Shown: one piece after another, positions 1-64,000 of the stretch
How the letters are laid out: each line of letters starts with the position of its first letter
Numbering within the stretch: position 1 is the first letter of the stretch
NCBI GenBank assembly: GCA_021927905.1
Contig: BLLK01000072.1
Location: forward strand, 1-64,000
Source of the DNA: Chaetoceros tenuissimus
Taxonomy: Eukaryota; Bacillariophyta; Thalassiosirophyceae; Chaetocerotales; Chaetocerotaceae
DNA length: 64,000 nt
Direction: 5' to 3'
Notes under the pieces: generated by a model
Told to the model about the DNA's origin: nothing
The model's database searches: none
Seen by the model: the letters and a program-made list of their open reading frames with translations, nothing else
Made by a program: the position numbers and the translations under genes

Positions 1-777
1 TCCATACCACCTTAGATAAATATTATTATCTACCTTGGTTTGCTCCTTAATGTGGAAAGAGGAAGATTTATTTTTACAACGCATGAAAAATTTAGCCCCT
101 TAAGGATAAAATTGCCTGGTATGATGTTCTACGCTAATCGAATCGGTCGCTCTGATTCCTGTAGAATTACAAACCAGGCAAGTACGGTAAAATATTTTTA
201 ATTTTTTCGTTAACCCTTTACTGTTGGGAGGGCCCGCAAAAAAAAGCAGCAATCAACAACACACACTTCCACTGGAGTTGGAGTTTGGATCGGAACTCGG
301 AACTAGTTTTGTGTCGGATCGATAGTCTCGATTCCCCGCTTTTGACATCCTTAGTTTTTACACACCCATCTAAGTGTAGCGAGTATACTATATGGGGTCC
401 GTTCTGTGAGCGTTATTTTATTTTTACTTCGAAAACGCCCGGTTCTTCTAGCCCGCAGAGAGATTCATTCATGGATAGTATACTAGGAGTCATCATGACT
501 TTCCAAACACAAAACTTTTCTCCGAAACTATGTGAATTACTGGCGAATTTCTGTTGAACCTGCTACTCCCACTGGATCCTTGAGTCTGTTTCAAGTAGCT
601 ATATGCTGGCTGTTAAAATGCGCAACCCTTTCTAGAACCTTTCAAGTTTACCTTGGATACTTTAGCCATGGGATGATATTTCGTTGAACCCACTACATTC
701 TTGCATGGTAGGGATCCCTTTGTCTAGGTTTGAGTTCTCGTGAGCTTGATGACAGGTGTCATTTCATAATAATTAGG
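1..777. other. No gene recognised
   Basis: No convincing coding region is seen. The longest reading frame (285-557, plus) has no recognisable motif and ordinary AT-rich composition, so I do not call it a gene. A small inverted repeat, TTGCCTGGT at 112-120 and ACCAGGCAA at 173-181, could form a hairpin of unknown meaning. Confidence 0.5.
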
Positions 778-785
778 CTAAAATA

Positions 786-857
786 CAGGTGGTCTGGTGT
801 GAGAGGGTCGGATGTGAAAGGGTCTGTGAGAGGGTCGACTTGGACGCATAACCTGAG
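786..857 (+). repeat. Left TIR of the hAT-like element
   Basis: About 70 bp, matching the reverse complement of 2735-2806 with a few mismatches and a 1-base indel. It contains three degenerate copies of a GTGAGAGGGTC-like unit, which may be subterminal transposase-binding repeats as seen in hAT ends. Confidence 0.75.
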
Positions 858-2356
858 CATTCTAACAACAAGTTGGATGAGTTGTTCCTGTCTTTTTGAA
901 TTTGGCCGTTGCTTCGCCTTGTGCTGCTTGGTTGTGAATCGCATCCACCTCTCTCTCATAAAACGGTCTCATCGTCTTATGCCATGGTAAGTTTGTCTAT
1001 TTCTTTTCACTACAATGCACTCAACTCATTTCTAAAGTAATTTCTGCAGGTAGAATGAAGTGAGATGTATGGATAGGGGCACATGGTAGGATATGGCTTA
1101 GTTTATTTGATCGCCAAGATCTTGTTCATCTACTACTACCGTTCATTTGGGTGATCGATCGCACAGTTATTCTATTGCATAGAGGTTGCAGGATCTAAAT
1201 ACAATTTGGCTTTAGGAAATATGCTATGGTGAAGCAAGCGGTTGAAACATGGTCTGGAAGCCTTTTTCCTAAGGATTCTTTGTATGTTTTCAGCCCAAAC
1301 TGACATCTGTTTTGTTGTTTCACGTTTCACAATCGGTTTGCAAAATGGTGACTATTAACGCCGGAACAAAGCACCTCCAATTAAAATCTTTAAATGGGAA
1401 GGAAAAGGGACTATTCAGAGTATAATTCAAAATGGAAGCCTCCAAATTAAAATGTAACATCCAATAACTTTGAAAATTTATTCTAGATTGATGTACAATA
1501 AAAATACTCAATTGCTTATCCAAAATCTATGTAATATGTATTTTAGACAATTTAAAACAAAAAGAAAAGCATGCAAGAGGCGAAACCCTCCGTACCAATA
1601 TCGACTTTTATCTACTTCTATCCACTCGGATGGGTTTCGAGATCAATGTACAAACTTCGCAAAAAAGTCTAAGACTTTTGACATCCGTTCAGAAGAGGGG
1701 CTTAAGTAATCCAAAAAAAAAGAAAGTACACTTTTTATCCCTGATATATAAGAAGGTATTCGTTTGCCATATCTTTTATACGTACACACAAACGGATGGA
1801 TAAAAATGATTTTTCAATGCAGTTTTCATGTTCTACTAAATAATTGATGTAACATGAAAATTAAAAAGACGGTACATATTTCTACTATATTAAACTATTT
1901 CATTACAAGAACGACAGGTAGATTGTTGTTTTCTCCCGGTGTAGACTGCATATTGCTACCCACACCTCACTTCAAGTTTCCTTAATAGATGTATAAAATG
2001 GAACCTTAAAAACCGGCAAAATCATCAATATTCCATTAGATTAAGTATCAAAGTAGAAGATTGTTGAGGATTTCGCATTTTTGAAATGTTTATGGTGTTG
2101 ATTAAAGCATTTTCTTTCAAGTTTTTGTGTCATGTTGGTGGATTTCTGATCGACTTGTTCTATTGAATGATTGCTTCAAAACCTGCAGAATCTGCAAGTT
2201 TTTATTGGATGAAGTTAAAGTATAGGAATTTACACGAATTTGTGTATCAAAATGCGTTTATATAGGAAATAATTAGATTTTTGTTGAAGATGTTGTCTAT
2301 TCTTCATGTCGTGTCGATGAAATTTCGACCGACTTGTTCTAATGTATGAAACCGTC

Positions 2357-2431
2357 AAAACCTGCGAAACCCTCAACATTCTATTAGAGAAAGTATCAAA
2401 GTAGAAGAATGTTGAGGGTTTCGCAGGTTTT
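2357..2431. repeat. Perfect 26-bp hairpin with 23-nt loop
   Basis: Arms at 2357-2382 and 2406-2431 are exact reverse complements (AAAACCTGCGAAACCC at the start of the left arm). A decayed direct copy of the same hairpin lies at about 2010-2078, with the same loop text AGTATCAAAGTAG. It lies inside the hAT-like element. Nothing shows that it is transcribed. Confidence 0.7.
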
Positions 2432-2734
2432 GAAAGGTATATGGTGTTATTTGAAGCTGCTGAATTAGATGCAATTGTTGATTTATTTGTATGTAGTTTG
2501 TATGGAGCGTCGGTTGTGTTTTTCCACTTTTTGCCAAACAAGACTCAATCAGGCTAGTAGGTTTTCTTGCAAAAGGGCTTAAGTAAATTAATTACCAGTC
2601 CGATAGGGATTGTACATTGATCTCGAAACCCATCCTCGTACGTTATCATAGTCTTCACCTCCACCTTTTTTATCACTGTTTTCTGGGATTGGTTCAAATG
2701 GAAGATTTTAATGAGATTTCTACACAGGAAAGAG

Positions 2735-2806
2735 ACTTAGGTTATGCGTCCAAGTCACCCTCTCACCAACCCTCTCACATCGGACCCTCTCACGCCAGAC
2801 CACCTC
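2735..2806 (-). repeat. Right TIR of the hAT-like element
   Basis: Inverted partner of 786-857. It reads AGGTTATGCGTCCAAGTC inward-to-outward, then CCCTCTCAC units, ending CCAGACCACCTC next to the 8-bp duplication. Confidence 0.75.
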
Positions 2807-2929
2807 CTAAAATAAGTATGTGCAAAAGGCGAAGGGTTGACGTCATTTCGGTGACGTTGATCCCTAGCCGCGAAGGATTTTGCTTTGCAAAATCCATAGC
2901 AAAATCCTTTCTGAGCCAAACAACAACAA

Positions 2930-4210
2930 CAATTTCCTCAAGGGGATATCTTGTCACCAATCATTTTTGACATCATTGTTGATGTTGTTGTTCAATGGTG
3001 GAAAGTCGGATTATTAGAAGTAGGTATTACACCTCAACAGCTATTATTTTATGCCGATGATGGTTGTATTACTGCTACCGACTCTCAGTATGGACAACAT
3101 GCATTAGATATGCTCAAAGATGGTTTTCTGACATTTGGTTTAGAACTGAATTCCGACAAGACAAAATTTATGATACATGAGGGTGGAAAACCACGTGTTT
3201 CTATTTCAGATGAAGGTTATCGCTATCGTTTATCACATGAAGGCCTCTCACATCAAGAAAGATCCCATTCAAAAGTATCTTGCCCTCGTTGTCATGCCCA
3301 AGTGGTTCGTCAATACTTGCAAAAGCATATGACGACTAATCGATGCAAGAAAGCTTCTGCTAATAATGATGTAGAACCAACTCATGAATCAGTGTCTGCT
3401 CCTTCTGTTAGATCGCCTTCTCATTTTGAAATAAATTTTGAAGCTCTCCGAGACTCAGTCCCATGTCCTGTTCCAGAGTGTATTTACACTGCTCCTACTA
3501 AGAGCCTTATGTATGCACATTTTGCCAATCGACACTTTGAGGATACAATTCTCATTCGAGAAGATGGACCTCTTGATCAATGTGTTAGTTGTGGTATATT
3601 TGGAAAGACAGTTCACACAGAAAGACACATATCATCTAAAGATTGTGTGGTTCGAAGTGAGAGATTGAGGAAGCATCAAGTTTTGAAGCGTCGTGCTGAG
3701 AAAGTAAATAATGCTTCATTTCATATTGGAGATGCCGAAATCCAACGGGTCGCTTTGTTCAAATATTTAGGTAGGATTATTGCTGAGGATGATTCTGATG
3801 AGGCTGCAATTGATAATCAGCTGCAACGAGCAAGATTGAAATGGAGAAGATTTCTTCATATATTATATGCTCGGGGATGGATTCGCGAATTGCGGGATAT
3901 CTCTATAAAGCTGTTGTCCAAGCTGTGCTCTTGTACGGTTCGGAAACTTGGGTTCTTTCTAAGTATCATTTATGCCGCCTTGAATGTTTCCATAGAAGAA
4001 TTGCTCCATATCTTACTCATAAGCATATTTGACAATTACCAGATGGAATGTGGGAATATCCAAATATGGAGGAAGTTTTGGAGGATGCCAGTTTATATAC
4101 GATTCGAGAATATATTCAGAGACGGAGGGATACTATTTCTAGATTTGTTTTGGAGCGTCCAATCTACTTACAATGTGTGCAAGCACATTCTTTAGTGGCT
4201 ACTGTGCCAT
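2930..4210 (+). pseudogene. LINE (non-LTR retrotransposon) 3' fragment, reverse transcriptase C-terminal part
   Basis: Translation enters in mid reverse transcriptase with PQGDILSPIIFDI, then has the catalytic FYADD box (LLFYADDGCITATD). The LINE-typical thumb text FKYLGRII and NQLQRARLKW follows. Between them lie two zinc-finger-like segments, CPRCHAQVVRQYLQKH and CPVPECIYTAPTKSLMYAH. After about 3900 the family text continues in another frame (YKAVVQAVLLYGSETW, then a C-terminal RRRDTISRFVLERPIY segment ending at the stop 4208-4210), so there is at least one frameshift. The endonuclease and the front of the reverse transcriptase are missing, which fits the 5' truncation usual for LINE insertions. 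It begins just after a CAA-rich run. It cannot move on its own. Confidence 0.85.
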
Positions 4211-5024
4211 AGCGGGAGTACTTTTAATGATTGTTCAGTTAGTAGTGTACATTCAACCTAACGATCAAGCATTCTCATTCATCCAGCTAAATTATCTAAA
4301 TCATTAAAAGTATTTCACTCTCCACCAATCAGAATGCTCATCATTAAAAGTCAAAGAGAGCTTTTAAGAAAAAAAGAGAATTCATTAAAAATCAATTTAA
4401 CCGCTACGTATGTCTCCACTCTCAAAAGAGAACTTTGAATTTTTCCGCGGTCATTCTAGAAAAACACTGGAAGCACATATTTCATATTCATTACACTAAC
4501 TCCAACCGCCATAGTTCTTTCATTTTGCATTCAAATACTTGAACAATGATTGAACATATTACATCAAGATCATATCCTTTGATGTGGTAAGAAATATGTT
4601 CGAAGTATACAATGAAGGGACGTAATATGATACGAAATAGCAGCAACTATTGCGAAGGAAGAAATATGGTCGCTCACTCGCTTGCACCCTGCCTGCTTGA
4701 AGAAGCAACCAAGATAGTAGGAGTGCTAGGCTTAGATTGCTATGATAAGGAATGGTATATATGAGGATGAAATTCCGCAGAATAGGGGTTGCTTGGTGAA
4801 ATTCTGTAGAATGTATGTAGAACATGTAGGTTTGGACAAATACATATGAATGCATTCTTTCATATGAATTGAATGGATCGGATGAGCTAGAGAATGCATT
4901 TGTGGAGGAATATAGGAAAGGTTCACGTATATTGGAAAAAGGAGTATATCGGATTCCTTTTCCATTGACTTGAGGATATTATTGGCGTATAAAATACAGA
5001 AAAAAGAAGGGTTCGTATCTTCTC
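4211..5024. other. No gene recognised; short inverted repeats
   Basis: The stretch after the LINE holds ACTTTTAATGATT at 4220-4232, its exact reverse complement at 4299-4311 and a third near-copy at 4339-4351. These could be ends of a tiny MITE or the LINE 3' tail. The minus-strand reading frames at 4559-4965 have low-complexity hydrophobic text and no family signature. Confidence 0.4.
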
Positions 5025-5404
5025 ATGCGCTCAACAATGGGATTAGAGGATGAAGATGATCCCCTTGAAAACCATTTAATGCGAGAAAAGTTGGCTTATA
5101 TTGCTATTGGTGATACATAGTAAAATTGCATCACGGAGCATCGCTGAATTTCATTCCTATGGTTTCGAACCAATTTGGATGGCTATCGTTTCTTTGGCAA
5201 ACTTTTAATGACTTGATTCAGTTGGCGTTTGAGCAGACAGTGAGGTTAAGAGATAATCAGTGGCTGAGTAAGGACAATATTATATCTGATAATCTAATCC
5301 TTTTTGAATATACTTGGATTCTTCATAAATGCATCGAAAACAAAATATATTTGATCCGCAAAAATATTCTACACATAACTCGAAATCAGGAAATATATAT
5401 TTAG
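5025..5404 (+). CDS. Possible gene fragment of unknown function
   Basis: Two adjoining short reading frames, 5025-5120 (31 residues from ATG, acidic, LEDEDDPLENHLMREK) and 5126-5404 (about 92 residues, HHGASLNFIPMVSNQFGW, ending in a hydrophobic Ile-rich tail), have more protein-like composition than their surroundings. I recognise no domain. They could be decayed exons of one gene or chance frames beside the MITE. No splice pair clearly links them. Confidence 0.2.
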
Positions 5405-5594
5405 AATCTATCTTATAATTTGATCATAAGAATGAGTTCAAACTATTGTTCCGTGGCTGTGTTTTTAATTCCGCAATCGAAATAACGAAAGTGAACAAAA
5501 AATGACTACGGTCATTGGAAATGAGGAATCTCCCTCTTTTTTCCTCCTTTTTTCCCCTTCTTCTTTATTATCCCACTCCCGCTATGGCACATAA

Positions 5595-6416
5595 GGCCGA
5601 TCCGCACCGTGCTACGAAACTACGAAAGTTGAAAGTTGGAAAAATGTCTTCCCCTGTAAAAGGATATTTTCTGTAACAAAAAATAACTGCAAAATTTCTT
5701 TTGCATAGCATCTCATTGACACAGCTAAAAAACCACTTTCGTAGTGAGCAGCTCACTACGAAAGTTGAGCTCAACTTTCGTAGTGGCCAACCTCACTACG
5801 AAAGTTGGTTTTGTATGTTATTTGGCTGTAATACCGATGAAATTTTACTTCTGCCAATGATTTACATGCTTTCAATAGTACCCCAACTTCACAAAACATT
5901 AAAAGTATGGCTAGATCTGCACTTGATAAGGTGAAAACACATAGTAAAGTATAGTAGTACCATACTATCTAGCAAATGAACATACTGTGGTTCAAAGGAT
6001 CAGATGAAAGATAGTCTAATGTTACAAAGTTATTTCATTCTTGATTTGAAAAATATGATAGGATAGTTTTTCAAGGATTTTGTATATAGTTTTAGAATGC
6101 TTCATATAGTCATGATTTCTATCATCCGTTTGCTTGAAATAATAAATAAAATATGTAACAATACTAGTATGAACGGATATTAAGTTTTCTTACTAAAATT
6201 ATATATATTTATTGTTCATCTTTCCATTTGTTGTATTCTAGAAATTATTATTTTTAAGGGAATTGAATGTAGAAAGTAAAAAATTATTTTTTTGAAAAAC
6301 TGAGAATCAAGTTTCGTGTTTCGTAGTCACCGTGCGAGAATGTTTTTGCGCGACTACGAAACACGACTTTCTAAACTTTCAACTTTCGTAGTTTCGTAGC
6401 ACGGTGCGGATCGGCC
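5595..6416. mobile_element. MITE with long terminal inverted repeats, TAA target duplication
   Basis: The ends are inverted copies of about 45 bp beginning GGCCGATCCGCACCGTGC. They are flanked by TAA at 5592-5594 and TAA at 6417-6419. A 3-bp TWA duplication is the PIF/Harbinger signature. At 822 bp with no transposase it is a non-autonomous derivative. Next to the left end, 5741-5806 is built from repeated and inverted CACTACGAAAGTTG units. Near the right end, 6312-6372 folds into a hairpin with TTTCGTGTTTCGTAGTC against GACTACGAAACACGA. The short reading frames inside are not genes. Confidence 0.85.
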
Positions 6417-6504
6417 TAAGCCTCTTTAGTTGGTGGTAAAAGAGATTCTGGTGGAAACTAGATGACGTTTTTGACACTAATAATTAGACTAAAATAAGCG
6501 CACC

Positions 6505-6610
6505 AAAAAGTCGGGTGACGTACGCTTCGCGTACGTTATCCGACTGCGTGGAACTCGCACTTCGTGCTCGGTAGTCCACCTACGGTGGACTACTTTCGCA
6601 CTTCGTGCTC
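6505..6610. repeat. Cluster of four compact hairpins
   Basis: Four perfect short-loop hairpins follow in 100 bp. They are ACGTACGC-TTC-GCGTACGT (6518-6536) inside an outer AGTCGG/CCGACT pair, GCAC-TTC-GTGC (6557-6567), GTAGTCCACC-TAC-GGTGGACTAC (6571-6593) and GCAC-TTC-GTGC again (6598-6608). The flank TAATTAGACTAAAATAAG resembles the target site of the hAT-like element at 0.8 kb. The function is unknown; it may be the end of a palindrome-rich MITE. Confidence 0.75.
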
Positions 6611-6623
6611 AGTTTTACTTGGC

Positions 6624-6654
<31 letters not shown>

Positions 6655-6655
6655 A
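6624..6655 (+). repeat. (ACA)n microsatellite
   Basis: A run of about ten ACA triplets directly follows the hairpin cluster. Similar CAA-rich runs occur at the 5' edge of the LINE fragment (about 2920). Confidence 0.9.
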
Positions 6656-7552
6656 GAACTAATTACCACACCCAATAGCAGTACAATAAAACTTTCAATA
6701 ACTCTATAAATTTACACACTTCCCCAAATATATAGTAGTGAATAGGTTTAAAACATGTAAAATACACTATACTATGAAATCAGTGATTTCCCTCCTAATT
6801 TTGCTTGTGATTTGTGTATGACTTTTGCAACCTTTATTGCGCTGAAAATACTATTCATATGCGTGTATCCAAACGATAACTTCATTCCACATATATCCAA
6901 GAATTGATTTGCAATGGGGGTTTATTGCTTTGATTGAATAATAGATGTTCTTTAGTTGTTTTCCTTCCAATCGCCAAAAAATGGATTGAAACTCACATGT
7001 AATATAAAATGAGACATACGAACCACAGATGTTGTAATTACGAAGTATCAACGATTAACATTTCTCAAGTTGTGTATATAGAAGTATGATATGCATTGAT
7101 TTACTGAATACAAGACATGAATTCTTCGTTTTCACTTCATTACATCTCTCTGTCATGATGATACTATGAAAACAAGGGATATAATAATGTTAGCTTTTCT
7201 CAACAAATAAATCTCTTGAAACAAAACCACTTTGTGCATAGCTTCTAAACATATAGATGAGAAATATTTGCATTATTGAAGTGTTGAAATTGAGTTAATA
7301 TTGATGATTTTATGGTATTTTGCCAAAATACACCAAAAATACACCTCCCTAACCCACCCCGTACTACCTAGTTCGTCAGGGATAAACAATGATACGCGAA
7401 GACAAATGATGTAAGAAAAAGATTCAAGTTGAACCAAATCTGCAATGCTTGGGTACAGATTGCTGTTTGCAACGAACTCTCATCTCAAGGCTTTGCCATA
7501 AAGTGAAATCTAGTCAAGTAGGTTTCAGAATAAGGTACCCTCTGATCACTGA
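6656..7552. other. AT-rich spacer, no gene recognised
   Basis: No reading frame with a family signature is seen. Only AT-rich unique-looking DNA lies here up to the start of the DIRS-like remnant. Confidence 0.5.
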
Positions 7553-7579
7553 ATGATTAAGTATTTTTCTTACTCCTTT

Positions 7580-8000
7580 ACTATAACAATGACAGTTAGC
7601 TTGCGCTCTCGCTTTCGTGAGATCGACGCCTCTAATGGTGAGTCATTTTCTACTCCGTTGCGTCCTGAGTTTCAATTGGGGGGGGGGGGAGATCTGGAGA
7701 TCCATTCGGTTGCTCCTGCTATTAAGGTAGGAACTGAGGTTGCCTATATTCGTAATCCATCTGGCTTGTGCCTTAGGTTGATAGGAAGTGGTAGTACATG
7801 CTGTCTTAATGATAGCAACTGCCCTGTTGCTTCTCATAAGGGAGGTAACAAATTTGAGGCTGGTACAAATCCTTTCTTCATGGAAATTCACCAAGGCTTA
7901 AGCTCCAAGGGTTGGCGTAAGGGTTACACTATGTCCTGTCTCTTGCTTTCCAAGGAGCCAAATGAATCGCTAGTGACCAGTATGTTGAAGGAAGAAGGTG
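7580..8000 (+). other. Capsid-like N-terminal region (DIRS-like copy A)
   Basis: The text contains a Cys/His spacing (C-x3-IG, then C, then CPxxxH) that matches the front of the larger reading frame at 56659. It is preceded by VAYIRNPSG, where the other copy has VALVNDLG. The shared pattern ties the two copies to one family. Much of the rest of this protein is absent here. The run of nine G at 7680-7689 is notable. Confidence 0.6.
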
Positions 8001-8039
8001 TGGAATGGAAGTCAAGATTTGGGTAGCTTCAATCCGTGC

Positions 8040-9649
8040 CTGAGGAGGAACTGACCTGCTCCATTATCAATCGCATGGATATGTTGCAACGTACTGCTAT
8101 CAAAAATAGACCTGTCTTGAAAGGGAAAGATCCTGCTGAGCTGGAGTCTCCGTCTATGGTAGAACTTTTGGTCAAGGAGATGGACCGCGTAAGTTCCATC
8201 GCCAAGGAGATGCTTGATGCCTGTCGTTGGCCAAAGAGACTTTGGAAGACTATCAGAGATGGGACGAAGGTATTTGTGGATAAGAGCAAGTTACCAAAGT
8301 ACATGAAGCATCCGTCATGGCCAAAGGATGAAGATCAGCATGATAAATTTAAGGCAAAGTTGAAGAAGGTTCGCGATCGGAAGTATATCAGACCTGGCTA
8401 TGTAAGAAGTCTGACAGGCTACTTTGCAGTTCCAAAGGCAGGAACTGATAAAAGAGTTGTGTACGATGCTACCAAATGCGGTCTGAATGACACTGTTTGG
8501 GCTCCCAACTTTTTCTTACCTACTGTTGATTCTATTCTTCAGAATGCCTGTACTCTCACTTGGTTTGGTGACATAGGCCTTGGAGAAATGTTCCTCAATT
8601 ATTTTTTGGACGAAGAGATTCGTCCCTATGCCGGTGTAGATGTTTCAGAGTTGGAAGAAGGTAACCAGAGGATTTTTGAACAGTGGATCTGTACCTTGAT
8701 GGGCTTTTGCTGCTCTCCTTACATTGCAACTCAAACTTTCGCTTGGGGAGAGGAAATCATCATTGGAGATTTATCAGATGAAGACAACACTTACCTGGTT
8801 CTGAAAACTATGACCCTACCATGCCGTGGATGTACAAATGGAACTCTAAGCGAAAATGTATGCCTGCTTTCTTCAGGACGTACGTGTTAGAACTGGTGCT
8901 TGGTCAGAAGCTAGCTGTAGAAGTGCAACTCGTACAGTTGCTTCAGTGGTAAACTGTTTGGGACAGCAGGATGCTGCTCACAAGAGACGGCCTCCTAGCA
9001 AGGTACCTGGTGCTTGGGCTGGTTCAATGTGTATCTCCATTGATTGTGTTGGTCTCTTTGTTTTGTCTACACAAGGAAAATGGGATAAAGCAAAGGGGAT
9101 TATAGAGAATTGGACTGAAGCTCTTGGATTGGATGCAAGGATCAGTATTAATCATAAAGAAATGGAGCAAGATGTTGGTTTTCTATGTCACATCAGTAGA
9201 ACCTATCCAAAGTTGTTTCCTTATTTGAAAGGCTTCTACAACACGCTCAATTCCTGGAGATTTGGTAGAGATGAAGACGGTTCGAAGATTACTTCTAAGA
9301 CTGCGTTGGTGGAATTACTTAGTGAAGATAGAACCAAGGACGACGATAGTGTTATTGTGACAGAGTCTCCAGCTTCTAGGACAGGTCGTAGACAGGAGAA
9401 ATCACACTCAGATAGTGATCCTCCAAGTAAGGTGCAGACGGTAGGACGCTTTAAGTTTGATGTGGAAGCGATGAGCATTTTATTGAAAGGAGAAACACCA
9501 TCCTTGAGATTAATTCGAGGTGAATGCATTTCAAAATTTACTTATGGTTTTGAAGATGCATCTGGTGGAGGTTTTGGAGGCTCTTGGGTCCATGGAGATG
9601 CAATCATATTTAGATTTGGAGTTTGGGGATCGGATATGGATATGGCTTT
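8040..9649 (+). other. Reverse transcriptase and start of RNase H (DIRS-like copy A)
   Basis: It shares long strings with the reverse transcriptase at 59-61 kb: DATKCGLND, WAPNFFLPTVDS, DIGLGEMFLNYFLDE, PGAWAGS and LKGFYNTLNSWRFGRD. The RNase H domain begins with YGFEDASGGGFGGSW and is then cut by the copia insertion. Treated as a fossil reading region. Confidence 0.85.
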
Positions 9650-9852
9650 AGTTGTTATGTAGTGAAGATCAGAAGATACTAATCAATTCAATATTATATA
9701 TGTTATTCCTAAGTGTTGTTGTTGTTGTTTGATGTGATTGAGAAGGGTATTCACTATTTCGTATCTTTATTCTTCAACCATCATTTCCTAATCTAAAGTG
9801 GATATTGACCGCTATTAACCTGTAAACGCGCTAATGTCAACATACATTAACT
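9650..9852 (-). repeat. 3' LTR of the copia element
   Basis: 203 bp, starting AGTTGTTATG and ending CATACATTAACT in plus-strand reading; it appears identical to its partner. A GTTGTTGTTGTTGTT microsatellite lies inside. Confidence 0.95.
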
Positions 9853-9871
9853 CTCCCTCTTGATATTAGAG
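9853..9871 (-). other. Polypurine tract of the copia element
   Basis: The minus strand reads AAGAGGGAG immediately before the 3' LTR. This is the expected plus-strand priming tract and agrees with the minus orientation. Confidence 0.75.
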
Positions 9872-9924
9872 AAAGTTTTACTAAGGTAGACAATGCAATG
9901 CACTGTCTGTTTTGGGATGATAAA

Positions 9925-12900
9925 CTACCATCCCATCAAGAGTTTGCGTTTCGCTGGAAATTCACTACGACCAAGACCTTTAGTCATAATGTCACTTTTC
10001 TGCAAAGACGTGTCAATTGGCAACAATTTAATCTCATAATCATCTGACTTGAGTTTGGATCGAAACCAATGATACTTGACAGCAAAATGTTTACTCTGAG
10101 GAGTATGACGAGGCATTTCCTTTGAAGCGAGCTTTAAAGCTCCCTCATTATCTTCAAACACTCTAACGACTCGAGACTCTTCAGATCTTGGAATCTTCAA
10201 AGAATCACAGATATCATTGAAAGTATCAATTAAAGGTAACAACTCTCGCATTCCAGTAGACAAAGCAATATATTCTGCCATCATTGTAGAAGTTGCAATC
10301 TCGGTTTGGAGCTTTGAGGACCAACTCACAGGAAGACCAGCTAATGTTACGACGAATCCCGTTCTACTTCTAACGCTAATTGGATCATCGGCTTTCTCGA
10401 CTGACCAAAGACCAAAGACCACAGAAATCAGCATCAGCATAGAGTTCCAGACATAAATCATCATTTGGCTTCAAAATTAGTCCCTTGTCCATAGTACCTT
10501 TCAAATATCTACCAATCCTTTTTACAGCTTTCTCATGCGGTAGTCTAGCACAATTAGTAAATGGAGCAGCTTGATTCACCGCAAAAGTAATATCTGGACG
10601 AGAATTAGAAGACAAATACAGCAGCATACCAATCACAGAAGGATAAGACCAGTGTTCCTTCCTTGGAGGACTGTTCTCTTCCTTTCCAAGACACTTGGTA
10701 GCAGCAGGTTCAGTACGAAGAGTAACGGTCTCATCGTCTAGTCCTAGGGCATCTAGAATACGTTGAATAAGACCAGTTTGAGTAAGTTCAATCCTTCCAT
10801 CGTCATGACGAGTAATATCGATTCCCAAGAAGCCAGCATAATCTTCTTCAACCTCAATAATAAATTTCTCAGTGAAGGTTCCATCATCAAGGCGATAAGA
10901 CTGCTTCATATCTTCGATCAAAGTATCAATAGACTCCATCTTACGACTGAAAAAGATACAATCATCGACATAAGCAATAATCATCACTTCTTCTGATTTG
11001 AATAGGCAAGGATCAAATTGTGAAGGTAATACTCCACGTTGAGTGAGTCCACGCTTCAGGTACTCATAGAATTTCAAAGGAGCATCGCAAGAACCATAGA
11101 GATTTCTCTTCAACTCCAAGACGTATCCTTCAAGTTCAAAACCTTTTGGCATTTCAATAAACGATCCAGGCTCTGCTTTGGCGTGAACGAAAGCAAGTGT
11201 AAAATCAACCTGCTTAGTTTCCAGATTCAGAATACAAGACATAATTAGTAGTAAACGGATAGTACTCCATTGTACCACTGGCGAGTAAGTATCAAAGTAA
11301 TCAACTCCCTCAGTTTGCAGATCCCCTCTTACACAAAGTCTAGCCTTATGCTTTTTTAGGGAACCATCAGGGAATCGTTTGCGCTTGAAAGCCCATGTAC
11401 ATTCAATAATTCGTCGACCCATATCAATAGCCTTTTGACGTGGAACAGCAACAAAAGCATCCATATCAGTAAGTTGATCCATTTCCTTCTTCATCGCTTC
11501 AACAAACTGCTCTCTATCTTCACTATTCATGGCTTCACGATAAGTGGGAGTATCAGCAGCGTTAGCTCTTGCTGCAAAAGCAATAGGATGCAATGGAAAA
11601 GCTAAACAATCTGGATCAGCTGAAAGGACCGACAATGTCTGATGCGCCAAGAAAACTCTAGTATGAGTATTATGTTTTACATTCAGATCATTCTCAATGA
11701 GAAAGACATCAGTAGAATCCATACATTTCATAACGAATGTAACTTGTAGTATGCACATATCGACGACGTCCAGAACAAAGGGACCAGGAGTGGGCAAGTT
11801 AGCAGCATCGAAACTATAACGAGGAATTGGAGCCTCCTCATCATCTGAATCAGAATCACTATCAGTATTATTGTCTCCAACACCATTATTTCCAGCTCTT
11901 TCCTCCTGTGGAGAAGATGATACTGAAGGTGACGGCTGTGAAGGACGGTTTACGGGCTCATTTTGTTCAAAAGTGACTCTGCGAGAACGAGAACGAGTAG
12001 CAGAAGAAGGTACTGAAGTCGGTGGAACAGAAGTAGAAGGAACTTTAGGTTCTCCAATCTTTCTTCTATCAATTTCAAAAAGCATACGCTCCCTCTGTTG
12101 CTTAAGATCATCCCCATCATAAAAATTTTCTCTGGAATACTTAAATAAATCATGGAAAGCAGGAGGTACCGGAACATCATCGTGATTGTAATCGCTAGTA
12201 ACAGTATTAAAGAAGCAATCATAAACACAATGGAATTGTGTAGATATTTTTCCAGTTTTCAAATTTCTGATAAGACCAATGCTAGAAGCATGCTCATCAG
12301 ATCGACCTAAAAATTGACCCATTTTGGAGCGAGGATTCCAACGAGGTATCTTTTTACCATCTTGAATTCTAGGATCCAAAACGTAGGTAGGACATCCGAA
12401 TACTTTGGCTGATGCAAGTTCCGAATGATCGGACTTAGTGTCATAAAATAATTCCTCTGGTGACATCATAGACTTTCCCCGCGGGATCTTGTTATAGAGA
12501 TAAACTGCATATTTGATTGCGAAAGGCCACAGATCCATACTGACCTCTTCTGGCCAATGAATAAGGGCATGGATCATCATTGCACGAGCAGCTTCTGATA
12601 CAGTACGAATACCACGCTCTGCAACACCATTTTGATGATGTGCACCTACACCACAATAATCCATATGTTGAGAGAAAGTTTGGAGATCCTTTTTAAATTC
12701 ATTGCTTTGATAAACACCATTGTCACCACGATATTGATGGATCATTACACCATGTTTGATTGCATCTCTCTCAAAAGCATGTTTGGAGCGAATAGTTTCA
12801 GCTGCACCAAGTGAGACTTGATTAAAAACAGCGAAGAAACCAGAAGCTTCATCGATGAAGACAGTTCCACCAACCTACTTTTCTGATTCCTTTTCCTTTC

Positions 12901-14266
12901 CATATGTGTGTGGAAGCCGACCAGGCAAAGAAGAGACAAACTGATCAGTCGATACACAGGCTCCAGGACGAAGTATTTCACGTTTGAGGGCTCCATCCTT
13001 TTCTTTTCTTATCGATTGCTTAACTACACCTTCATTTTTACGCGTTGCCTTCGCAAGATTAGAAGCTTGACAGAAGCAAATCGCATCTTTGGAAGTAAGA
13101 GCAGTTTTGTCGGCATCATAAACCTTAAGAATATCTTTTCTAATCATATTTTGTATCCAGGCAAGATTGAAATGACCCAAACAGTAGTGCAACTTGAGTA
13201 GAGACTTTTGAGCAGCAGATAAATTCAGGTTGTTCCGCTCCACGACATTAAAAACACACTGTGAAGAAGAATCCATGGACTTCATAAATTGTTGAGTGTA
13301 CGAGGTCGTAGTTGGAATGTAATTGGTTGATCTATAGTTGAAAGTGATGGTTCCTCCACCAAGTGAAGAAGGCAATGTAAATCTGCATCCATCATCATCC
13401 AAAGTAAAAGAGCATCCTTCTCCCCTGTGTTCTTCCTGATATTTGCAAACAGAAAGAATCCTTAGCTGAGCAGTTGGTACATAAAGAGCTTCAGTAAGAA
13501 TTTCGCGACGGTAACCAGTGTCTGTATAGACGATACATTTCATGGTTCCAGTTCCTAGCACCTGTTCTGGACTTGTAGAAATACCAGAAATTGTACGCTT
13601 ATTTGGCTGAATAGGTGTAAAATTGATGAAATCCTCCTTATGAGGAGAAAGAGAAACTGAAGCACCTGAATCAAAGAGGATAGGATCACCAGAGTCTGAG
13701 ATTTTAAATTGATAGACACTTTGAAAGCGAAATTCACTTCGACATTGTTGAATAGAGCTAGCATCAATGTAACCAGGAACGACAAAAGAAGTCATAGGCC
13801 GGTAAAAGGTCGATGCAGTAAATCCAAATATCTTGGAAGCAAAAGAAGATTCACTGCCAATAGTGAAATCCAAAAGCTCTGGGTGATTTGTACTCATTTC
13901 CTCCCAAATATTGGGAAGAACGGAAAGGTGAAGATATTTCCAATACGGAAAGTAAGTAGTACCTTCACTCTCCCAGTCATCAGCAGGCTTCTCTTCGTCC
14001 TTCTTGCGAACATACTTGCAATGGAAAGATCTTCTGAAGAAAGGAAGCCTGGGTCGACGAACTTTTCTATGTTTCATCTTTTTCGGTTTGGAACGATAAC
14101 GTTGAAAATTAGAGACATTACGCAATTCAGCAGCTGCCAAGCCTATACCTTTGATGAAACTGATCCATAGGAGTAACCAGTAAAGATAAGCAAAGCTTGA
14201 CAAGTAGAAAACTCTAGACCCATTCATGAAGTATCCAAGTGAATAGCATCCAATTGAAGTAAGCAA
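9925..14266 (-). other. Copia pol region: protease, integrase, reverse transcriptase, RNase H
   Basis: In coding order there is an aspartic protease with FDSGASVSLSP (about 13.66 kb). Integrase follows with its zinc-binding HYCLGHFNLAWI box (about 13.18 kb) and core further on. Reverse transcriptase has the copia start MKKEMDQLTDMDAFVAVPR (about 11.45 kb), LYGSCDAP and the catalytic YVDD box (about 10.97 kb). RNase H has LELYADADFCG (about 10.43 kb), FEDNEGALKLA and the C-terminal KSDIMTKGLG (about 9.97 kb). Protease-integrase-RT-RNase H order is diagnostic of Ty1/copia. The region looks close to whole. Confidence 0.9.
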
Positions 14267-14504
14267 AAGGTAACGGGCAAAGAATTAGAGGAATTTGAAC
14301 TTCATAATCCTCCCAAGAATCTTCTCCAATAGCATAGTACGGATTGTAGATCGTATAAATGATGGACAACCACGTACGGACCGAATCAAAATAAGTAGTA
14401 ACCACTGGCTTGAAGAGACATAAAGTAAAAGCAAAGCACAGTAGCTGTATTTCAAACGTAGCTCCCAGACTCTCCCTGTCTGGACCGATGACTTTAAAAT
14501 ACAC
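14140..14504 (-). other. Hydrophobic coding segment between gag and pol
   Basis: Translation of this stretch gives several membrane-like runs (FEIQLLCFAFTLCLF, IPLILCPLPFAYF, and FAYLYWLLLWISF close to the start of pol). Copia elements usually pass straight from nucleocapsid to protease, so a membrane-like part here is unusual. It may be a leader of the polyprotein or a small separate protein. Whether it is translated is unknown. Confidence 0.5.
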
Positions 14505-14566
14505 TTGTAATGCGAAATAAACGCATATAAGAGAGGCTATATCTAAACCAAGTGAATCTAGACAGC

Positions 14567-16309
14567 CTAAGAAAAATTTGCACCAGGAATGATACGAGTA
14601 GCAATGGTAACACGATCGCCAGTTGGATTGGTATCAGTAGCACCTGCAGTATTAGCTGTATCACCATTGGAAGAAGAAGACTGATTGGAAGAATCATTTC
14701 CACCATTTCCTCCTCCTCCAGAAGGAATCTTCTCCCATTTGCCAAGTTGTCCATTCCATTTACATTTTTCATGAGAACCAATAACTTTTTCATGCTCCTC
14801 ACCTGCCTTAGGTGGCTGACGAAGTTCCTTTGGAGTATTCTCATTCTTAGGAGTGGTCTGTTTCTTTTGAGAATCATCAGTAGGATTTCCTCCTTTACCA
14901 CGACCTCCATTACCACGACCTCTACCGCCGCGATTACGGGTTCCTCTGCCTCTACCACCTGTTCTTTCTTCTCTTTTAGCTTGGAGAATTTCAGAATAAC
15001 GACGAATGGTATCATCATCACGAGGCTTGTCACAGTTTGGGACAGTATGACCTAGCTTTCCACAATTGAAGCAAATGGTTTCCTTCTTCCCTTCATTCAC
15101 ATTGAAAGAAGAATCCTGACCTTTAGTAACAGACTTGGCAACCCATTCACCTCTATCCAAAAGATCTAAATACTTGGCTTCGAATTGAGATAAGAGTTGC
15201 TTGTAGCAAATTATAAGCTTCTGTACAGCATTGGAGAAAAGATGATCCAGCTCTAGCTTTCTCTCAATACCTTGAACAAATTGAACAAACTCATCTGTAG
15301 AGCAATCTTGAAAGGTCCTAAACAAGAACAAGTGAAGATCGCTTGGTGTACTATTGTGAGCATCGAGAATCTTGACGACAGCACGAATATATTGTCCAGC
15401 TTTTTGTACATCCTCCCCATCAATTTGCTTCAAGCGTAGCTTTTCAAGTTTATCGAGGAGAGTACGAAGGGCCTTTTCGGATGTAGAGATAATCAGTTTA
15501 TTCAACCAATATAAGTAAATTGGTCCACTGACTAAGTCCTCCGGAATATTTTCAACACATTCCTTTAATTTTGGCTTGAGTTCCTCATCGCAAGAATTGA
15601 GAATCTTTTCACCAGACCAGGCTGCATTTTCTACATGGTAAGTTTTTGGAGATTTTCTGATATAGAATTTCATTGCCATAAGAACGGATTCTTCCTTGAG
15701 GGTGCCAATTCCGTCTAACATATTTGTGAAAGACATAGTGTTTGGCTTCCCATCTGCATCGAAAGAATGTGGAATGAGAAAGACACCCTGCATATCAGCT
15801 TGAATAATGGAGCGCTTAAGTTCCTGGAGAAGAGTACGTACGTGATGCGTTCCCTTCAAAGACTCCAGATCAGAGTCGATAGAAACAGGTCTGATGACAG
15901 TGAATGGATCAGAGATACCTTTCTTGCAATTATCCTTCATTCTGTACCATGCCTTCATATCTGAGGCTTTCAAAGTATCTCTATTCTCCTTTGGATACTC
16001 CTTTGAAGCTTGAGAAATATCCTCAACGGTACGATCAGTAGCGAGAACATCCTCTTGGACTCCAAGGAATAAGTGTACTGGGTTTGGTGCTGACATGTTA
16101 GTGTTCTCAAAATCAGAAGGGTCTTGATCTGGATTATTATCTTCTTGTTCCTGTTCTGAGTTGTCTCCTTCAATTGGTGATTCAATATGTACGTTTTCAG
16201 CAAATTGGTTTGCTAAGGCTTCAATTTCTGGATCGGCTTCAGCTGCAAAGTCTTCAATTAGGTTTATAGGGATCTGTGCTTGATCTCTGTTCTGATCCTG
16301 ATCCATCAA
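14567..16309 (-). CDS. Copia Gag (capsid/nucleocapsid), 580 residues
   Basis: It starts at an ATG 110 bp inside the 5' LTR. It has an acidic N-terminal 90 residues and a helical body in the usual place of a copia capsid (RTLLDKLEKLRLKQIDGEDV, FLFRTFQDCSTDEFVQFVQG). A zinc knuckle CFNCGKLGHTVPNC (CX2CX4HX4C) lies near residue 415. An Arg/Gly-rich tail (GRGRGTRNRGGRGRG) follows, then a Gly/Asn/Ser-rich end. Gag packages the element RNA in cytoplasmic particles. It is in the first position behind the LTR, upstream of pol. Confidence 0.9.
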   Translation of the reverse strand: MMDQDQNRDQAQIPINLIEDFAAEADPEIEALANQFAENVHIESPIEGDNSEQEQEDNNPDQDPSDFENTNMSAPNPVHLFLGVQEDVLATDRTVEDISQASKEYPKENRDTLKASDMKAWYRMKDNCKKGISDPFTVIRPVSIDSDLESLKGTHHVRTLLQELKRSIIQADMQGVFLIPHSFDADGKPNTMSFTNMLDGIGTLKEESVLMAMKFYIRKSPKTYHVENAAWSGEKILNSCDEELKPKLKECVENIPEDLVSGPIYLYWLNKLIISTSEKALRTLLDKLEKLRLKQIDGEDVQKAGQYIRAVVKILDAHNSTPSDLHLFLFRTFQDCSTDEFVQFVQGIERKLELDHLFSNAVQKLIICYKQLLSQFEAKYLDLLDRGEWVAKSVTKGQDSSFNVNEGKKETICFNCGKLGHTVPNCDKPRDDDTIRRYSEILQAKREERTGGRGRGTRNRGGRGRGNGGRGKGGNPTDDSQKKQTTPKNENTPKELRQPPKAGEEHEKVIGSHEKCKWNGQLGKWEKIPSGGGGNGGNDSSNQSSSSNGDTANTAGATDTNPTGDRVTIATRIIPGANFS

Positions 16310-16394
16310 GTTTTCTCAAATATCATGTAGAATGTGTCTTCCTACCAATACCAGAGATACGTACAGTCAGAATATGAATAAAAATCAAAGTTTT

Positions 16395-16416
16395 GGAAGC
16401 GTTCGGGCTCATAACC
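16395..16416 (-). other. Primer binding site, initiator-Met half-tRNA type
   Basis: The minus strand begins GGTTATGAGCCCGAACGC directly after the LTR. Its complement, plus strand GGAAGCGT then GGGCTCATAACC, reads like the D-arm/anticodon arm of eukaryotic initiator tRNA-Met with its CAU anticodon. Drosophila copia is known to prime from an internal half of the same tRNA. The tRNA of this organism was not available to compare. Confidence 0.75.
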
Positions 16417-16619
16417 AGTTGTTATGTAGTGAAGATCAGAAGATACTAATCAATTCAATATTATATATGTTATTCCTAAGTGTTGTTGTTGTTGTTTGAT
16501 GTGATTGAGAAGGGTATTCACTATTTCGTATCTTTATTCTTCAACCATCATTTCCTAATCTAAAGTGGATATTGACCGCTATTAACCTGTAAACGCGCTA
16601 ATGTCAACATACATTAACT
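16417..16619 (-). repeat. 5' LTR of the copia element
   Basis: Identical 203 bp partner of 9650-9852. It is expected to carry the promoter for the minus-strand transcript. It directly abuts the primer binding site at 16416. Confidence 0.95.
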
Positions 16620-16624
16620 GCTTT

Positions 16625-17260
16625 GTCAAATTTACTTGAGGCTACTAACGATGTGAATCAATGGGAGAGCAAGGGTTGCTAGATGGACTTGAAGTATTTT
16701 TCTTTACAGATAATTTGACTGCAGATGCAGTGTTCTATAATGGAAATTCAAATAATGAGGCATTCTTCCAGTTGGTTCTTCACTTGCACAAGTTGGAGAT
16801 GGTCTACAGTTGTAAGAGTCACTTTATTCACTGTTCCGGAGAGAGAATGATTGCTCAAGGTACTGATGGATTGTCGCAAGGAAACTTAACTGCGGGGATC
16901 ATGGCGGGAAATACTATGACCTCCTTCATACCTATTCACCGCAATGCTTATGAAAGATGTAAACTACTCAAACCCTGGTTACTATCATGGCTGGGGGAAG
17001 AGACTGAGTTTCTAGAGCCGATGGACTGGAGTGTGGTGAAAGGCAAATTTGAAAGAAACATTGATGGAATGAAGGCACCTGTAGTGAAGTTTGGTTCTTT
17101 TGTTTGGTGCCCTCCTGTGTTTTTGGCAGAAGTGGCGGTGGAAGAATTGAGAAAAGCTAGACATAAGTGGACTGGTTCCCGTCATCTATTTGACCTATTT
17201 CAAACAGCTTTTGAAAGCTGCAGACTTAGTGATCTCTCTCCCAATTGGACACCCTGCTTG
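16625..17260 (+). other. Rest of RNase H and linker (DIRS-like copy A)
   Basis: The RNase H text resumes right after the copia, with FFFTDNLTADAVFYNGNS and then GTDGLSQG, parallel to LFTDNSTAEAAFYKGSS and GADGLSRG at 61.7-61.9 kb. The following text (FVWCPPVFLAEVAVEELRKARHKW) matches the C-terminal part of the same protein in the 56.6 kb element. Confidence 0.85.
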
Positions 17261-17299
17261 GCCTGAAGAAATGTTTTTCCTTTTCTTAAATACAGACTT

Positions 17300-18790
17300 T
17301 GGCAGCTCAAAGGTTCAGAAGGATTGCTTTCTTTGGGAAGGGAATTGCTATGCATGTGGAAAGAAAACTCGTGGACCAACTGACATCTTCTGCGGAAACT
17401 TTGGAACTTGGAGAAAACACTTCTTGGTTTGCCGCAAGAGCTGGCATCTAAAATGTTACAAGGCGATGGAGATGAAGTTCTACATCAACGAGCCAGAAAA
17501 CAAAGAAGGAGTGATTTGGAAGAAGAAGAAGGATGTGAACAGATTCCTCACAGCAAGAAGAGGTGATTTGATCAGCTTTCCTTTTCAATGTGATTTCTGT
17601 TTGGGGGGTCAATCCTACTGGAAAAGAAGTCTCAGCTTACAGTCAACAGCACAAGGTGCTGATGAGTTACATTCGCAGATTGAATCTGGACATGATGTGG
17701 TCCAAGGAACCTAGCACGGTCTCGTCAACATTGAATAATCTAGTCAAAGCAAGAAAGAATAGTGCTAGATTGGGTTTGGATCCTGTAGTAATTCCTCAAG
17801 GTCCGTGGGAAGTCAATGACAATGTGGGTATGCAAATCGCCATTGAAATCTTGATTCAGTCACAAGGAAAAGGAAAAAATGCAACAGGTTATCAGCAGTT
17901 TGATTCTATCCGAAAGATAAGATCCAGCTATGCAAATGCTATGCATGGTAGTGCAGTCGGAGCTATTGATACCAAACTAAAAACTAACCGTGGAGTGTCC
18001 TTTGGATTTGTTGCAGGTCCGAATGAATCTGTACTGTTTGAAATGTTCATGCTTGGTCTAAGAAAGAGAATGGGAAAAGTAACTTGTCAAAACTTGGGTA
18101 TTTCTTTTGAAGTGTTGTCAAAACTACTAGAATTTTACAATGAAGAATTGGCTAGTGAAGACATCACGAAAGAAAGATTCCGCGAGGTCATTGTATGCTG
18201 GTGCATTAAGAGATAATGAGGTATTCTTTATGGAAAGGTCAGAGTTTGTGAGAAAGAGGAATGTTGGAGTATCCAAGGATGGAGCGAATGAACACATTGT
18301 AGTACCTCTGATGGGACGGTTTAAAGGAGAACTGGGTGAAAGGAATTTAATACTTGTGTTTGTTCGTTCCTCTAAATCTGGATTGGCAATAGGAAGATGG
18401 ATCTCACAACTATCTGACTTGTTGCTTCAGGAAGGGAAACACATCGGCGTGGGTCCAGCATTATGCCATGAGGATGGTACTCTGTATAACTCAGTTGAAT
18501 TGAATGGTGAATTAGAGTCAATGCTACTCCAAGTTCAAGACGAGTCACCGGAACTAATCGATCCGAAGATTGATGTAAGAGCAAAGTTCAGTATCAATCG
18601 CTCTTTTCAAAGAGGAGCTACTACAAGAGTCAGAGAGAATGGGATAGATAAACAGAGCTTGGAAATGAACAACAGATGGAGAAAACTCCAAAATGCTGGC
18701 GGCAGTTCGTTGACTCTATCTATGACTGATTTGTATCTTGAAATTTCTCAAACATTGGACTCACGCTTAAAGTTCTCTCAGTATATCTAA
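17300..18790 (+). other. Tyrosine-recombinase-like region (DIRS-like copy A)
   Basis: It contains a Cys-rich segment (CYACGKKT... CGNFG) followed by a recombinase-like domain with FDSIRKIRSSYANAMHGS. The C-terminal box NRSFQRGATTR comes before NNRWRKL and LYLEI. The same boxes occur in the intact-looking copy at 62.4-63.9 kb, so this is one lineage of recombinase. Fossil copy. Confidence 0.8.
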
Positions 18791-19439
18791 TTTACAGGTG
18801 GTTCAGTTAGTTACACTGCTCATCTATGAAAGGTTAATGTTCCTATTGCAACAGCATCTCGCTTCTCTAAGGCTTTGGAACTATCGGGTTTCTCGTTAGT
18901 AAATGGCATTGGAAGCTAGTGAGTGAGTCCGACCTGATAGTCCTGTCTAAATTGGATATCTTAGTAATAAGGGGGGTTTTGTGCTTTGATGAAGACATGG
19001 CTTCATCTACCGCTTTACTATTGCTGTTCTAAACCAAACTATCCTTGATAGCTTTGGAGGGGCACATTGAGAAGGTAAAAGAATAGATGGAGGGGAAGTG
19101 GATAGTGTAATCCATGCTTGACCAACACCTCTATTTCTAAGAAATGTTTATAAGGTTTAATCACCTTAAACACCTAGGATCATACCCGGAGTTAAAGTTT
19201 TGCCTTCTCCCTTAGTATTCAGCCGTAGATCAATGTCAGAGCCTTTTATCTCAGTATACCCCTGAGTTACTAGCCAACTGATGATCCTGGTTAATATTTC
19301 TTTCCGGGATCAACTTTAGGCTAGGAGGGTGAGCCTACTCACCCCCTGCTATATAGAGGTTTACCACTTGTTGGACTATCCTATTTTGGAACCAAAGACT
19401 TTGATTAGTTGAGTAATACGTAATCCTGAACTACTGCAT
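18791..19439. other. No gene recognised between DIRS-like copy A and the second copia remnant
   Basis: It probably contains the 3' non-coding part of the DIRS-like copy and decayed upstream coding of the next copia. I could not align it to either. No LTR or terminal repeat is seen. Confidence 0.4.
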
Positions 19440-21135
19440 TTATCTTTAGTAGCTACTCTGATTGAGAAGGAAATGTCAAATGTTCGTATAGCCTTTGACA
19501 AGTTGGAAGGTATCACTGAAGAAGAAATGAGATCGGGTAAGATCAAACCAGGCTTTAAATTCTGCGATACTCACATGATTTTTGATATCAAAATGGACGG
19601 AAAGTTTACTAGAAAGGCAAGGTTAGTTGCTGACGGTCATAAGACCAATGCACCAGCATCTATCACATACTTGAGTGTTGTCTCCAGAGATAGTGTTAGG
19701 ATATGCTTGATGGCAGCATCATTGAATGGACTAAATGTATTTGCTTGCGATATTGGTAATGCTTACTTGAACGCAAACTGTCGTGAGAAGTTTTGGACAA
19801 TAGCTGGTCCTGAGTTTGGAAGTGAGAAGGGTTCTGTAATGATAATCGCAAGGGAATTGTATGGATTGAAGTCCTCAGGAGCTGCATGGAGGGCAAAGCT
19901 CGCTGAGACTATGTCTGAAATTGGATACTTCCCATCTCAAGCTGACCCAGATGTTTGGCTGAAGGCTGCAAATAAGAAGGATGGTACTCCTTACTATAAG
20001 TATATGCTTGTATATGTTGATGATATCTTACATATTGCCGAAGATCCAAAGGAGGATATGGCACTTATCAATTCTATTTATAGGTTGAAGGAAAGTGTGG
20101 GTCCGCCTGATAGGTATTTAGGTGGTTCCATGGAACGAGTACAATTACAAGATGGTTCTGTAGCCTGGAGCATGAATTGTGTAGAATATCTACAAGGTGC
20201 AATATCAAATGTTGATAACTATCTCAATGAATGTGGCTCTGCTCTTAAGAATTACGGCAAGAGGCCTTATCCGTCGTCTTATTGCCCTGAAATGGATGTA
20301 ACTCTTGAACTGGATGCTGAGTCAATGAACAGATATCAGCAATACATTGGTGTCTTACGATGGACCATTGAACTTGGTAGGATCAATGTGAATACTGAAG
20401 TAAGTTGTCTATCACAGAATTTGGCAAGTCCAAGAGAGGGACATATGCATGCAGTGTATAAGATATTCAGGTATCTCCAGAAGAATCTATCCAGTAATCC
20501 AGGTCGAATGGTATTCAATGGTGCCTATCTGGAGACTGATCCAAAGTTGTTTGCTAACTCTGTTACTGATCCAGACGAGTGGAATGATTTCTATCCAGAG
20601 GCGGCTGAGAAGTTACCTGCGAAGAAGGTAGTACCTTTGGGGTAATCCTGTCATTGTTAGAGCATATGTTGATGCAAATCATGCTGGGAATCTGAAGAAC
20701 AGGAGAACACATTCAGGTATCCTTATATATGTGAACAATGCTCCTATTATATGGTATAGTAAGAGACAGAATACTGTTGAATCATTGAGTTTCGGATCGG
20801 AGTATATTGCTTTGAGAATTTGTACTGAGATGATAGAGGCTTTGAGGTACAAGTTGCGTTGTTTCGGAATACCAATTGATGGTCCAGCCGAGGTATACTG
20901 TGATAACCAGTCAGTGGTCACAAACTCTAGCATCCCTTCATCTGTGTTGAACAAGAGGCATAATGCTATTTGTTATCATAGAGTGAGAGAGGCGCAGGCT
21001 GCCGGGACTATTAAAGTTGGGTGGATTATGGGTGAGTATAACCTTGCGGAGACAACAATGGCAGGTGACTTGAAGCATAGACTTGTTCATAATATCTTTA
21101 ATAATGATGCGGAACCTTTGGAGGTGAAAACGTAG
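19440..21135 (+). mobile_element. Second Ty1/copia remnant (reverse transcriptase and RNase H only)
   Basis: Copia reverse transcriptase text is present: FDIKMDGKFTRKARLVADGH, FACDIGNAYLNA, LYGLKSSGAAWRAKL and the catalytic box MLVYVDDILH (about 20.0 kb). RNase H follows with IIWYSKRQNTVESLSFGSEY (about 20.75 kb) and VYCDNQSVV. Its sequence differs strongly from the 9.6-16.6 kb copia, so it is a different family. Gag, protease and integrase are not visible and no LTR pair was found. It is a broken, older copy with several breaks. Confidence 0.9.
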
Positions 21136-21737
21136 GTTCTTCCTTCATGGAATACCTCCTGGTGTAGCGTGGAAACCAGGTTCGGGGTACAGTGATAACA
21201 AGTTCAGAACAATGCTGGTATGAACTTGCGGGGACTAGACGAATATCACTGTGGAGAATCATATTTGCATATGACGTAATGATGCATGTCATATCCCTGT
21301 TGGAGTAAGGGATTTCAACAAGCGTTTTGTGATGAGCAAAGAGCTCACCGTTTACTAATGTACAGATGTAACCATAAGTTTTCTTATTCAAGTTTCAATA
21401 CAAACAATTCCTCTACATTACTAATTGTACCATATCAAGGTGAGCACACCAATATTAGCATATCGTCCTCAGTGTGGCACTATCCAATTGTTTCTGGAGA
21501 AGATTGTGAATACTGACAGCCCAGTCAAATCATTCTGAGGAAGGATCTGTGCATAATATAGATATATTGTAAATTAAAATGCATTGGCTCATGGTATCTT
21601 GTTGATTGAATCAACATCGAAGAACGATTCCATGAGTTCAATTGCTTTTGTTTGTGTCATGGCCTCTCTTGCGTACTACGTTAAACATTTTTCAGTGACA
21701 ATTTTCGATGACTTTTGTCATTAAGCTAAAATCATAT
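21136..21737. other. No gene recognised
   Basis: This follows the copia remnant. It may include its 3' non-coding part. No LTR twin was found in the window. Confidence 0.4.
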
Positions 21738-22067
21738 TTATCAAGGGCACGGCTCCGTTTACTTAACCCCTTATGTATGCGTGTGAATGGATCGACCGAC
21801 AATAGGGTGCTTCAAAAAAAAATCATTAATTTAAAATAACCAATCGTTAGCATTTTATTCACTGATATTGGGAAAATTCGGCGAAAAATTATTTAGGCGC
21901 TCTAACTTTCGTAAATCTGCCAAACTAACCTTTGTTTTCGCAATAAAAGTTTGAAAATTGTGACGTTGTGACACCAATGACATTGCAGTACGTAAAGTAT
22001 AAAATTACTATGACGATAAATGCTTTGATCGCAGATTACATTATTGGTCACTCGCCCTTGACCATTA
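21738..22067 (+). repeat. Dispersed repeat R, copy 1 (insertion target of the Harbinger element)
   Basis: It shares with 27.28-27.56 and 27.63-27.92 kb the strings GACAATAGGGTGCTTC, AATAACCAATCGTTAGC, TTTATTCACTGATATTGGG, CTTTGATCGCAGATTACATT and CTCGCCCTTGACCATTAGA. The copy is cut at TTA 22065-22067 by the Harbinger element. Its continuation GATACCATCTACAAATAT reappears at 35043 on the far side. No coding capacity is seen. Confidence 0.85.
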
Positions 22068-22231
22068 GACCCGTTCTGTCAATGGCCAGTTTTTGGCCAG
22101 TTTTTAGTCGTGCCAGTTTTTTTCTGTACACATAACCCGTTTCGTAGCCATTCAAAAAAACTGGGACGTTATATTACAGGCAGAAAAACTGGGCCAGTTT
22201 TAAATACCCCTCGGCCAAGCCTATTTAAAAC
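22068..22231 (+). repeat. Left TIR of Harbinger, outer part
   Basis: It matches the reverse complement of 34876-35039 at about 96 percent by eye. Its last bases ATTTAAAAC (22223-22231) are the left copy of the MULE target duplication. Confidence 0.9.
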
Positions 22232-22517
22232 GCAGGATTCCGAAAATATACACAACTCGATCCGAAACCATACACAACTTGACACCTGTCAAATGACCAC
22301 ATAAGTCTCTGAAATGACTTTGTCAACCTCCTCGCGCAGCCACAAATTAGCAGGGTCGAGCAGCTCCAAACATCACCTCAATCTGATCTTCACCACACAT
22401 CACATATTGTACAACTTCATACTTGTATTGCACAACTAGAAGAAGAATGCACACTAGGTACATCACCATCACAAATTATATCCAAAAGAAATAGACAAGT
22501 ATTCGTATTTATATGTG

Positions 22518-24092
22518 TCACTTGGTACCTGACTGCTCGTCATGTACCTCACTCAATACATGTGCTACTTCTAGATTTTCAAGTATCGTGGCCTTCTCCT
22601 TAGTCAACCCACCAATAACATGAGGGAGTACATCCACTGTCGGATGCCTATCAAGAAATATCCATCCAAATACGGTAAAGCAAGTTCCGCCTTTTTGATA
22701 ATCTTCACAAGTACAACAGAGTCTGTATCCATCATAGACCAGGGTCGCTTTGTCCGGTAGTAATAGAAACTCGACAGAACACACCTAGATCTCTCTTTTG
22801 CAAAGGAAGACACACTGTTTTATTTGTTTTAGATGATTCTCCTCCTTCTTCGGGTTTTATTTCACTGGCTTCTTGGGACCACTTATCATATTCCAACATC
22901 ATATCCTTTTCCCTTTTACGACGTTTCTTCAAAGAGGAAGGGGATAAGTTCGAGTATTGACTTTTCATTTTGGAGTTTAATGATTCCAAGTTGCGGCAGA
23001 TGTTTTCAGAGCTGTTGCTGCATCTTTTAGAATGGAAATATGTTTCTCTTCAACTTGCCTTGCACTCCCGATAGCATTTTCAGTTACATTTAGGTCATAG
23101 AAGATCGGGTGGAACTTTCTATGCAAGTTGCTGGTGCCAAGTACACCAAGTAAGCATGGCGTACTCTCCTCTCTGTCATCTATGTGTGTATAATCCATTT
23201 CTGCCTTAAGTGCATGTCTAATAAAACCTTTTTAGCTAATTGTAATTTCAATGTATGAATATGAGTATATATATTGATGTACCTTCTATATTTCATTGTA
23301 GCAAATGCTGTGCGTAGAATTTGTATAGATTCAGAATGCAGAAAGGTGATACGAGTAAAATCCCCATTGCTACCTTTACTGAAATCCTCCGATATAATCC
23401 ATGCCTTCCCTTTTGGTTCATCACCATCTTTGATATATTCAATTACTCTCTCCACACTTATTCTATTTGAAATAAAAAATGATATGAGATCAGCTTGGGT
23501 GTTCCCAATTCTAACCAGTAGTTTCTCTCGCTGAAGGGAATCAACCTTCTTACGATAGGATAAGTACCTTATGATTTTCTTTTTGAATGATGTTTTTCCA
23601 GATAGATCTTCAAGAGTGTAAGCTCCCATTATACAGTTCCTAGAATCTGACTCCATGACACACAATCGTGCAATGGCATGAGATGAACCTCTTGGGATAT
23701 TGATATACTGATCTAAATACCTTTTCAACTCAATACTTAGTCCCCATTTAATCTTCTTCGAGATGAATATGAGAATGGTACCCACTTTCATATACAAGAA
23801 GTAATCCAACTTTTCTTCTAACTAGGAGGCAAATATGATTACATGTACATTGCAATCTTGCTATTGTTTGGGTAGATCCCCACTTTGGCGTCAATCTTGG
23901 ATTGTCATTCAAAACCATTTTTGTGCGACTGACTATGTTAAAGCCATGAGTTCTGCGTGAAGCTTTTATATTTTGAATGATCTCTTTTTCATCGTCTGTA
24001 ATATCCTTCCAAAATATGGAGGTATGAGAAACATTACTCTCAGTAAGACGCCAAGTAATTCCTCTCTCGACTACTTGATTTGGTAAAGTCAT
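22518..24092 (-). pseudogene. MULE-like transposase remnant with SWIM zinc finger
   Basis: From 24092 downward, the N-terminal part has a WRKY/FAR1-like C/H pattern (QCTCNHICLLVRRK ... YESGYHSHIH). Next comes SSHAIARLCVMESDSRN and DFTRITFLHSES, then the start of the DDE core DYTHIDDREESTPCLLGVLG with FYDLNVTENAIG (about 23.1-23.2 kb). Last is a C-terminal SWIM-like CTCEDYQKGGTC (about 22.7 kb). The text changes frame several times, and the segment between the first core box and SWIM is too short, so the central catalytic region appears deleted. Some gaps could be introns. It is not functional as it stands. The family call rests on the core and SWIM order plus the 9-bp duplication. Confidence 0.65.
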
Positions 24093-24416
24093 CTTTTGCG
24101 TATCATATATATATTATGAGTTGTAAATTATACAAAAGCTCACAGCCACTCAAACTCTGTTTCTTGTAGAAGGCATAATATTGGAATCATGTGGCAGATT
24201 TGACTGATTTTTGGATGCTCAAGATACTTAGTCATTTATAGAGTAAGTCAATAGTCTACAATTCCAATGTATCCTCTTTTTTAGATTGGAATCTTGATTT
24301 GTTGTTGGCATTTATTCCTTGGAGTAGGCACACATTTGTCAGAGTATCTTTCACTTCATTAAAAAGGTAATTCTATCTCTGCTCATAATCTGCAAAAGTA
24401 GAATATAAGTAAGACA

Positions 24417-25430
24417 ATGAAGTTCAAGAATGGAGGTATTTATACAATATTATTATTCACTCACCGATTTTGTTTAACTTCTAACATCTTTGTAGTGATT
24501 GAGATTCTGTCCGATAGTTCAGATGAAGAGATTGAAGATGTTGAGGTATCAACTCATCAGTCTAATGGTAATGTTGCAGTTGCCGCAAGTGCAAGAGTTA
24601 AAGTCGAGGAGACTTTAGCTAGTTTTCACACTAGACATTGTACCATGGCATACTTGAATGCAGGATACGATGAAGAAGAGGCCATTGCAAAGGCTATCCA
24701 GAACTCATCCACCAAAGAGGTATCATCTTATAGGAAGGTGAAAACATGTCCTTCCAATAAGAAAGTGAATGCAAGACACTCCAAAGTGAATGCAAGCCCT
24801 TGCAGAAAGAAGGCGAAAACAAGTACTTCCAAGGTGGACACTAGTCCTATCTTGAACCTGAAACAAAAGAGCTTATTCATAGTCTGAGTCGTCAAATGAA
24901 TCAATTGGCTATTATCTATTGAATCATAGATTTGGTGCTATCGGAAATGAAGCTAATAGAGATTGGATTGTGCAATTCCTTTGTGTTATCCGTCGCATCC
25001 AAAAGGCAATGAAAGCTTTTCTTGAATCAATTGAAGAGGACTATGGTTTGAACTATGAATTCTACTTTCCACAGAGACATGCATTCCTCAATGCAGCTAT
25101 ATCCTTATGGAAGTATCCTTTAATTCTTCCAACTACCAAGGAGGGTCTACAGAAGAATGTTTTGGTAGAGCTACATGTGACATCATTTCCAAGATTTTGA
25201 ACATCGAGAAATATGGTCTACACTTTGATGACACCTTGCCATTGGAGACTTTTTCTAACAATTCTCAATGCTGGGTTTTGGCTTCTGATCCACCACCTCC
25301 CCATGCAAGAATCATTAAATGTTATGATTTGTTTCTCTTTACAAAAAAGTACAGGCACACTTGTGTGATGGGTATGCCGTGCTGCTCTGAACCAGTGGAA
25401 AATGTTGGAGACCAGTCTTACAGCAACACC
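24417..25430 (+). CDS. Unknown protein carried in the MULE; SUMO-interaction-like motif
   Basis: The front part has VIEILSDSSDEEIEDVE, a hydrophobic-then-acidic-serine motif of the kind that binds SUMO. A Lys/Ser/Thr-rich basic stretch with repeated KVNA and K[AV]KTC words follows (ends about 24886). Protein-like text resumes at 24919 (NEANRDWIVQFLCVIRRIQKAMKAF) and, in another frame, at 25107 (FGRATCDIISKILNIEKYGLHFDD, then HARIIKCYDLFLFTKKYRHTC). The pieces may be exons of one gene or a frameshifted copy. I recognise no enzyme family. It points away from the transposase gene and towards the next one. It could be captured cargo. Confidence 0.4.
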
Positions 25431-26627
25431 TATTGAAGGATGTAGGAAGTAAGCACATATTTCAAAAGCCAGATCCATTCTTTCATCAACAAACTTATAG
25501 CCACAGGTTGTTGGAGTCTCGTATCTTGGAATCCTATGTTTTCCTCCTAGCTTTCCAAGTTTTAGTAGATATTTCACAGCATTTGACAACTTCACATATT
25601 TTTTGAGTCGTAACTGGCATTCCTTGTTGCTATAATCCTTGTACGATTGAATGTTTTTCTTCAAGGATGCTGTTGAATGCTTTAACTGGTACACAAGTTT
25701 TTCTACTTCAACATCTATATCTTCACCCAGCCAGTCGTTTGTATCAACATGTTCTTCATTAGAAAAACCAATCAAGTATTTGTCCCCAAAAGTAAGAATA
25801 TTGATGCTTCCAAACCTGTTTTGAGATACTACACAATTTGCTGCTTTGTAAACTGTTAAGTTGAAGCAATCTGTTAGAGGACAAAAGGAAACTTCTAACT
25901 CCAAAGAAAACTTCACCAGTTCATTGACAACCTTGTTACATAGTGGCAACCAAGTTGGATCCCAGGTTTCACGCCAGAAAGCACTGCCTTCAATGGTAGA
26001 GGGACCTTTACGTGCTGTAGGATTGGGCTGAGTGGATTGATTGATGGATTGATAGTAGTTTGTACCAAGGGAGTCTGCGCCACTTCTCTTGAAGGAAAAG
26101 AAGTTGAATGTCTTGACGAAGGGTTGTAAGAAAGACTTCCTACAGGTAATGTTAATACACTTCTGGTGAATATAGTGTGAGAGGGTTATCCCACCACTTT
26201 CAAAATGTTCAATTGGCTCTGAAGTTCTATAAGTAGAACTTGGTTTAATCTGAACTTGGCTTTCATCAGGTTCATATTCAATCCTTAGTCCTACTTTAGG
26301 AATACCAAAAGTCTGTACCTGTACAGAATTGGTTTTATTTTCATTCAAATACTGTTGGTATTCTTGTAGTGAGACTTCTTTTCTAGAGATCAATGCCTTA
26401 GCATGTTCTCTTGAGAGATATACAAATTGCGATGGATCTGTAGGGTGATATGGGAAAGCAAACCCTTTCTTTGTGACCAATGCAAGCTTCTCTCGGGGTC
26501 CTTTACATTTTACAACAAGCTGATCCTTCTTGGCCAATGTAGATCTTCTTTGTCGGGTAGAATAAATGAGGCATCTACAACAATTGTTTAGTATAAATGA
26601 ATGTATAAGATATTTGTAGAATGACAT
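25430..26627 (-). CDS. Unknown protein carried in the MULE
   Basis: An uninterrupted minus-strand frame of about 400 residues has protein-like composition. A basic start (QRRSTLAKKDQLVVKCKG) is followed by YHPTDPSQFVYLSREHAKAL. A middle part (SAFWRETWDPTWLPLCNKVV, FCPLTDCFNLTVYKAANCVV) comes next, then a charged helical end (EVEKLVYQLKHSTASLKKNI) and HRIPRYETPTTCGYKFVDER. No motif I know. The frame stays open to 25218 but overlaps the convergent plus-strand gene there, so the true end is probably near 25430. An N-terminal hydrophobic string (26.55-26.63) is doubtful. Confidence 0.45.
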
Positions 26628-26639
26628 TTAATTTCTTAC

Positions 26640-27231
26640 CTTAATGTATAAGTAGCTTTAATTTACAATCTACAATTGCTAATTCAGAAGCTAAGTTGAT
26701 CCAAGGAATGGTTTTGGGGAGAGTCTCAGTTACAACTGTCCAATTTTCAACAGAACATCAAAAAATAAAATTGAAATACAAAGCGTGGTGTCAAGCAGTT
26801 TGAGAGGGTGCTCTGACCAAGTTTTTGCTTGTATGTAGTTGGAAATGATAGATTTTTGTGAGATTTTGATGGGGGGGCGATGAAGAATATCTATTTCAAT
26901 TCACTTACATTCAAGATAAATTTCGTCTTTGAAGGAGTTATGATACAGAACTATCAATGGCGTGGCTGAATTCAGCGTTGAAAGAAGATATTTCACCTAG
27001 TTTGAATTGTTTTCAGAGCTTGATTTGATTGAATATGGTGAGATTTTGAAAAATGGAGTATGATAAATCGAATTGTACAAAAATACCAAAAATCAGAAAA
27101 TGGTCCGTTTGAAGTGCCAGATATATCATTCGAAAGCTCTGTTTAAACGGAGTTGGGTTATCGTGTAAGTAACTGAAGAGCAACATTTACAATAGAAAAC
27201 AAGTCGATGAAGTGTTTTTGTAGCTTCTTAA
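26640..27231. other. AT-rich DNA, no gene recognised
   Basis: Inside the MULE. No coding signature or repeat of note is seen before the TTTACTTAAGCCCTTTCG word at 27232. Confidence 0.5.
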
Positions 27232-27278
27232 TTTACTTAAGCCCTTTCGTGAGAATCAGCTATATAGTTTATTCTTAT

Positions 27279-27560
27279 ATAATCAAGGGTGAGGCTTGGA
27301 GCCGCGTAGCGGCGTAGAGCCTCGCCCGTTTACTTAACCCCTGTACGTACGCGTGTGAGTGGATCAACCGACAATAGGGTGCTTCAGAAAAAACTAAAAC
27401 GCTATATTAGAGTACTTCAATCGTTAATTTAAAATAACCAATCGTTAGCATTTTATTCACTCGTATTGGGAAAATTCGCCGAATTGCGTCGAAAAATTTT
27501 TTCAGCTCAAGAATCCTTTGAAAAGGCCTCAAGGGTTCTCATGTTGAAACTTGACACCGA
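27279..27560 (+). repeat. Dispersed repeat R, copy 2 (partial)
   Basis: It shares the GACAATAGGGTGCTTC and AATAACCAATCGTTAGC strings with copy 1 but diverges after GAAAATTCGCCG. Its front has a hairpin (GAGGCTT ... AGCCTC around GCCGCGTAGCGGC). Confidence 0.75.
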
Positions 27561-27628
27561 ATCCAAATATTGGAAGTACGTACGAATTCAAATTTCTTTT
27601 TCAAAAATCGATTGAACTTTGCAAGAAT

Positions 27629-27920
27629 TAAACGCTATATTAGAGTACTTAAATTGTTAATTTAAAATAACCAATCGTTAGCATTTTATTCACTGATATT
27701 GGGTTTATTCGGCGAAAAAATTCAGAGGCCCTATAACTTTCGTAATTCTAACAAAACTAACCCTGGTTTCCGACAATCGAAATTTTGAAAGTGTGACGAT
27801 GTTGTGTACGTATACATATAGTATCAAATTTCAATGACAATAAATAAGGCTTTGATCGCAGATTACATTATGGTCGCTCGCCCTTGACCATTAGATACCA
27901 TCTACAAATATTACATATAT
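27629..27920 (+). repeat. Dispersed repeat R, copy 3
   Basis: It matches copy 1 from CGTTAGCATTTTATTCACTG through CTTTGATCGCAGATTACATT to CCCTTGACCATTAGA. It continues without interruption into TACCATCTACAAATAT, giving the empty-site form for the Harbinger insertion. Confidence 0.85.
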
Positions 27921-28261
27921 TTTGAGACAAATTCTGTCCAAAAGCTCCGTGCAGAGGTAAGAATGGCCTAAATGAGGCCTTTTATGTACTGATACTATAC
28001 TGATCGTGTATGGCACAACATTCTGCGACTATTATCCTTTTACTTAAGCCCTTTCGAGCTAAATATTTTCTGTAATTTTTTTCACCTTAAATAAAAGATT
28101 ACTCGTACATCACCCGAAAAAGTGTCTTAGGCAAAACTTCAATATTTATAGTATTGCCTAAGGCAAGTTTGAAATTTCTGTGGTCAAGGGAAGTTGCCGA
28201 AAAAAATTACAGAAAATGCGCGAAAATTAGGCCTGCCCGCATTTACAGAGGGATAGTATGC

Positions 28262-28335
28262 ATTTAAAACTGGCCCAGTTTTTTCGCGGACAATTATTGA
28301 CTTCCAGTTTTTTCTAAATTGCCGATAATTCTCCG
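28262..28335 (+). repeat. Left TIR of Harbinger, inner part
   Basis: It begins with ATTTAAAAC, the right copy of the 9-bp duplication. It then continues through CTGGCCCAG and TTTTTCGCGGACAATTATTG as the inverted copy of 34811-34876. Confidence 0.9.
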
Positions 28336-28945
28336 TGATACCTTTTGATGAATAAGATTATTCTTAGAATATTGCATTTGGTTAGCAATAGATAAAACAT
28401 TTGCCTGTCATTATGCTTATTTTTTATTTATGTTGGGAGAAATTCATAATTCCTTTTGTTTCGGACCAACTATTCACTCTATGGTCTTTTATTTATCTAT
28501 CTGCATCATTTGGAACATGTGTATTTTTCTCATTCTCTTTTTTCTCACATCTCTATCTACCATATACAAATAAACCTTTTTTGGTAGTGCCGTAATTATC
28601 GATAATGATTGTGTGATTGAAGAATTTATGAGTTATTTTGCTATGTAGAAATGATCGACATGAATTGAAAAACTGATAAAATTCCAGAAGAGTTCTAGAC
28701 CGCATAAAGTCCCAACAGTAGCACTTTCACTGGCTCCAGTTGCTCCACGTAATAGATAACATAAAAAGAATATCGATGCAGTCCTCTAGTCTTTAATAAA
28801 GCCTCCTCCTCTATCTTCGTTTCCATTCCAATGCGTTGGTCATTGTGAGTACGAACAATGACCCTCATCCTACTAATTTAGCTCTTGACGATTGTCATAG
28901 AAACCGTATTTACGGCATACTCCCTCATGATAACGCCAAGCTGAA
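28336..28945. other. Harbinger internal DNA, no gene recognised
   Basis: It lies between the left TIR and the gypsy-derived block. No LTR was found here. Confidence 0.45.
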
Positions 28946-31900
28946 TTACTCAAAATATGGTGTTAAACGACACACGTTTAGCCTTTCTAGGTATCTACCT
29001 CTTTTGATGGTGACTGTCCCATTGTCATGATTTTTTCTTATTTCGAATGGACCTTCATGCATCCATTCGTACTTACGTTGAACGCCTTCAGGTACTAATA
29101 GGGCTTTTTGTCCCACTTCGTACGTATGTTTGATTCTTTTATTATTTTCTCTTTGGTTGTCGCGTTCGACTTGCTTACGCTTCTTATTTTGGATCTCTTG
29201 CCAATTTGCTATGTGTGCAATGTTAAATAGCATGTCTCTTCCGAAGACTAGCTGTGCTGGTGTTGCTTCAAGTGTTCTATGGTAGGAAGAACGTACAGCG
29301 TACGCAACACTTGCTAAAATTTTGCTCTATGGATCTACCGGATCGAATACCCTGCCTTTCAAGTCGTGTGTGCGCATCATGTTGTGAACTACCTGGTGTA
29401 TACGTTCGATGATTGCATTGGACTGTGGGTTTTTTATTGATGTTGGAATTGGTTTGACTGCATAGTCTTGTAGAAGGTCAATGAAAGACTTCTTGAATTC
29501 ACTGCCGTTGTTGAATATGACTTTTGTTTGTCGCGGGTATCTGCTTAGCCATACATTGTTGAAAATTTGCGATATTCTTGCGCTGGATTTGTCCACGCTT
29601 TCTTTGTTTACTGCTCGAGTAAGGTATGCTTCATCTTTTTTAGATTTATTGATGACTATTTCTAATTCGAGGTAGTCAACCCATGGAATCTCCCCTATTT
29701 CAAACCATCCTGTGGCTAGATCAACAAATGTCATAGCACATAGTTTAAGTTCTTTTTTCTTGATTGTGTTGTCGGTTTACAATTGTTTTGCATTGATTTT
29801 ATATGGTCCTATGAGATCTACGGCAACTGTATGCCATGGTTGTGGTGTCTCAATTGTCTTTGGTGGGAGTTCAGAGTATTTTTGGTTTCTTTTCTTAAAT
29901 TTCTGACAGATTTTGCATTTCTTGCAAAACTGTGCAGCGTGATTATGGATACCTGGCCAGTTGGCCGCAGTTCCTATTGTGTTAGCTAACCTGGATCCAC
30001 CAGGGTGACATAGCATATAATGGTACCACGTTAACGTCCTTTGACGTAGGATCTGAGGTACATACATACGATTCTTGTAGATGATCAAGTCTACGTCATC
30101 ATATGTCAAGGAGCCGAAATCTTCTGACTTCTCTATAAGTTGAGCTAGCTTCTGATTAGTGCGAATCTCGCGCTGCTGTTCCTTGCGAACAGTCTTGTAG
30201 TCAAGCGGGAAGGTGTCGTTTCTCGCTTCAACATCTAGTAATTCCGCTAGATGTAACTCCTGTTGTTCATTGTCTAAATTTGTAGAAGGCATTCTACTAA
30301 GTGCATCAGCCACAATATTGGCTTCTCCCTTGATGTATCTTAAAGTTGGTCCAAATTCCTCGATGATGAGTCTCTATCGTTGTACTCGTTGCGAGTCTGA
30401 TTGTTGAGGATTGTATGTAAGGTTAATGTGGTCGGTGTATACTTCTATTTCGTATCCCAGCAGAATGTTTCTGAATTCTTTTAATGTTTCTACTATACTT
30501 AGGAGCTCTTTCTCCGTTACTGTATAGTTTAATTGTGATTTGTTTAGCTTCCTGCTATAAAATGCTAGCGGCTTTCCGTCTTGCATTATGACTGCTCCTG
30601 GCTTTGTATCACTAGCGTCTGTATATATTGTAAATTTTTTTGAGAAGTCTGGATATGCTAGTAATATTTCTTTCGCTATTACTGCCTTTATTTGAACGAA
30701 TGCTTCTTCGCATTCTTTAGTCCATTTTACTGGTGCTCGTTTCTTTGAGCCATTTTTGCCTCTTATTAGGTTTGTAAGAGGTGCTAGTATTTCTGATTGC
30801 TTTGGCCATACGTCCCTATAGTACTGAATCATGCCTAGCAATCTTCTAATATCTTTGACCGTTTTAGGTCTATCTATATTTAATATTGCTTCTACTTTCT
30901 TTTGATCTGGCAAGATCCCATCTGTTGAGATGATATATCCTAGATAGTAAAGTTTCTTTTTTGCAAATTCAGATTTTTGCATTTTGCATTTGAGTCCCGC
31001 TTCTTGCAGGCGGCGAAACACTTCATCGAGTTTCTCCAGGTGGTCTTCGAATGACCCTTTGGTGAGTACGAGAACATCGTCTATGTACGCACGTACGTAG
31101 CCTAGTAAATTGCATATATTGTTTTGAAAGATGTCTGCTGCCACACTAATTCCCATAGGTAGTCTAGTGTATCTATATTTACCCCACGGAGTAACTATAG
31201 TGCATTTTTTACTCGCGTCTAGCGATAGTTTGATGTGATAGTATCCCATATTGAGATCTAACGCTGTAGCATATGTGAAACCCTCTAATTTTTGTAATAA
31301 GTCCGAGATGTTTGGAATCGGGTATGGTTTTCTTTTAAGTAATTGGTTTAGCTTACGAAAGTCTGATACGAACCTTACAGTTCTATCTTTCTTTGGCAGT
31401 ACGAAGGTTGGACTCCCAAATTCTGAGTCGCTGTCTTCTATCAACACCCCGATTTCTATCAGTCGTGCAATTTCTTTTCGTAAAGTTTCTTCGTGTATTT
31501 TTGGAACTGGGAATGCTCAAGAGCAAAAGGGTTTGGTTCCTTCTTTTTAATTCTAAGTCTACCGGAGGAAGATTCCACTCCCCCAAGGTACCGTCGAATA
31601 GGCTCTCATATTTTTGCAGGAGCTTCATTAATAAGTGTTTTTGAGCATTTATTTCTTCTTGTATGTTTGCCTTCTCGTACTTGGCATCTAGGATTTCCAT
31701 GGTACGCCGTGTAGCTTCTTTTGCGACTTTTGATTCCATTTTGTCATTTAACATAATATTTAAATCGTCCTCTCGTGACGTCAGCTGAGAAGGTCTACGC
31801 ATGTCCATCTGTAGACCATCCCATCGTATGATATTTTCACTAAAGAGATATCTATTTGGAATGCACTGAGGAAGTCTCGTCCCAGTATCATATCGTATTT

Positions 31901-33285
31901 CATACCGTCTTCAGTAGATGTATTATCGACGAAGAAATCCCAAGTGACAGCTCTGTGTTCACTGAATTCTGAAAGAATCAGAATTATTTGTATTCTGGAT
32001 TTCTCCGAAAGTTGTAGGAGCCCCTTAGACGTGTTGAAGTTGGTAGGAGAACATTGTATAGTTTTTCCGAAACCAACCCATTTCTTCTTTATTGCGCTAT
32101 GAGAAGCACCCGAATCTTATAGGATATATAAGTTTCCACTTTTGGTTTTCCTTTTGACTTTAATTTTTTTACTTTGATATGTAATATATGCATATGTAGA
32201 AGTAGTGGGCGGCGGAGACGCTGGTTTGATAATTTTATTTGTTTTATTTTTATCATTATTTACTTTCTGTCTCTTTCTTTGACTGTTTAAAGCGAAGATC
32301 TCCGGCCCTGCTCTTCACATGCTGGTATAGTCATCTGGAAATTTGTTGTTGTAGTCGATCGCAATTTCTCCTTCTTCTTCGAGATCGTCCATTGGGAAGT
32401 CATCAATTTCGATTGCAGTCTCTGCATCACTTCCAATGACGTGCACCTCTGGCTCTTGCTGAAATCAAGTGCAGCTTTCTTGAATGCTGCTTCCATACCA
32501 TTGTCTACCTCAATGTTGTGGAATTCACCACGTTTGCGCTTTTTAGATTGCTTTTCCGAGCCATCTGCGTTGAATTTCTTGCAGTCTTTATCGTCGTGGG
32601 TAGCGAATACTTTCTCAGGTAGATTCGCTCTGTAGCACAACTTACAGAGGAGCTTTTCAGTATTGCTCTGACGTTGAGCCTGTCTGCTTTTGTCACGAAA
32701 CTCCTTTTTTCCGTCTCTCTTGGGAATGCGGTCGGAAAGGGTTCTCTTGCGTCCTCCTGCTTTTTGATCAGCAGCGTTTCTTTTTTCTAGTTTCTTTTGT
32801 AGCTCTTTCTTCTCCTTTGCTTTCTTCTCAAGGTCTTCAATGGTGTTGAGATAGGACATCAAGCCGTCCAAGGAGAGGTCAGTCAGCTCTTTGGCAGCGT
32901 GGAGAGCAACTTTCTCCTTCCATGCATCGGGGATCATTTCCATGATGAACTCCTTTACTTGAGTCTCGGATAGTTTCTGGTTGCTTCCTCTGGCACTGTC
33001 TGGTAGGAATTCGAGGCATCGGCTGATGATCTTGAGGACATCTTTGAGACAACGTGCAGACCAGCTGTATGGTTTGGTAGCGTAGTGCTGTAGGTACGTG
33101 ATGATGTCGTCAGCGAGTTTGTCTGCGTTCTCGGTGCTTTTATTGATGATGGTACGCACTACATCACGGAGAAATAGTTTCCCGAATTTACCACGATGAT
33201 CTCTCGTTTTACGCAAATCCATGTACACGTCCATTGGCACTAGTTGGGCCCCCTCTTGTAGCAGTTCCAAAGCTGCATCCATATA
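28946..33285 (-). mobile_element. Ty3/gypsy remnant inside the Harbinger element
   Basis: On the minus strand from 33.28 kb downward there is a Gag-like protein (32.3-33.28 kb) with a long Lys-rich coiled stretch and a zinc-binding C-x2-C ... HDDKDC group. Protease and spacer DNA follow. Reverse transcriptase has FATALDLNMGYYHIKLS and the YIDD box (about 31.1 kb), then RNase H with FTIYTDASDTKPGAVI (about 30.6 kb). Integrase zinc finger and core lie at 29.3-30.1 kb, and an end domain at 28.95-29.2 kb. RT-RNase H-integrase order is that of Ty3/gypsy. No LTR pair or target duplication was seen at the edges. It is broken and has several breaks. Its family is related to, but distinct from, the element at 35.9 kb. 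Confidence 0.9.
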
Positions 33286-33289
33286 CTTA

Positions 33290-34695
33290 TTTGCTTTTTT
33301 TGTTTGTTTTTGTCTTGTCCTATTAAACTTATCTTTTTTCCACCTTGAACTATACCTTGGTCGAACTTTTCTTTGCCCATTTGCCGAAGTCTTTTGCCTT
33401 CATTACTACATGCTTCCAAAATTCTACTACTTCTTCCTACACCATCGTGTCCTCTGTCTTCGTTTTCATGTCCATTAAACAGGCCAACATTTTCGAATGG
33501 ATTTTCACGCATAAAGTCCACAGTTTCTCTTTCGTAGACTTGAAATTCTTCAATCTTGCTTACAGCAGTATCACGGTTTTGAACAAGATAATTGTGTAAC
33601 CTCATAGCTGCATCTATCACCTTTAAATTTTTATCAAGATCAAATTGCAAAGGCTTCCAGAAGATGCCCCAACGCATGTCTATTTCTCCAAACGCACATT
33701 CTACCCAGATGCGACAAGTTGAATGGTGGTAGTTGAAACTATCTTTTGCTGAATTTGGCAATGCATTATCAAATGGAGTCAAAAGAAATGACCTGATGGC
33801 ATATGCAGAGTCACCAACAATGTAAAACCCCATCGCAAGAAGATCTCGAAATCTTAAAAGAAGTTTGTCATGCAAGGTCGTCTTTTTAAAAGCTGTTGAG
33901 TCATGCTCCGATCCTTTGCATTTGATGCTTCTCCAAATGACAAGCTTTTCTTTGTTCACAATAGCTTGTACATTATTTGCATAAAAACCTTTCCTGCTGA
34001 AGTAAGAGGCAATATGTCCTGCACCATCGTTTGATCTTGGCCGTCTAATTTTTACTAACCAACCATTTAATGCCCCAATACAACCACTTATAATACCACC
34101 ATGACTTCCACATGATTGAAATTTGCGACTCTCAGATCGTAGCTTTGCTACATCCTCAAAATAAGCCAATCCTGGATATGATATCACTCTATTGTTGCAT
34201 ATCCAGTCTCTTATCGTTACGTGGAAGATTGTATAGGTGTACGTATAGCCACTACAGTAAAGTGCAGCTATGTCGAGATATGATCCGCCAGCTAGTAGCT
34301 GTAATGTAATAGCTAACTTTACTTCACCACAGATATAACCCCCAGTGGTGAAAGAATTTGCATAGAACCTTCTCTTTTTTTTTAGAATTGATTGGAATTG
34401 ATTCTTCATCATCAAAATAGTGCAGACTTCTGAGATACTCCTCACTTTTAAATTCTTCCTCGCCAACCGCATGTTTGATCTTTTTACAAAGCTCCTTAAA
34501 GCACCCTTTGGACATTCTGAATGTTCTTCTGAAATTTTTATCAGAAAGCGAATCTACAAATTCTTGCCACAAAAACCTCTTTCTTGGAATACATTCTTGT
34601 GCAGCTCTGCTTTTCTCTTCACAGATCAATGAATGGCGTATGCAAATCATACATAAATGCAATACGAATGTCCAAGATACATATAGATTCACCAA
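33290..34695 (-). pseudogene. Harbinger transposase (DDE_Tnp_4 type), inactivated
   Basis: The N-terminal part has NFRRTFRMSKGCFKELCKKI, the helical entry of PIF/Harbinger transposases. The catalytic part follows: GCIGALNGWLVKI, then SRKGFYANNVQAI, GDSAYAIRSFLLTPF, and VECAFGEIDMRWGIF with MRLHNYLV. In the family the first box usually reads GALDG, and here the aspartate codon is AAT (Asn). The second Asp (GDSAY) and the Glu (VECAFG) are present. The N-terminal part and the rest lie in different frames, with the shift near a poly-A/T run at about 34375, so it is a pseudogene twice over. The C-terminus runs into gypsy-derived DNA near 33.29 kb. The usual Myb-like partner gene was not found. Confidence 0.88.
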
Positions 34696-34810
34696 GTTTC
34701 TGATTAGATTAATTCATGTCATGGCGTACACTTATAGATTTCATCTATTGATACTATCTTCACATGTTTCTTTTTTCATGAAGGGAGGTGCATGAAGATC
34801 TTTTCAACAT

Positions 34811-35039
34811 CGGAGAATTATCAGGCATTTTAGAAAAAACTGGATGTCAATAATTGTCCGCGAAAAAACTGGTCCAGTTTTAAATAGGGTCGGCCGAGGG
34901 GTATTTCAAACTGGCCCAGTTTTCTGCCTGTAAATTAACGTCCCAGTTTTTTTGAATGGCTACGAAACGGGTTATGTGTACAGAAAAAAACTGGCACGAC
35001 TAAAAACTGGCCAAAAACTGGCCATTGACAGAACGGGTC
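34811..35039 (-). repeat. Right TIR of Harbinger, 229 bp uninterrupted
   Basis: It is the uninterrupted partner of the two left parts. It contains repeated AAAACTGGCC-like words (at least five), possibly transposase-binding repeats. Confidence 0.9.
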
Positions 35040-35190
35040 TTAGATACCATCTACAAATATATATAAAAACTCCACACCATGGGGTCGGTTGCCCACGTCA
35101 ATGTGTCGTCACTATACTAGGCTAGTCACCTGCCTGAACTCTATGAGTTTCAGTGAAGGGGATATTTGTCAGGTTCACTCCACGAAAAAA

Positions 35191-35904
35191 ATGAAAAAAA
35201 AAAGTATTTCATGGTCTCTACAATTATTTCTTCTTGTTCTTTTGTCATGGTTTGCCTTAAACAGAAATAAAAAAATAATCTGCATTTTTGCTGAAACGAG
35301 AGAAAATAGCGACCTTGTTCATTTTTGCGGTTTAAATAAAAATGAAACATTCGGAACTCGTAAAACTCTAATTACTCATGATGATAACAAACTCTTATTG
35401 AATTCTCAATGCAGACTCATTGACAGCAATGGTAATACGAAAACTTTGAAGATGATGCCACCTGATGGAACTGTGATCTTTAGTACTACAATTTATGGAA
35501 AGGCATGTTTACAAAATTTGATGGATATGCTAGCTGAGCTTCTAACAGTTGAGAAAAGAGAAGAGGAATCCAAAATACCAAATATAAATCAGAAAAGCAT
35601 TTAGCCATGATAACTGTATCAGGGAATGAAACCCTAACTCCTCTACTAAGAATACTTTCCCAGAAGCACGAGATTCTGGCATCATCCATCATTATTGCAA
35701 ACCTCACACAAGACTTTGGCCCAATATCAAGAATAGGGTCAGTAGATGCATGCTTCCCTGAATCAAGTAATTATACATTTGTAGTCGGAGATGATGATGT
35801 GGTGTATAACAAAAAAGCTGTATTTTCAGAACTACCAAATGTGTATAAAAAGATTCAACAACAATTTAAAATTGATTTATCCAAAATAATGGTAGGATAT
35901 TCAG
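35191..35904 (+). pseudogene. Host glycosyltransferase-like gene, 5' part (disrupted)
   Basis: From ATG 35191 the text begins MKKKSISWSLQLFLLVLLSWF, a signal-anchor helix of a type II Golgi-type membrane protein. A lumenal-domain-like region follows (FCGLNKNETFGTRKTLI, PPDGTVIFSTTIYGKACL). After a frame change near 35.58 kb it continues MITVSGNETLTPLLRILSQK to an acidic triple FVVGDDDVVYNKKAVFSEL that resembles the metal-binding DxD box of GT-A enzymes. The gene is cut at 35904 by a gypsy element (duplication TTCAG). The upstream end lies directly against the Harbinger element. The enzyme family is an inference from layout; I cannot name the GT class. Confidence 0.6.
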
Positions 35905-36261
35905 TGTCGTGCGACCACCTTGTGATAGCTAAAAAGACAGTTAAACTGCCGTTATCGCAAGAAACGTTAGATACTACCTAACGTTTCTAGCCTTGTTCAC
36001 AGAGAAAGCATTGAAAGGAACATTCAAATAGACCATCTGTTAAAACAGATGCTCAAGGACGAATCGAGATCAACATTGAACTCCACATCGATCTCTGATC
36101 CTCCTTGAAGGATCTTCTAGGAAAAGCCAAGAAGATCTGAAGCAGGAAACGACAAGCGATGAAGGAAACAATACACATAGTGATAATTCTCACAATTAAC
36201 CTTTGGTTATTTTTACACACACACACTTGCTTTTTACGTATTCGCGCTTATACCTACGACA
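35905..36261 (+). repeat. 5' LTR of the gypsy element
   Basis: 357 bp. It contains an (AC)n run and TTGCTTTTTACGTATTCGCG near its end. The sequence behind it (TTATAACGTTATAGTTG) was not matched to a tRNA. Confidence 0.95.
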
Positions 36262-36546
36262 TTATAACGTTATAGTTGAACTCAAACTTTTACTATAACT
36301 TATTATCGTTACTCAGCTTTCGCTTCAAGAGATAGAGCACCTGCTTCTAACTCTTCCAACCGCAGAAATTTTTCTGCTGCCCCAAGACGCCGTTTTGCTC
36401 GTCCAAACAGACCAAGAAACCGTGCAACCCTACCACCCCTCCCTCAACTCCGTCCTGGTGAGCAACGCTACCTCGGAAAACCTAAGGAGGAACTTGTTGC
36501 CCTTGAAACCAACCCTATTTGTCTTCCACCTCTAAACCATGACGCT

Positions 36547-38118
36547 GTGTACAACGGAGCCAAGAAGATTCTAGTGAAGAAGGCAAGAGGGCATGACACT
36601 ATTACCTCAGAGATTGAGATTCCCAAGATCTCAAATCTCTTTGGAGATCCTTTCGATGGACGCACTCTCGAAATTCATCGTGTAGCTAAGACTACAGCTG
36701 CAGGACTATGTGCTACAGAGGAAGGGAGAAACCTAAACCAACACATGACTTACCTTGATACCTGGCAGGAAGCTTGTGCAGGCTCAGCTCAGACCAGTTT
36801 CAACCAAAATCTAATGGTGGTGATGAATGAGTTTTGCAAGCCTGGAGGCATGATGGACAAAGCTCTTCGAGATGAGGAAACGGAGGAGCAGACTGACCAT
36901 ATGTTCAAGGTGATTTTTTCCTTCGGTAGAACAATCGATGGTGATGCTTTGCTCAGAGTGAACCACAACTTGAAGCACCTCATCGAAAGTATCAAGAAAG
37001 CCGAACCTGGAGTCCTGACCAAAGAGGATAAAATCTTGCCTCGATTAGAGTGGGCTAGTGAAGTTCTAGACAACCGTGTAAGGGATAAAATGGAGGAAGA
37101 AAAGAAATCTGATAGTGAGGAAGAAGATCAACCACAGATGAACCCTTACAATCATGAGGACTTGATGATGGATGCCCAAGGAACCATCAATCAGGAAAGA
37201 TCCCACCATGAAATAAAATCTATTGAGGATCCTTCCAAGAGTTCCGAGGTGAATGAGACTGGAGACACTCTAGTTGTTCATGATGAGAAATTGAAAAGTA
37301 ATGAGGACACCCTACTTGAGGAGGATATGAAAGAGGGGGAGATTCTAGCCTCAGAGAAAGAAATGGAGGAAGCTAAATCGCCTGTTGAACGAAAACAGCC
37401 TCGCTCAACGGATATGGAGGAACAGGCAACTAAGAAGACTAAATTAGTTGGTACTGAGGGCCTGCTAGAGGAAGATGCTGGAGGAGCCGACCATCTAGAG
37501 GATAAGGCTGGTACCCAAGAAGATACGTACAGAGAGGACCTTCCTTGTACCCAGGGAGATACGTACGGAGACGACATTCCTGGAGGAGAACTATTACTTC
37601 AAGAGGAACATGACATTGAAGATGGAAAGGAACCTGTAGGCTCTATCTTCAAGATCAAGCCAGCTGCTGTGGTCAACACCCCGGTACCGTGGGTTACTAT
37701 CAAGCAGGAAGAGGATAGCACAGCAAATTCCATGATCGGAGTAGAGACTAATGAGCAATTTGAAGAGCCGTGGCCAAGCAGCGATGTAGAAATGGTGGAT
37801 GAGGATAGTAAACCAGCTGCAAAGGACATGAACATGGAGGAGGATTTTAGTTTGAACTCTACGAACGATGGCATGCACGAGCCGTCGGAAATGTCTCCTC
37901 GGAGAAACAGGGTTAAGAAGAAATCCAGAACATCCAAACACAAGAAGAGGAAAAGTCCGAAAATAGGAATGCCTACCGTGAGAAGAGTGACAAGAAGCAT
38001 CACTGCCAACCTAAAGGGCAACAGTGAGAAACTTCTGTCACAAATTAAAGAAAAGGAGAAGGATATGAGTCCAAAGAAAATTTTTTGTATGCAAAATTTG
38101 AAAGACCTGAAAGAGTAA
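36547..38118 (+). CDS. Gypsy upstream protein 1, unknown, 523 residues
   Basis: The frame opens upstream of the listed GTG at 36547 with an Arg/Pro-rich basic string (RRRFARPNRPRNRATLPPLP), so the true start is unsettled. Residues 1-170 look globular (TYLDTWQEACAGSAQTSFNQ, FKVIFSFGRTIDGDALLRV). Residues 180-440 are very acidic and low-complexity (EEEKKSDSEEEDQ, EEDMKEGEI and similar), with a near-repeat TQEDTYREDLPC / TQGDTYGDDIPG. The last 80 are basic (RRNRVKKKSRTSKHKKRK). A capsid-like or RNA-binding role is possible from position. I recognise no family. Confidence 0.55.
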   Translation: MYNGAKKILVKKARGHDTITSEIEIPKISNLFGDPFDGRTLEIHRVAKTTAAGLCATEEGRNLNQHMTYLDTWQEACAGSAQTSFNQNLMVVMNEFCKPGGMMDKALRDEETEEQTDHMFKVIFSFGRTIDGDALLRVNHNLKHLIESIKKAEPGVLTKEDKILPRLEWASEVLDNRVRDKMEEEKKSDSEEEDQPQMNPYNHEDLMMDAQGTINQERSHHEIKSIEDPSKSSEVNETGDTLVVHDEKLKSNEDTLLEEDMKEGEILASEKEMEEAKSPVERKQPRSTDMEEQATKKTKLVGTEGLLEEDAGGADHLEDKAGTQEDTYREDLPCTQGDTYGDDIPGGELLLQEEHDIEDGKEPVGSIFKIKPAAVVNTPVPWVTIKQEEDSTANSMIGVETNEQFEEPWPSSDVEMVDEDSKPAAKDMNMEEDFSLNSTNDGMHEPSEMSPRRNRVKKKSRTSKHKKRKSPKIGMPTVRRVTRSITANLKGNSEKLLSQIKEKEKDMSPKKIFCMQNLKDLKE

Positions 38119-38972
38119 AAAGAGTCAACTCTACCTACAAATGCATCTCTTGTCAGGAGACTATTGGCTATGATGCCTTCAAGCTTATGTGCAGAATTTG
38201 CTATGACAAGTATCTGAGAACTATGGAAGAGCTTCAACATGTTCCTATTAAATTCAAAGATGGCATTCTTAAAATTGATCACCAAATTTTCCAGACACTT
38301 GTCCAAAGAGTAATCGAGGCTTTTGTGGGTCAACACTTTAGACTTTCTAACCATCCAGTAACCAAACATGCACTCAAGGAAGCAGTGATCAAGTGTAATA
38401 GAAAGCAGAGTGCCAACACCAATCAAAAAACCTACAAAAAGTACAAATTAAATGGTGCCGTTGTCGACCCAAATGACAGAGTATTTCAATATACCTTCTT
38501 TTTGCTAATTCTCTCTGAATGGAGAGCTGCCTGTATTAGCAGAAGTGTTGCTGTGGAAAAGTCCTTCGTGTTTTTTGAACTCTTAGAATTAGAAAAAGCA
38601 ACTATTATGTCAGTTATGCAAGCAGACATTGACAATGTAACCCAGCTTTGGAGCAAATTGAAGAAGGAATACGAAGGAAAAGTTAAGTATACTCAAGATG
38701 GCTCACCCCTAACTAACGAATTTAAATGCCTCGTCCATTATGACAGTGTGCAAGACACCTTTTTTTGTGAAGATTCAGTCCTGGGTATCGTCATCGAAAC
38801 CTTGACTGAATTTCTACTTCCAGCTCCAGACGGAAGTTTGAGGCATGAGGTCCAAGAGGATCATGAGCCAGCAGTACAGGAAATCCTCAATAAACTGTAC
38901 AACTTTGATCACATCAGAAACGAGAAGGAGAGAAGCATCGTCAATGAGGAGGATAAAGAATCCTTGACCTAA
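38085..38972 (+). CDS. Gypsy upstream protein 2, unknown, Cys-pair N-terminus
   Basis: The start has two CxxC pairs 12 residues apart (YKCISCQETIG ... MCRICYDKYL), a zinc-ribbon-like layout. A predicted helical domain follows (DHQIFQTLVQRVIEAFVGQH, FFLLILSEWRAACISRSVAVE), with an acidic end. I know no such protein in standard Ty3/gypsy elements. It lies between upstream protein 1 and Gag. Confidence 0.5.
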   Translation: MYAKFERPERVKRVNSTYKCISCQETIGYDAFKLMCRICYDKYLRTMEELQHVPIKFKDGILKIDHQIFQTLVQRVIEAFVGQHFRLSNHPVTKHALKEAVIKCNRKQSANTNQKTYKKYKLNGAVVDPNDRVFQYTFFLLILSEWRAACISRSVAVEKSFVFFELLELEKATIMSVMQADIDNVTQLWSKLKKEYEGKVKYTQDGSPLTNEFKCLVHYDSVQDTFFCEDSVLGIVIETLTEFLLPAPDGSLRHEVQEDHEPAVQEILNKLYNFDHIRNEKERSIVNEEDKESLT

Positions 38973-39052
38973 CACAAGTACATCTGTACTCCTTCCTTGA
39001 TAAAAAGACTCTTGACAGCATCTACCAAGTAGCAGAGTATGCTTCTGCTAGG

Positions 39053-40238
39053 ATGCGAAGGGAGGATAGTGAAAAAGAGGAGTCAGACATGGGAAACAGT
39101 AGCGACCAAGGATTAAAAGAAGAAGACATCGAAAAATTAGATGCTATTTTTTCTAACATGAAATTTGCCAAGTCATCATCAGAAACATCATCTGTGCCTT
39201 CAAGCCTTCCAGGATTGACTCGAAGAGGATATGCAAGCTCATCTTATTCGGGTGATAGCATACTTAATGACGTTGCTGATATTCTACTAGACGAGATATT
39301 GGATGATCCATCAGTCCAAGAAGTCCGAGAACAGGTTGCAAACAAACTCACTGAACTCGACGAATACCTATTTGAAAACCTTTTGATGGATGCAGGACGT
39401 ACCATTCCAAAATTTTTAACAGGTAGTGTTTGACTGTATGGATCACATTGAAAGAGTGTACAACAGACAACCGAAAGAAGTAGAGAACCATGTCTTTAGA
39501 GAAAAAATCAAATTGAAATCGTTCGAAGAAATAGCCGAAGCATTCAAGATTTCAGTTATGAGAGGCATTTTCACTATCATGGGACAAGCAGCAGCACCAT
39601 TTATAGCTGAAAATGCTGTATTTTATATTACAAAAAGAATCACAATACCAGGAGACTGGCCTCAGCAGGAGCTCATCAATTATCTAGAAGATTGCTATGA
39701 AATTCTCATTCTCCTTCCAGATAGTCATTTTACTGTCACAAATTACAATACTGAACAAAAAGATGCAATGAAGAATAACGTATTAATCTGTGCACAGCAA
39801 CGCAGACTGAAGACCCAACTACTTGCACAGCCAAACCTCCTTGAGAAAACCTATGAAGAAGTCAAGAAGGAAGTTATTAAGACTTGTGGCAACATTCAGT
39901 ATGTTCATCACACATCAGACATCAACCCAGGTAGATTCATCCGTCAACAAGGTTCTACACCATGTATTCACTGCAGAGGAATCAATCATAGATCTCACCA
40001 ATGTTATTTTGTTGTTGGATTTCCTGAACGTCATCATTCTAGACCACAATATTTTGCTCCGCCAGGAATGGACAACCAGATGAGAAGACAGCCAGTTCTA
40101 AACCAACAGCTTTTCCAACAGCAAGGAAATAACAATGCATGGAGACCTCAAGGAAATAACAATGCATGGAGACCTCAAGGAAATGTTCCTGCTCATAACA
40201 ACAACAATTACAACAGGACCAACACGAAACTGTTGTAA
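39053..40238 (+). other. Gypsy Gag region with CCHC zinc knuckle
   Basis: A Ser-rich acidic leader is followed by a capsid-like helical region (FEEIAEAFKISVMRGIFTIM, LEDCYEILILLPDSHFTVTN). A knuckle CIHCRGINHRSHQC (CX2CX4HX4C, about 39.96-40.0 kb) comes next, then a Gln/Asn-rich tail with the tandem repeat QGNNNAWRPQGNNNAWRP. Asn-rich low-complexity coding continues to about 40.42 kb. Confidence 0.8.
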
Positions 40239-40449
40239 TAGCAACTACAACAGAGTCAACAACAACTTTGGAAACAATAGAGGACAACGTAATTTCAACA
40301 ACAACAACTTCAACAACAATAGAAGAAGAAACATTTTCAACAACAACAATGGAAACCATCAAACTAACAATCGTCAGCCAGCAGAGGCTCACTTAAATGA
40401 AAACGAAGAATGGAGCGATTGAAAAGGGGGTAGATGCGAAGACCTTTTC

Positions 40450-43400
40450 TTGTTTAGCAAGCAGGAGACAAGAAAGAGAAAGATGAGAGAAAATCATTTG
40501 GGCGAAAAACCACTAGTTAAAAAGCCTAAAAATAAAACTCTATCAAACAACTCTTTCACAGTTTCTTCACATCCTACCACTATCACAATTTGCAACATTC
40601 AGAGAAAACAAGATGGAAAGTATATATCAACAAATACCTTCCTACAAGCGTTAATGGACACTGGCTGTAGTAATAGTCTAATCAAAGAAGAATGGAAAAG
40701 ATTCAGAACAATCAAAGAAGGAAAGAAAATGGAATTCATGACTGGCAACGGAGTAAAAACACTTAACAAACACCTAACACTTGAATTCACCTTATGTGAA
40801 TTCACCAACAAACGAAGAGTCAAATGGAAATTCGTAATAGACGATGGAAATCATTCCTACGATATCATCATAGGCAGAGATCTCTTATGCCAATTAGGAA
40901 TGAAGCTGGACTTTGATAACAAAAAGTTAATCTGGCAAGGAATGGAAATTCAAATGAGGTATCCTCACGAAACTCTATATCAGAAAACTGCATCACAGAA
41001 GAACTCAACCTTCCTAGCACACGAATACAACTTAGAGTCACAACATTCCCTTGCTGCAACAGATAGAATACAAGAAATACTCACAGTCAACAACACATCT
41101 CCAGTAGATTTTAGAAATTGGATTTCAGAAATTGAAAACATCAAGCAAAAAGAAAGAGATCTTCTACTCACAACACTATTAGAGAACAGTGAATTATTCC
41201 AAGGCGACTTGGGCACATGGAACTGTTCTCCAGTCGAAATAGAACTCAAAGAAGGAGCAACGCCATATGCCACAAGACCATATCCAGTACCAAAAATTCA
41301 TGAAAAACAACTCAAAGCAGAAATTCAACGATTTATAGATCTAGGAATTCTAAAGAGGACGCTCAATTCCGAGTGGGCGTCCCCAGCCTTTTTAATTCCA
41401 AAAAAAGATGGAAAAGTATGCTTCATATGCGATTTCCGACAATTGAATGCAAGAATAAAGAAGAAACCATATCCAATTCCACCGATCAGTGAACTCCTCG
41501 GAAAAATGGAACAATTCACATACGTCACAGCGATAGACGTTAGTCTTGGATATCACCACATTAGACTAACAGAGAAGGCTCAAGAACTCTGCACCATAAC
41601 TACACCATACGGACAATACTCATATACAAGACTACCGATGGGTTTAGCAACAGCTCCAAGTATTTTCCAAGACAAAATTCACGAACTTCTTGAAGATCTA
41701 ACCTTTACAAGAGCCTACATAGATGATATCCTCATAATTAGCTTCAAAGATGCGACAGATCACATACAAAAATTGCATGTGGTTCTCACCAGACTTCGCA
41801 TAGCAGGAATAAAGATCAAGAAAGAAAAAGTGCAATTATTGAAATCAGAGATGATATATCTTGGGTACAAGATCACAACAAAAGGAATTGCCCCAGATCC
41901 AACAAAGGTAAAAGCTATCTTAAACCTCGCAAGACCAAAGACAACTCGACAAGTAAAAAGATTCATTGGAATGATTCAATATTATCGTGACATATGGCCT
42001 AGACGCAGTCACATTCTTACACCTATAGTGAATCTCACAAAAGGATACAAAAAAGAAGAAAAACACAAACCTATCAAATGGACTACAGATTGCGAGAAAG
42101 CCTTCAACAAAATCAAGGCAGTAAATGCAAGAGAAACATTATTAGCCTTTCCGGACTTCTCAAAGAAGTTTACAATACATACTGATGCAAGTGACCTTCA
42201 ATTGGGAGCAGTAATATCACAAGAGAATTGACCACTTGCCTTTTACAGCAGGAAACTGACTCAAGCTCAAAAGAACTATACAGTAACAGAAAAAGAACTT
42301 CTGAGCATAGTTGAAACACTCAAAGAATTTCGAACAATTTTATTGGGTTTTGAAATTGAAATTTACACAGATCACGTCAATTTAACTTACAATTCGACAC
42401 TTAGTGACTCCCAACGAGTCATGCGATGGAGAATGATAATAGAAGAATTCGCCCCTGAAATTAAATACATTAAAGGAGAAGCAAACACAGTGGCAGACAG
42501 TCTCAGCAGATTACCACTCATAGAAGATAATGGGTTAGAGGACGACCAAGTCGAAAACAAACTATACGAACTCTTCATGAATGAAGATGTACAGGAAGAC
42601 CAAGAAAGAGGTTTTCCATTGGAATATAAACAAATTAGGAAAAAACAAGAACAAGCACTTCGTGACGACGAAGTACTTAAGCAGGAAATGCAAACAGATG
42701 CTAAGAAGCAATCAGAGAAAAAGCTATTCGGAGTAAAAATGTTCGATGACGAAAGACTGATCACCTATCGAAATCGTATATACATTCCAAAATCGTTACA
42801 AAATGAAACAATACATTGGTATCATTGGGCCCTACAACACCCAGGAGAAAACAAACTCATGCGTACAATTCAAATACATTCTGCATGGCCAAATATGGTC
42901 AAACAAATACAAGAATACACGCGTGTATGCAAACAATGCCAATTGTTCAAGAAACGATCTCTTAAATACAGAAAATTACCACCGAAACAGCTACCACTCC
43001 TTCGACCATGGGAAGAAGTGGCTTTGATCTGATTGGTCCTTACAAAGTAAAAACAAAGCAAAGACAACTTGATGGAAGCGTAAAACCAGTAGAATTAGTT
43101 CTATGCGCCATGACAATGATTGACATAGCAACAGGTTGGTTTGAAATTAAAGAAGTACCAACCGCGCCATATAGAAAAGAAACAACAACTAGAAGAAAAC
43201 GAAAAGAAAACAATGAAACTGCAGATAGAATACAAATCACAGAAACAACAATTATGGACAAATCAAGTGCACGAATGTCTCAATTATTTGACCAAGTATG
43301 GCTTAGCCGTTATCCAAGACCATCAAAAGTAATTTTCGACAATCAAAAGTAATTTTCGACAATGGAGTAGAATTCAAGAAAGACTTCCTACAACTACTAC

Positions 43401-43937
43401 AGGACTATGGAATCAAACCAGTCACAACAACAATTAAGAATCCACAAGCAAACTCTATTTTAGAAAGAGTTCATCTAGTAGTACATAACATGGTTCGTAC
43501 AAATGACCTGAAATCACGAATTTTTGATGCACTTGAACCATGGAGCCAAATCCTCGCTCAAGTGGCATTCGCAATTCGAACCTCATATCACAGAATATTA
43601 GATGCAAGCCCAGCCCAGCTTGTATATCACAGAGATATGATTTTTAACATTACACATTACGTTGATTGGGCAGCAAAGACGAAAGAAAAACAGGCACAAA
43701 TAAATAAAGACAATGAAAGACATAACAAGAAAAGAATATCACATGATTAGCTACGCCGTGGGTGATAAAATTCTAATCATTCCAGATGGTGTACAACGAA
43801 AATATGAATGGGAATATGAAGGCCCGTATGAAATCACTCAAACATACACAAATGGTACAGTACGCATTCAACGAAAGGCCTTCTCGGAACGTATAAACAT
43901 CCGACATTTAATGCCATACCACGAAATGCAACAATAG
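40450..43937 (+). other. Gypsy pol region: protease, RT, RNase H, integrase
   Basis: Protease has LMDTGCSNSLI (about 40.65 kb). Reverse transcriptase has SPAFLIPKKDGKVCFICDFR, DVSLGYHHIRLTEKA and the YIDD box (about 41.72 kb). RNase H has FTIHTDASDLQLGAVIS (about 42.18 kb) and YTDHVNLTYN. The integrase zinc finger lies near 42.8-42.95 kb (HWALQHPGENKLM ... CKQCQLF), the core at 43.1-43.6 kb, and a basic end domain with DGVQRKYEWEYEGPYEI at 43.8 kb. This order is diagnostic of Ty3/gypsy. Fossil region, a few breaks. Confidence 0.9.
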
Positions 43938-44007
43938 AAAAACAACAACAGAAAGAAAGAACGAGACAAGAAACGACAATTCAACTCTCTTTTCAGCTGG
44001 AGGAGAA

Positions 44008-44366
44008 TGTCGTGCGACCACCTGTTAGCTAAAAAGACAGTTAAACTGCCGTTATTGCAAGAAACGTTAGATACTACCTAACGTTTCTAGCCTTGTTCAC
44101 AGAGAAAGCATTGAAAGGAACATTCAAATAGACCATCTGTTAAAACTTAACAGATGCTCAAGGACGAATCGAGATCAACTTTGAACTCCACGTCGATCTC
44201 TGATCCTCCTTGAAGGATCTTCTAGGAAAAGCCAAGAAGATCTGAAACAGGAAACGACAAGTGATGAAGGAAACAATACACATAGTGATAATTCTCACAA
44301 TTAACCTTTGGTTATTTTTACACACACACACTTGCTTTTTACGTATTCGCGCTTATACCTACGACA
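44008..44366 (+). repeat. 3' LTR of the gypsy element
   Basis: 359 bp partner of 35905-36261, preceded by the purine tract GGAGGAGAA at 43999-44007. Confidence 0.95.
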
Positions 44367-44371
44367 TTCAG

Positions 44372-44809
44372 GAATGCAGTGGCAATATCCAATAACAAAG
44401 AGGATTTGTATATGGAGCGCAGTTCGGTAGTCATGTAAGAGACTCTGTTTGGAATGGTTTCAAAAATTTTGGAAATAATTCCTGCATTTCGTCCAATACT
44501 TCCGAATCAAACATTAATCTTTGCAATTTAATGATACAAATAGGAATTCTTGAATGCTATGGTCTAGTAGCTTTTCACAGAAAAGCTATATCTCCTTCTC
44601 TTTACAAAAAACACCACAATCATGATTTTCCAAAAATGTGCTATTGGGGTGATGACTTCTGGCTTGTGTACTATGCACTTTTAAGAAACATTAATATGTA
44701 CGTTGTTAAGAGCAGTGTGGCTTATCCATCAACTGTGTTTATAAAAAAAATAAAGCAACCGGATGGGAGTGTTGGAAAAAAGTCAGGTGGAGCTGGAAGT
44801 AATATTGGA
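44372..44809 (+). pseudogene. Host glycosyltransferase-like gene, middle part (disrupted)
   Basis: After the gypsy element, coding text resumes (FGSHVRDSVWNGFKNFGN). It continues to IGILECYGLVAFHRKAI and then CYWGDDFWLVYYALLRNIN with MYVVKSSVAYP. GDD followed by an aromatic/Leu string is the sort of acceptor-site box seen in GT-A enzymes. At least one stop and a frame change occur near the left edge. This part ends at 44809, where the Ngaro-like element begins. Confidence 0.6.
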
Positions 44810-44949
44810 CCCTACCTCTGTATGGCCCGAGCTAGCAATTATCCGTGAAGACTTGGATCTAAGTGAAGACAACGCATGTGAGTGTGACGAAAATGACTTG
44901 ATACTTAAGTAATTTGCGGACTCTCATTGTGATACAATGTGAAAACTAA
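44810..44949 (-). repeat. Split direct repeat A1
   Basis: 140 bp starting CCCTACCTCTGTATGGCCCG. It matches A2 except for a short extra segment (ACTTGGATCTAAGTGAAG) and single differences. Confidence 0.9.
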
Positions 44950-44972
44950 TCCCAGGGTGGAAGTGGGAGGGT

Positions 44973-45158
44973 CCTTTTTATCTATGTTAATACCTAGTCA
45001 TAAGCCTTTACCTAGACCTATCTAGAAAATGAACTGATGTATTTGAACCGTTGTGTATTGCTTTCCTCTTCGTTCAAATACATCTTGTCTTGCTGCTACT
45101 ACGCAGCATTGTGCCTAGCTATTCTATTCCCGTCCCCCGTCATTGTGCCACTCGACGA
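44973..45158 (-). repeat. Split direct repeat B1
   Basis: 186 bp starting CCTTTTTATCTATG and ending CTCGACGA; nearly identical to B2. Confidence 0.92.
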
Positions 45159-45280
45159 CCCTACCTCTGTATGGCCCGAGCTAGCAATTATCAGTGAAGA
45201 CAACGCATGTGAGTGTGCCGAAAATGACTTGATACTTAAGTAATTTGCGGACCCTCATTGTGATACAATGTGAAAACTAA
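45159..45280 (-). repeat. Split direct repeat A2
   Basis: 122 bp, directly joined to B1; partner of A1. Confidence 0.9.
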
Positions 45281-45495
45281 CCCATGTGCGATCCCGTATG
45301 GGGAGCATGGCCCCAAGATAAGTGGAATAGTAGTGCTTGTAACTATCAAGAGACGCTGTTGCAGGTGGTTGCGTTACGCCAGCTGCTTCTTGCGGCCTGA
45401 TAATTGCATGCGAGGGTAAGATAGAAGGGTAAAGATAAATAAAATTAAAAGATTACTGGTGCAGATTTGGAAGAAAAGTAGTTTGAAAGGAGTAT

Positions 45496-46641
45496 TTACT
45501 TTTCGATTGCAGCGATGTTGATGAATGGTAGCTTCTCTCCCATTTTCCGAGAGACTCCAGCTGACAAATGTGCAATTTGATTGTGGATATACATGGTGAA
45601 TGTAAGAGATGTCCAGCGACCCATTTTCATGATGGTTGTATCGTCATATCCATGTAGTTTCAATGCCATTGCACCTCCTGCACGGAGAGAGTGTGTGCCG
45701 ACTAGATCTGGAGTGATGCCTTTTTCTGTGAGGTTTAGCTTCACTACCATTGCCTTCACCATATCTCGTACATGTTGAGCTTGTACTGAGGAGAATGTGT
45801 CGGATGCTTCATCATAGAAGTCGCAGAGCAAGGAGTCGGTGTCTCCTCCATTTGCCAGAATATGATGCACTCGTCGTGCTAATGCTTTCGTTGGAGATGT
45901 TTTTGCACCTGTGTCTTCATGGTGGATAGTAGTTCCCATGTGTCCGTTCTTTTGATTTGTTATTTTCATTGTTACAGAATGTGCTTGTAGAAGTTTCTCC
46001 AAAGATGAATGACGGGAGATATCTTTTCCATGGATATCTTTAAAGCCAATGTTGCCAACAGTAAACTGTACAGTTCTTGTAGCTCGTACCCATTTGCCAT
46101 TTCTTTTCACTCTTGTTGGTTTGGTGTATTCACCGACTCGTAACAAGTAGTAGAACGCGATTACCATGAGGTCTGCTGTGGCTTGTGTACGTGGACAGTT
46201 TGTAGTTGTAGACATGTCATGAGCTTCATGGACTACTTCTACTGGCACTGCTAGTTTTGCTACTGGTGGTGGATCCTCTCTTCGCATACCTTCCACTAAT
46301 CGTCCGATTGGTGTTGTGTATTGCCCTTCAGTTGTGAGGATGGGACTGCGTTCTCCAGCCAATTCGATGGTCTTGGTGATGGCTGAGATTGCTTTAGTAA
46401 CCGTTTGAACGGTGACTTGTTCTCCCAATCCATAGCTTCCTGTCCTGACCCTAGCAGCAAAGGCCGCGACTGCAATTGTTGCTTGGAGTTGAGACTCTGC
46501 TCTGAGGAAAGGATCAATGCATATGCTGCAGCAATAGCTGCACCATGCTTTCCAGTATTTAGCCCGCTCTTTTTCGTTCTTCGCAGTGACCCCATTTCCA
46601 ATGTAGCTCCACGAAGACAAGATATCACGAGCGACACCCAC
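45496..46641 (-). CDS. Ngaro-like ORF3, tyrosine recombinase, 381 residues
   Basis: The C-terminal catalytic boxes are readable: MVIAFYYLLRVGEYTKP (box I Arg), THSLRAGGAMALKLHG (box II H-x-x-R) and MGRWTSLTFTMYIHNQ (final Tyr). The enzyme integrates a circular DNA copy by strand exchange instead of using an integrase. It overlaps the RT-RNase H frame by about 345 bp and is the last gene before repeats A2-B1-A1. Confidence 0.9.
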   Translation of the reverse strand: MGVARDILSSWSYIGNGVTAKNEKERAKYWKAWCSYCCSICIDPFLRAESQLQATIAVAAFAARVRTGSYGLGEQVTVQTVTKAISAITKTIELAGERSPILTTEGQYTTPIGRLVEGMRREDPPPVAKLAVPVEVVHEAHDMSTTTNCPRTQATADLMVIAFYYLLRVGEYTKPTRVKRNGKWVRATRTVQFTVGNIGFKDIHGKDISRHSSLEKLLQAHSVTMKITNQKNGHMGTTIHHEDTGAKTSPTKALARRVHHILANGGDTDSLLCDFYDEASDTFSSVQAQHVRDMVKAMVVKLNLTEKGITPDLVGTHSLRAGGAMALKLHGYDDTTIMKMGRWTSLTFTMYIHNQIAHLSAGVSRKMGEKLPFINIAAIEK

Positions 46642-49025
46642 TCTTTTGGTATAGTGAGTTCGTGCCAGCAGCTCGTCTGTGGGAAGTGAGAATTGAAGTA
46701 GTTAGCTAGATTGTCATGAGCAGTAAAGAATTTACCATCTCTGAATGCCCTAGAAGCGATATCTGCCATTGTGTTGTCATCTCCTGCTACATTTGTGACC
46801 AATGCTGGACCTGCCTCTTTAGTGTTGATTCGCATATACAGAAGACGGAGTAGTTGCCCTGCTACTGCTGATGTTGAAGTACAGCCATGTTGTGCCCAAG
46901 ATACAGCACTTGTATTGTCACAAAACATGCCTAGTCGTATGTTGTACATGTTTGGTATTATAGCTTCTGCTGCAAACCACTCAAGGACAATGGCTGCCAG
47001 TTCCAAGTCATTGATAGTGACTTCATGTGTATCAAGTTTTTGTTTGATGTCTTCTGGCCATTCCACTTGCCAGACAATGAAAGGGAAATCTCTTGAACCA
47101 TATGCAAGAATGCCTCCAGCACCATGTCGACATGCATCCAGATATCCATTATAATCCGGTGTATCTGCGACCAATAAGGAAATATCGCTTGGTCTTTTCA
47201 ATATTGACGTGATGATAGATTTCCAATCTGATAGACATTGTTTCAGATCTTCGGTGATGTTGATGTATGCAGGGGAGCCCTCCATTGCTTTCCAAATTGG
47301 AGACATTAGTGAACGTCCTCCAACTATTCCAAACGAGGCATGCATCAATTTACCGGCCAACTTTTGCCAACTGTTGAGATCTGTCTTCTTCTTTTTGGCC
47401 CTTTTGTACTTTTGAACTAGATTTCGTAGAGTTTGAAGTTTTTCAGGTGGTAAAGAGATGGTGTATTTCCCACCATGGATGATCCAGCCTAGGATTTCCT
47501 TCTCCTCTTGCCAAATCCCTTCTCCTGCCAATAGTTTCTTTTGTGCAATGGGGTCTTCACCGTTGTGACCTGTGATAGCAGTAGGCGGGAAAACCGAATG
47601 TATCCCATGGAGCATTGCTCGGCTAAGATGCAAGATGTTTGCTCGACTTGTATCATTTGTGATGGCAATGTAATCGTCCACAAAAACCTCAACCAGATTT
47701 ATTGTGTCTTTTGCTGCAACTCCGTAGACAAATTTCTCTTCAAACATGAGTGACTCCATTTGGTGTGCAGGAAGACTCTCCTCCGTTAGTAGTTGTTCAA
47801 TGACGTCTCTTCCTGTCTCAGAGGCAGAGCAAAAGAATGGGGGACTTTCAGCCCAGCCCATTTGCAAGCTGTTTGGTACTAAAATCTCTACCTCATCAAG
47901 ATCTACCTCTCCATTTTCACTTGGGAGCACGTAGCAGAAATTCCAGGCCTCCTCATCACTCACAGCTAAGCGCCAAAAACCATCCTTGATGTCCAATTTT
48001 GCAAAGTGGAATCGTTGAGCAGGGTCCTTTTTACGTGCCTGTGCCATTGTATTGATTATACGCTTGATAGCTTGGCCAAGCTGTGACATGCTTTGTTGCT
48101 GTGCAGTTTTATTTGTGCTGGAATTTACACTTGGCATGCGCTCACCATCTACTAGTAGCTGGAATGATAGATCCAAGATGAATCGAAATAAGCGACTCTT
48201 ATGTGGAATGGCAGCAATTGGTGATATTTTCAGTTTCTTAGGTAACTGATGTCTGATCTTTCCAAATTTGATGATGCGTGCATAGCCACCATGTACTTTA
48301 TCGAATGCCTCTTTGCGCAATTCTCTAATTGCCGCTAGTTTCTTTGCAGATGGATGTGCTCCTCGTCTGATAGCTTCAATAATGTGTTGTTCCGTCCAAT
48401 CCTCTCCACAGTTAACCGGGCAACCTTTGATGGCAAATTCTTCAAGCATTGTTGCAGCTGGATGCTTCAATGCTTCACCTCGAGGTCGCATTAGTCCAAT
48501 ATACTTACCTATTTCTTCTTGTAACTCGGTAATCTCATCCGGAAAAGATTCATCAGATTGGAATGCTTCTTCAATTGCTCTGTCAATGCTTTGAGGAGTT
48601 TGTGCTCTTGGTTGTATGATTGGTGAAGGAGATAACTTTGCTTTTTTGCAAGCAGGTTCATCCTCCACATCCTCTACAATGACATGCACCTCTTTGGATT
48701 TGCCTTTAGTTGGATAGCCTTGATCGGCCAATACCATGTTAGCTTTTCCATATTCCTGTGGTGGTGTCCATGATGCATAGCTAGAAAAACAAATTTGAAG
48801 AACGAATCGAGTTAGTTTAGAGTATTTAGAGTCTAATAGACTGACACGTTTATAGTCCGGAAGACTACGATGTTTATAGTCTAAAAGACTGACACGTTTA
48901 TAGTCCAGAAGACTGCGAAGTTTATAGTCCAGGAGACTGACTCGTTTATAGTCCGGAAGACTGTGATGTTTAGAGTCAGATCGACTGGCACGTTTATAGT
49001 CCGGAAGACTTTGCATGCATAGCAA
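46296..49025 (-). CDS. Ngaro-like ORF2, reverse transcriptase-RNase H, 909 residues
   Basis: The first 65 residues are a run of 8-residue repeats (LPDYKRVS / LLDYKHRS). The reverse transcriptase core then has PHKSRLFRFILDLSFQL, AKLDIKDGFWRLAVSDEEA, NSLQMGWAESPPFFCSA and the catalytic box EVFVDDYIAIT. RNase H-like boxes follow (GYLDACRHGAGGILAYGS, GMFCDNTSAVSWAQHG, VTNVAGDDNTMADIASRAF). This RT type is shared by DIRS/Ngaro elements. Its 3' end overlaps the recombinase frame, as in other elements of the group. Confidence 0.9.
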   Translation of the reverse strand: MLCMQSLPDYKRASRSDSKHHSLPDYKRVSLLDYKLRSLLDYKRVSLLDYKHRSLPDYKRVSLLDSKYSKLTRFVLQICFSSYASWTPPQEYGKANMVLADQGYPTKGKSKEVHVIVEDVEDEPACKKAKLSPSPIIQPRAQTPQSIDRAIEEAFQSDESFPDEITELQEEIGKYIGLMRPRGEALKHPAATMLEEFAIKGCPVNCGEDWTEQHIIEAIRRGAHPSAKKLAAIRELRKEAFDKVHGGYARIIKFGKIRHQLPKKLKISPIAAIPHKSRLFRFILDLSFQLLVDGERMPSVNSSTNKTAQQQSMSQLGQAIKRIINTMAQARKKDPAQRFHFAKLDIKDGFWRLAVSDEEAWNFCYVLPSENGEVDLDEVEILVPNSLQMGWAESPPFFCSASETGRDVIEQLLTEESLPAHQMESLMFEEKFVYGVAAKDTINLVEVFVDDYIAITNDTSRANILHLSRAMLHGIHSVFPPTAITGHNGEDPIAQKKLLAGEGIWQEEKEILGWIIHGGKYTISLPPEKLQTLRNLVQKYKRAKKKKTDLNSWQKLAGKLMHASFGIVGGRSLMSPIWKAMEGSPAYINITEDLKQCLSDWKSIITSILKRPSDISLLVADTPDYNGYLDACRHGAGGILAYGSRDFPFIVWQVEWPEDIKQKLDTHEVTINDLELAAIVLEWFAAEAIIPNMYNIRLGMFCDNTSAVSWAQHGCTSTSAVAGQLLRLLYMRINTKEAGPALVTNVAGDDNTMADIASRAFRDGKFFTAHDNLANYFNSHFPQTSCWHELTIPKEWVSLVISCLRGATLEMGSLRRTKKSGLNTGKHGAAIAAAYALILSSEQSLNSKQQLQSRPLLLGSGQEAMDWENKSPFKRLLKQSQPSPRPSNWLENAVPSSQLKGNTQHQSDD
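48815..49012 (-). repeat. 24-bp minisatellite in the RT gene's 5' end
   Basis: About eight tandem units of TTTATAGTCC[GA]GAAGACT[GA]-type sequence with alternating variants. In frame they encode eight copies of an 8-residue word, keeping the reading frame because the unit is a multiple of three. Confidence 0.9.
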
Positions 49026-49032
49026 TATTGAC

Positions 49033-51075
49033 TTACCCCATCACTTGAACTGGATCTGGCATAAATTGTTGTAATTTGGCAAGGCTGTTCTTTGCTTGAG
49101 CTTCACTCAGCTCCTTGTGTGGTAAATTGCATGCTCTTCTAGTACATTTGCCATATAGTGCAAAGTTTGCACAACCTCTGAACTCCAGTAGCTCCGCAAT
49201 GTTCACCTCACATGCTTTGCAGATAGCACTGATAGCAATGTGCTCTTTGTTTTGCGCTCTTTTCACCTGCTCCACTGCTTTATCAAAGTCCTTCAAACAC
49301 TTTGGTCTATTTGCAATGCGCAATTTCTTATCAGGTGAAGTTGGAGGAGAGCCAGTTGCCTTTGGTGGGAGCTTTCTGATGCTGTCATCTTCTTTCTTTT
49401 CTTCAGCCTCTCGTCTGATCAGCTTACTTGGCATCTGTGCATACGTGACACGGCCAATTTTCCAAGTTAGCTGATTTAGCATATAATCAAAAGCCTTGAC
49501 GCTATCGCCCTTTCCTTTAGAAAATGATCTGCCCTCCAAGAATGTAAGCCATAGGATAATTGCCTTTTGATTGTGGTCAAACATTTTTCTGGCACTTGGT
49601 TCAAACCCCACTATAGCCTCTATCAAGCTTTGCACCCGCAAGAAGAGTGGACATTTGTCCCCAAAGTAAGCCCAGAGTGTATTTGCAAACATACGAAGTG
49701 CCTCTACAAAATCATGGAATGCCTCAGGGATGACCGGTACCCCTTTCTTGATTGATTTCTCAATGTCTGCACTTGTTTTTGCTTCAGTTCTCTCCAATAT
49801 CTCACGTTGCTCCTCTACTATTTCTAGCTCCTCAGTGGTCAGGCGGATGCAGAGAAACAGACTGAGATGCTTGAATGCTGCATTCGTTGACGGATCCGAA
49901 ACACCGTCCTGAGCAAAGAAATCTCTCTTGCGTAGTACCTCAAAGAGTTCTGGATTATTTGGCGTTGGAGAATCCTCGTAATTCTTTTTTGCATCGAGTT
50001 TTTCTTTGATGAGTTGCAATTGCAAGGATTTATTCTTTTCCTTTTGTACTTCCCTGAAGATGGCTGGTAGTTCCTTTATGTTGTCTTCCAATGTAGACTT
50101 GTGTGGCTTTCCACACATAGTTAGAATTCGCTTTACCTCAGTCTCTGACCAACCCTTTTCCTCCTTTGTGGTTGTAGCTGCTGGTGCAGGGGCTTGGAGC
50201 TGCTGCACCAATCCTTGTTGCTGAAGTAGCAATTGTTGCAAGAGTACTGTATCAATTCCTGCTGCAGGAGCAGCTGGAGCTGGGGGACTAGGAATCATTT
50301 GGGCTACCTTTGCTTTTGCCCATGCTGCAGCTTCCGTATTATAGCCCAGCATAAAGTCTGAATGCTCTAGCCTTGCACTCTTCTTTACATTATGCTTCAC
50401 AAAAGCCGTCATTAGGAATTTCCGAAGGTGCGCAATCATGTTTGCAGGATTTCCTACCGAAGCTTCCACATCCTCAAGTCTCTCCAGTATCTCCGCAGCC
50501 TCCACCGGTTTGGCAATTGCATCTAACGCGATGTAAGCCGGGATTGGAGCAAGACGCATGACTTCCCATTCTACATTTTCTGCATCGGAATGTGCCACAG
50601 ATTGCTTTTCAAGTTGAGTCTTCGTTGCCGCTTTGAATAGTGCTGTGTTTCTTCCCATGGTCTTCGTCAGTATTACATAGTCCATTGGAAGCACCAATGC
50701 TTGAGGTGAGGCCCCACTGTCCTCCACCTCATTCATGAGCCACAGCAATTTTTCATCCAGTTCCGAGTCTCCTCCAAGCTGTGCCATTCCTAGCTCTGGT
50801 CCATACACCATTCTGACTTTGGTTGAATCTGGGAACATCACAAGAGCTGTCAATGGTTTGGCCCCATTGCCTTGAGCATTGAGTGGGAACAATGTATCGC
50901 TGGAGCTATCTTGCAAAAGATTGAAGAGATGGCCTGCACTGGTGATCTGGGCCTCCTTCGAGTGCTGGGATAGGAAATTGGCGATTTTTCCGGTTGGTGC
51001 GGGGAGTGTTCCAGAGAAGAAGCGATTGCTGTATGCTGGATCATCCCCCTCCTGTGTGAGTTTGTCTAGTGACAT
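49033..51075 (-). CDS. Ngaro-like ORF1, capsid-like protein, 680 residues
   Basis: First gene of the element, starting 26 bp inside repeat B2. An N-terminal globular region is followed by a Pro/Ala/Gln-rich linker (LLQQLLLQQQGLVQQLQAP) near residue 275. A helical domain with EFFEVLRKRDFF-like text comes next. A CCCH zinc-finger-like box near the end (CANFALYGKCTRRACNLPH, residues about 650) could bind RNA. No enzyme motif, which fits a Gag-like role. Its stop lies next to the start of the RT gene. Confidence 0.75.
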   Translation of the reverse strand: MSLDKLTQEGDDPAYSNRFFSGTLPAPTGKIANFLSQHSKEAQITSAGHLFNLLQDSSSDTLFPLNAQGNGAKPLTALVMFPDSTKVRMVYGPELGMAQLGGDSELDEKLLWLMNEVEDSGASPQALVLPMDYVILTKTMGRNTALFKAATKTQLEKQSVAHSDAENVEWEVMRLAPIPAYIALDAIAKPVEAAEILERLEDVEASVGNPANMIAHLRKFLMTAFVKHNVKKSARLEHSDFMLGYNTEAAAWAKAKVAQMIPSPPAPAAPAAGIDTVLLQQLLLQQQGLVQQLQAPAPAATTTKEEKGWSETEVKRILTMCGKPHKSTLEDNIKELPAIFREVQKEKNKSLQLQLIKEKLDAKKNYEDSPTPNNPELFEVLRKRDFFAQDGVSDPSTNAAFKHLSLFLCIRLTTEELEIVEEQREILERTEAKTSADIEKSIKKGVPVIPEAFHDFVEALRMFANTLWAYFGDKCPLFLRVQSLIEAIVGFEPSARKMFDHNQKAIILWLTFLEGRSFSKGKGDSVKAFDYMLNQLTWKIGRVTYAQMPSKLIRREAEEKKEDDSIRKLPPKATGSPPTSPDKKLRIANRPKCLKDFDKAVEQVKRAQNKEHIAISAICKACEVNIAELLEFRGCANFALYGKCTRRACNLPHKELSEAQAKNSLAKLQQFMPDPVQVMG

Positions 51076-51100
51076 AGTGATATATGTAGGTATAGTTTTT

Positions 51101-51286
51101 CCTTTTTATCTATGTTAATACCTAGTCATAAGACTTTACCTAGACCTATCTAGAAAATGAACTGATGTATTTGAACCGTTGTGTATTGCTTTCCTCTTCG
51201 TTCAAATACATCTTGTCTTGCTGCTACTACGCAGCATTGTGCCTAGCTATTCTATTCCCGTCCCCCGTCATTGTGCCACTCGACGA
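51101..51286 (-). repeat. Split direct repeat B2 (other terminus)
   Basis: 186 bp partner of B1; only about one mismatch was seen (CATAAGACTTT against CATAAGCCTTT). It lies in front of the capsid-like gene on the coding strand and is thus the likely promoter end. Confidence 0.92.
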
Positions 51287-51388
51287 TTAGCCAGCCTCCC
51301 GAACTCAGGAATTCGGAACTGGTTAAAATCATATGGTCTGGTATGCAGGTTTGTAGAGCCATCTCTTATCACCGCACACTTCTCTTAG
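51287..51388 (+). pseudogene. Host glycosyltransferase-like gene, last part (disrupted)
   Basis: Immediately right of the Ngaro-like element the same phase continues with LASLPNSGIRNWLKSYG and ends at the stop 51386-51388. The exact continuation of phase across 44809/51287, with no target duplication, supports one former exon split by the element. Confidence 0.5.
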
Positions 51389-51905
51389 ATATCCGCCAAC
51401 AATCCCATTTTCCTGAAACACCTTTACCTCTACCATGCTGATCATCAGCAGGTATACCTCTCCACTCCACTCTTTCGCGGGCCGGGTGGCAGTCCTTTCC
51501 CTTGATCCTAGATCCGGATTAATTGCAATAACTGTATAACGCTTATTTATTTATTTATCTCTCGTGTCGCTCAGTTACGATACTTCCTCGTTTATTTCTT
51601 ATATCCATATCACGTAAGGACACAACAAAGGAAATATACCCGCTGAATGATCACTCATAGACTGAGGAGCATATAGGATTTTCGATGGAATATATGAAGG
51701 AGAGAATCAAAGCTTGGAAGGATAGGGATAGAGGGTAGATGGAAAATATTCAGAGAATGTGCAGCCTTCTCAGGATAGATTAGATATTTGCTAGCATGCA
51801 CAGCTTTTAGTTGCACATGGGGAATAGCTGTTGATGAGATCAGAAAAGAGTGCATGAGAAAGTGGAGGGATAGACAAGAAAGTGGAATAGACTTGGGATC
51901 GTTTA
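51389..51905. other. No gene recognised
   Basis: Unique-looking DNA between the broken glycosyltransferase-like gene and the tandem repeat. It has T-rich and TTTATTTATTTAT-like simple sequence at about 51545. No coding signature. Confidence 0.45.
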
Positions 51906-51908
51906 GGC

Positions 51909-52410
51909 TTGGGCAACATCAGCAAATGGGTCGATAGCTTGCTGAAGGAGTTACATCATAGGTATTCGATTGTGAAGATTTGTGAAGATCATCACGCATT
52001 GGTTGGTGACTTTCAGTACTCAATCTTTATTATATTTTCTTTCGATATGGGAAAAAGGTCAGCGAATGGGTCGATGACTTACCGAAGAATTTGCATCATA
52101 GGTATTTGTGAAGATCGTCACGCATGGGTTGGTGACTTTCAGTACTCAGTTTTTATACTATACATATCATCTTTTGATATTGGGAAAGGTCAGCGAATTG
52201 GTCGATGACTTACCGAAGGATTTGCATCATAGTTTGTTCAAGTTTACACAGATCATCTTTTGATATTGGAAAAAGTCAGCGAGTGGGTCAATGACTTGCC
52301 GAAGAAGTTGTATCATAGGTACTTCATGTCAGGAGACATTGTCAGTTTAGGAAAGGTCAACGAATAGGTTGATGGCTTATCAAAGAACTTGTAGCATAGG
52401 CACCTTGTTG
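51909..52410 (+). repeat. Degenerate tandem repeat with protein-like core
   Basis: About five copies at shrinking spacing (roughly 145 down to 80 bp) begin with GTCAGCGAATGGGTCGATGA-like text (about 51914, 52057, 52188, 52274, 52355). Each translates to a variant of VSEWVDDLPKNLHHRY. The first two also share ICEDHHALVGDFQYSIF-like text and SFDIGK. The frames are broken between units. It may be the worn-down repeat domain of a former gene or a non-coding satellite whose unit happens to be open. Confidence 0.7.
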
Positions 52411-52619
52411 GCTGACTCTAGGTATTCAGGCTTCATTATTTTATTTATGAACATTTCACTCACGACAGACTTCTTCAGTTCATATATAAAGAAACCAGGA
52501 AGCTTGCAAGTAGATCTACAGCAACCTGCAAGTAAAGCTACACCCTATGACTCCGATACTTTGGCTGATTATGATAGGAGAGAGGATACGCATAGGTTGC
52601 TCAAGGGAACATAGAAAAA

Positions 52620-52850
52620 AGGACTTCAAACAAAAGTCATCTCTATCAAGATCTTTTTATTCAAGAGCTGGAAACAGATGAAGAGCGAGGCCGGTATACC
52701 AGCCTAGCATTTCCAACTGAACAAGCCTTCTCGGTACAATGTAGTAGGTTTCAGCCAGAGCACATGGCATGAAATTCTACTTTGTGAGATCAACATTGTG
52801 GTAGTAAATGATGAGGGGGAGATCAAGAGCTTCCGGAAGACATTATGAGT
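52620..52850 (+). mobile_element. 3' tail of another DIRS-like element (copy C), broken
   Basis: The string TGATGAGGGGGAGATCAAG...CTTCCGGAAGACATT at 52808-52847 matches 63957-63996 next to the end of the recombinase gene of the 56.6 kb element. Just upstream, the end of the recombinase text is recognisable (LAFPTEQAFS against LPAHLAFSA, then ATGTAGTAGG). Only the tail remains. Confidence 0.7.
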
Positions 52851-53513
52851 CATAGCGTTGCTCTTAGTGTTTTTCAAGTAGTAAAGTCTCTATCTGATGT
52901 TCAAAGTGCCAAATAAATAGCACGTTAGAGGATGTTGACCTTGTGGAGAAGTGACATAGCGCCATCTCCTGTTGCAGCAAGGTCACATCTTGGCGTTGAG
53001 GTTCTAAGTGTACTGTGAAGCTTTAGATATATGAAAGAGTCAAATCGATTGTATGTCTAGAGTGGAGAAACCTAGAATGTTCTCTTCCCTCACTCTTATA
53101 AGAATTGAAAGATAAGTCTCTACGAAAAGTGAAGTATTCATATTTGATTTTATTCCCGCTTATCAAAAACTTGAGGTGTGGTGGGACTGCGTCCCCCTTA
53201 CCCCCCTTTCCAAGTACTAACTTGAGAGGTCTCAAATTATTCTAACTGACTCGCATGTTTATTTATGATCAATTTATCCTAACTCGTTGCGCAACCCAAG
53301 GTGCGTCGCAAAAAATGTCCTTGTCGACGTCATCATCAATACTTTTTTTTCAAATGTGTTTGGATCTCATCTTTAACCTTGTTTTATAGTGCGAAATGAG
53401 ATAAATTGTTTATAACAAGTGTCAATACAAACAACAAGTCCTAATTGTGAACCATTCTAGTTGATGTACGTTCCTTACATGTCAATTACTGAGCAGTAGC
53501 AGCTAATTTAAAT
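52851..53513. other. Intergenic DNA upstream of the glycosyltransferase gene
   Basis: AT-rich, no gene seen. The promoter of the gene at 53514 should be here, but no core element is clear enough to mark. Confidence 0.5.
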
Positions 53514-56108
53514 ATGACTGCCCGGAAAAAAATTCGCAATCGTAATTTTTATATAGTTTTTTTCCTAATAGGATACAATGTCTGTAGCATTTTTAATTTA
53601 TTGGAAAACTTTCAAAATTATGATCTCGTACAGTTACCAGCACTGGAAACCGAAATTTCGAAAGCAAGTGCAACTAATGCAGTTGTTCAAAATCGAATCC
53701 TACGAAGTAATACAAGCATAATTTTACTCACCAACTTGATTCCCATGCAGTAAGTAATACAAACATGTAGAGTTTTGTTCTTTTATCAAACGGTTGTTCT
53801 AAACCTTTTCTAAAAAGTCCTGATATTTCACAGACAAAACAAGTGTTAGATTCAGCATTTACTTACCTCGAGGGTTTACCACTTGACACACCTGTTTTCA
53901 TTTCTCTTGACTTTTTAGTTGAGTGCGATTCAAAGTATGCTATAAAGCATAATTATGTTTGTAACGCGGAAGATACTAGAAAGAAATTGCAGGAATACAT
54001 TAACAATCTCCGCACCTACTATCTACCCATGAGAAATGTTCAGATCTTGTCTAATGTTCAGTGGGGGCACATCCGATACAACCTTGAAAGGTCGCTCATG
54101 ATGGTAAAAACAAAATATGTGTATGTCCTTCAACATGATGAGCCATTCATCAGACCAATCAATCATACAGCCGTTATCAAAACTTTTGACGAATACTATC
54201 CAGAACATATATGGAAATTAGAGTTCCCTTTGAAAGCAAGAAATGTTTGGGCTGATAAAAAAGACCTGAAGGGTAAAAAAAAATGTTTCAGCATGGAAAC
54301 ACCTTTCTCCCAAGGTATTAATGGTATCAACATTACTAAGACTGATGGTTGGTCAGATCAGAACCACTTTACTACCAAGGAGTATTACTTGAGAGTGATT
54401 GAGGACATTGGGTCAGTGCCACGTTCTCCAGAATTTCCGCTTAATGTCCAGGCAACAAAAAATTGCAGAGAAGTTGCAGCTCATCAATATGGTGGTCCTG
54501 ACGATGAACCATACCTGGCACATTTGAATGGTCGCTTTACAAAACCTTCGTCATATGCTCCTCCCATAGAACAAGAAAAAATGAAAAATAAAAAATCAAA
54601 TGGTGAGAAATAGTTTCAGAATGACTGCATTATTTATGAACTCAAGTATTATTAAAATATTAAAAGACTGACAATGTTATGTATTTCAAGAAGAAGACGA
54701 AAACCGATTTTCTTGTTTTCAGAACAAGCTTGCACCAATAGATGATAATATTACGAAAGCTGCACGCAAATTAAGACAAAGTTACTTTGAACTTGAACAA
54801 GAATTCAAGCAATGGATTCCAAGGCACTGGGACAGCAGTGTGCCAACTCCGTTTTCCATCAAAATCATCAATGATAGATATTATGTACTGGCTTCCATAA
54901 TTACCATTCCATCGCGAAGTCAAGATTCAAAAAAACACACAAATCCTGCAGCATATACACTGCCAAAAGAATTAGCTTGCAACCAAATGAAAGCCGAACA
55001 AGTAGCTGGAAAATCAAAGGTAACAAAAAACGGAATAAAAGATTACCTTCTTGTCCGATGCCCTGCCTCGTTAAAAGCATCAAAAGAAGCACTAGAAACT
55101 TTTTCAATTAGTATAAAAAAAGATGAAGGATTGAATGTGCCTACTACAATAAAGTACGACGTAAAAAAACTTGTAGAAGTCGAACAAGCAGATATAAAAT
55201 TGTCCTCCTTGCTCCAAAGCAAAAAAGATATCAAAGTAGGTTTATCAGCAACTTTTGATGGTGGACGTGATAAGCTTTTAGAGTGGGTGACTTACCATCT
55301 ATTGATTGGTTTTGATCATATTTGGCTTTATGTCAATGAACCATGGAACAATGGGATAAACTTACCACTCGAAATCGCGGGTGTTACCTTTATCCCTTAT
55401 GATAACAAAATTCAGAATCATTGGAATGATATGAAAACAATGGGATTTCTTCGGACTATGACTATGGACACATGGAGAGCCAACTCCCAAAACGATGCTT
55501 TATGGAGAGCCAAGAGAATGAATATGGATTGGATGGTCTTCATTGACCTTGATGAATTAGTTGTTTTTGAAAGTCACAAAGGTGAAATACCAAATGTCAA
55601 AGATTACCTGAACCATTTTAAAAGAACTTACAAAGAGAAATATTCAGGTTTGTATTTGAAGAGTGTTCCGCATGGTCAAAACATAGAATTTCCTTATCAA
55701 GGAAATATGATTTTGAATTATACATGGAGGTAAGGACAAATATATTTCATGATCGTTAATTAGATGTAGATTTTTCAGATTCCATTTCAATGTTATTACA
55801 GACCAAAGGGTGACATAGAAGAGTATAGTATTCACAGAGGTAAAATAATTGTTGATGTAGACAAAGTTGACGCCGTGGCAATTCATGAAATTCTGAGTGG
55901 GAAGCGAAGATTTGGTGATAAGTCTCTTCTTATACCAAGTTGCAAAGATATTCGGATTAACCACTACAAGAATCCTGAACTCGGAGCATTTTCCGTTTAT
56001 AGGCGCAAGAAATACTTTTCAACTAGTAAAGATCTGGAGGAGAGTACAGTGATTCGAGATGAGATGATAAACATTGTTTTGAACCAAATGAATTGTAAGT
56101 TTATATAG
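53514..56108 (+). CDS. Two-domain glycosyltransferase (GT-A-like + GT92), four exons, 788 residues
   Basis: Exons 53514-53749, 53818-54602, 54691-55729 and 55802-56108. The three introns (68, 88, 72 bp) are all GT-AG and phase-compatible. The start gives a short basic head and a signal-anchor helix (FYIVFFLIGYNVCSIF), so a type II Golgi protein is likely. Domain 1 (about 70-335) runs from ILLTNLIPMHPDIS through YVYVLQHDEPFIRP, a DxD-like acidic box. Domain 2 (about 460-785) has the GT92/DUF23 marks: ATFDGGRDKLLEWVTYH, FDHIWLYVNEPW, DWMVFIDLDELVVF, and in exon 4 INHYKNPELGAF. GT92 enzymes add sugars to glycoprotein or glycolipid glycans. The link between domains depends on the 88 bp intron. 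Without it exon 2 ends at a stop (54611-54613) and there would be two genes, but the second lacks an obvious ATG. Confidence 0.72.
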
Positions 56109-56112
56109 GTTT

Positions 56113-56361
56113 TTGAGCCTATCTAAAATTCGAATTCAATCTAAACTTCTAGAAAATAAAATTGTAAATGATCAGAAATTTTTAGACTTAAGTGTAAAAT
56201 TGTCCATTTTGCACACACAGTTCAACAGGGAAAAGAAAGAGATGCAAAGGAGGTACAAGTGCAAACCACGACTCAGTAAGAATATCTTTGGAAACGCTCT
56301 GCTAACGTCAAGATGTCAGCATTTGAAAGTTAAAAAAAATGACGCACAATTCATACTCTGA
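56113..56361 (+). other. Short open stretch after the glycosyltransferase gene
   Basis: An 82-codon frame without ATG (basic, KKEMQRRYKCKPRLSK) directly follows the stop of the GT92 domain. A GTAAGT word at 56095 could be a donor for a further exon, but no acceptor gives a convincing join. It may be 3' untranslated sequence or a decayed last exon. Confidence 0.25.
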
Positions 56362-56658
56362 GATTCAAGAGTTATGATTGGAAGTTCCAGACTTGAAATG
56401 AGTGACGTACATCAAAAGGAATGATTGACATATAAGAGAATGAATATGAAACAAATGACGTGCCACAAGCAGAGCAATTGAAATTAGAATGTGTCAAAAA
56501 GAGGTGTCAGATGAGAAAGCCTTTACTTTACTTCAGCAGTGTGCTCATAGAAAGTCGAAATTCAGTTGTGTGGAAGAATAGCTATCTTGTACTGGAACTG
56601 GAAAGAAAATTTTTCACTTTCTCCAACCTAATCTAATTTCTAATTCATTCGCTACACC

Positions 56659-58800
56659 ATGTCTTTGTTCGCTGATTTCATTCCTACCGGCCCAGGTAAG
56701 CAACCTGCTAAAGTGTGTTGGGGCGGAAGGGATGATGATGATGATGATAATAATGTCAGTCCGCTTGCTGATTCGTGGACAGAGGCAGGGACTGCAAACT
56801 ATGCCTCTCCGGTCAGATACAGACGTTGTGTAGCGCTGGTCAATGATCTTGGAGCCTTGTGCTGTGGGAGAATTGGCAACAATGGGAATGTCTTCTGTGG
56901 AGCGGTCGGCTCGAAGGGATGCCCAACCAGCCATGAGAACAAGATGTCAGTCCTGGAGGCCCGCAAAGCTACAGGTGCTGCTGCCTTGTACTACATGTCT
57001 AGATCTTCTGCTAAGATCAAGCTTTCTGTTGATCCGATGCTGGATGCTGCTAACTTGGATACCATGGAGATTGAAGGACTTCTTCAGGCCAACTTCAAGG
57101 ATCAGGGAGATTGGATGCATGAAGTGGAGGCTAGAACTCAAGCTCTACTGACTGGCGTCTCTCTTGCTATTGCTAGATCTACCGTCAAGAAACCTGCCGT
57201 GTTCAACAAGATGGACAATGACGAGGATATGGAGGACGTTACTCATGGACTGACTGACATGTTCAATCAGGCCGCTCTTGATTCACCTGAGAGAGCGAGT
57301 GACAAGAAGCCAGCTGCTATTGAACCAAAGGAAGAAGGATGGATGACGTTAGTGGACAAGCAGATTGAAAAGTGGATGAGTTCTGCACATCAAAAGCTCA
57401 AGGAAGATGTCAGAGATCTTACTACCAAGTATCAGATGCTTTGTACTCAGGTGGGAAGTCCAAGTGCTCACCTCGCAAGAGCAGGGCAATCTATTTGGGA
57501 AGCAATCAAAGATACAGGTGCTCCGGACCTCATGAAGGCAGTACAAGATCCTTATCAGCTTAAGGCTCTGCAAGAGGCTGTATTTCAGAATCAAGACTTC
57601 AAGAAGTATCTCAAATCTACTAAGGATACTGTCCAGAGCATCACCGACAGAATCAGTAACTTGGAACTTGCTAATGCGAACCAGTCTACCGCTCCTGCTA
57701 TTGCTACTTCTCTCTTTGACAGTTTTCATGTTGGAGTCTTGGCACCATCACCAGCTGCAGCTCCAGCAGTGTTAGCACAGAAGGTAGCAGATCTTGAACG
57801 AGCTAAGAATGGAAATTCTTCTAGAGGAGAGATCACTGTGGTATTCAAGGATCAGGTATTCACTTCACCAAGAGATGTGCGTTCGGTTTTCAGAATGAGT
57901 CCTACATCTACTTCTCTGGTACGTCTGTCGATGGTCTACGATGCTTACATCCTCTTCGACCTTGTAGCCGACAGAGTATTTGGCTATCCAGACGAGAGGA
58001 AGTTCTCTCCAGATAAAGCTCACAGGCTTAACAGGAGCGTCAAGGACTTGTTGCATATCCAGTCATCTACCTTGAGTGGGCTACCTAACTTCTTCGATGG
58101 ATCAAAGAGCTCAAAGATTTTCATGGATGGCAGTATTAAAGGATCAAAGGCGAGCGTGTTCTCTAACATCAAGTCCCATGATATTTGGGGACCTTTTGGG
58201 ACTCCAAACAATTGTGTCAGGGTGGCTGCAGAAAGGGCGTTGGATTCCATCAAGCTGGAATACTTGAACAATCCCAGGGAAGGTTTGGATGCTTCGGTCA
58301 CTGTACTATTGGATGCCATGCTGGTACGCTCTGTTGAATTCGTCAAGGCTGTGTTTCTCTTTCTCTCCAACGAGTATGAAACACTAAAGCTGTACTTCAG
58401 TGAGGGAGACAAGTGCTGGAATTTCCTATGTAATTGTGTAAAGCAAGTGTTCTCAAGTGAATTCCATGTTGCTAGAGCTGTATCCAGTTCCGCGGATCAT
58501 ATGAACTGCGACGGAACTAATGTGAATGTGATTTGGACAGCACTGCGTACTATTTCTATCCAAGAAGACTTTCTTCGCGTGGGCTTTGAGAATCATTCTG
58601 GTTTGTCTAGTGCATACTCCCGCTTTATGCTCACTCACATGCCAAATATAGCAGTGACCAAGTTGCAAACTGAGATGGAGTCTACAGTGAAGAAGGTAAA
58701 GGCAGCGGAGGAAAAGCTGACTAAGGTAGAGGGTTTGGCAAACTCGGCTATTTCCAAGGCTGCAGCAGCAGGCGGAGGAAAGAAGAAGAAGGAGATCTGA
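56659..58800 (+). CDS. DIRS-like ORF1, capsid-like protein, 713 residues
   Basis: The N-terminus has a (GAT)n-encoded Asp/Asn run (near residue 30) and a Cys/His group (CCGRIG ... VFCG ... GCPTSHENK) conserved with copy A. The middle has helical text (WMTLVDKQIEKWMSSAHQKL, KEDVRDLTTKYQMLC) suggesting coiled coil. A globular part with VFKDQVFTSPRDVRSVFRMS follows. The C-terminal coiled coil (ESTVKKVKAAEEKLTKVEGL) ends in a GGGKKKK tail. No enzyme motif; a Gag-like RNA-binding role is inferred from position. Only 18 bp separate it from the next gene. Confidence 0.7.
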   Translation: MSLFADFIPTGPGKQPAKVCWGGRDDDDDDNNVSPLADSWTEAGTANYASPVRYRRCVALVNDLGALCCGRIGNNGNVFCGAVGSKGCPTSHENKMSVLEARKATGAAALYYMSRSSAKIKLSVDPMLDAANLDTMEIEGLLQANFKDQGDWMHEVEARTQALLTGVSLAIARSTVKKPAVFNKMDNDEDMEDVTHGLTDMFNQAALDSPERASDKKPAAIEPKEEGWMTLVDKQIEKWMSSAHQKLKEDVRDLTTKYQMLCTQVGSPSAHLARAGQSIWEAIKDTGAPDLMKAVQDPYQLKALQEAVFQNQDFKKYLKSTKDTVQSITDRISNLELANANQSTAPAIATSLFDSFHVGVLAPSPAAAPAVLAQKVADLERAKNGNSSRGEITVVFKDQVFTSPRDVRSVFRMSPTSTSLVRLSMVYDAYILFDLVADRVFGYPDERKFSPDKAHRLNRSVKDLLHIQSSTLSGLPNFFDGSKSSKIFMDGSIKGSKASVFSNIKSHDIWGPFGTPNNCVRVAAERALDSIKLEYLNNPREGLDASVTVLLDAMLVRSVEFVKAVFLFLSNEYETLKLYFSEGDKCWNFLCNCVKQVFSSEFHVARAVSSSADHMNCDGTNVNVIWTALRTISIQEDFLRVGFENHSGLSSAYSRFMLTHMPNIAVTKLQTEMESTVKKVKAAEEKLTKVEGLANSAISKAAAAGGGKKKKEI

Positions 58801-58818
58801 AAGGTTGGGGTCAATGAA

Positions 58819-61800
58819 GTGAAAGTAAGATTAGAGGAAGAGTGTAGTGGCATTAAGTTAATTACACCTGTCAACACTCCTCTTTTCATATTTGCACAAC
58901 ATTGGCCCTCATTGGCTTTCAGTAGTGTGTCACTAGGTTGTAAAAATCTAACGACGGTAGTAGATGACATCACATTGCAAGGCAAGTTGGAGTTAGAAAA
59001 ATCACAAATTGGGGTCACAGTTTGTAGAAGGAATGAAACTCTACGGGCATTGCATGCATTCAAGGGATCTGGCTGGGTAATGTTACAAGGCTCAGTCAAT
59101 TACCTTGTACAAATTCTCTCTGCTTTACCTCAGGAGATGGCTTCGCAGGCGGTGGTTCTCATAACTAATGGCAACAGGAGAAGACTGAGAGACTTTGGTT
59201 TGAAGCGGTTCACCAAGATTCCTCATAGACATGTGGGTGGAGCATTGGATCACGTATGGTGGATTGGATCAGCACAAGAACTGCACATTCCAGCTGCTAA
59301 GGTTCATGCACAACTGAGAGATATGCTAAAGTGTACGGAGGAAGGAAGCTTCTACTCTGGCGATATGAATACTCCAGCATATATTCCCTTGGCTAGAATA
59401 AATGATCCCGTGATCTGTCCTTCGGTGTTAGTAAGATCTGGGAAGGTGAGGCGAAAGATAACTTCTGCTGAAGCTTTAGATCTGTACGATGTTGAAGTGC
59501 AGTACCAGCATTTCACATCTATAGATTTCAAGAAGCAAGCACCTGGAAAAATCACGTATGGCTTGATGGAATCGGTGTTGAAAGCTAGAAGTGTATTGAG
59601 TAAGAAGCGTGAAGTAGAAGACACCGGCAGTGATGTACCTTCGGCTAAGAAGGCAAGGGTAACGCAGATACTGGTAGAAGAAGATCCGCAGATCGAGGAT
59701 GTAAGGGAGGATCAAACAGTCAAAGGTGCCAAGGCAACCAAATCAGATGATGCCGAGGTTCAAGTGGACATTTGGAACAGACGAATGTTTCAAAAGTGTT
59801 TGAGGGTTACTTATCAGGCGGATAAGCATGCTAAGATGTGTGGTATGCTACGAAGAGTTATGCTACGTTTCTATCAGAGAAAGATCTACGCAAGCTTTAG
59901 AAAATACCTACACAAGAAGCATGGTACTAATGCAGTCTCAAGATACCATCAACTCAAGCAGAACAAGAAAAAGAAGTTATCTGAGTTGGAGAAGGATATC
60001 ATCGTAGGAACGGATGCAATTCGTAGAGCCTCGGAAGCTTCATACTGGGAGTGGACTAGTGGTTCTACACTGTTCTTTTGGCGGTGGCCTGAGTGCTATC
60101 AACAGGAAGTAAGGGACGGCTTGGCTGTGACTTTGCTAGACAAGCCACCTGTTTACTGGAAGAAATCCAGATGGCCAGAGGATGATAAACAGCTGGAAAC
60201 TATGCGGAAGAAGATAAAGAAGGTTGCAGATAGAGGGTATATCAAGGGCGGAGAAGTAGACAGTCTGATCTCTTTCTTTGCTGTCCCAAAGGGAGAAGAC
60301 GACATTAGAATGGTCTATGACGCAACCAAATGTGGTCTTAACGAAGTTATTTGGTCACCCAACTTTTTCTTACCTACTGTGGCTACAGTGGTACGAAGTG
60401 CCACGCCTGACACTTTCTTCGGTGACATCGACTTGGGGGAAATGTTCCTCAACTATTTCTTGGACGAAGACTTGAGAGCCAGCGCGGGAGTAGATGTTAC
60501 TAACATTGCTGATCTGCTTGAGGTGGAGGTTCCAGAGGGGAAGAGACTGATCATGCGATGGGAGAGGAACCTCATGGGGCTAAAGAGTTCTCCGTATAAC
60601 TGCATCAGAACCTTTTTGTGGAGCGAAGACTTCATTCGTGGAGACAGAAAAGACAGCAACAATCCCTTACGGTGGGACACAGTAGTCACTAACTTGCCTG
60701 GCTCAGCTGATTATGATCCTACAAAGCCTTGGATCTACAGGTGGGATGAAACTAACAAGAGAATTGCTGCTTCCTTTTGTTCATATGTGGATGACATTCG
60801 TACTTGGGCTCAAGGTGAAGACCACTGCAATGAAGCAACTCGTACCATAGCTGCAAAGATTAATTATCTAGGTCAGCAAGATGCGCCGCGTAAAAGGAGA
60901 GAAGTGAGTCAGACACCTGGAGCATGGGCTGGAGCTACAGTAGAATCAGTAGCTGGAGAAGGAGTCTACGCTTCTATACTTCCGGAGAAGTGGAACAAAG
61001 CTAGAGATATTGTGGAAAAGTGGCTAAGATGTGCTCCAGAGGATGAGGAAGAGGACTGGAAGGTGAACCGGAAGGAGTTGGAGAAGGATACTGGTTTCTT
61101 GATTCATGTATGCTTAACCTTTGAAAATTTCAAGCCTTACTTGAAGGGTTTCTACAACACCCTTAATGGCTGGAGATGGGATAGGGACTCAGACGGTTGG
61201 AAGAGAAGCAATAAAGACTGGAAGCAGTATTGGGAAGATTTGGAAGCAGGAGATGGAACTACCAATGGTGTTGAATGGACCAACATTGGAAGTAGGGCGG
61301 AGCATTGGTCAGATGTAAAGTTCACGTTGAAGGAAGAACATCAAGATGACAATGCGCCTGTGTTTGTGAAGGGGGTACCTCGCTTCAAGCAAGATCTTAG
61401 AGTGCTTAGTAAGTTGCTAGAGTCAGAAACACCAAGTAAAAGACTCATAAGAGGTAGCAAAATCTGGGAGATAATCTACGGCTTTGGAGACGCGAGTGGA
61501 TCAGGCTTTGGCATGTCATGGGAGAAAGACTGCAAGGGCGAGACTACAGGCGGATCAAGCATCTCTTACAGATTTGGAAGATGGGGAAGTGATATGGATG
61601 ATTCTAGTTCTAATCTCCGCGAGCTGAAAAACCTAGTTCAGATGCTGGAGAAGATGGGAGAGAAAGAGCTAGAAGGAGTGGAGATGTTTCTGTTTACGGA
61701 TAACTCCACAGCTGAAGCAGCTTTTTACAAGGGATCTTCAAGCTCAGAATGGCTGTTTGATTTGGTAGTGAGGCTTTCTGTGCTAGAAATGACTCGTAAC

Positions 61801-62628
61801 TGCAAGATACATATCATACATGTAGCAGGCACTAGAATGATAGCGCAAGGCGCGGATGGTTTGAGCAGAGGAGCTCTAACTGAAGGAGTAATGAAAGGAG
61901 AAGCAATGAAATCATTTGTTCCGCTGCATCAGTCAGCTTTGGATAGAGATCCAGCACTGGGACCGTGGCTACGTGACTGGTTTGAAAGTGCAGGAAGAAA
62001 TCAAAGCCAAGATTTGGAGTTTCTTTTCATGGAGGACTGGTTTGAGAGAGGTCATGACATTTTGGAAGGCAGTGTCAACGTAGACGGTCAATGGGTTCCA
62101 AATTATGTATCTGGTAATTTTGTATGGTCGCCTCCTCCTAGCTTGGCTTTACCTTGCTTGGAAGAAATACGGCGCGCCAGACACAAGAGACAAGAGTCAA
62201 CTCACATTTTCATTTGTCCTAGGTTGATGACCCCTGCATGGAAAAGGCATTTACACAAGGCGGCTGATATCATCTTGGAACTTCCCCCTGGTCATGCAGC
62301 TTGGAGTGTGAACATGTTTGAACCTTTACTAATAGCAATATTTTTTCCTTTCCTCAACAGTAGACCATGGCAACTCAAAGGGTCACCAGCACTTTTGGAA
62401 TTGGGAAGGAAGGTGCAACAGGTGTTCAAAGGAGACGAAAGCACCAAGAGACATGTTTTGCGGGAACTTTGGAATCTCCCGAGAAGGCTGCAAGGAATGT
62501 CAGATGAGTTGGTGCTGCGAGTGCTACGTATATCAGGGGAGTCTAGAATTTCATCGAAAGCTACCGGAAAACGACGAAGGAGCAAAGTGGAAGAAAACAA
62601 GCGACTCAAACCGTTTCAATCATGCTAG
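58819..62628 (+). CDS. DIRS-like ORF2, reverse transcriptase-RNase H, 1269 residues
   Basis: The first 250 residues have no recognised domain. The first ATG may be internal, since the frame opens with a GTG. The RT has RMVYDATKCGLNEVIWSPNF, DIDLGEMFLNYFLDE, LMGLKSSPYN and the catalytic box YVDDIRTW (residues 656-659). RNase H follows with YGFGDASGSGFG (about 886), LFTDNSTAEAAF (about 957) and HVAGTRMIAQGADGLSRG (about 1000). The C-terminus (WSPPPSLALPCLEEIRRARH) is shared with copy A. It makes the DNA copy of the element RNA. It overlaps the recombinase gene by about 175 bp. Confidence 0.88.
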   Translation: MKVRLEEECSGIKLITPVNTPLFIFAQHWPSLAFSSVSLGCKNLTTVVDDITLQGKLELEKSQIGVTVCRRNETLRALHAFKGSGWVMLQGSVNYLVQILSALPQEMASQAVVLITNGNRRRLRDFGLKRFTKIPHRHVGGALDHVWWIGSAQELHIPAAKVHAQLRDMLKCTEEGSFYSGDMNTPAYIPLARINDPVICPSVLVRSGKVRRKITSAEALDLYDVEVQYQHFTSIDFKKQAPGKITYGLMESVLKARSVLSKKREVEDTGSDVPSAKKARVTQILVEEDPQIEDVREDQTVKGAKATKSDDAEVQVDIWNRRMFQKCLRVTYQADKHAKMCGMLRRVMLRFYQRKIYASFRKYLHKKHGTNAVSRYHQLKQNKKKKLSELEKDIIVGTDAIRRASEASYWEWTSGSTLFFWRWPECYQQEVRDGLAVTLLDKPPVYWKKSRWPEDDKQLETMRKKIKKVADRGYIKGGEVDSLISFFAVPKGEDDIRMVYDATKCGLNEVIWSPNFFLPTVATVVRSATPDTFFGDIDLGEMFLNYFLDEDLRASAGVDVTNIADLLEVEVPEGKRLIMRWERNLMGLKSSPYNCIRTFLWSEDFIRGDRKDSNNPLRWDTVVTNLPGSADYDPTKPWIYRWDETNKRIAASFCSYVDDIRTWAQGEDHCNEATRTIAAKINYLGQQDAPRKRREVSQTPGAWAGATVESVAGEGVYASILPEKWNKARDIVEKWLRCAPEDEEEDWKVNRKELEKDTGFLIHVCLTFENFKPYLKGFYNTLNGWRWDRDSDGWKRSNKDWKQYWEDLEAGDGTTNGVEWTNIGSRAEHWSDVKFTLKEEHQDDNAPVFVKGVPRFKQDLRVLSKLLESETPSKRLIRGSKIWEIIYGFGDASGSGFGMSWEKDCKGETTGGSSISYRFGRWGSDMDDSSSNLRELKNLVQMLEKMGEKELEGVEMFLFTDNSTAEAAFYKGSSSSEWLFDLVVRLSVLEMTRNCKIHIIHVAGTRMIAQGADGLSRGALTEGVMKGEAMKSFVPLHQSALDRDPALGPWLRDWFESAGRNQSQDLEFLFMEDWFERGHDILEGSVNVDGQWVPNYVSGNFVWSPPPSLALPCLEEIRRARHKRQESTHIFICPRLMTPAWKRHLHKAADIILELPPGHAAWSVNMFEPLLIAIFFPFLNSRPWQLKGSPALLELGRKVQQVFKGDESTKRHVLRELWNLPRRLQGMSDELVLRVLRISGESRISSKATGKRRRSKVEENKRLKPFQSC

Positions 62629-63877
62629 ACCAGGAGATTCTTTTCTGGCTCCATTTCAATGTGACAATTGTTGCTTCATGAACCTGTATCTGAGAAATCC
62701 TAACCCGCACTCTCCCAGCGATGACATAGCATTGAATTTGATTCGTCGTGCAAATCTTGATATGTTATGGGGTAGAGACTCTTCTACCGTGTCTAGTGCT
62801 TATGGTCAAATGCTACAGCTGAAGAGAATGTCTTCTGACTTAGGGTTGTTAGTTTCAAGGGACAAGATGGGACCTTGGCCAATTGAAGACTGTTCTGGAG
62901 TAGAAACGGCCATGTTGATGTTGTGGAAATCATTAGACAAGGGTCAAAAGGGAAGAAACTACTGTCAGTTTGACACTATTCGAAAAATACGTTCTTTGAG
63001 AGAGAACATACATTCAGGCAGTATAAATGGACTGCTCAGCAATGTAGCTTTCACGGATCAGAGAGGAAGAGTTTTTCATATGGACAAATCTCCTATGCAT
63101 ACCAAATGGTTTCTACTATTCAGCAAGGGTTGTGAATCCCGGATGGGAAATTCTACATCACAAGACGCAGCTCTTTCAGTGGAAGCAATGCTAGCAATGT
63201 TGGAATTACTGGAGTTGAGAGTGCAACGTACTAGTACGTCTAAGGAAGAGAGAAGAACGGCGGTCATGATTGCCGCAGTACTTGTGGTAGGATTTTGTGC
63301 AGCTCTTAGAGGAGGTGAAATAATGCTGGTAGAAGCAACAGAGTTCTGCAGGAGAATAGATGCTGGAAGAGTTGAGTCTACACAGCACGTACTGGTACCT
63401 CTTATGGGACGATTCAAAAATGAAATAGGAGAAAGAAACGTTCTACTAGCGTTGGTAGCTGTCACTAAGAGTGGAATTCAGATCAGAAAATGGTTGGATC
63501 GACTTGCAATGATCCTTAGACTAGAAGGAAGGGACGTCGGGGATCCTAGTCCAGCCATATGCGATGAGAACGGGTATGTGCTCAGCACAAAGGTATTAGA
63601 GAAGGAGTTGCATGGATTGTTGAAGATTCTTCAAGAGAAAGGAGTAGTCCCAGAAGGCCTCAGTGTGGAGAGTGAATTTCATGTGTATAGATCCTTGAGA
63701 CGAGGTGCCACAGCAAGAGCTACAAACATGCAACTCAGTCAGGTCGTGATTGATACCAACAACAGATGGAGATCGATGCAAACATCCAGAGGAAAGAAGA
63801 ATCTGCCTATGAGTCAACTTTACCTGGATATTCGCGTCGCATTACCTGCCCATCTAGCCTTTTCTGCTGCAATGTAG
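62453..63877 (+). CDS. DIRS-like ORF3, tyrosine-recombinase-like protein, 474 residues
   Basis: It opens with a Cys-rich segment (CGNFGISREGCKECQMSWCCEC), a possible PHD-like zinc module, with a second group CDNC near residue 75. The recombinase domain has FDTIRKIRSLRENIHSG and the box I-like string GFCAALRGGEIM (about residue 281). The C-terminal box YRSLRRGATARATN (about 410) is followed by NNRWRSM and LYLDIRVALP with a Tyr. Copy A shares the box (NRSFQRGATTR), so it marks a lineage distinct from the THSLRAGG type of the Ngaro-like element at 45.5 kb. The role, integration of a circular DNA copy, is inferred from the family. Confidence 0.75.
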   Translation: MFCGNFGISREGCKECQMSWCCECYVYQGSLEFHRKLPENDEGAKWKKTSDSNRFNHARPGDSFLAPFQCDNCCFMNLYLRNPNPHSPSDDIALNLIRRANLDMLWGRDSSTVSSAYGQMLQLKRMSSDLGLLVSRDKMGPWPIEDCSGVETAMLMLWKSLDKGQKGRNYCQFDTIRKIRSLRENIHSGSINGLLSNVAFTDQRGRVFHMDKSPMHTKWFLLFSKGCESRMGNSTSQDAALSVEAMLAMLELLELRVQRTSTSKEERRTAVMIAAVLVVGFCAALRGGEIMLVEATEFCRRIDAGRVESTQHVLVPLMGRFKNEIGERNVLLALVAVTKSGIQIRKWLDRLAMILRLEGRDVGDPSPAICDENGYVLSTKVLEKELHGLLKILQEKGVVPEGLSVESEFHVYRSLRRGATARATNMQLSQVVIDTNNRWRSMQTSRGKKNLPMSQLYLDIRVALPAHLAFSAAM

Positions 63878-64000
63878 TAGGACCCAATCTGAGCACAGAC
63901 GAGGGATTCCTATTGTTGAGACCGACATTGAAGCAGAAAGCATTGTGAGGTAGGGAATGATGAGGGGGAGAGATCAAGGTCTTCCGGAAGACATTGATTT

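Follow-up and report, generated by a model that had tools for sequence, protein, structure and literature searches.

A probable Ngaro-type tyrosine-recombinase retrotransposon in the diatom Chaetoceros tenuissimus, with a predicted intron at the gag/RT boundary

What kind of element lies in this stretch of diatom DNA? The window, by which we mean the whole 64,000-nucleotide stretch of Chaetoceros tenuissimus DNA analysed here, holds, at 44810-51286, an element of 6,477 bp that is encoded on the minus strand. It is very probably a Ngaro-type tyrosine-recombinase (YR) retrotransposon with an inferred splice-and-circle cycle, a clade assignment that draws on structure rather than on an RT/RH tree. 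The initial annotation had proposed a Ngaro-like structure and the logic of circle integration; both are supported by ends shared between copies, insertion without target duplication, A1 and A2 repeats that change in concert, and the order Gag-RT/RH-YR. The element is of a known kind and well preserved; its novel part appears to be an unusual, conserved intron, predicted at the gag/RT boundary.

Anatomy and proteins of the element

On its coding strand the element reads A1-[gag, RT/RH, YR]-B1A2B2, which is the published Ngaro layout (sense positions equal 51287 minus the window position, and all features given below lie on the minus strand). The order A1-B1-A2-ORFs-B2 reported earlier is real by repeat comparison, with its coordinates confirmed, and reads differently because the repeats had been named from the non-coding strand. 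A1 (51100..51286; sense 1-187; 187 nt), formerly called B2, forms the coding-strand 5′ end. Beyond the ORFs follow B1, the inner repeat (45159..45283; sense 6004-6128; 125 nt), A2 (44972..45158; sense 6129-6315; 187 nt), a 19-nt spacer (44953..44971) and B2, the 3′ end of the element (44810..44952; sense 6335-6477; 143 nt). The A pair is 99% identical, with 1/187 positions differing in the window copy. Window B1 and B2 differ by three substitutions, one of which, near the border, is common to L001 (the window copy) and its siblings L002-L004, and by an 18-nt deletion. Both repeat pairs are thus present, as had been claimed, but "complete" goes too far, since window B1 is 18 nt shorter than B1 of the other four full copies. 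The inner B1/A2 joint (45158..45159) has the same letters as the two outer ends when fused (CGACGA/CCCTACC), an identity already pointed out and now checked on the sequence. Four inverted pairs were listed within the window element (25-30 nt, 70-72%, a list made without a shuffled control), and none of them makes up the two termini of the element. For B, the idea of a conserved fold was rejected: RNAalifold on seven sequences gave 33 pairs, of which only 3 stayed paired with both partners changed, and the covariation term was -0.38.

The three frames announced by the initial annotation are indeed open from stop to stop in the window copy (gag 690, RT 914 with the predicted intron included, YR 401 aa). 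The gag-like ORF, from first ATG (sense 212) to stop (sense 2252), occupies 49033..51075 and has a C-x8-C-x4-C-x3-H knuckle near its C-terminus, recognised by eye; it matched no Gag family and is called Gag by position only. The RT/RNase H ORF (exon 2, 46296..48780; sense 2507 to before the stop at 4989) contains LDIKDGFWR, LQMGW and FVDD, and we take the motif roles and the RNase H assignment of this ORF as given. A Pfam scan of the window protein returned no RT domain, and an HIV-1 RT profile matched weakly (E 0.025); RVT_1 reached E 0.034 in L010 and 0.0053 in L067, two relatives discussed below, and blocks of the LDIKDGF, LQMGW and VDD type are common to the families. The recombinase frame (45496..46701; sense frame 4586-5788) matched PF00589 (Phage_integrase) at E 0.0014, below the Pfam gathering score. 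It carries R188, a lysine in KITNQKNG, H337-x-x-R340, W363 and Y371, and in the YR alignment K246, H337-x-x-R340, W363 and Y371 stand in 6/6 rows and R188 in all four rows that cover it; these six residues presumably have catalytic roles. A PDB sequence search with YR alone gave 0 matches, and a six-row YR profile found XerD only (E 0.7 and 0.86). In IMG/VR, none of 235 pattern matches was confirmed as a YR relative. No methyltransferase, hydrolase, DDE integrase or transposase matched in Pfam or NCBIfam among the proteins scanned, at a sensitivity that is limited for distant domains.

The RT and YR frames have about 400 nt in common. A second intron between them (sense 4552-4610), with an in-frame fusion and a CTAAC branch in the window copy, was rejected because its donor GT is GC in L005/L006 and the RT frame is constrained through the overlap. 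The RT frame holds no X-XXY-YYZ slippery heptamer within sense 4560-4989 of the window copy.

Copies, insertion sites and classification

A search of the genome (41,027,912 bases in 68 contigs) gave at least 33 element matches, several of them within one locus. Eight copies were read as DNA: five full ones, one without A2B2 (L006) and two solo A2B2 units (L007, L008). Relative to L001, identity is 99% for L002-L004, 83% for L005 and 81% for L006, and these six copies measure 6477, 6487, 6496, 6496, 6475 and 6090 bp from L001 to L006. Other copies ending at different points had been named in advance as counter-evidence; instead, 8/8 copies read end at the same points, with L002 differing by one base among the first six of A1, although older one-ended fragments exist. 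Such fragments (L014-L017, L019, L022-L024, L026) turned up among 18 further stretches read by eye. The same set included a truncated A+B piece (L018), solo units of older date (L020, L021), parts of related elements (L012, L013, L025) and two divergent families (L009; L010/L011). A complete set of split repeats of its own, 216 and 153 nt long, is present in L009; for L010 and L011 the B pair alone came to light.

Is the window copy a recent arrival, as had been suggested? Its distance of 0.83-1.03% from its three siblings and the single A1/A2 difference make this a fair reading, against which stand the substitutions and the deletion between its own B1 and B2. Within the 99% group, it alone has all three frames open: in L002, gag is broken by a stop and RT by an 8-nt gap, and L003 and L004 have two RT stops each. 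Outside this group, L005 has an 8-nt RT gap, and the RT frame of L006 is interrupted by one stop close to its end, where it overlaps YR. L003 and L004 differ at 10 of 6,496 bases, lie at different genomic places and have an RT stop in common, as if a broken copy had been moved by proteins from elsewhere; this seems to be, and fits, mobilisation in trans.

L001-L004 are 17-18% diverged from L005/L006. Between L001 and L006, dN and dS are 0.127 and 1.60 for gag, 0.040 and 1.40 for RT before the overlap, and 0.056 and 0.84 for YR after it. All three frames are under purifying selection. In the RT/YR overlap dS falls to 0.15 in both frames, from which it follows that both frames are real. At group-diagnostic A sites, A2 carries the state of its own copy's A1 at 11/11 positions in each of the five full copies, and A1 and A2 within a copy differ at 0 or 1 of about 187 positions. 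The two A repeats evolve in concert, as would follow if a single template served to rebuild the pair in every round. A model cited in PMC6681497 requires, in the excerpt available, that A1/A2 and B1/B2 be nearly identical at insertion, and the near-identity of A1 and A2 in this element fits it. Repeat differences between the subfamilies (B 1-2/125, A1 12-13/187) are far below those at synonymous sites (dS 0.8-1.8 outside the overlap), reflecting either constraint in cis or exchange between subfamilies.

In line with the initial annotation, insertion leaves no target duplication. In 7/8 copies the two sides of the insertion have at most one matching base, and the 3-base CTA/CTA of L008 is the sole case of two or more among the eight. 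A search for empty sites, in which the two flanks of each of the eight copies were joined and compared with the genome, brought up junction-spanning relatives for three insertions (L002, L004, L006), none with a duplication; for L003, L005, L007 and L008 this joined-flank search listed none. The relative of L002 (C17:552815) is letter-perfect around the junction. Compared with C27:648137, the filled site of L006 lacks 6 bp at a distance of four bases from the junction, in a short CAG/CAA-type repeat, and may have suffered a small sequence loss at the junction. The relative of L004 (C34:2159130), only 74% identical, has equal length through the site and has diverged at it.

The claim that the insertion keeps the host coding phase fell, since the two window flanks do not belong together. 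Elsewhere in the genome the right flank (from 51287) gives another 16 protein matches, and the six relatives read among them (L052, L053, L063-L066) go on as TGAATG, AGAATG or AGAGTG exactly at the element border, unlike the left flank of the window copy, for which no other match was found in the genome. With mismatched flanks, a host reading phase across the element is meaningless, and because the lengths of the six copies vary, divisibility by 3 is not a property of the element. We lean, with some reserve, towards the window copy being a chimaera, produced when two copies at different sites recombined or when a rearrangement ended exactly at the element end. The multicopy right flank and the divergence of 6/6 relatives precisely at the border speak for this; the left flank, matched nowhere else, keeps its original neighbour out of view, and the element could instead have landed on a pre-existing border of two sequences. 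A chimaeric window copy is compatible with the Ngaro explanation and concerns the later history of that copy.

Where would the crossover lie? A second Ngaro-like family in the same genome, the younger sister family L067 (C27), has the same layout and repeats that are 100% identical, and its ends point to the crossover. Its RT and YR are 29% and 27% identical to the window proteins; gag and RT share one frame with a single TGA between them, YR overlaps, and the His of HxxR is replaced by Arg (RCLR). The A2B2 unit recurs 13 times at 98% or higher over all or nearly all of its length. On the left, NNC precedes GGCAAATG at 14/14 ends read and CAC at 6/14 (of 15 listed, an 81% one at C62:90020 was left out); on the right, all 13 units have CAC, as does the inner joint. 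The CA in 6/14 left ends exceeds base composition (P about 9e-5, with sites taken as independent). We read this as a short core common to circle and target that is always resolved the same way round, which is equivalent to insertion after C, preferably CAC. L009 has TCG at its left end and TCA at joint and right end. In the window family, no core in common with the target was visible at eight targets.

How is the window family to be classified? Split direct repeats of the form A1-[ORFs]-B1A2B2 are present in five full copies, Gag, RT/RH and YR follow one another on one strand, methyltransferase is absent from the Pfam/NCBIfam scans, the YR has R, H-x-x-R and Tyr, and integration proceeds without target duplication, the 3-base match of L008 notwithstanding. 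The RT/YR overlap departs from the usually non-overlapping ORFs of Ngaro elements described in the accessible text of PMC3266345. Non-overlap is, however, not a strict criterion, because Xenopus Ngaro-like elements overlap too (excerpt of PMC9210276). A DIRS1-like element was rejected for want of inverted terminal repeats with an internal complementary region and of a methyltransferase match, and a PAT-like one because, despite split direct repeats, no methyltransferase matched. That the family is no true Ngaro but PAT-like, VIPER-like or of a lineage apart is unlikely but deserves weight, split direct repeats being known as homoplasious: PMC4157794, in its available part, infers a repeated origin of split repeats and warns against classing by structure alone, yet the same text places PAT in the methyltransferase-bearing DIRS group, and no such domain was found here.

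The predicted intron at the gag/RT boundary

The gag stop TAA is itself part of a GTAAGT at sense 2251. From this donor, a predicted spliceosomal intron of 256 nt (48781..49036; sense 2251-2506; phase 2) would extend past a CTAAC, about 30 nt upstream of its end, to TTTTTCTAG at sense 2506; with it removed, ...PDPVQVMG is joined in frame to YASWTPPQEYGK. Both the GTAAGT at the gag stop and the acceptor TAG are kept in 6/6 copies that hold the boundary, and the donor recurs at the gag stop of L009, L010 and L011. Splice signals with in-frame, phase 2 joins are present in L001, L009 and L010, hence in three families, the acceptors in L009 and L010 having been chosen by eye and an upstream CCAG in L009 looking at least as good, but out of frame. 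As to host introns, in five light-harvesting gene stretches read by eye, four introns have the donors GTAAGT, GTAAGT, GTGAGT and GTACGT and YAG ends, and the fifth stretch showed no readable donor. Light-harvesting protein matches number 63 in the genome, and the one compared with the PDB came closest to chains 6ly5_A and 6l4u_5, both of Chaetoceros gracilis.

Alternatively, Gag-RT might arise by ribosomal frameshifting, or RT by separate initiation, with the "intron" a mere spacer. The RT frame is open through it in L001 and L006, with a few bases of overlap at the gag stop, so these copies alone also allow a frameshift. Between gag and exon 2, however, the unspliced RT frame is closed by 10 stops in L005, 1 in L009 and 3 in L010 (gag stop counted in L005 and L010), and neither a frameshift at the gag end nor readthrough of one stop would reach RT there. 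Donor, branch-like CTAAC and acceptor TAG have stayed intact over a divergence of 24% in gag and 17% in RT. Nor does a conserved Met open RT: L005 and L006 have Lys in place of the first Met of exon 2, and the neighbouring codons are under constraint, differences over the first 17 codons falling as 3,1,8 (L005) and 3,1,7 (L006) on the three codon positions, small numbers that favour third positions. Within the predicted intron, differences in L006 fall as 2,17,8 by RT-frame position, a pile-up at second positions unlike coding sequence, blurred by the 24-bp periodicity of a minisatellite (48825..49010, by repeat comparison) that is 48 nt, or two units, shorter in L006. Frameshifting or separate initiation is, on balance, improbable.

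Splicing instead suggests a division of labour, in which the unspliced RNA, doubling as genome, would give Gag and the spliced form Gag-RT. We consider it likely that this is a YR retrotransposon lineage that retained a spliceosomal intron as a gag/pol switch, with the gag stop inside the 5′ splice donor. The intron would survive because only unspliced RNA is copied, and the in-frame stop of the sister family L067 would mean that the switch was swapped within one kind of element. Among the literature matches listed, in which subscription journals are mostly not covered, no report of a gag/RT intron in a Ngaro or DIRS element appeared; the gag-pol expression literature, as excerpted, includes Tca2 as a case of stop readthrough.

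A proposed cycle and known relatives

What would the life of such an element look like? From its anatomy we infer RNA forms, a circle and enzymatic activities as follows. Transcription would start from A1, along the minus strand, and its unspliced product would be translated to Gag and serve as genome; RNA freed of the gag-stop intron would yield a Gag-RT/RH fusion, and YR would be read from the overlapping frame. During reverse transcription the B1A2 block would allow both ends to be rebuilt, giving a circle with a B/A joint, at which YR would insert it into arbitrary DNA without target duplication. Later recombination between direct repeats would leave solo A2B2 units or A1-ORFs-B1 copies; ordinary homologous recombination can equally explain the solo units and the copy without A2B2. 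Reading the element as an LTR retrotransposon or a DNA transposon whose repeats are unusual is scarcely credible, as RT and RNase H motifs and solo units resembling solo LTRs are outweighed by the tyrosine recombinase, the lack of any DDE integrase or transposase match in the Pfam/NCBIfam scans, repeats that are split rather than terminal, and insertions in which no target duplication was seen.

To our knowledge, circularisation, integration and the balance between Gag and polymerase in YR retrotransposons have mostly been deduced from anatomy. The present genome offers near-identical copies, empty-site relatives, solo units and a divergent, constrained subfamily, and an intron with the gag stop in its donor makes a concrete prediction about RNA.

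Among described relatives, those of Ectocarpus come from a host that is, we take it, a stramenopile alga like the diatom. Its Ngaro elements form a diverse set of 15 families in a brown alga (PMC12477816); the available part of that source mentions no gag-RT intron, and the likeness is one of description, not of sequence. The C. tenuissimus genome paper (PMC8613185), in the part available, names such elements only as "Gypsy/DIRS1", at 1.11%. DIRS1-like elements, as excerpted from PMC3266345, resemble the window family in their tyrosine recombinase, the logic of the circular junction and the absence of target duplication; they differ in that their repeats are inverted, an internal complementary region being present, and in having a methyltransferase and a 3-bp target identity, whereas the window family has no core in common with its eight targets. 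The Xenopus Ngaro-like elements (PMC9210276, in part) share split direct repeats, with A and B of 236 and 152 nt vs 187 and 143 nt here, and overlapping ORFs; they possess an extra SGNH hydrolase ORF, and no hydrolase matched here. Closely reminiscent of the present element, the Ngaro of Cafeteria burkhardae (PMC8547959) has the layout A1-[ORFs]-B1A2B2, about 6 kb, the order gag-RT/RH-YR and scattered solo AB repeats. The accessible text on it describes no intron, whereas in the diatom element the gag stop lies within a predicted splice donor and the RT and YR frames share about 400 nt.

Repeats and right flank of the main element

Between the Ngaro-type element of the window and a divergent subfamily represented by L005 and L006, synonymous sites are near saturation, and the B repeats, part of the split repeats and compared here for window 44810-45283, show 1-2 differences in 125 positions. 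This low divergence of the B repeats may reflect either cis-constraint or exchange between the subfamilies. To the right, the flank of the element (51287-51416) is part of a multicopy coding sequence, and two further matches to it sit in open frames of 1,893 aa (C27:2038104 and C32:3235928).

Further retroelements in the window

Judged by eye, one more retroelement occupies 56644-63877: within it, a gag-like and a large RT-like ORF share a frame with a single TGA between them (58798-58800), and the ORF that comes next overlaps and has a tail resembling that of a YR (YRSLRRGATARA...W...Y). A search of 54500-64000 for split repeats found none, and a Pfam scan of the element returned neither an RT nor a YR match. 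Pieces resembling it by eye (8027-9662 and 16649-18790) are interrupted by a Copia-type element, whose ORFs lie on the minus strand (10385-16315) and which is flanked by two identical 203-nt repeats (9650-9852 and 16417-16619). RT and RNase H motifs, again recognized by eye, mark two Ty3-like elements (30374-33399 and 36280-43032).

Recombinase motif and ends of a second family

The recombinase of L067 (L067:4920-6086), from a second family that is apparently young and Ngaro-like, carries Arg in place of the HxxR His (RCLR); the element at 56644 seems to share this change (YRSLR). Among the stretches read for the ends of the L067 family (L067-L092), right ends are fixed as CAC (13/13), and all 14 left ends read are a variable NNC. 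The core thus appears always to be resolved the same way round, and this constancy may reveal the mode of circle insertion.
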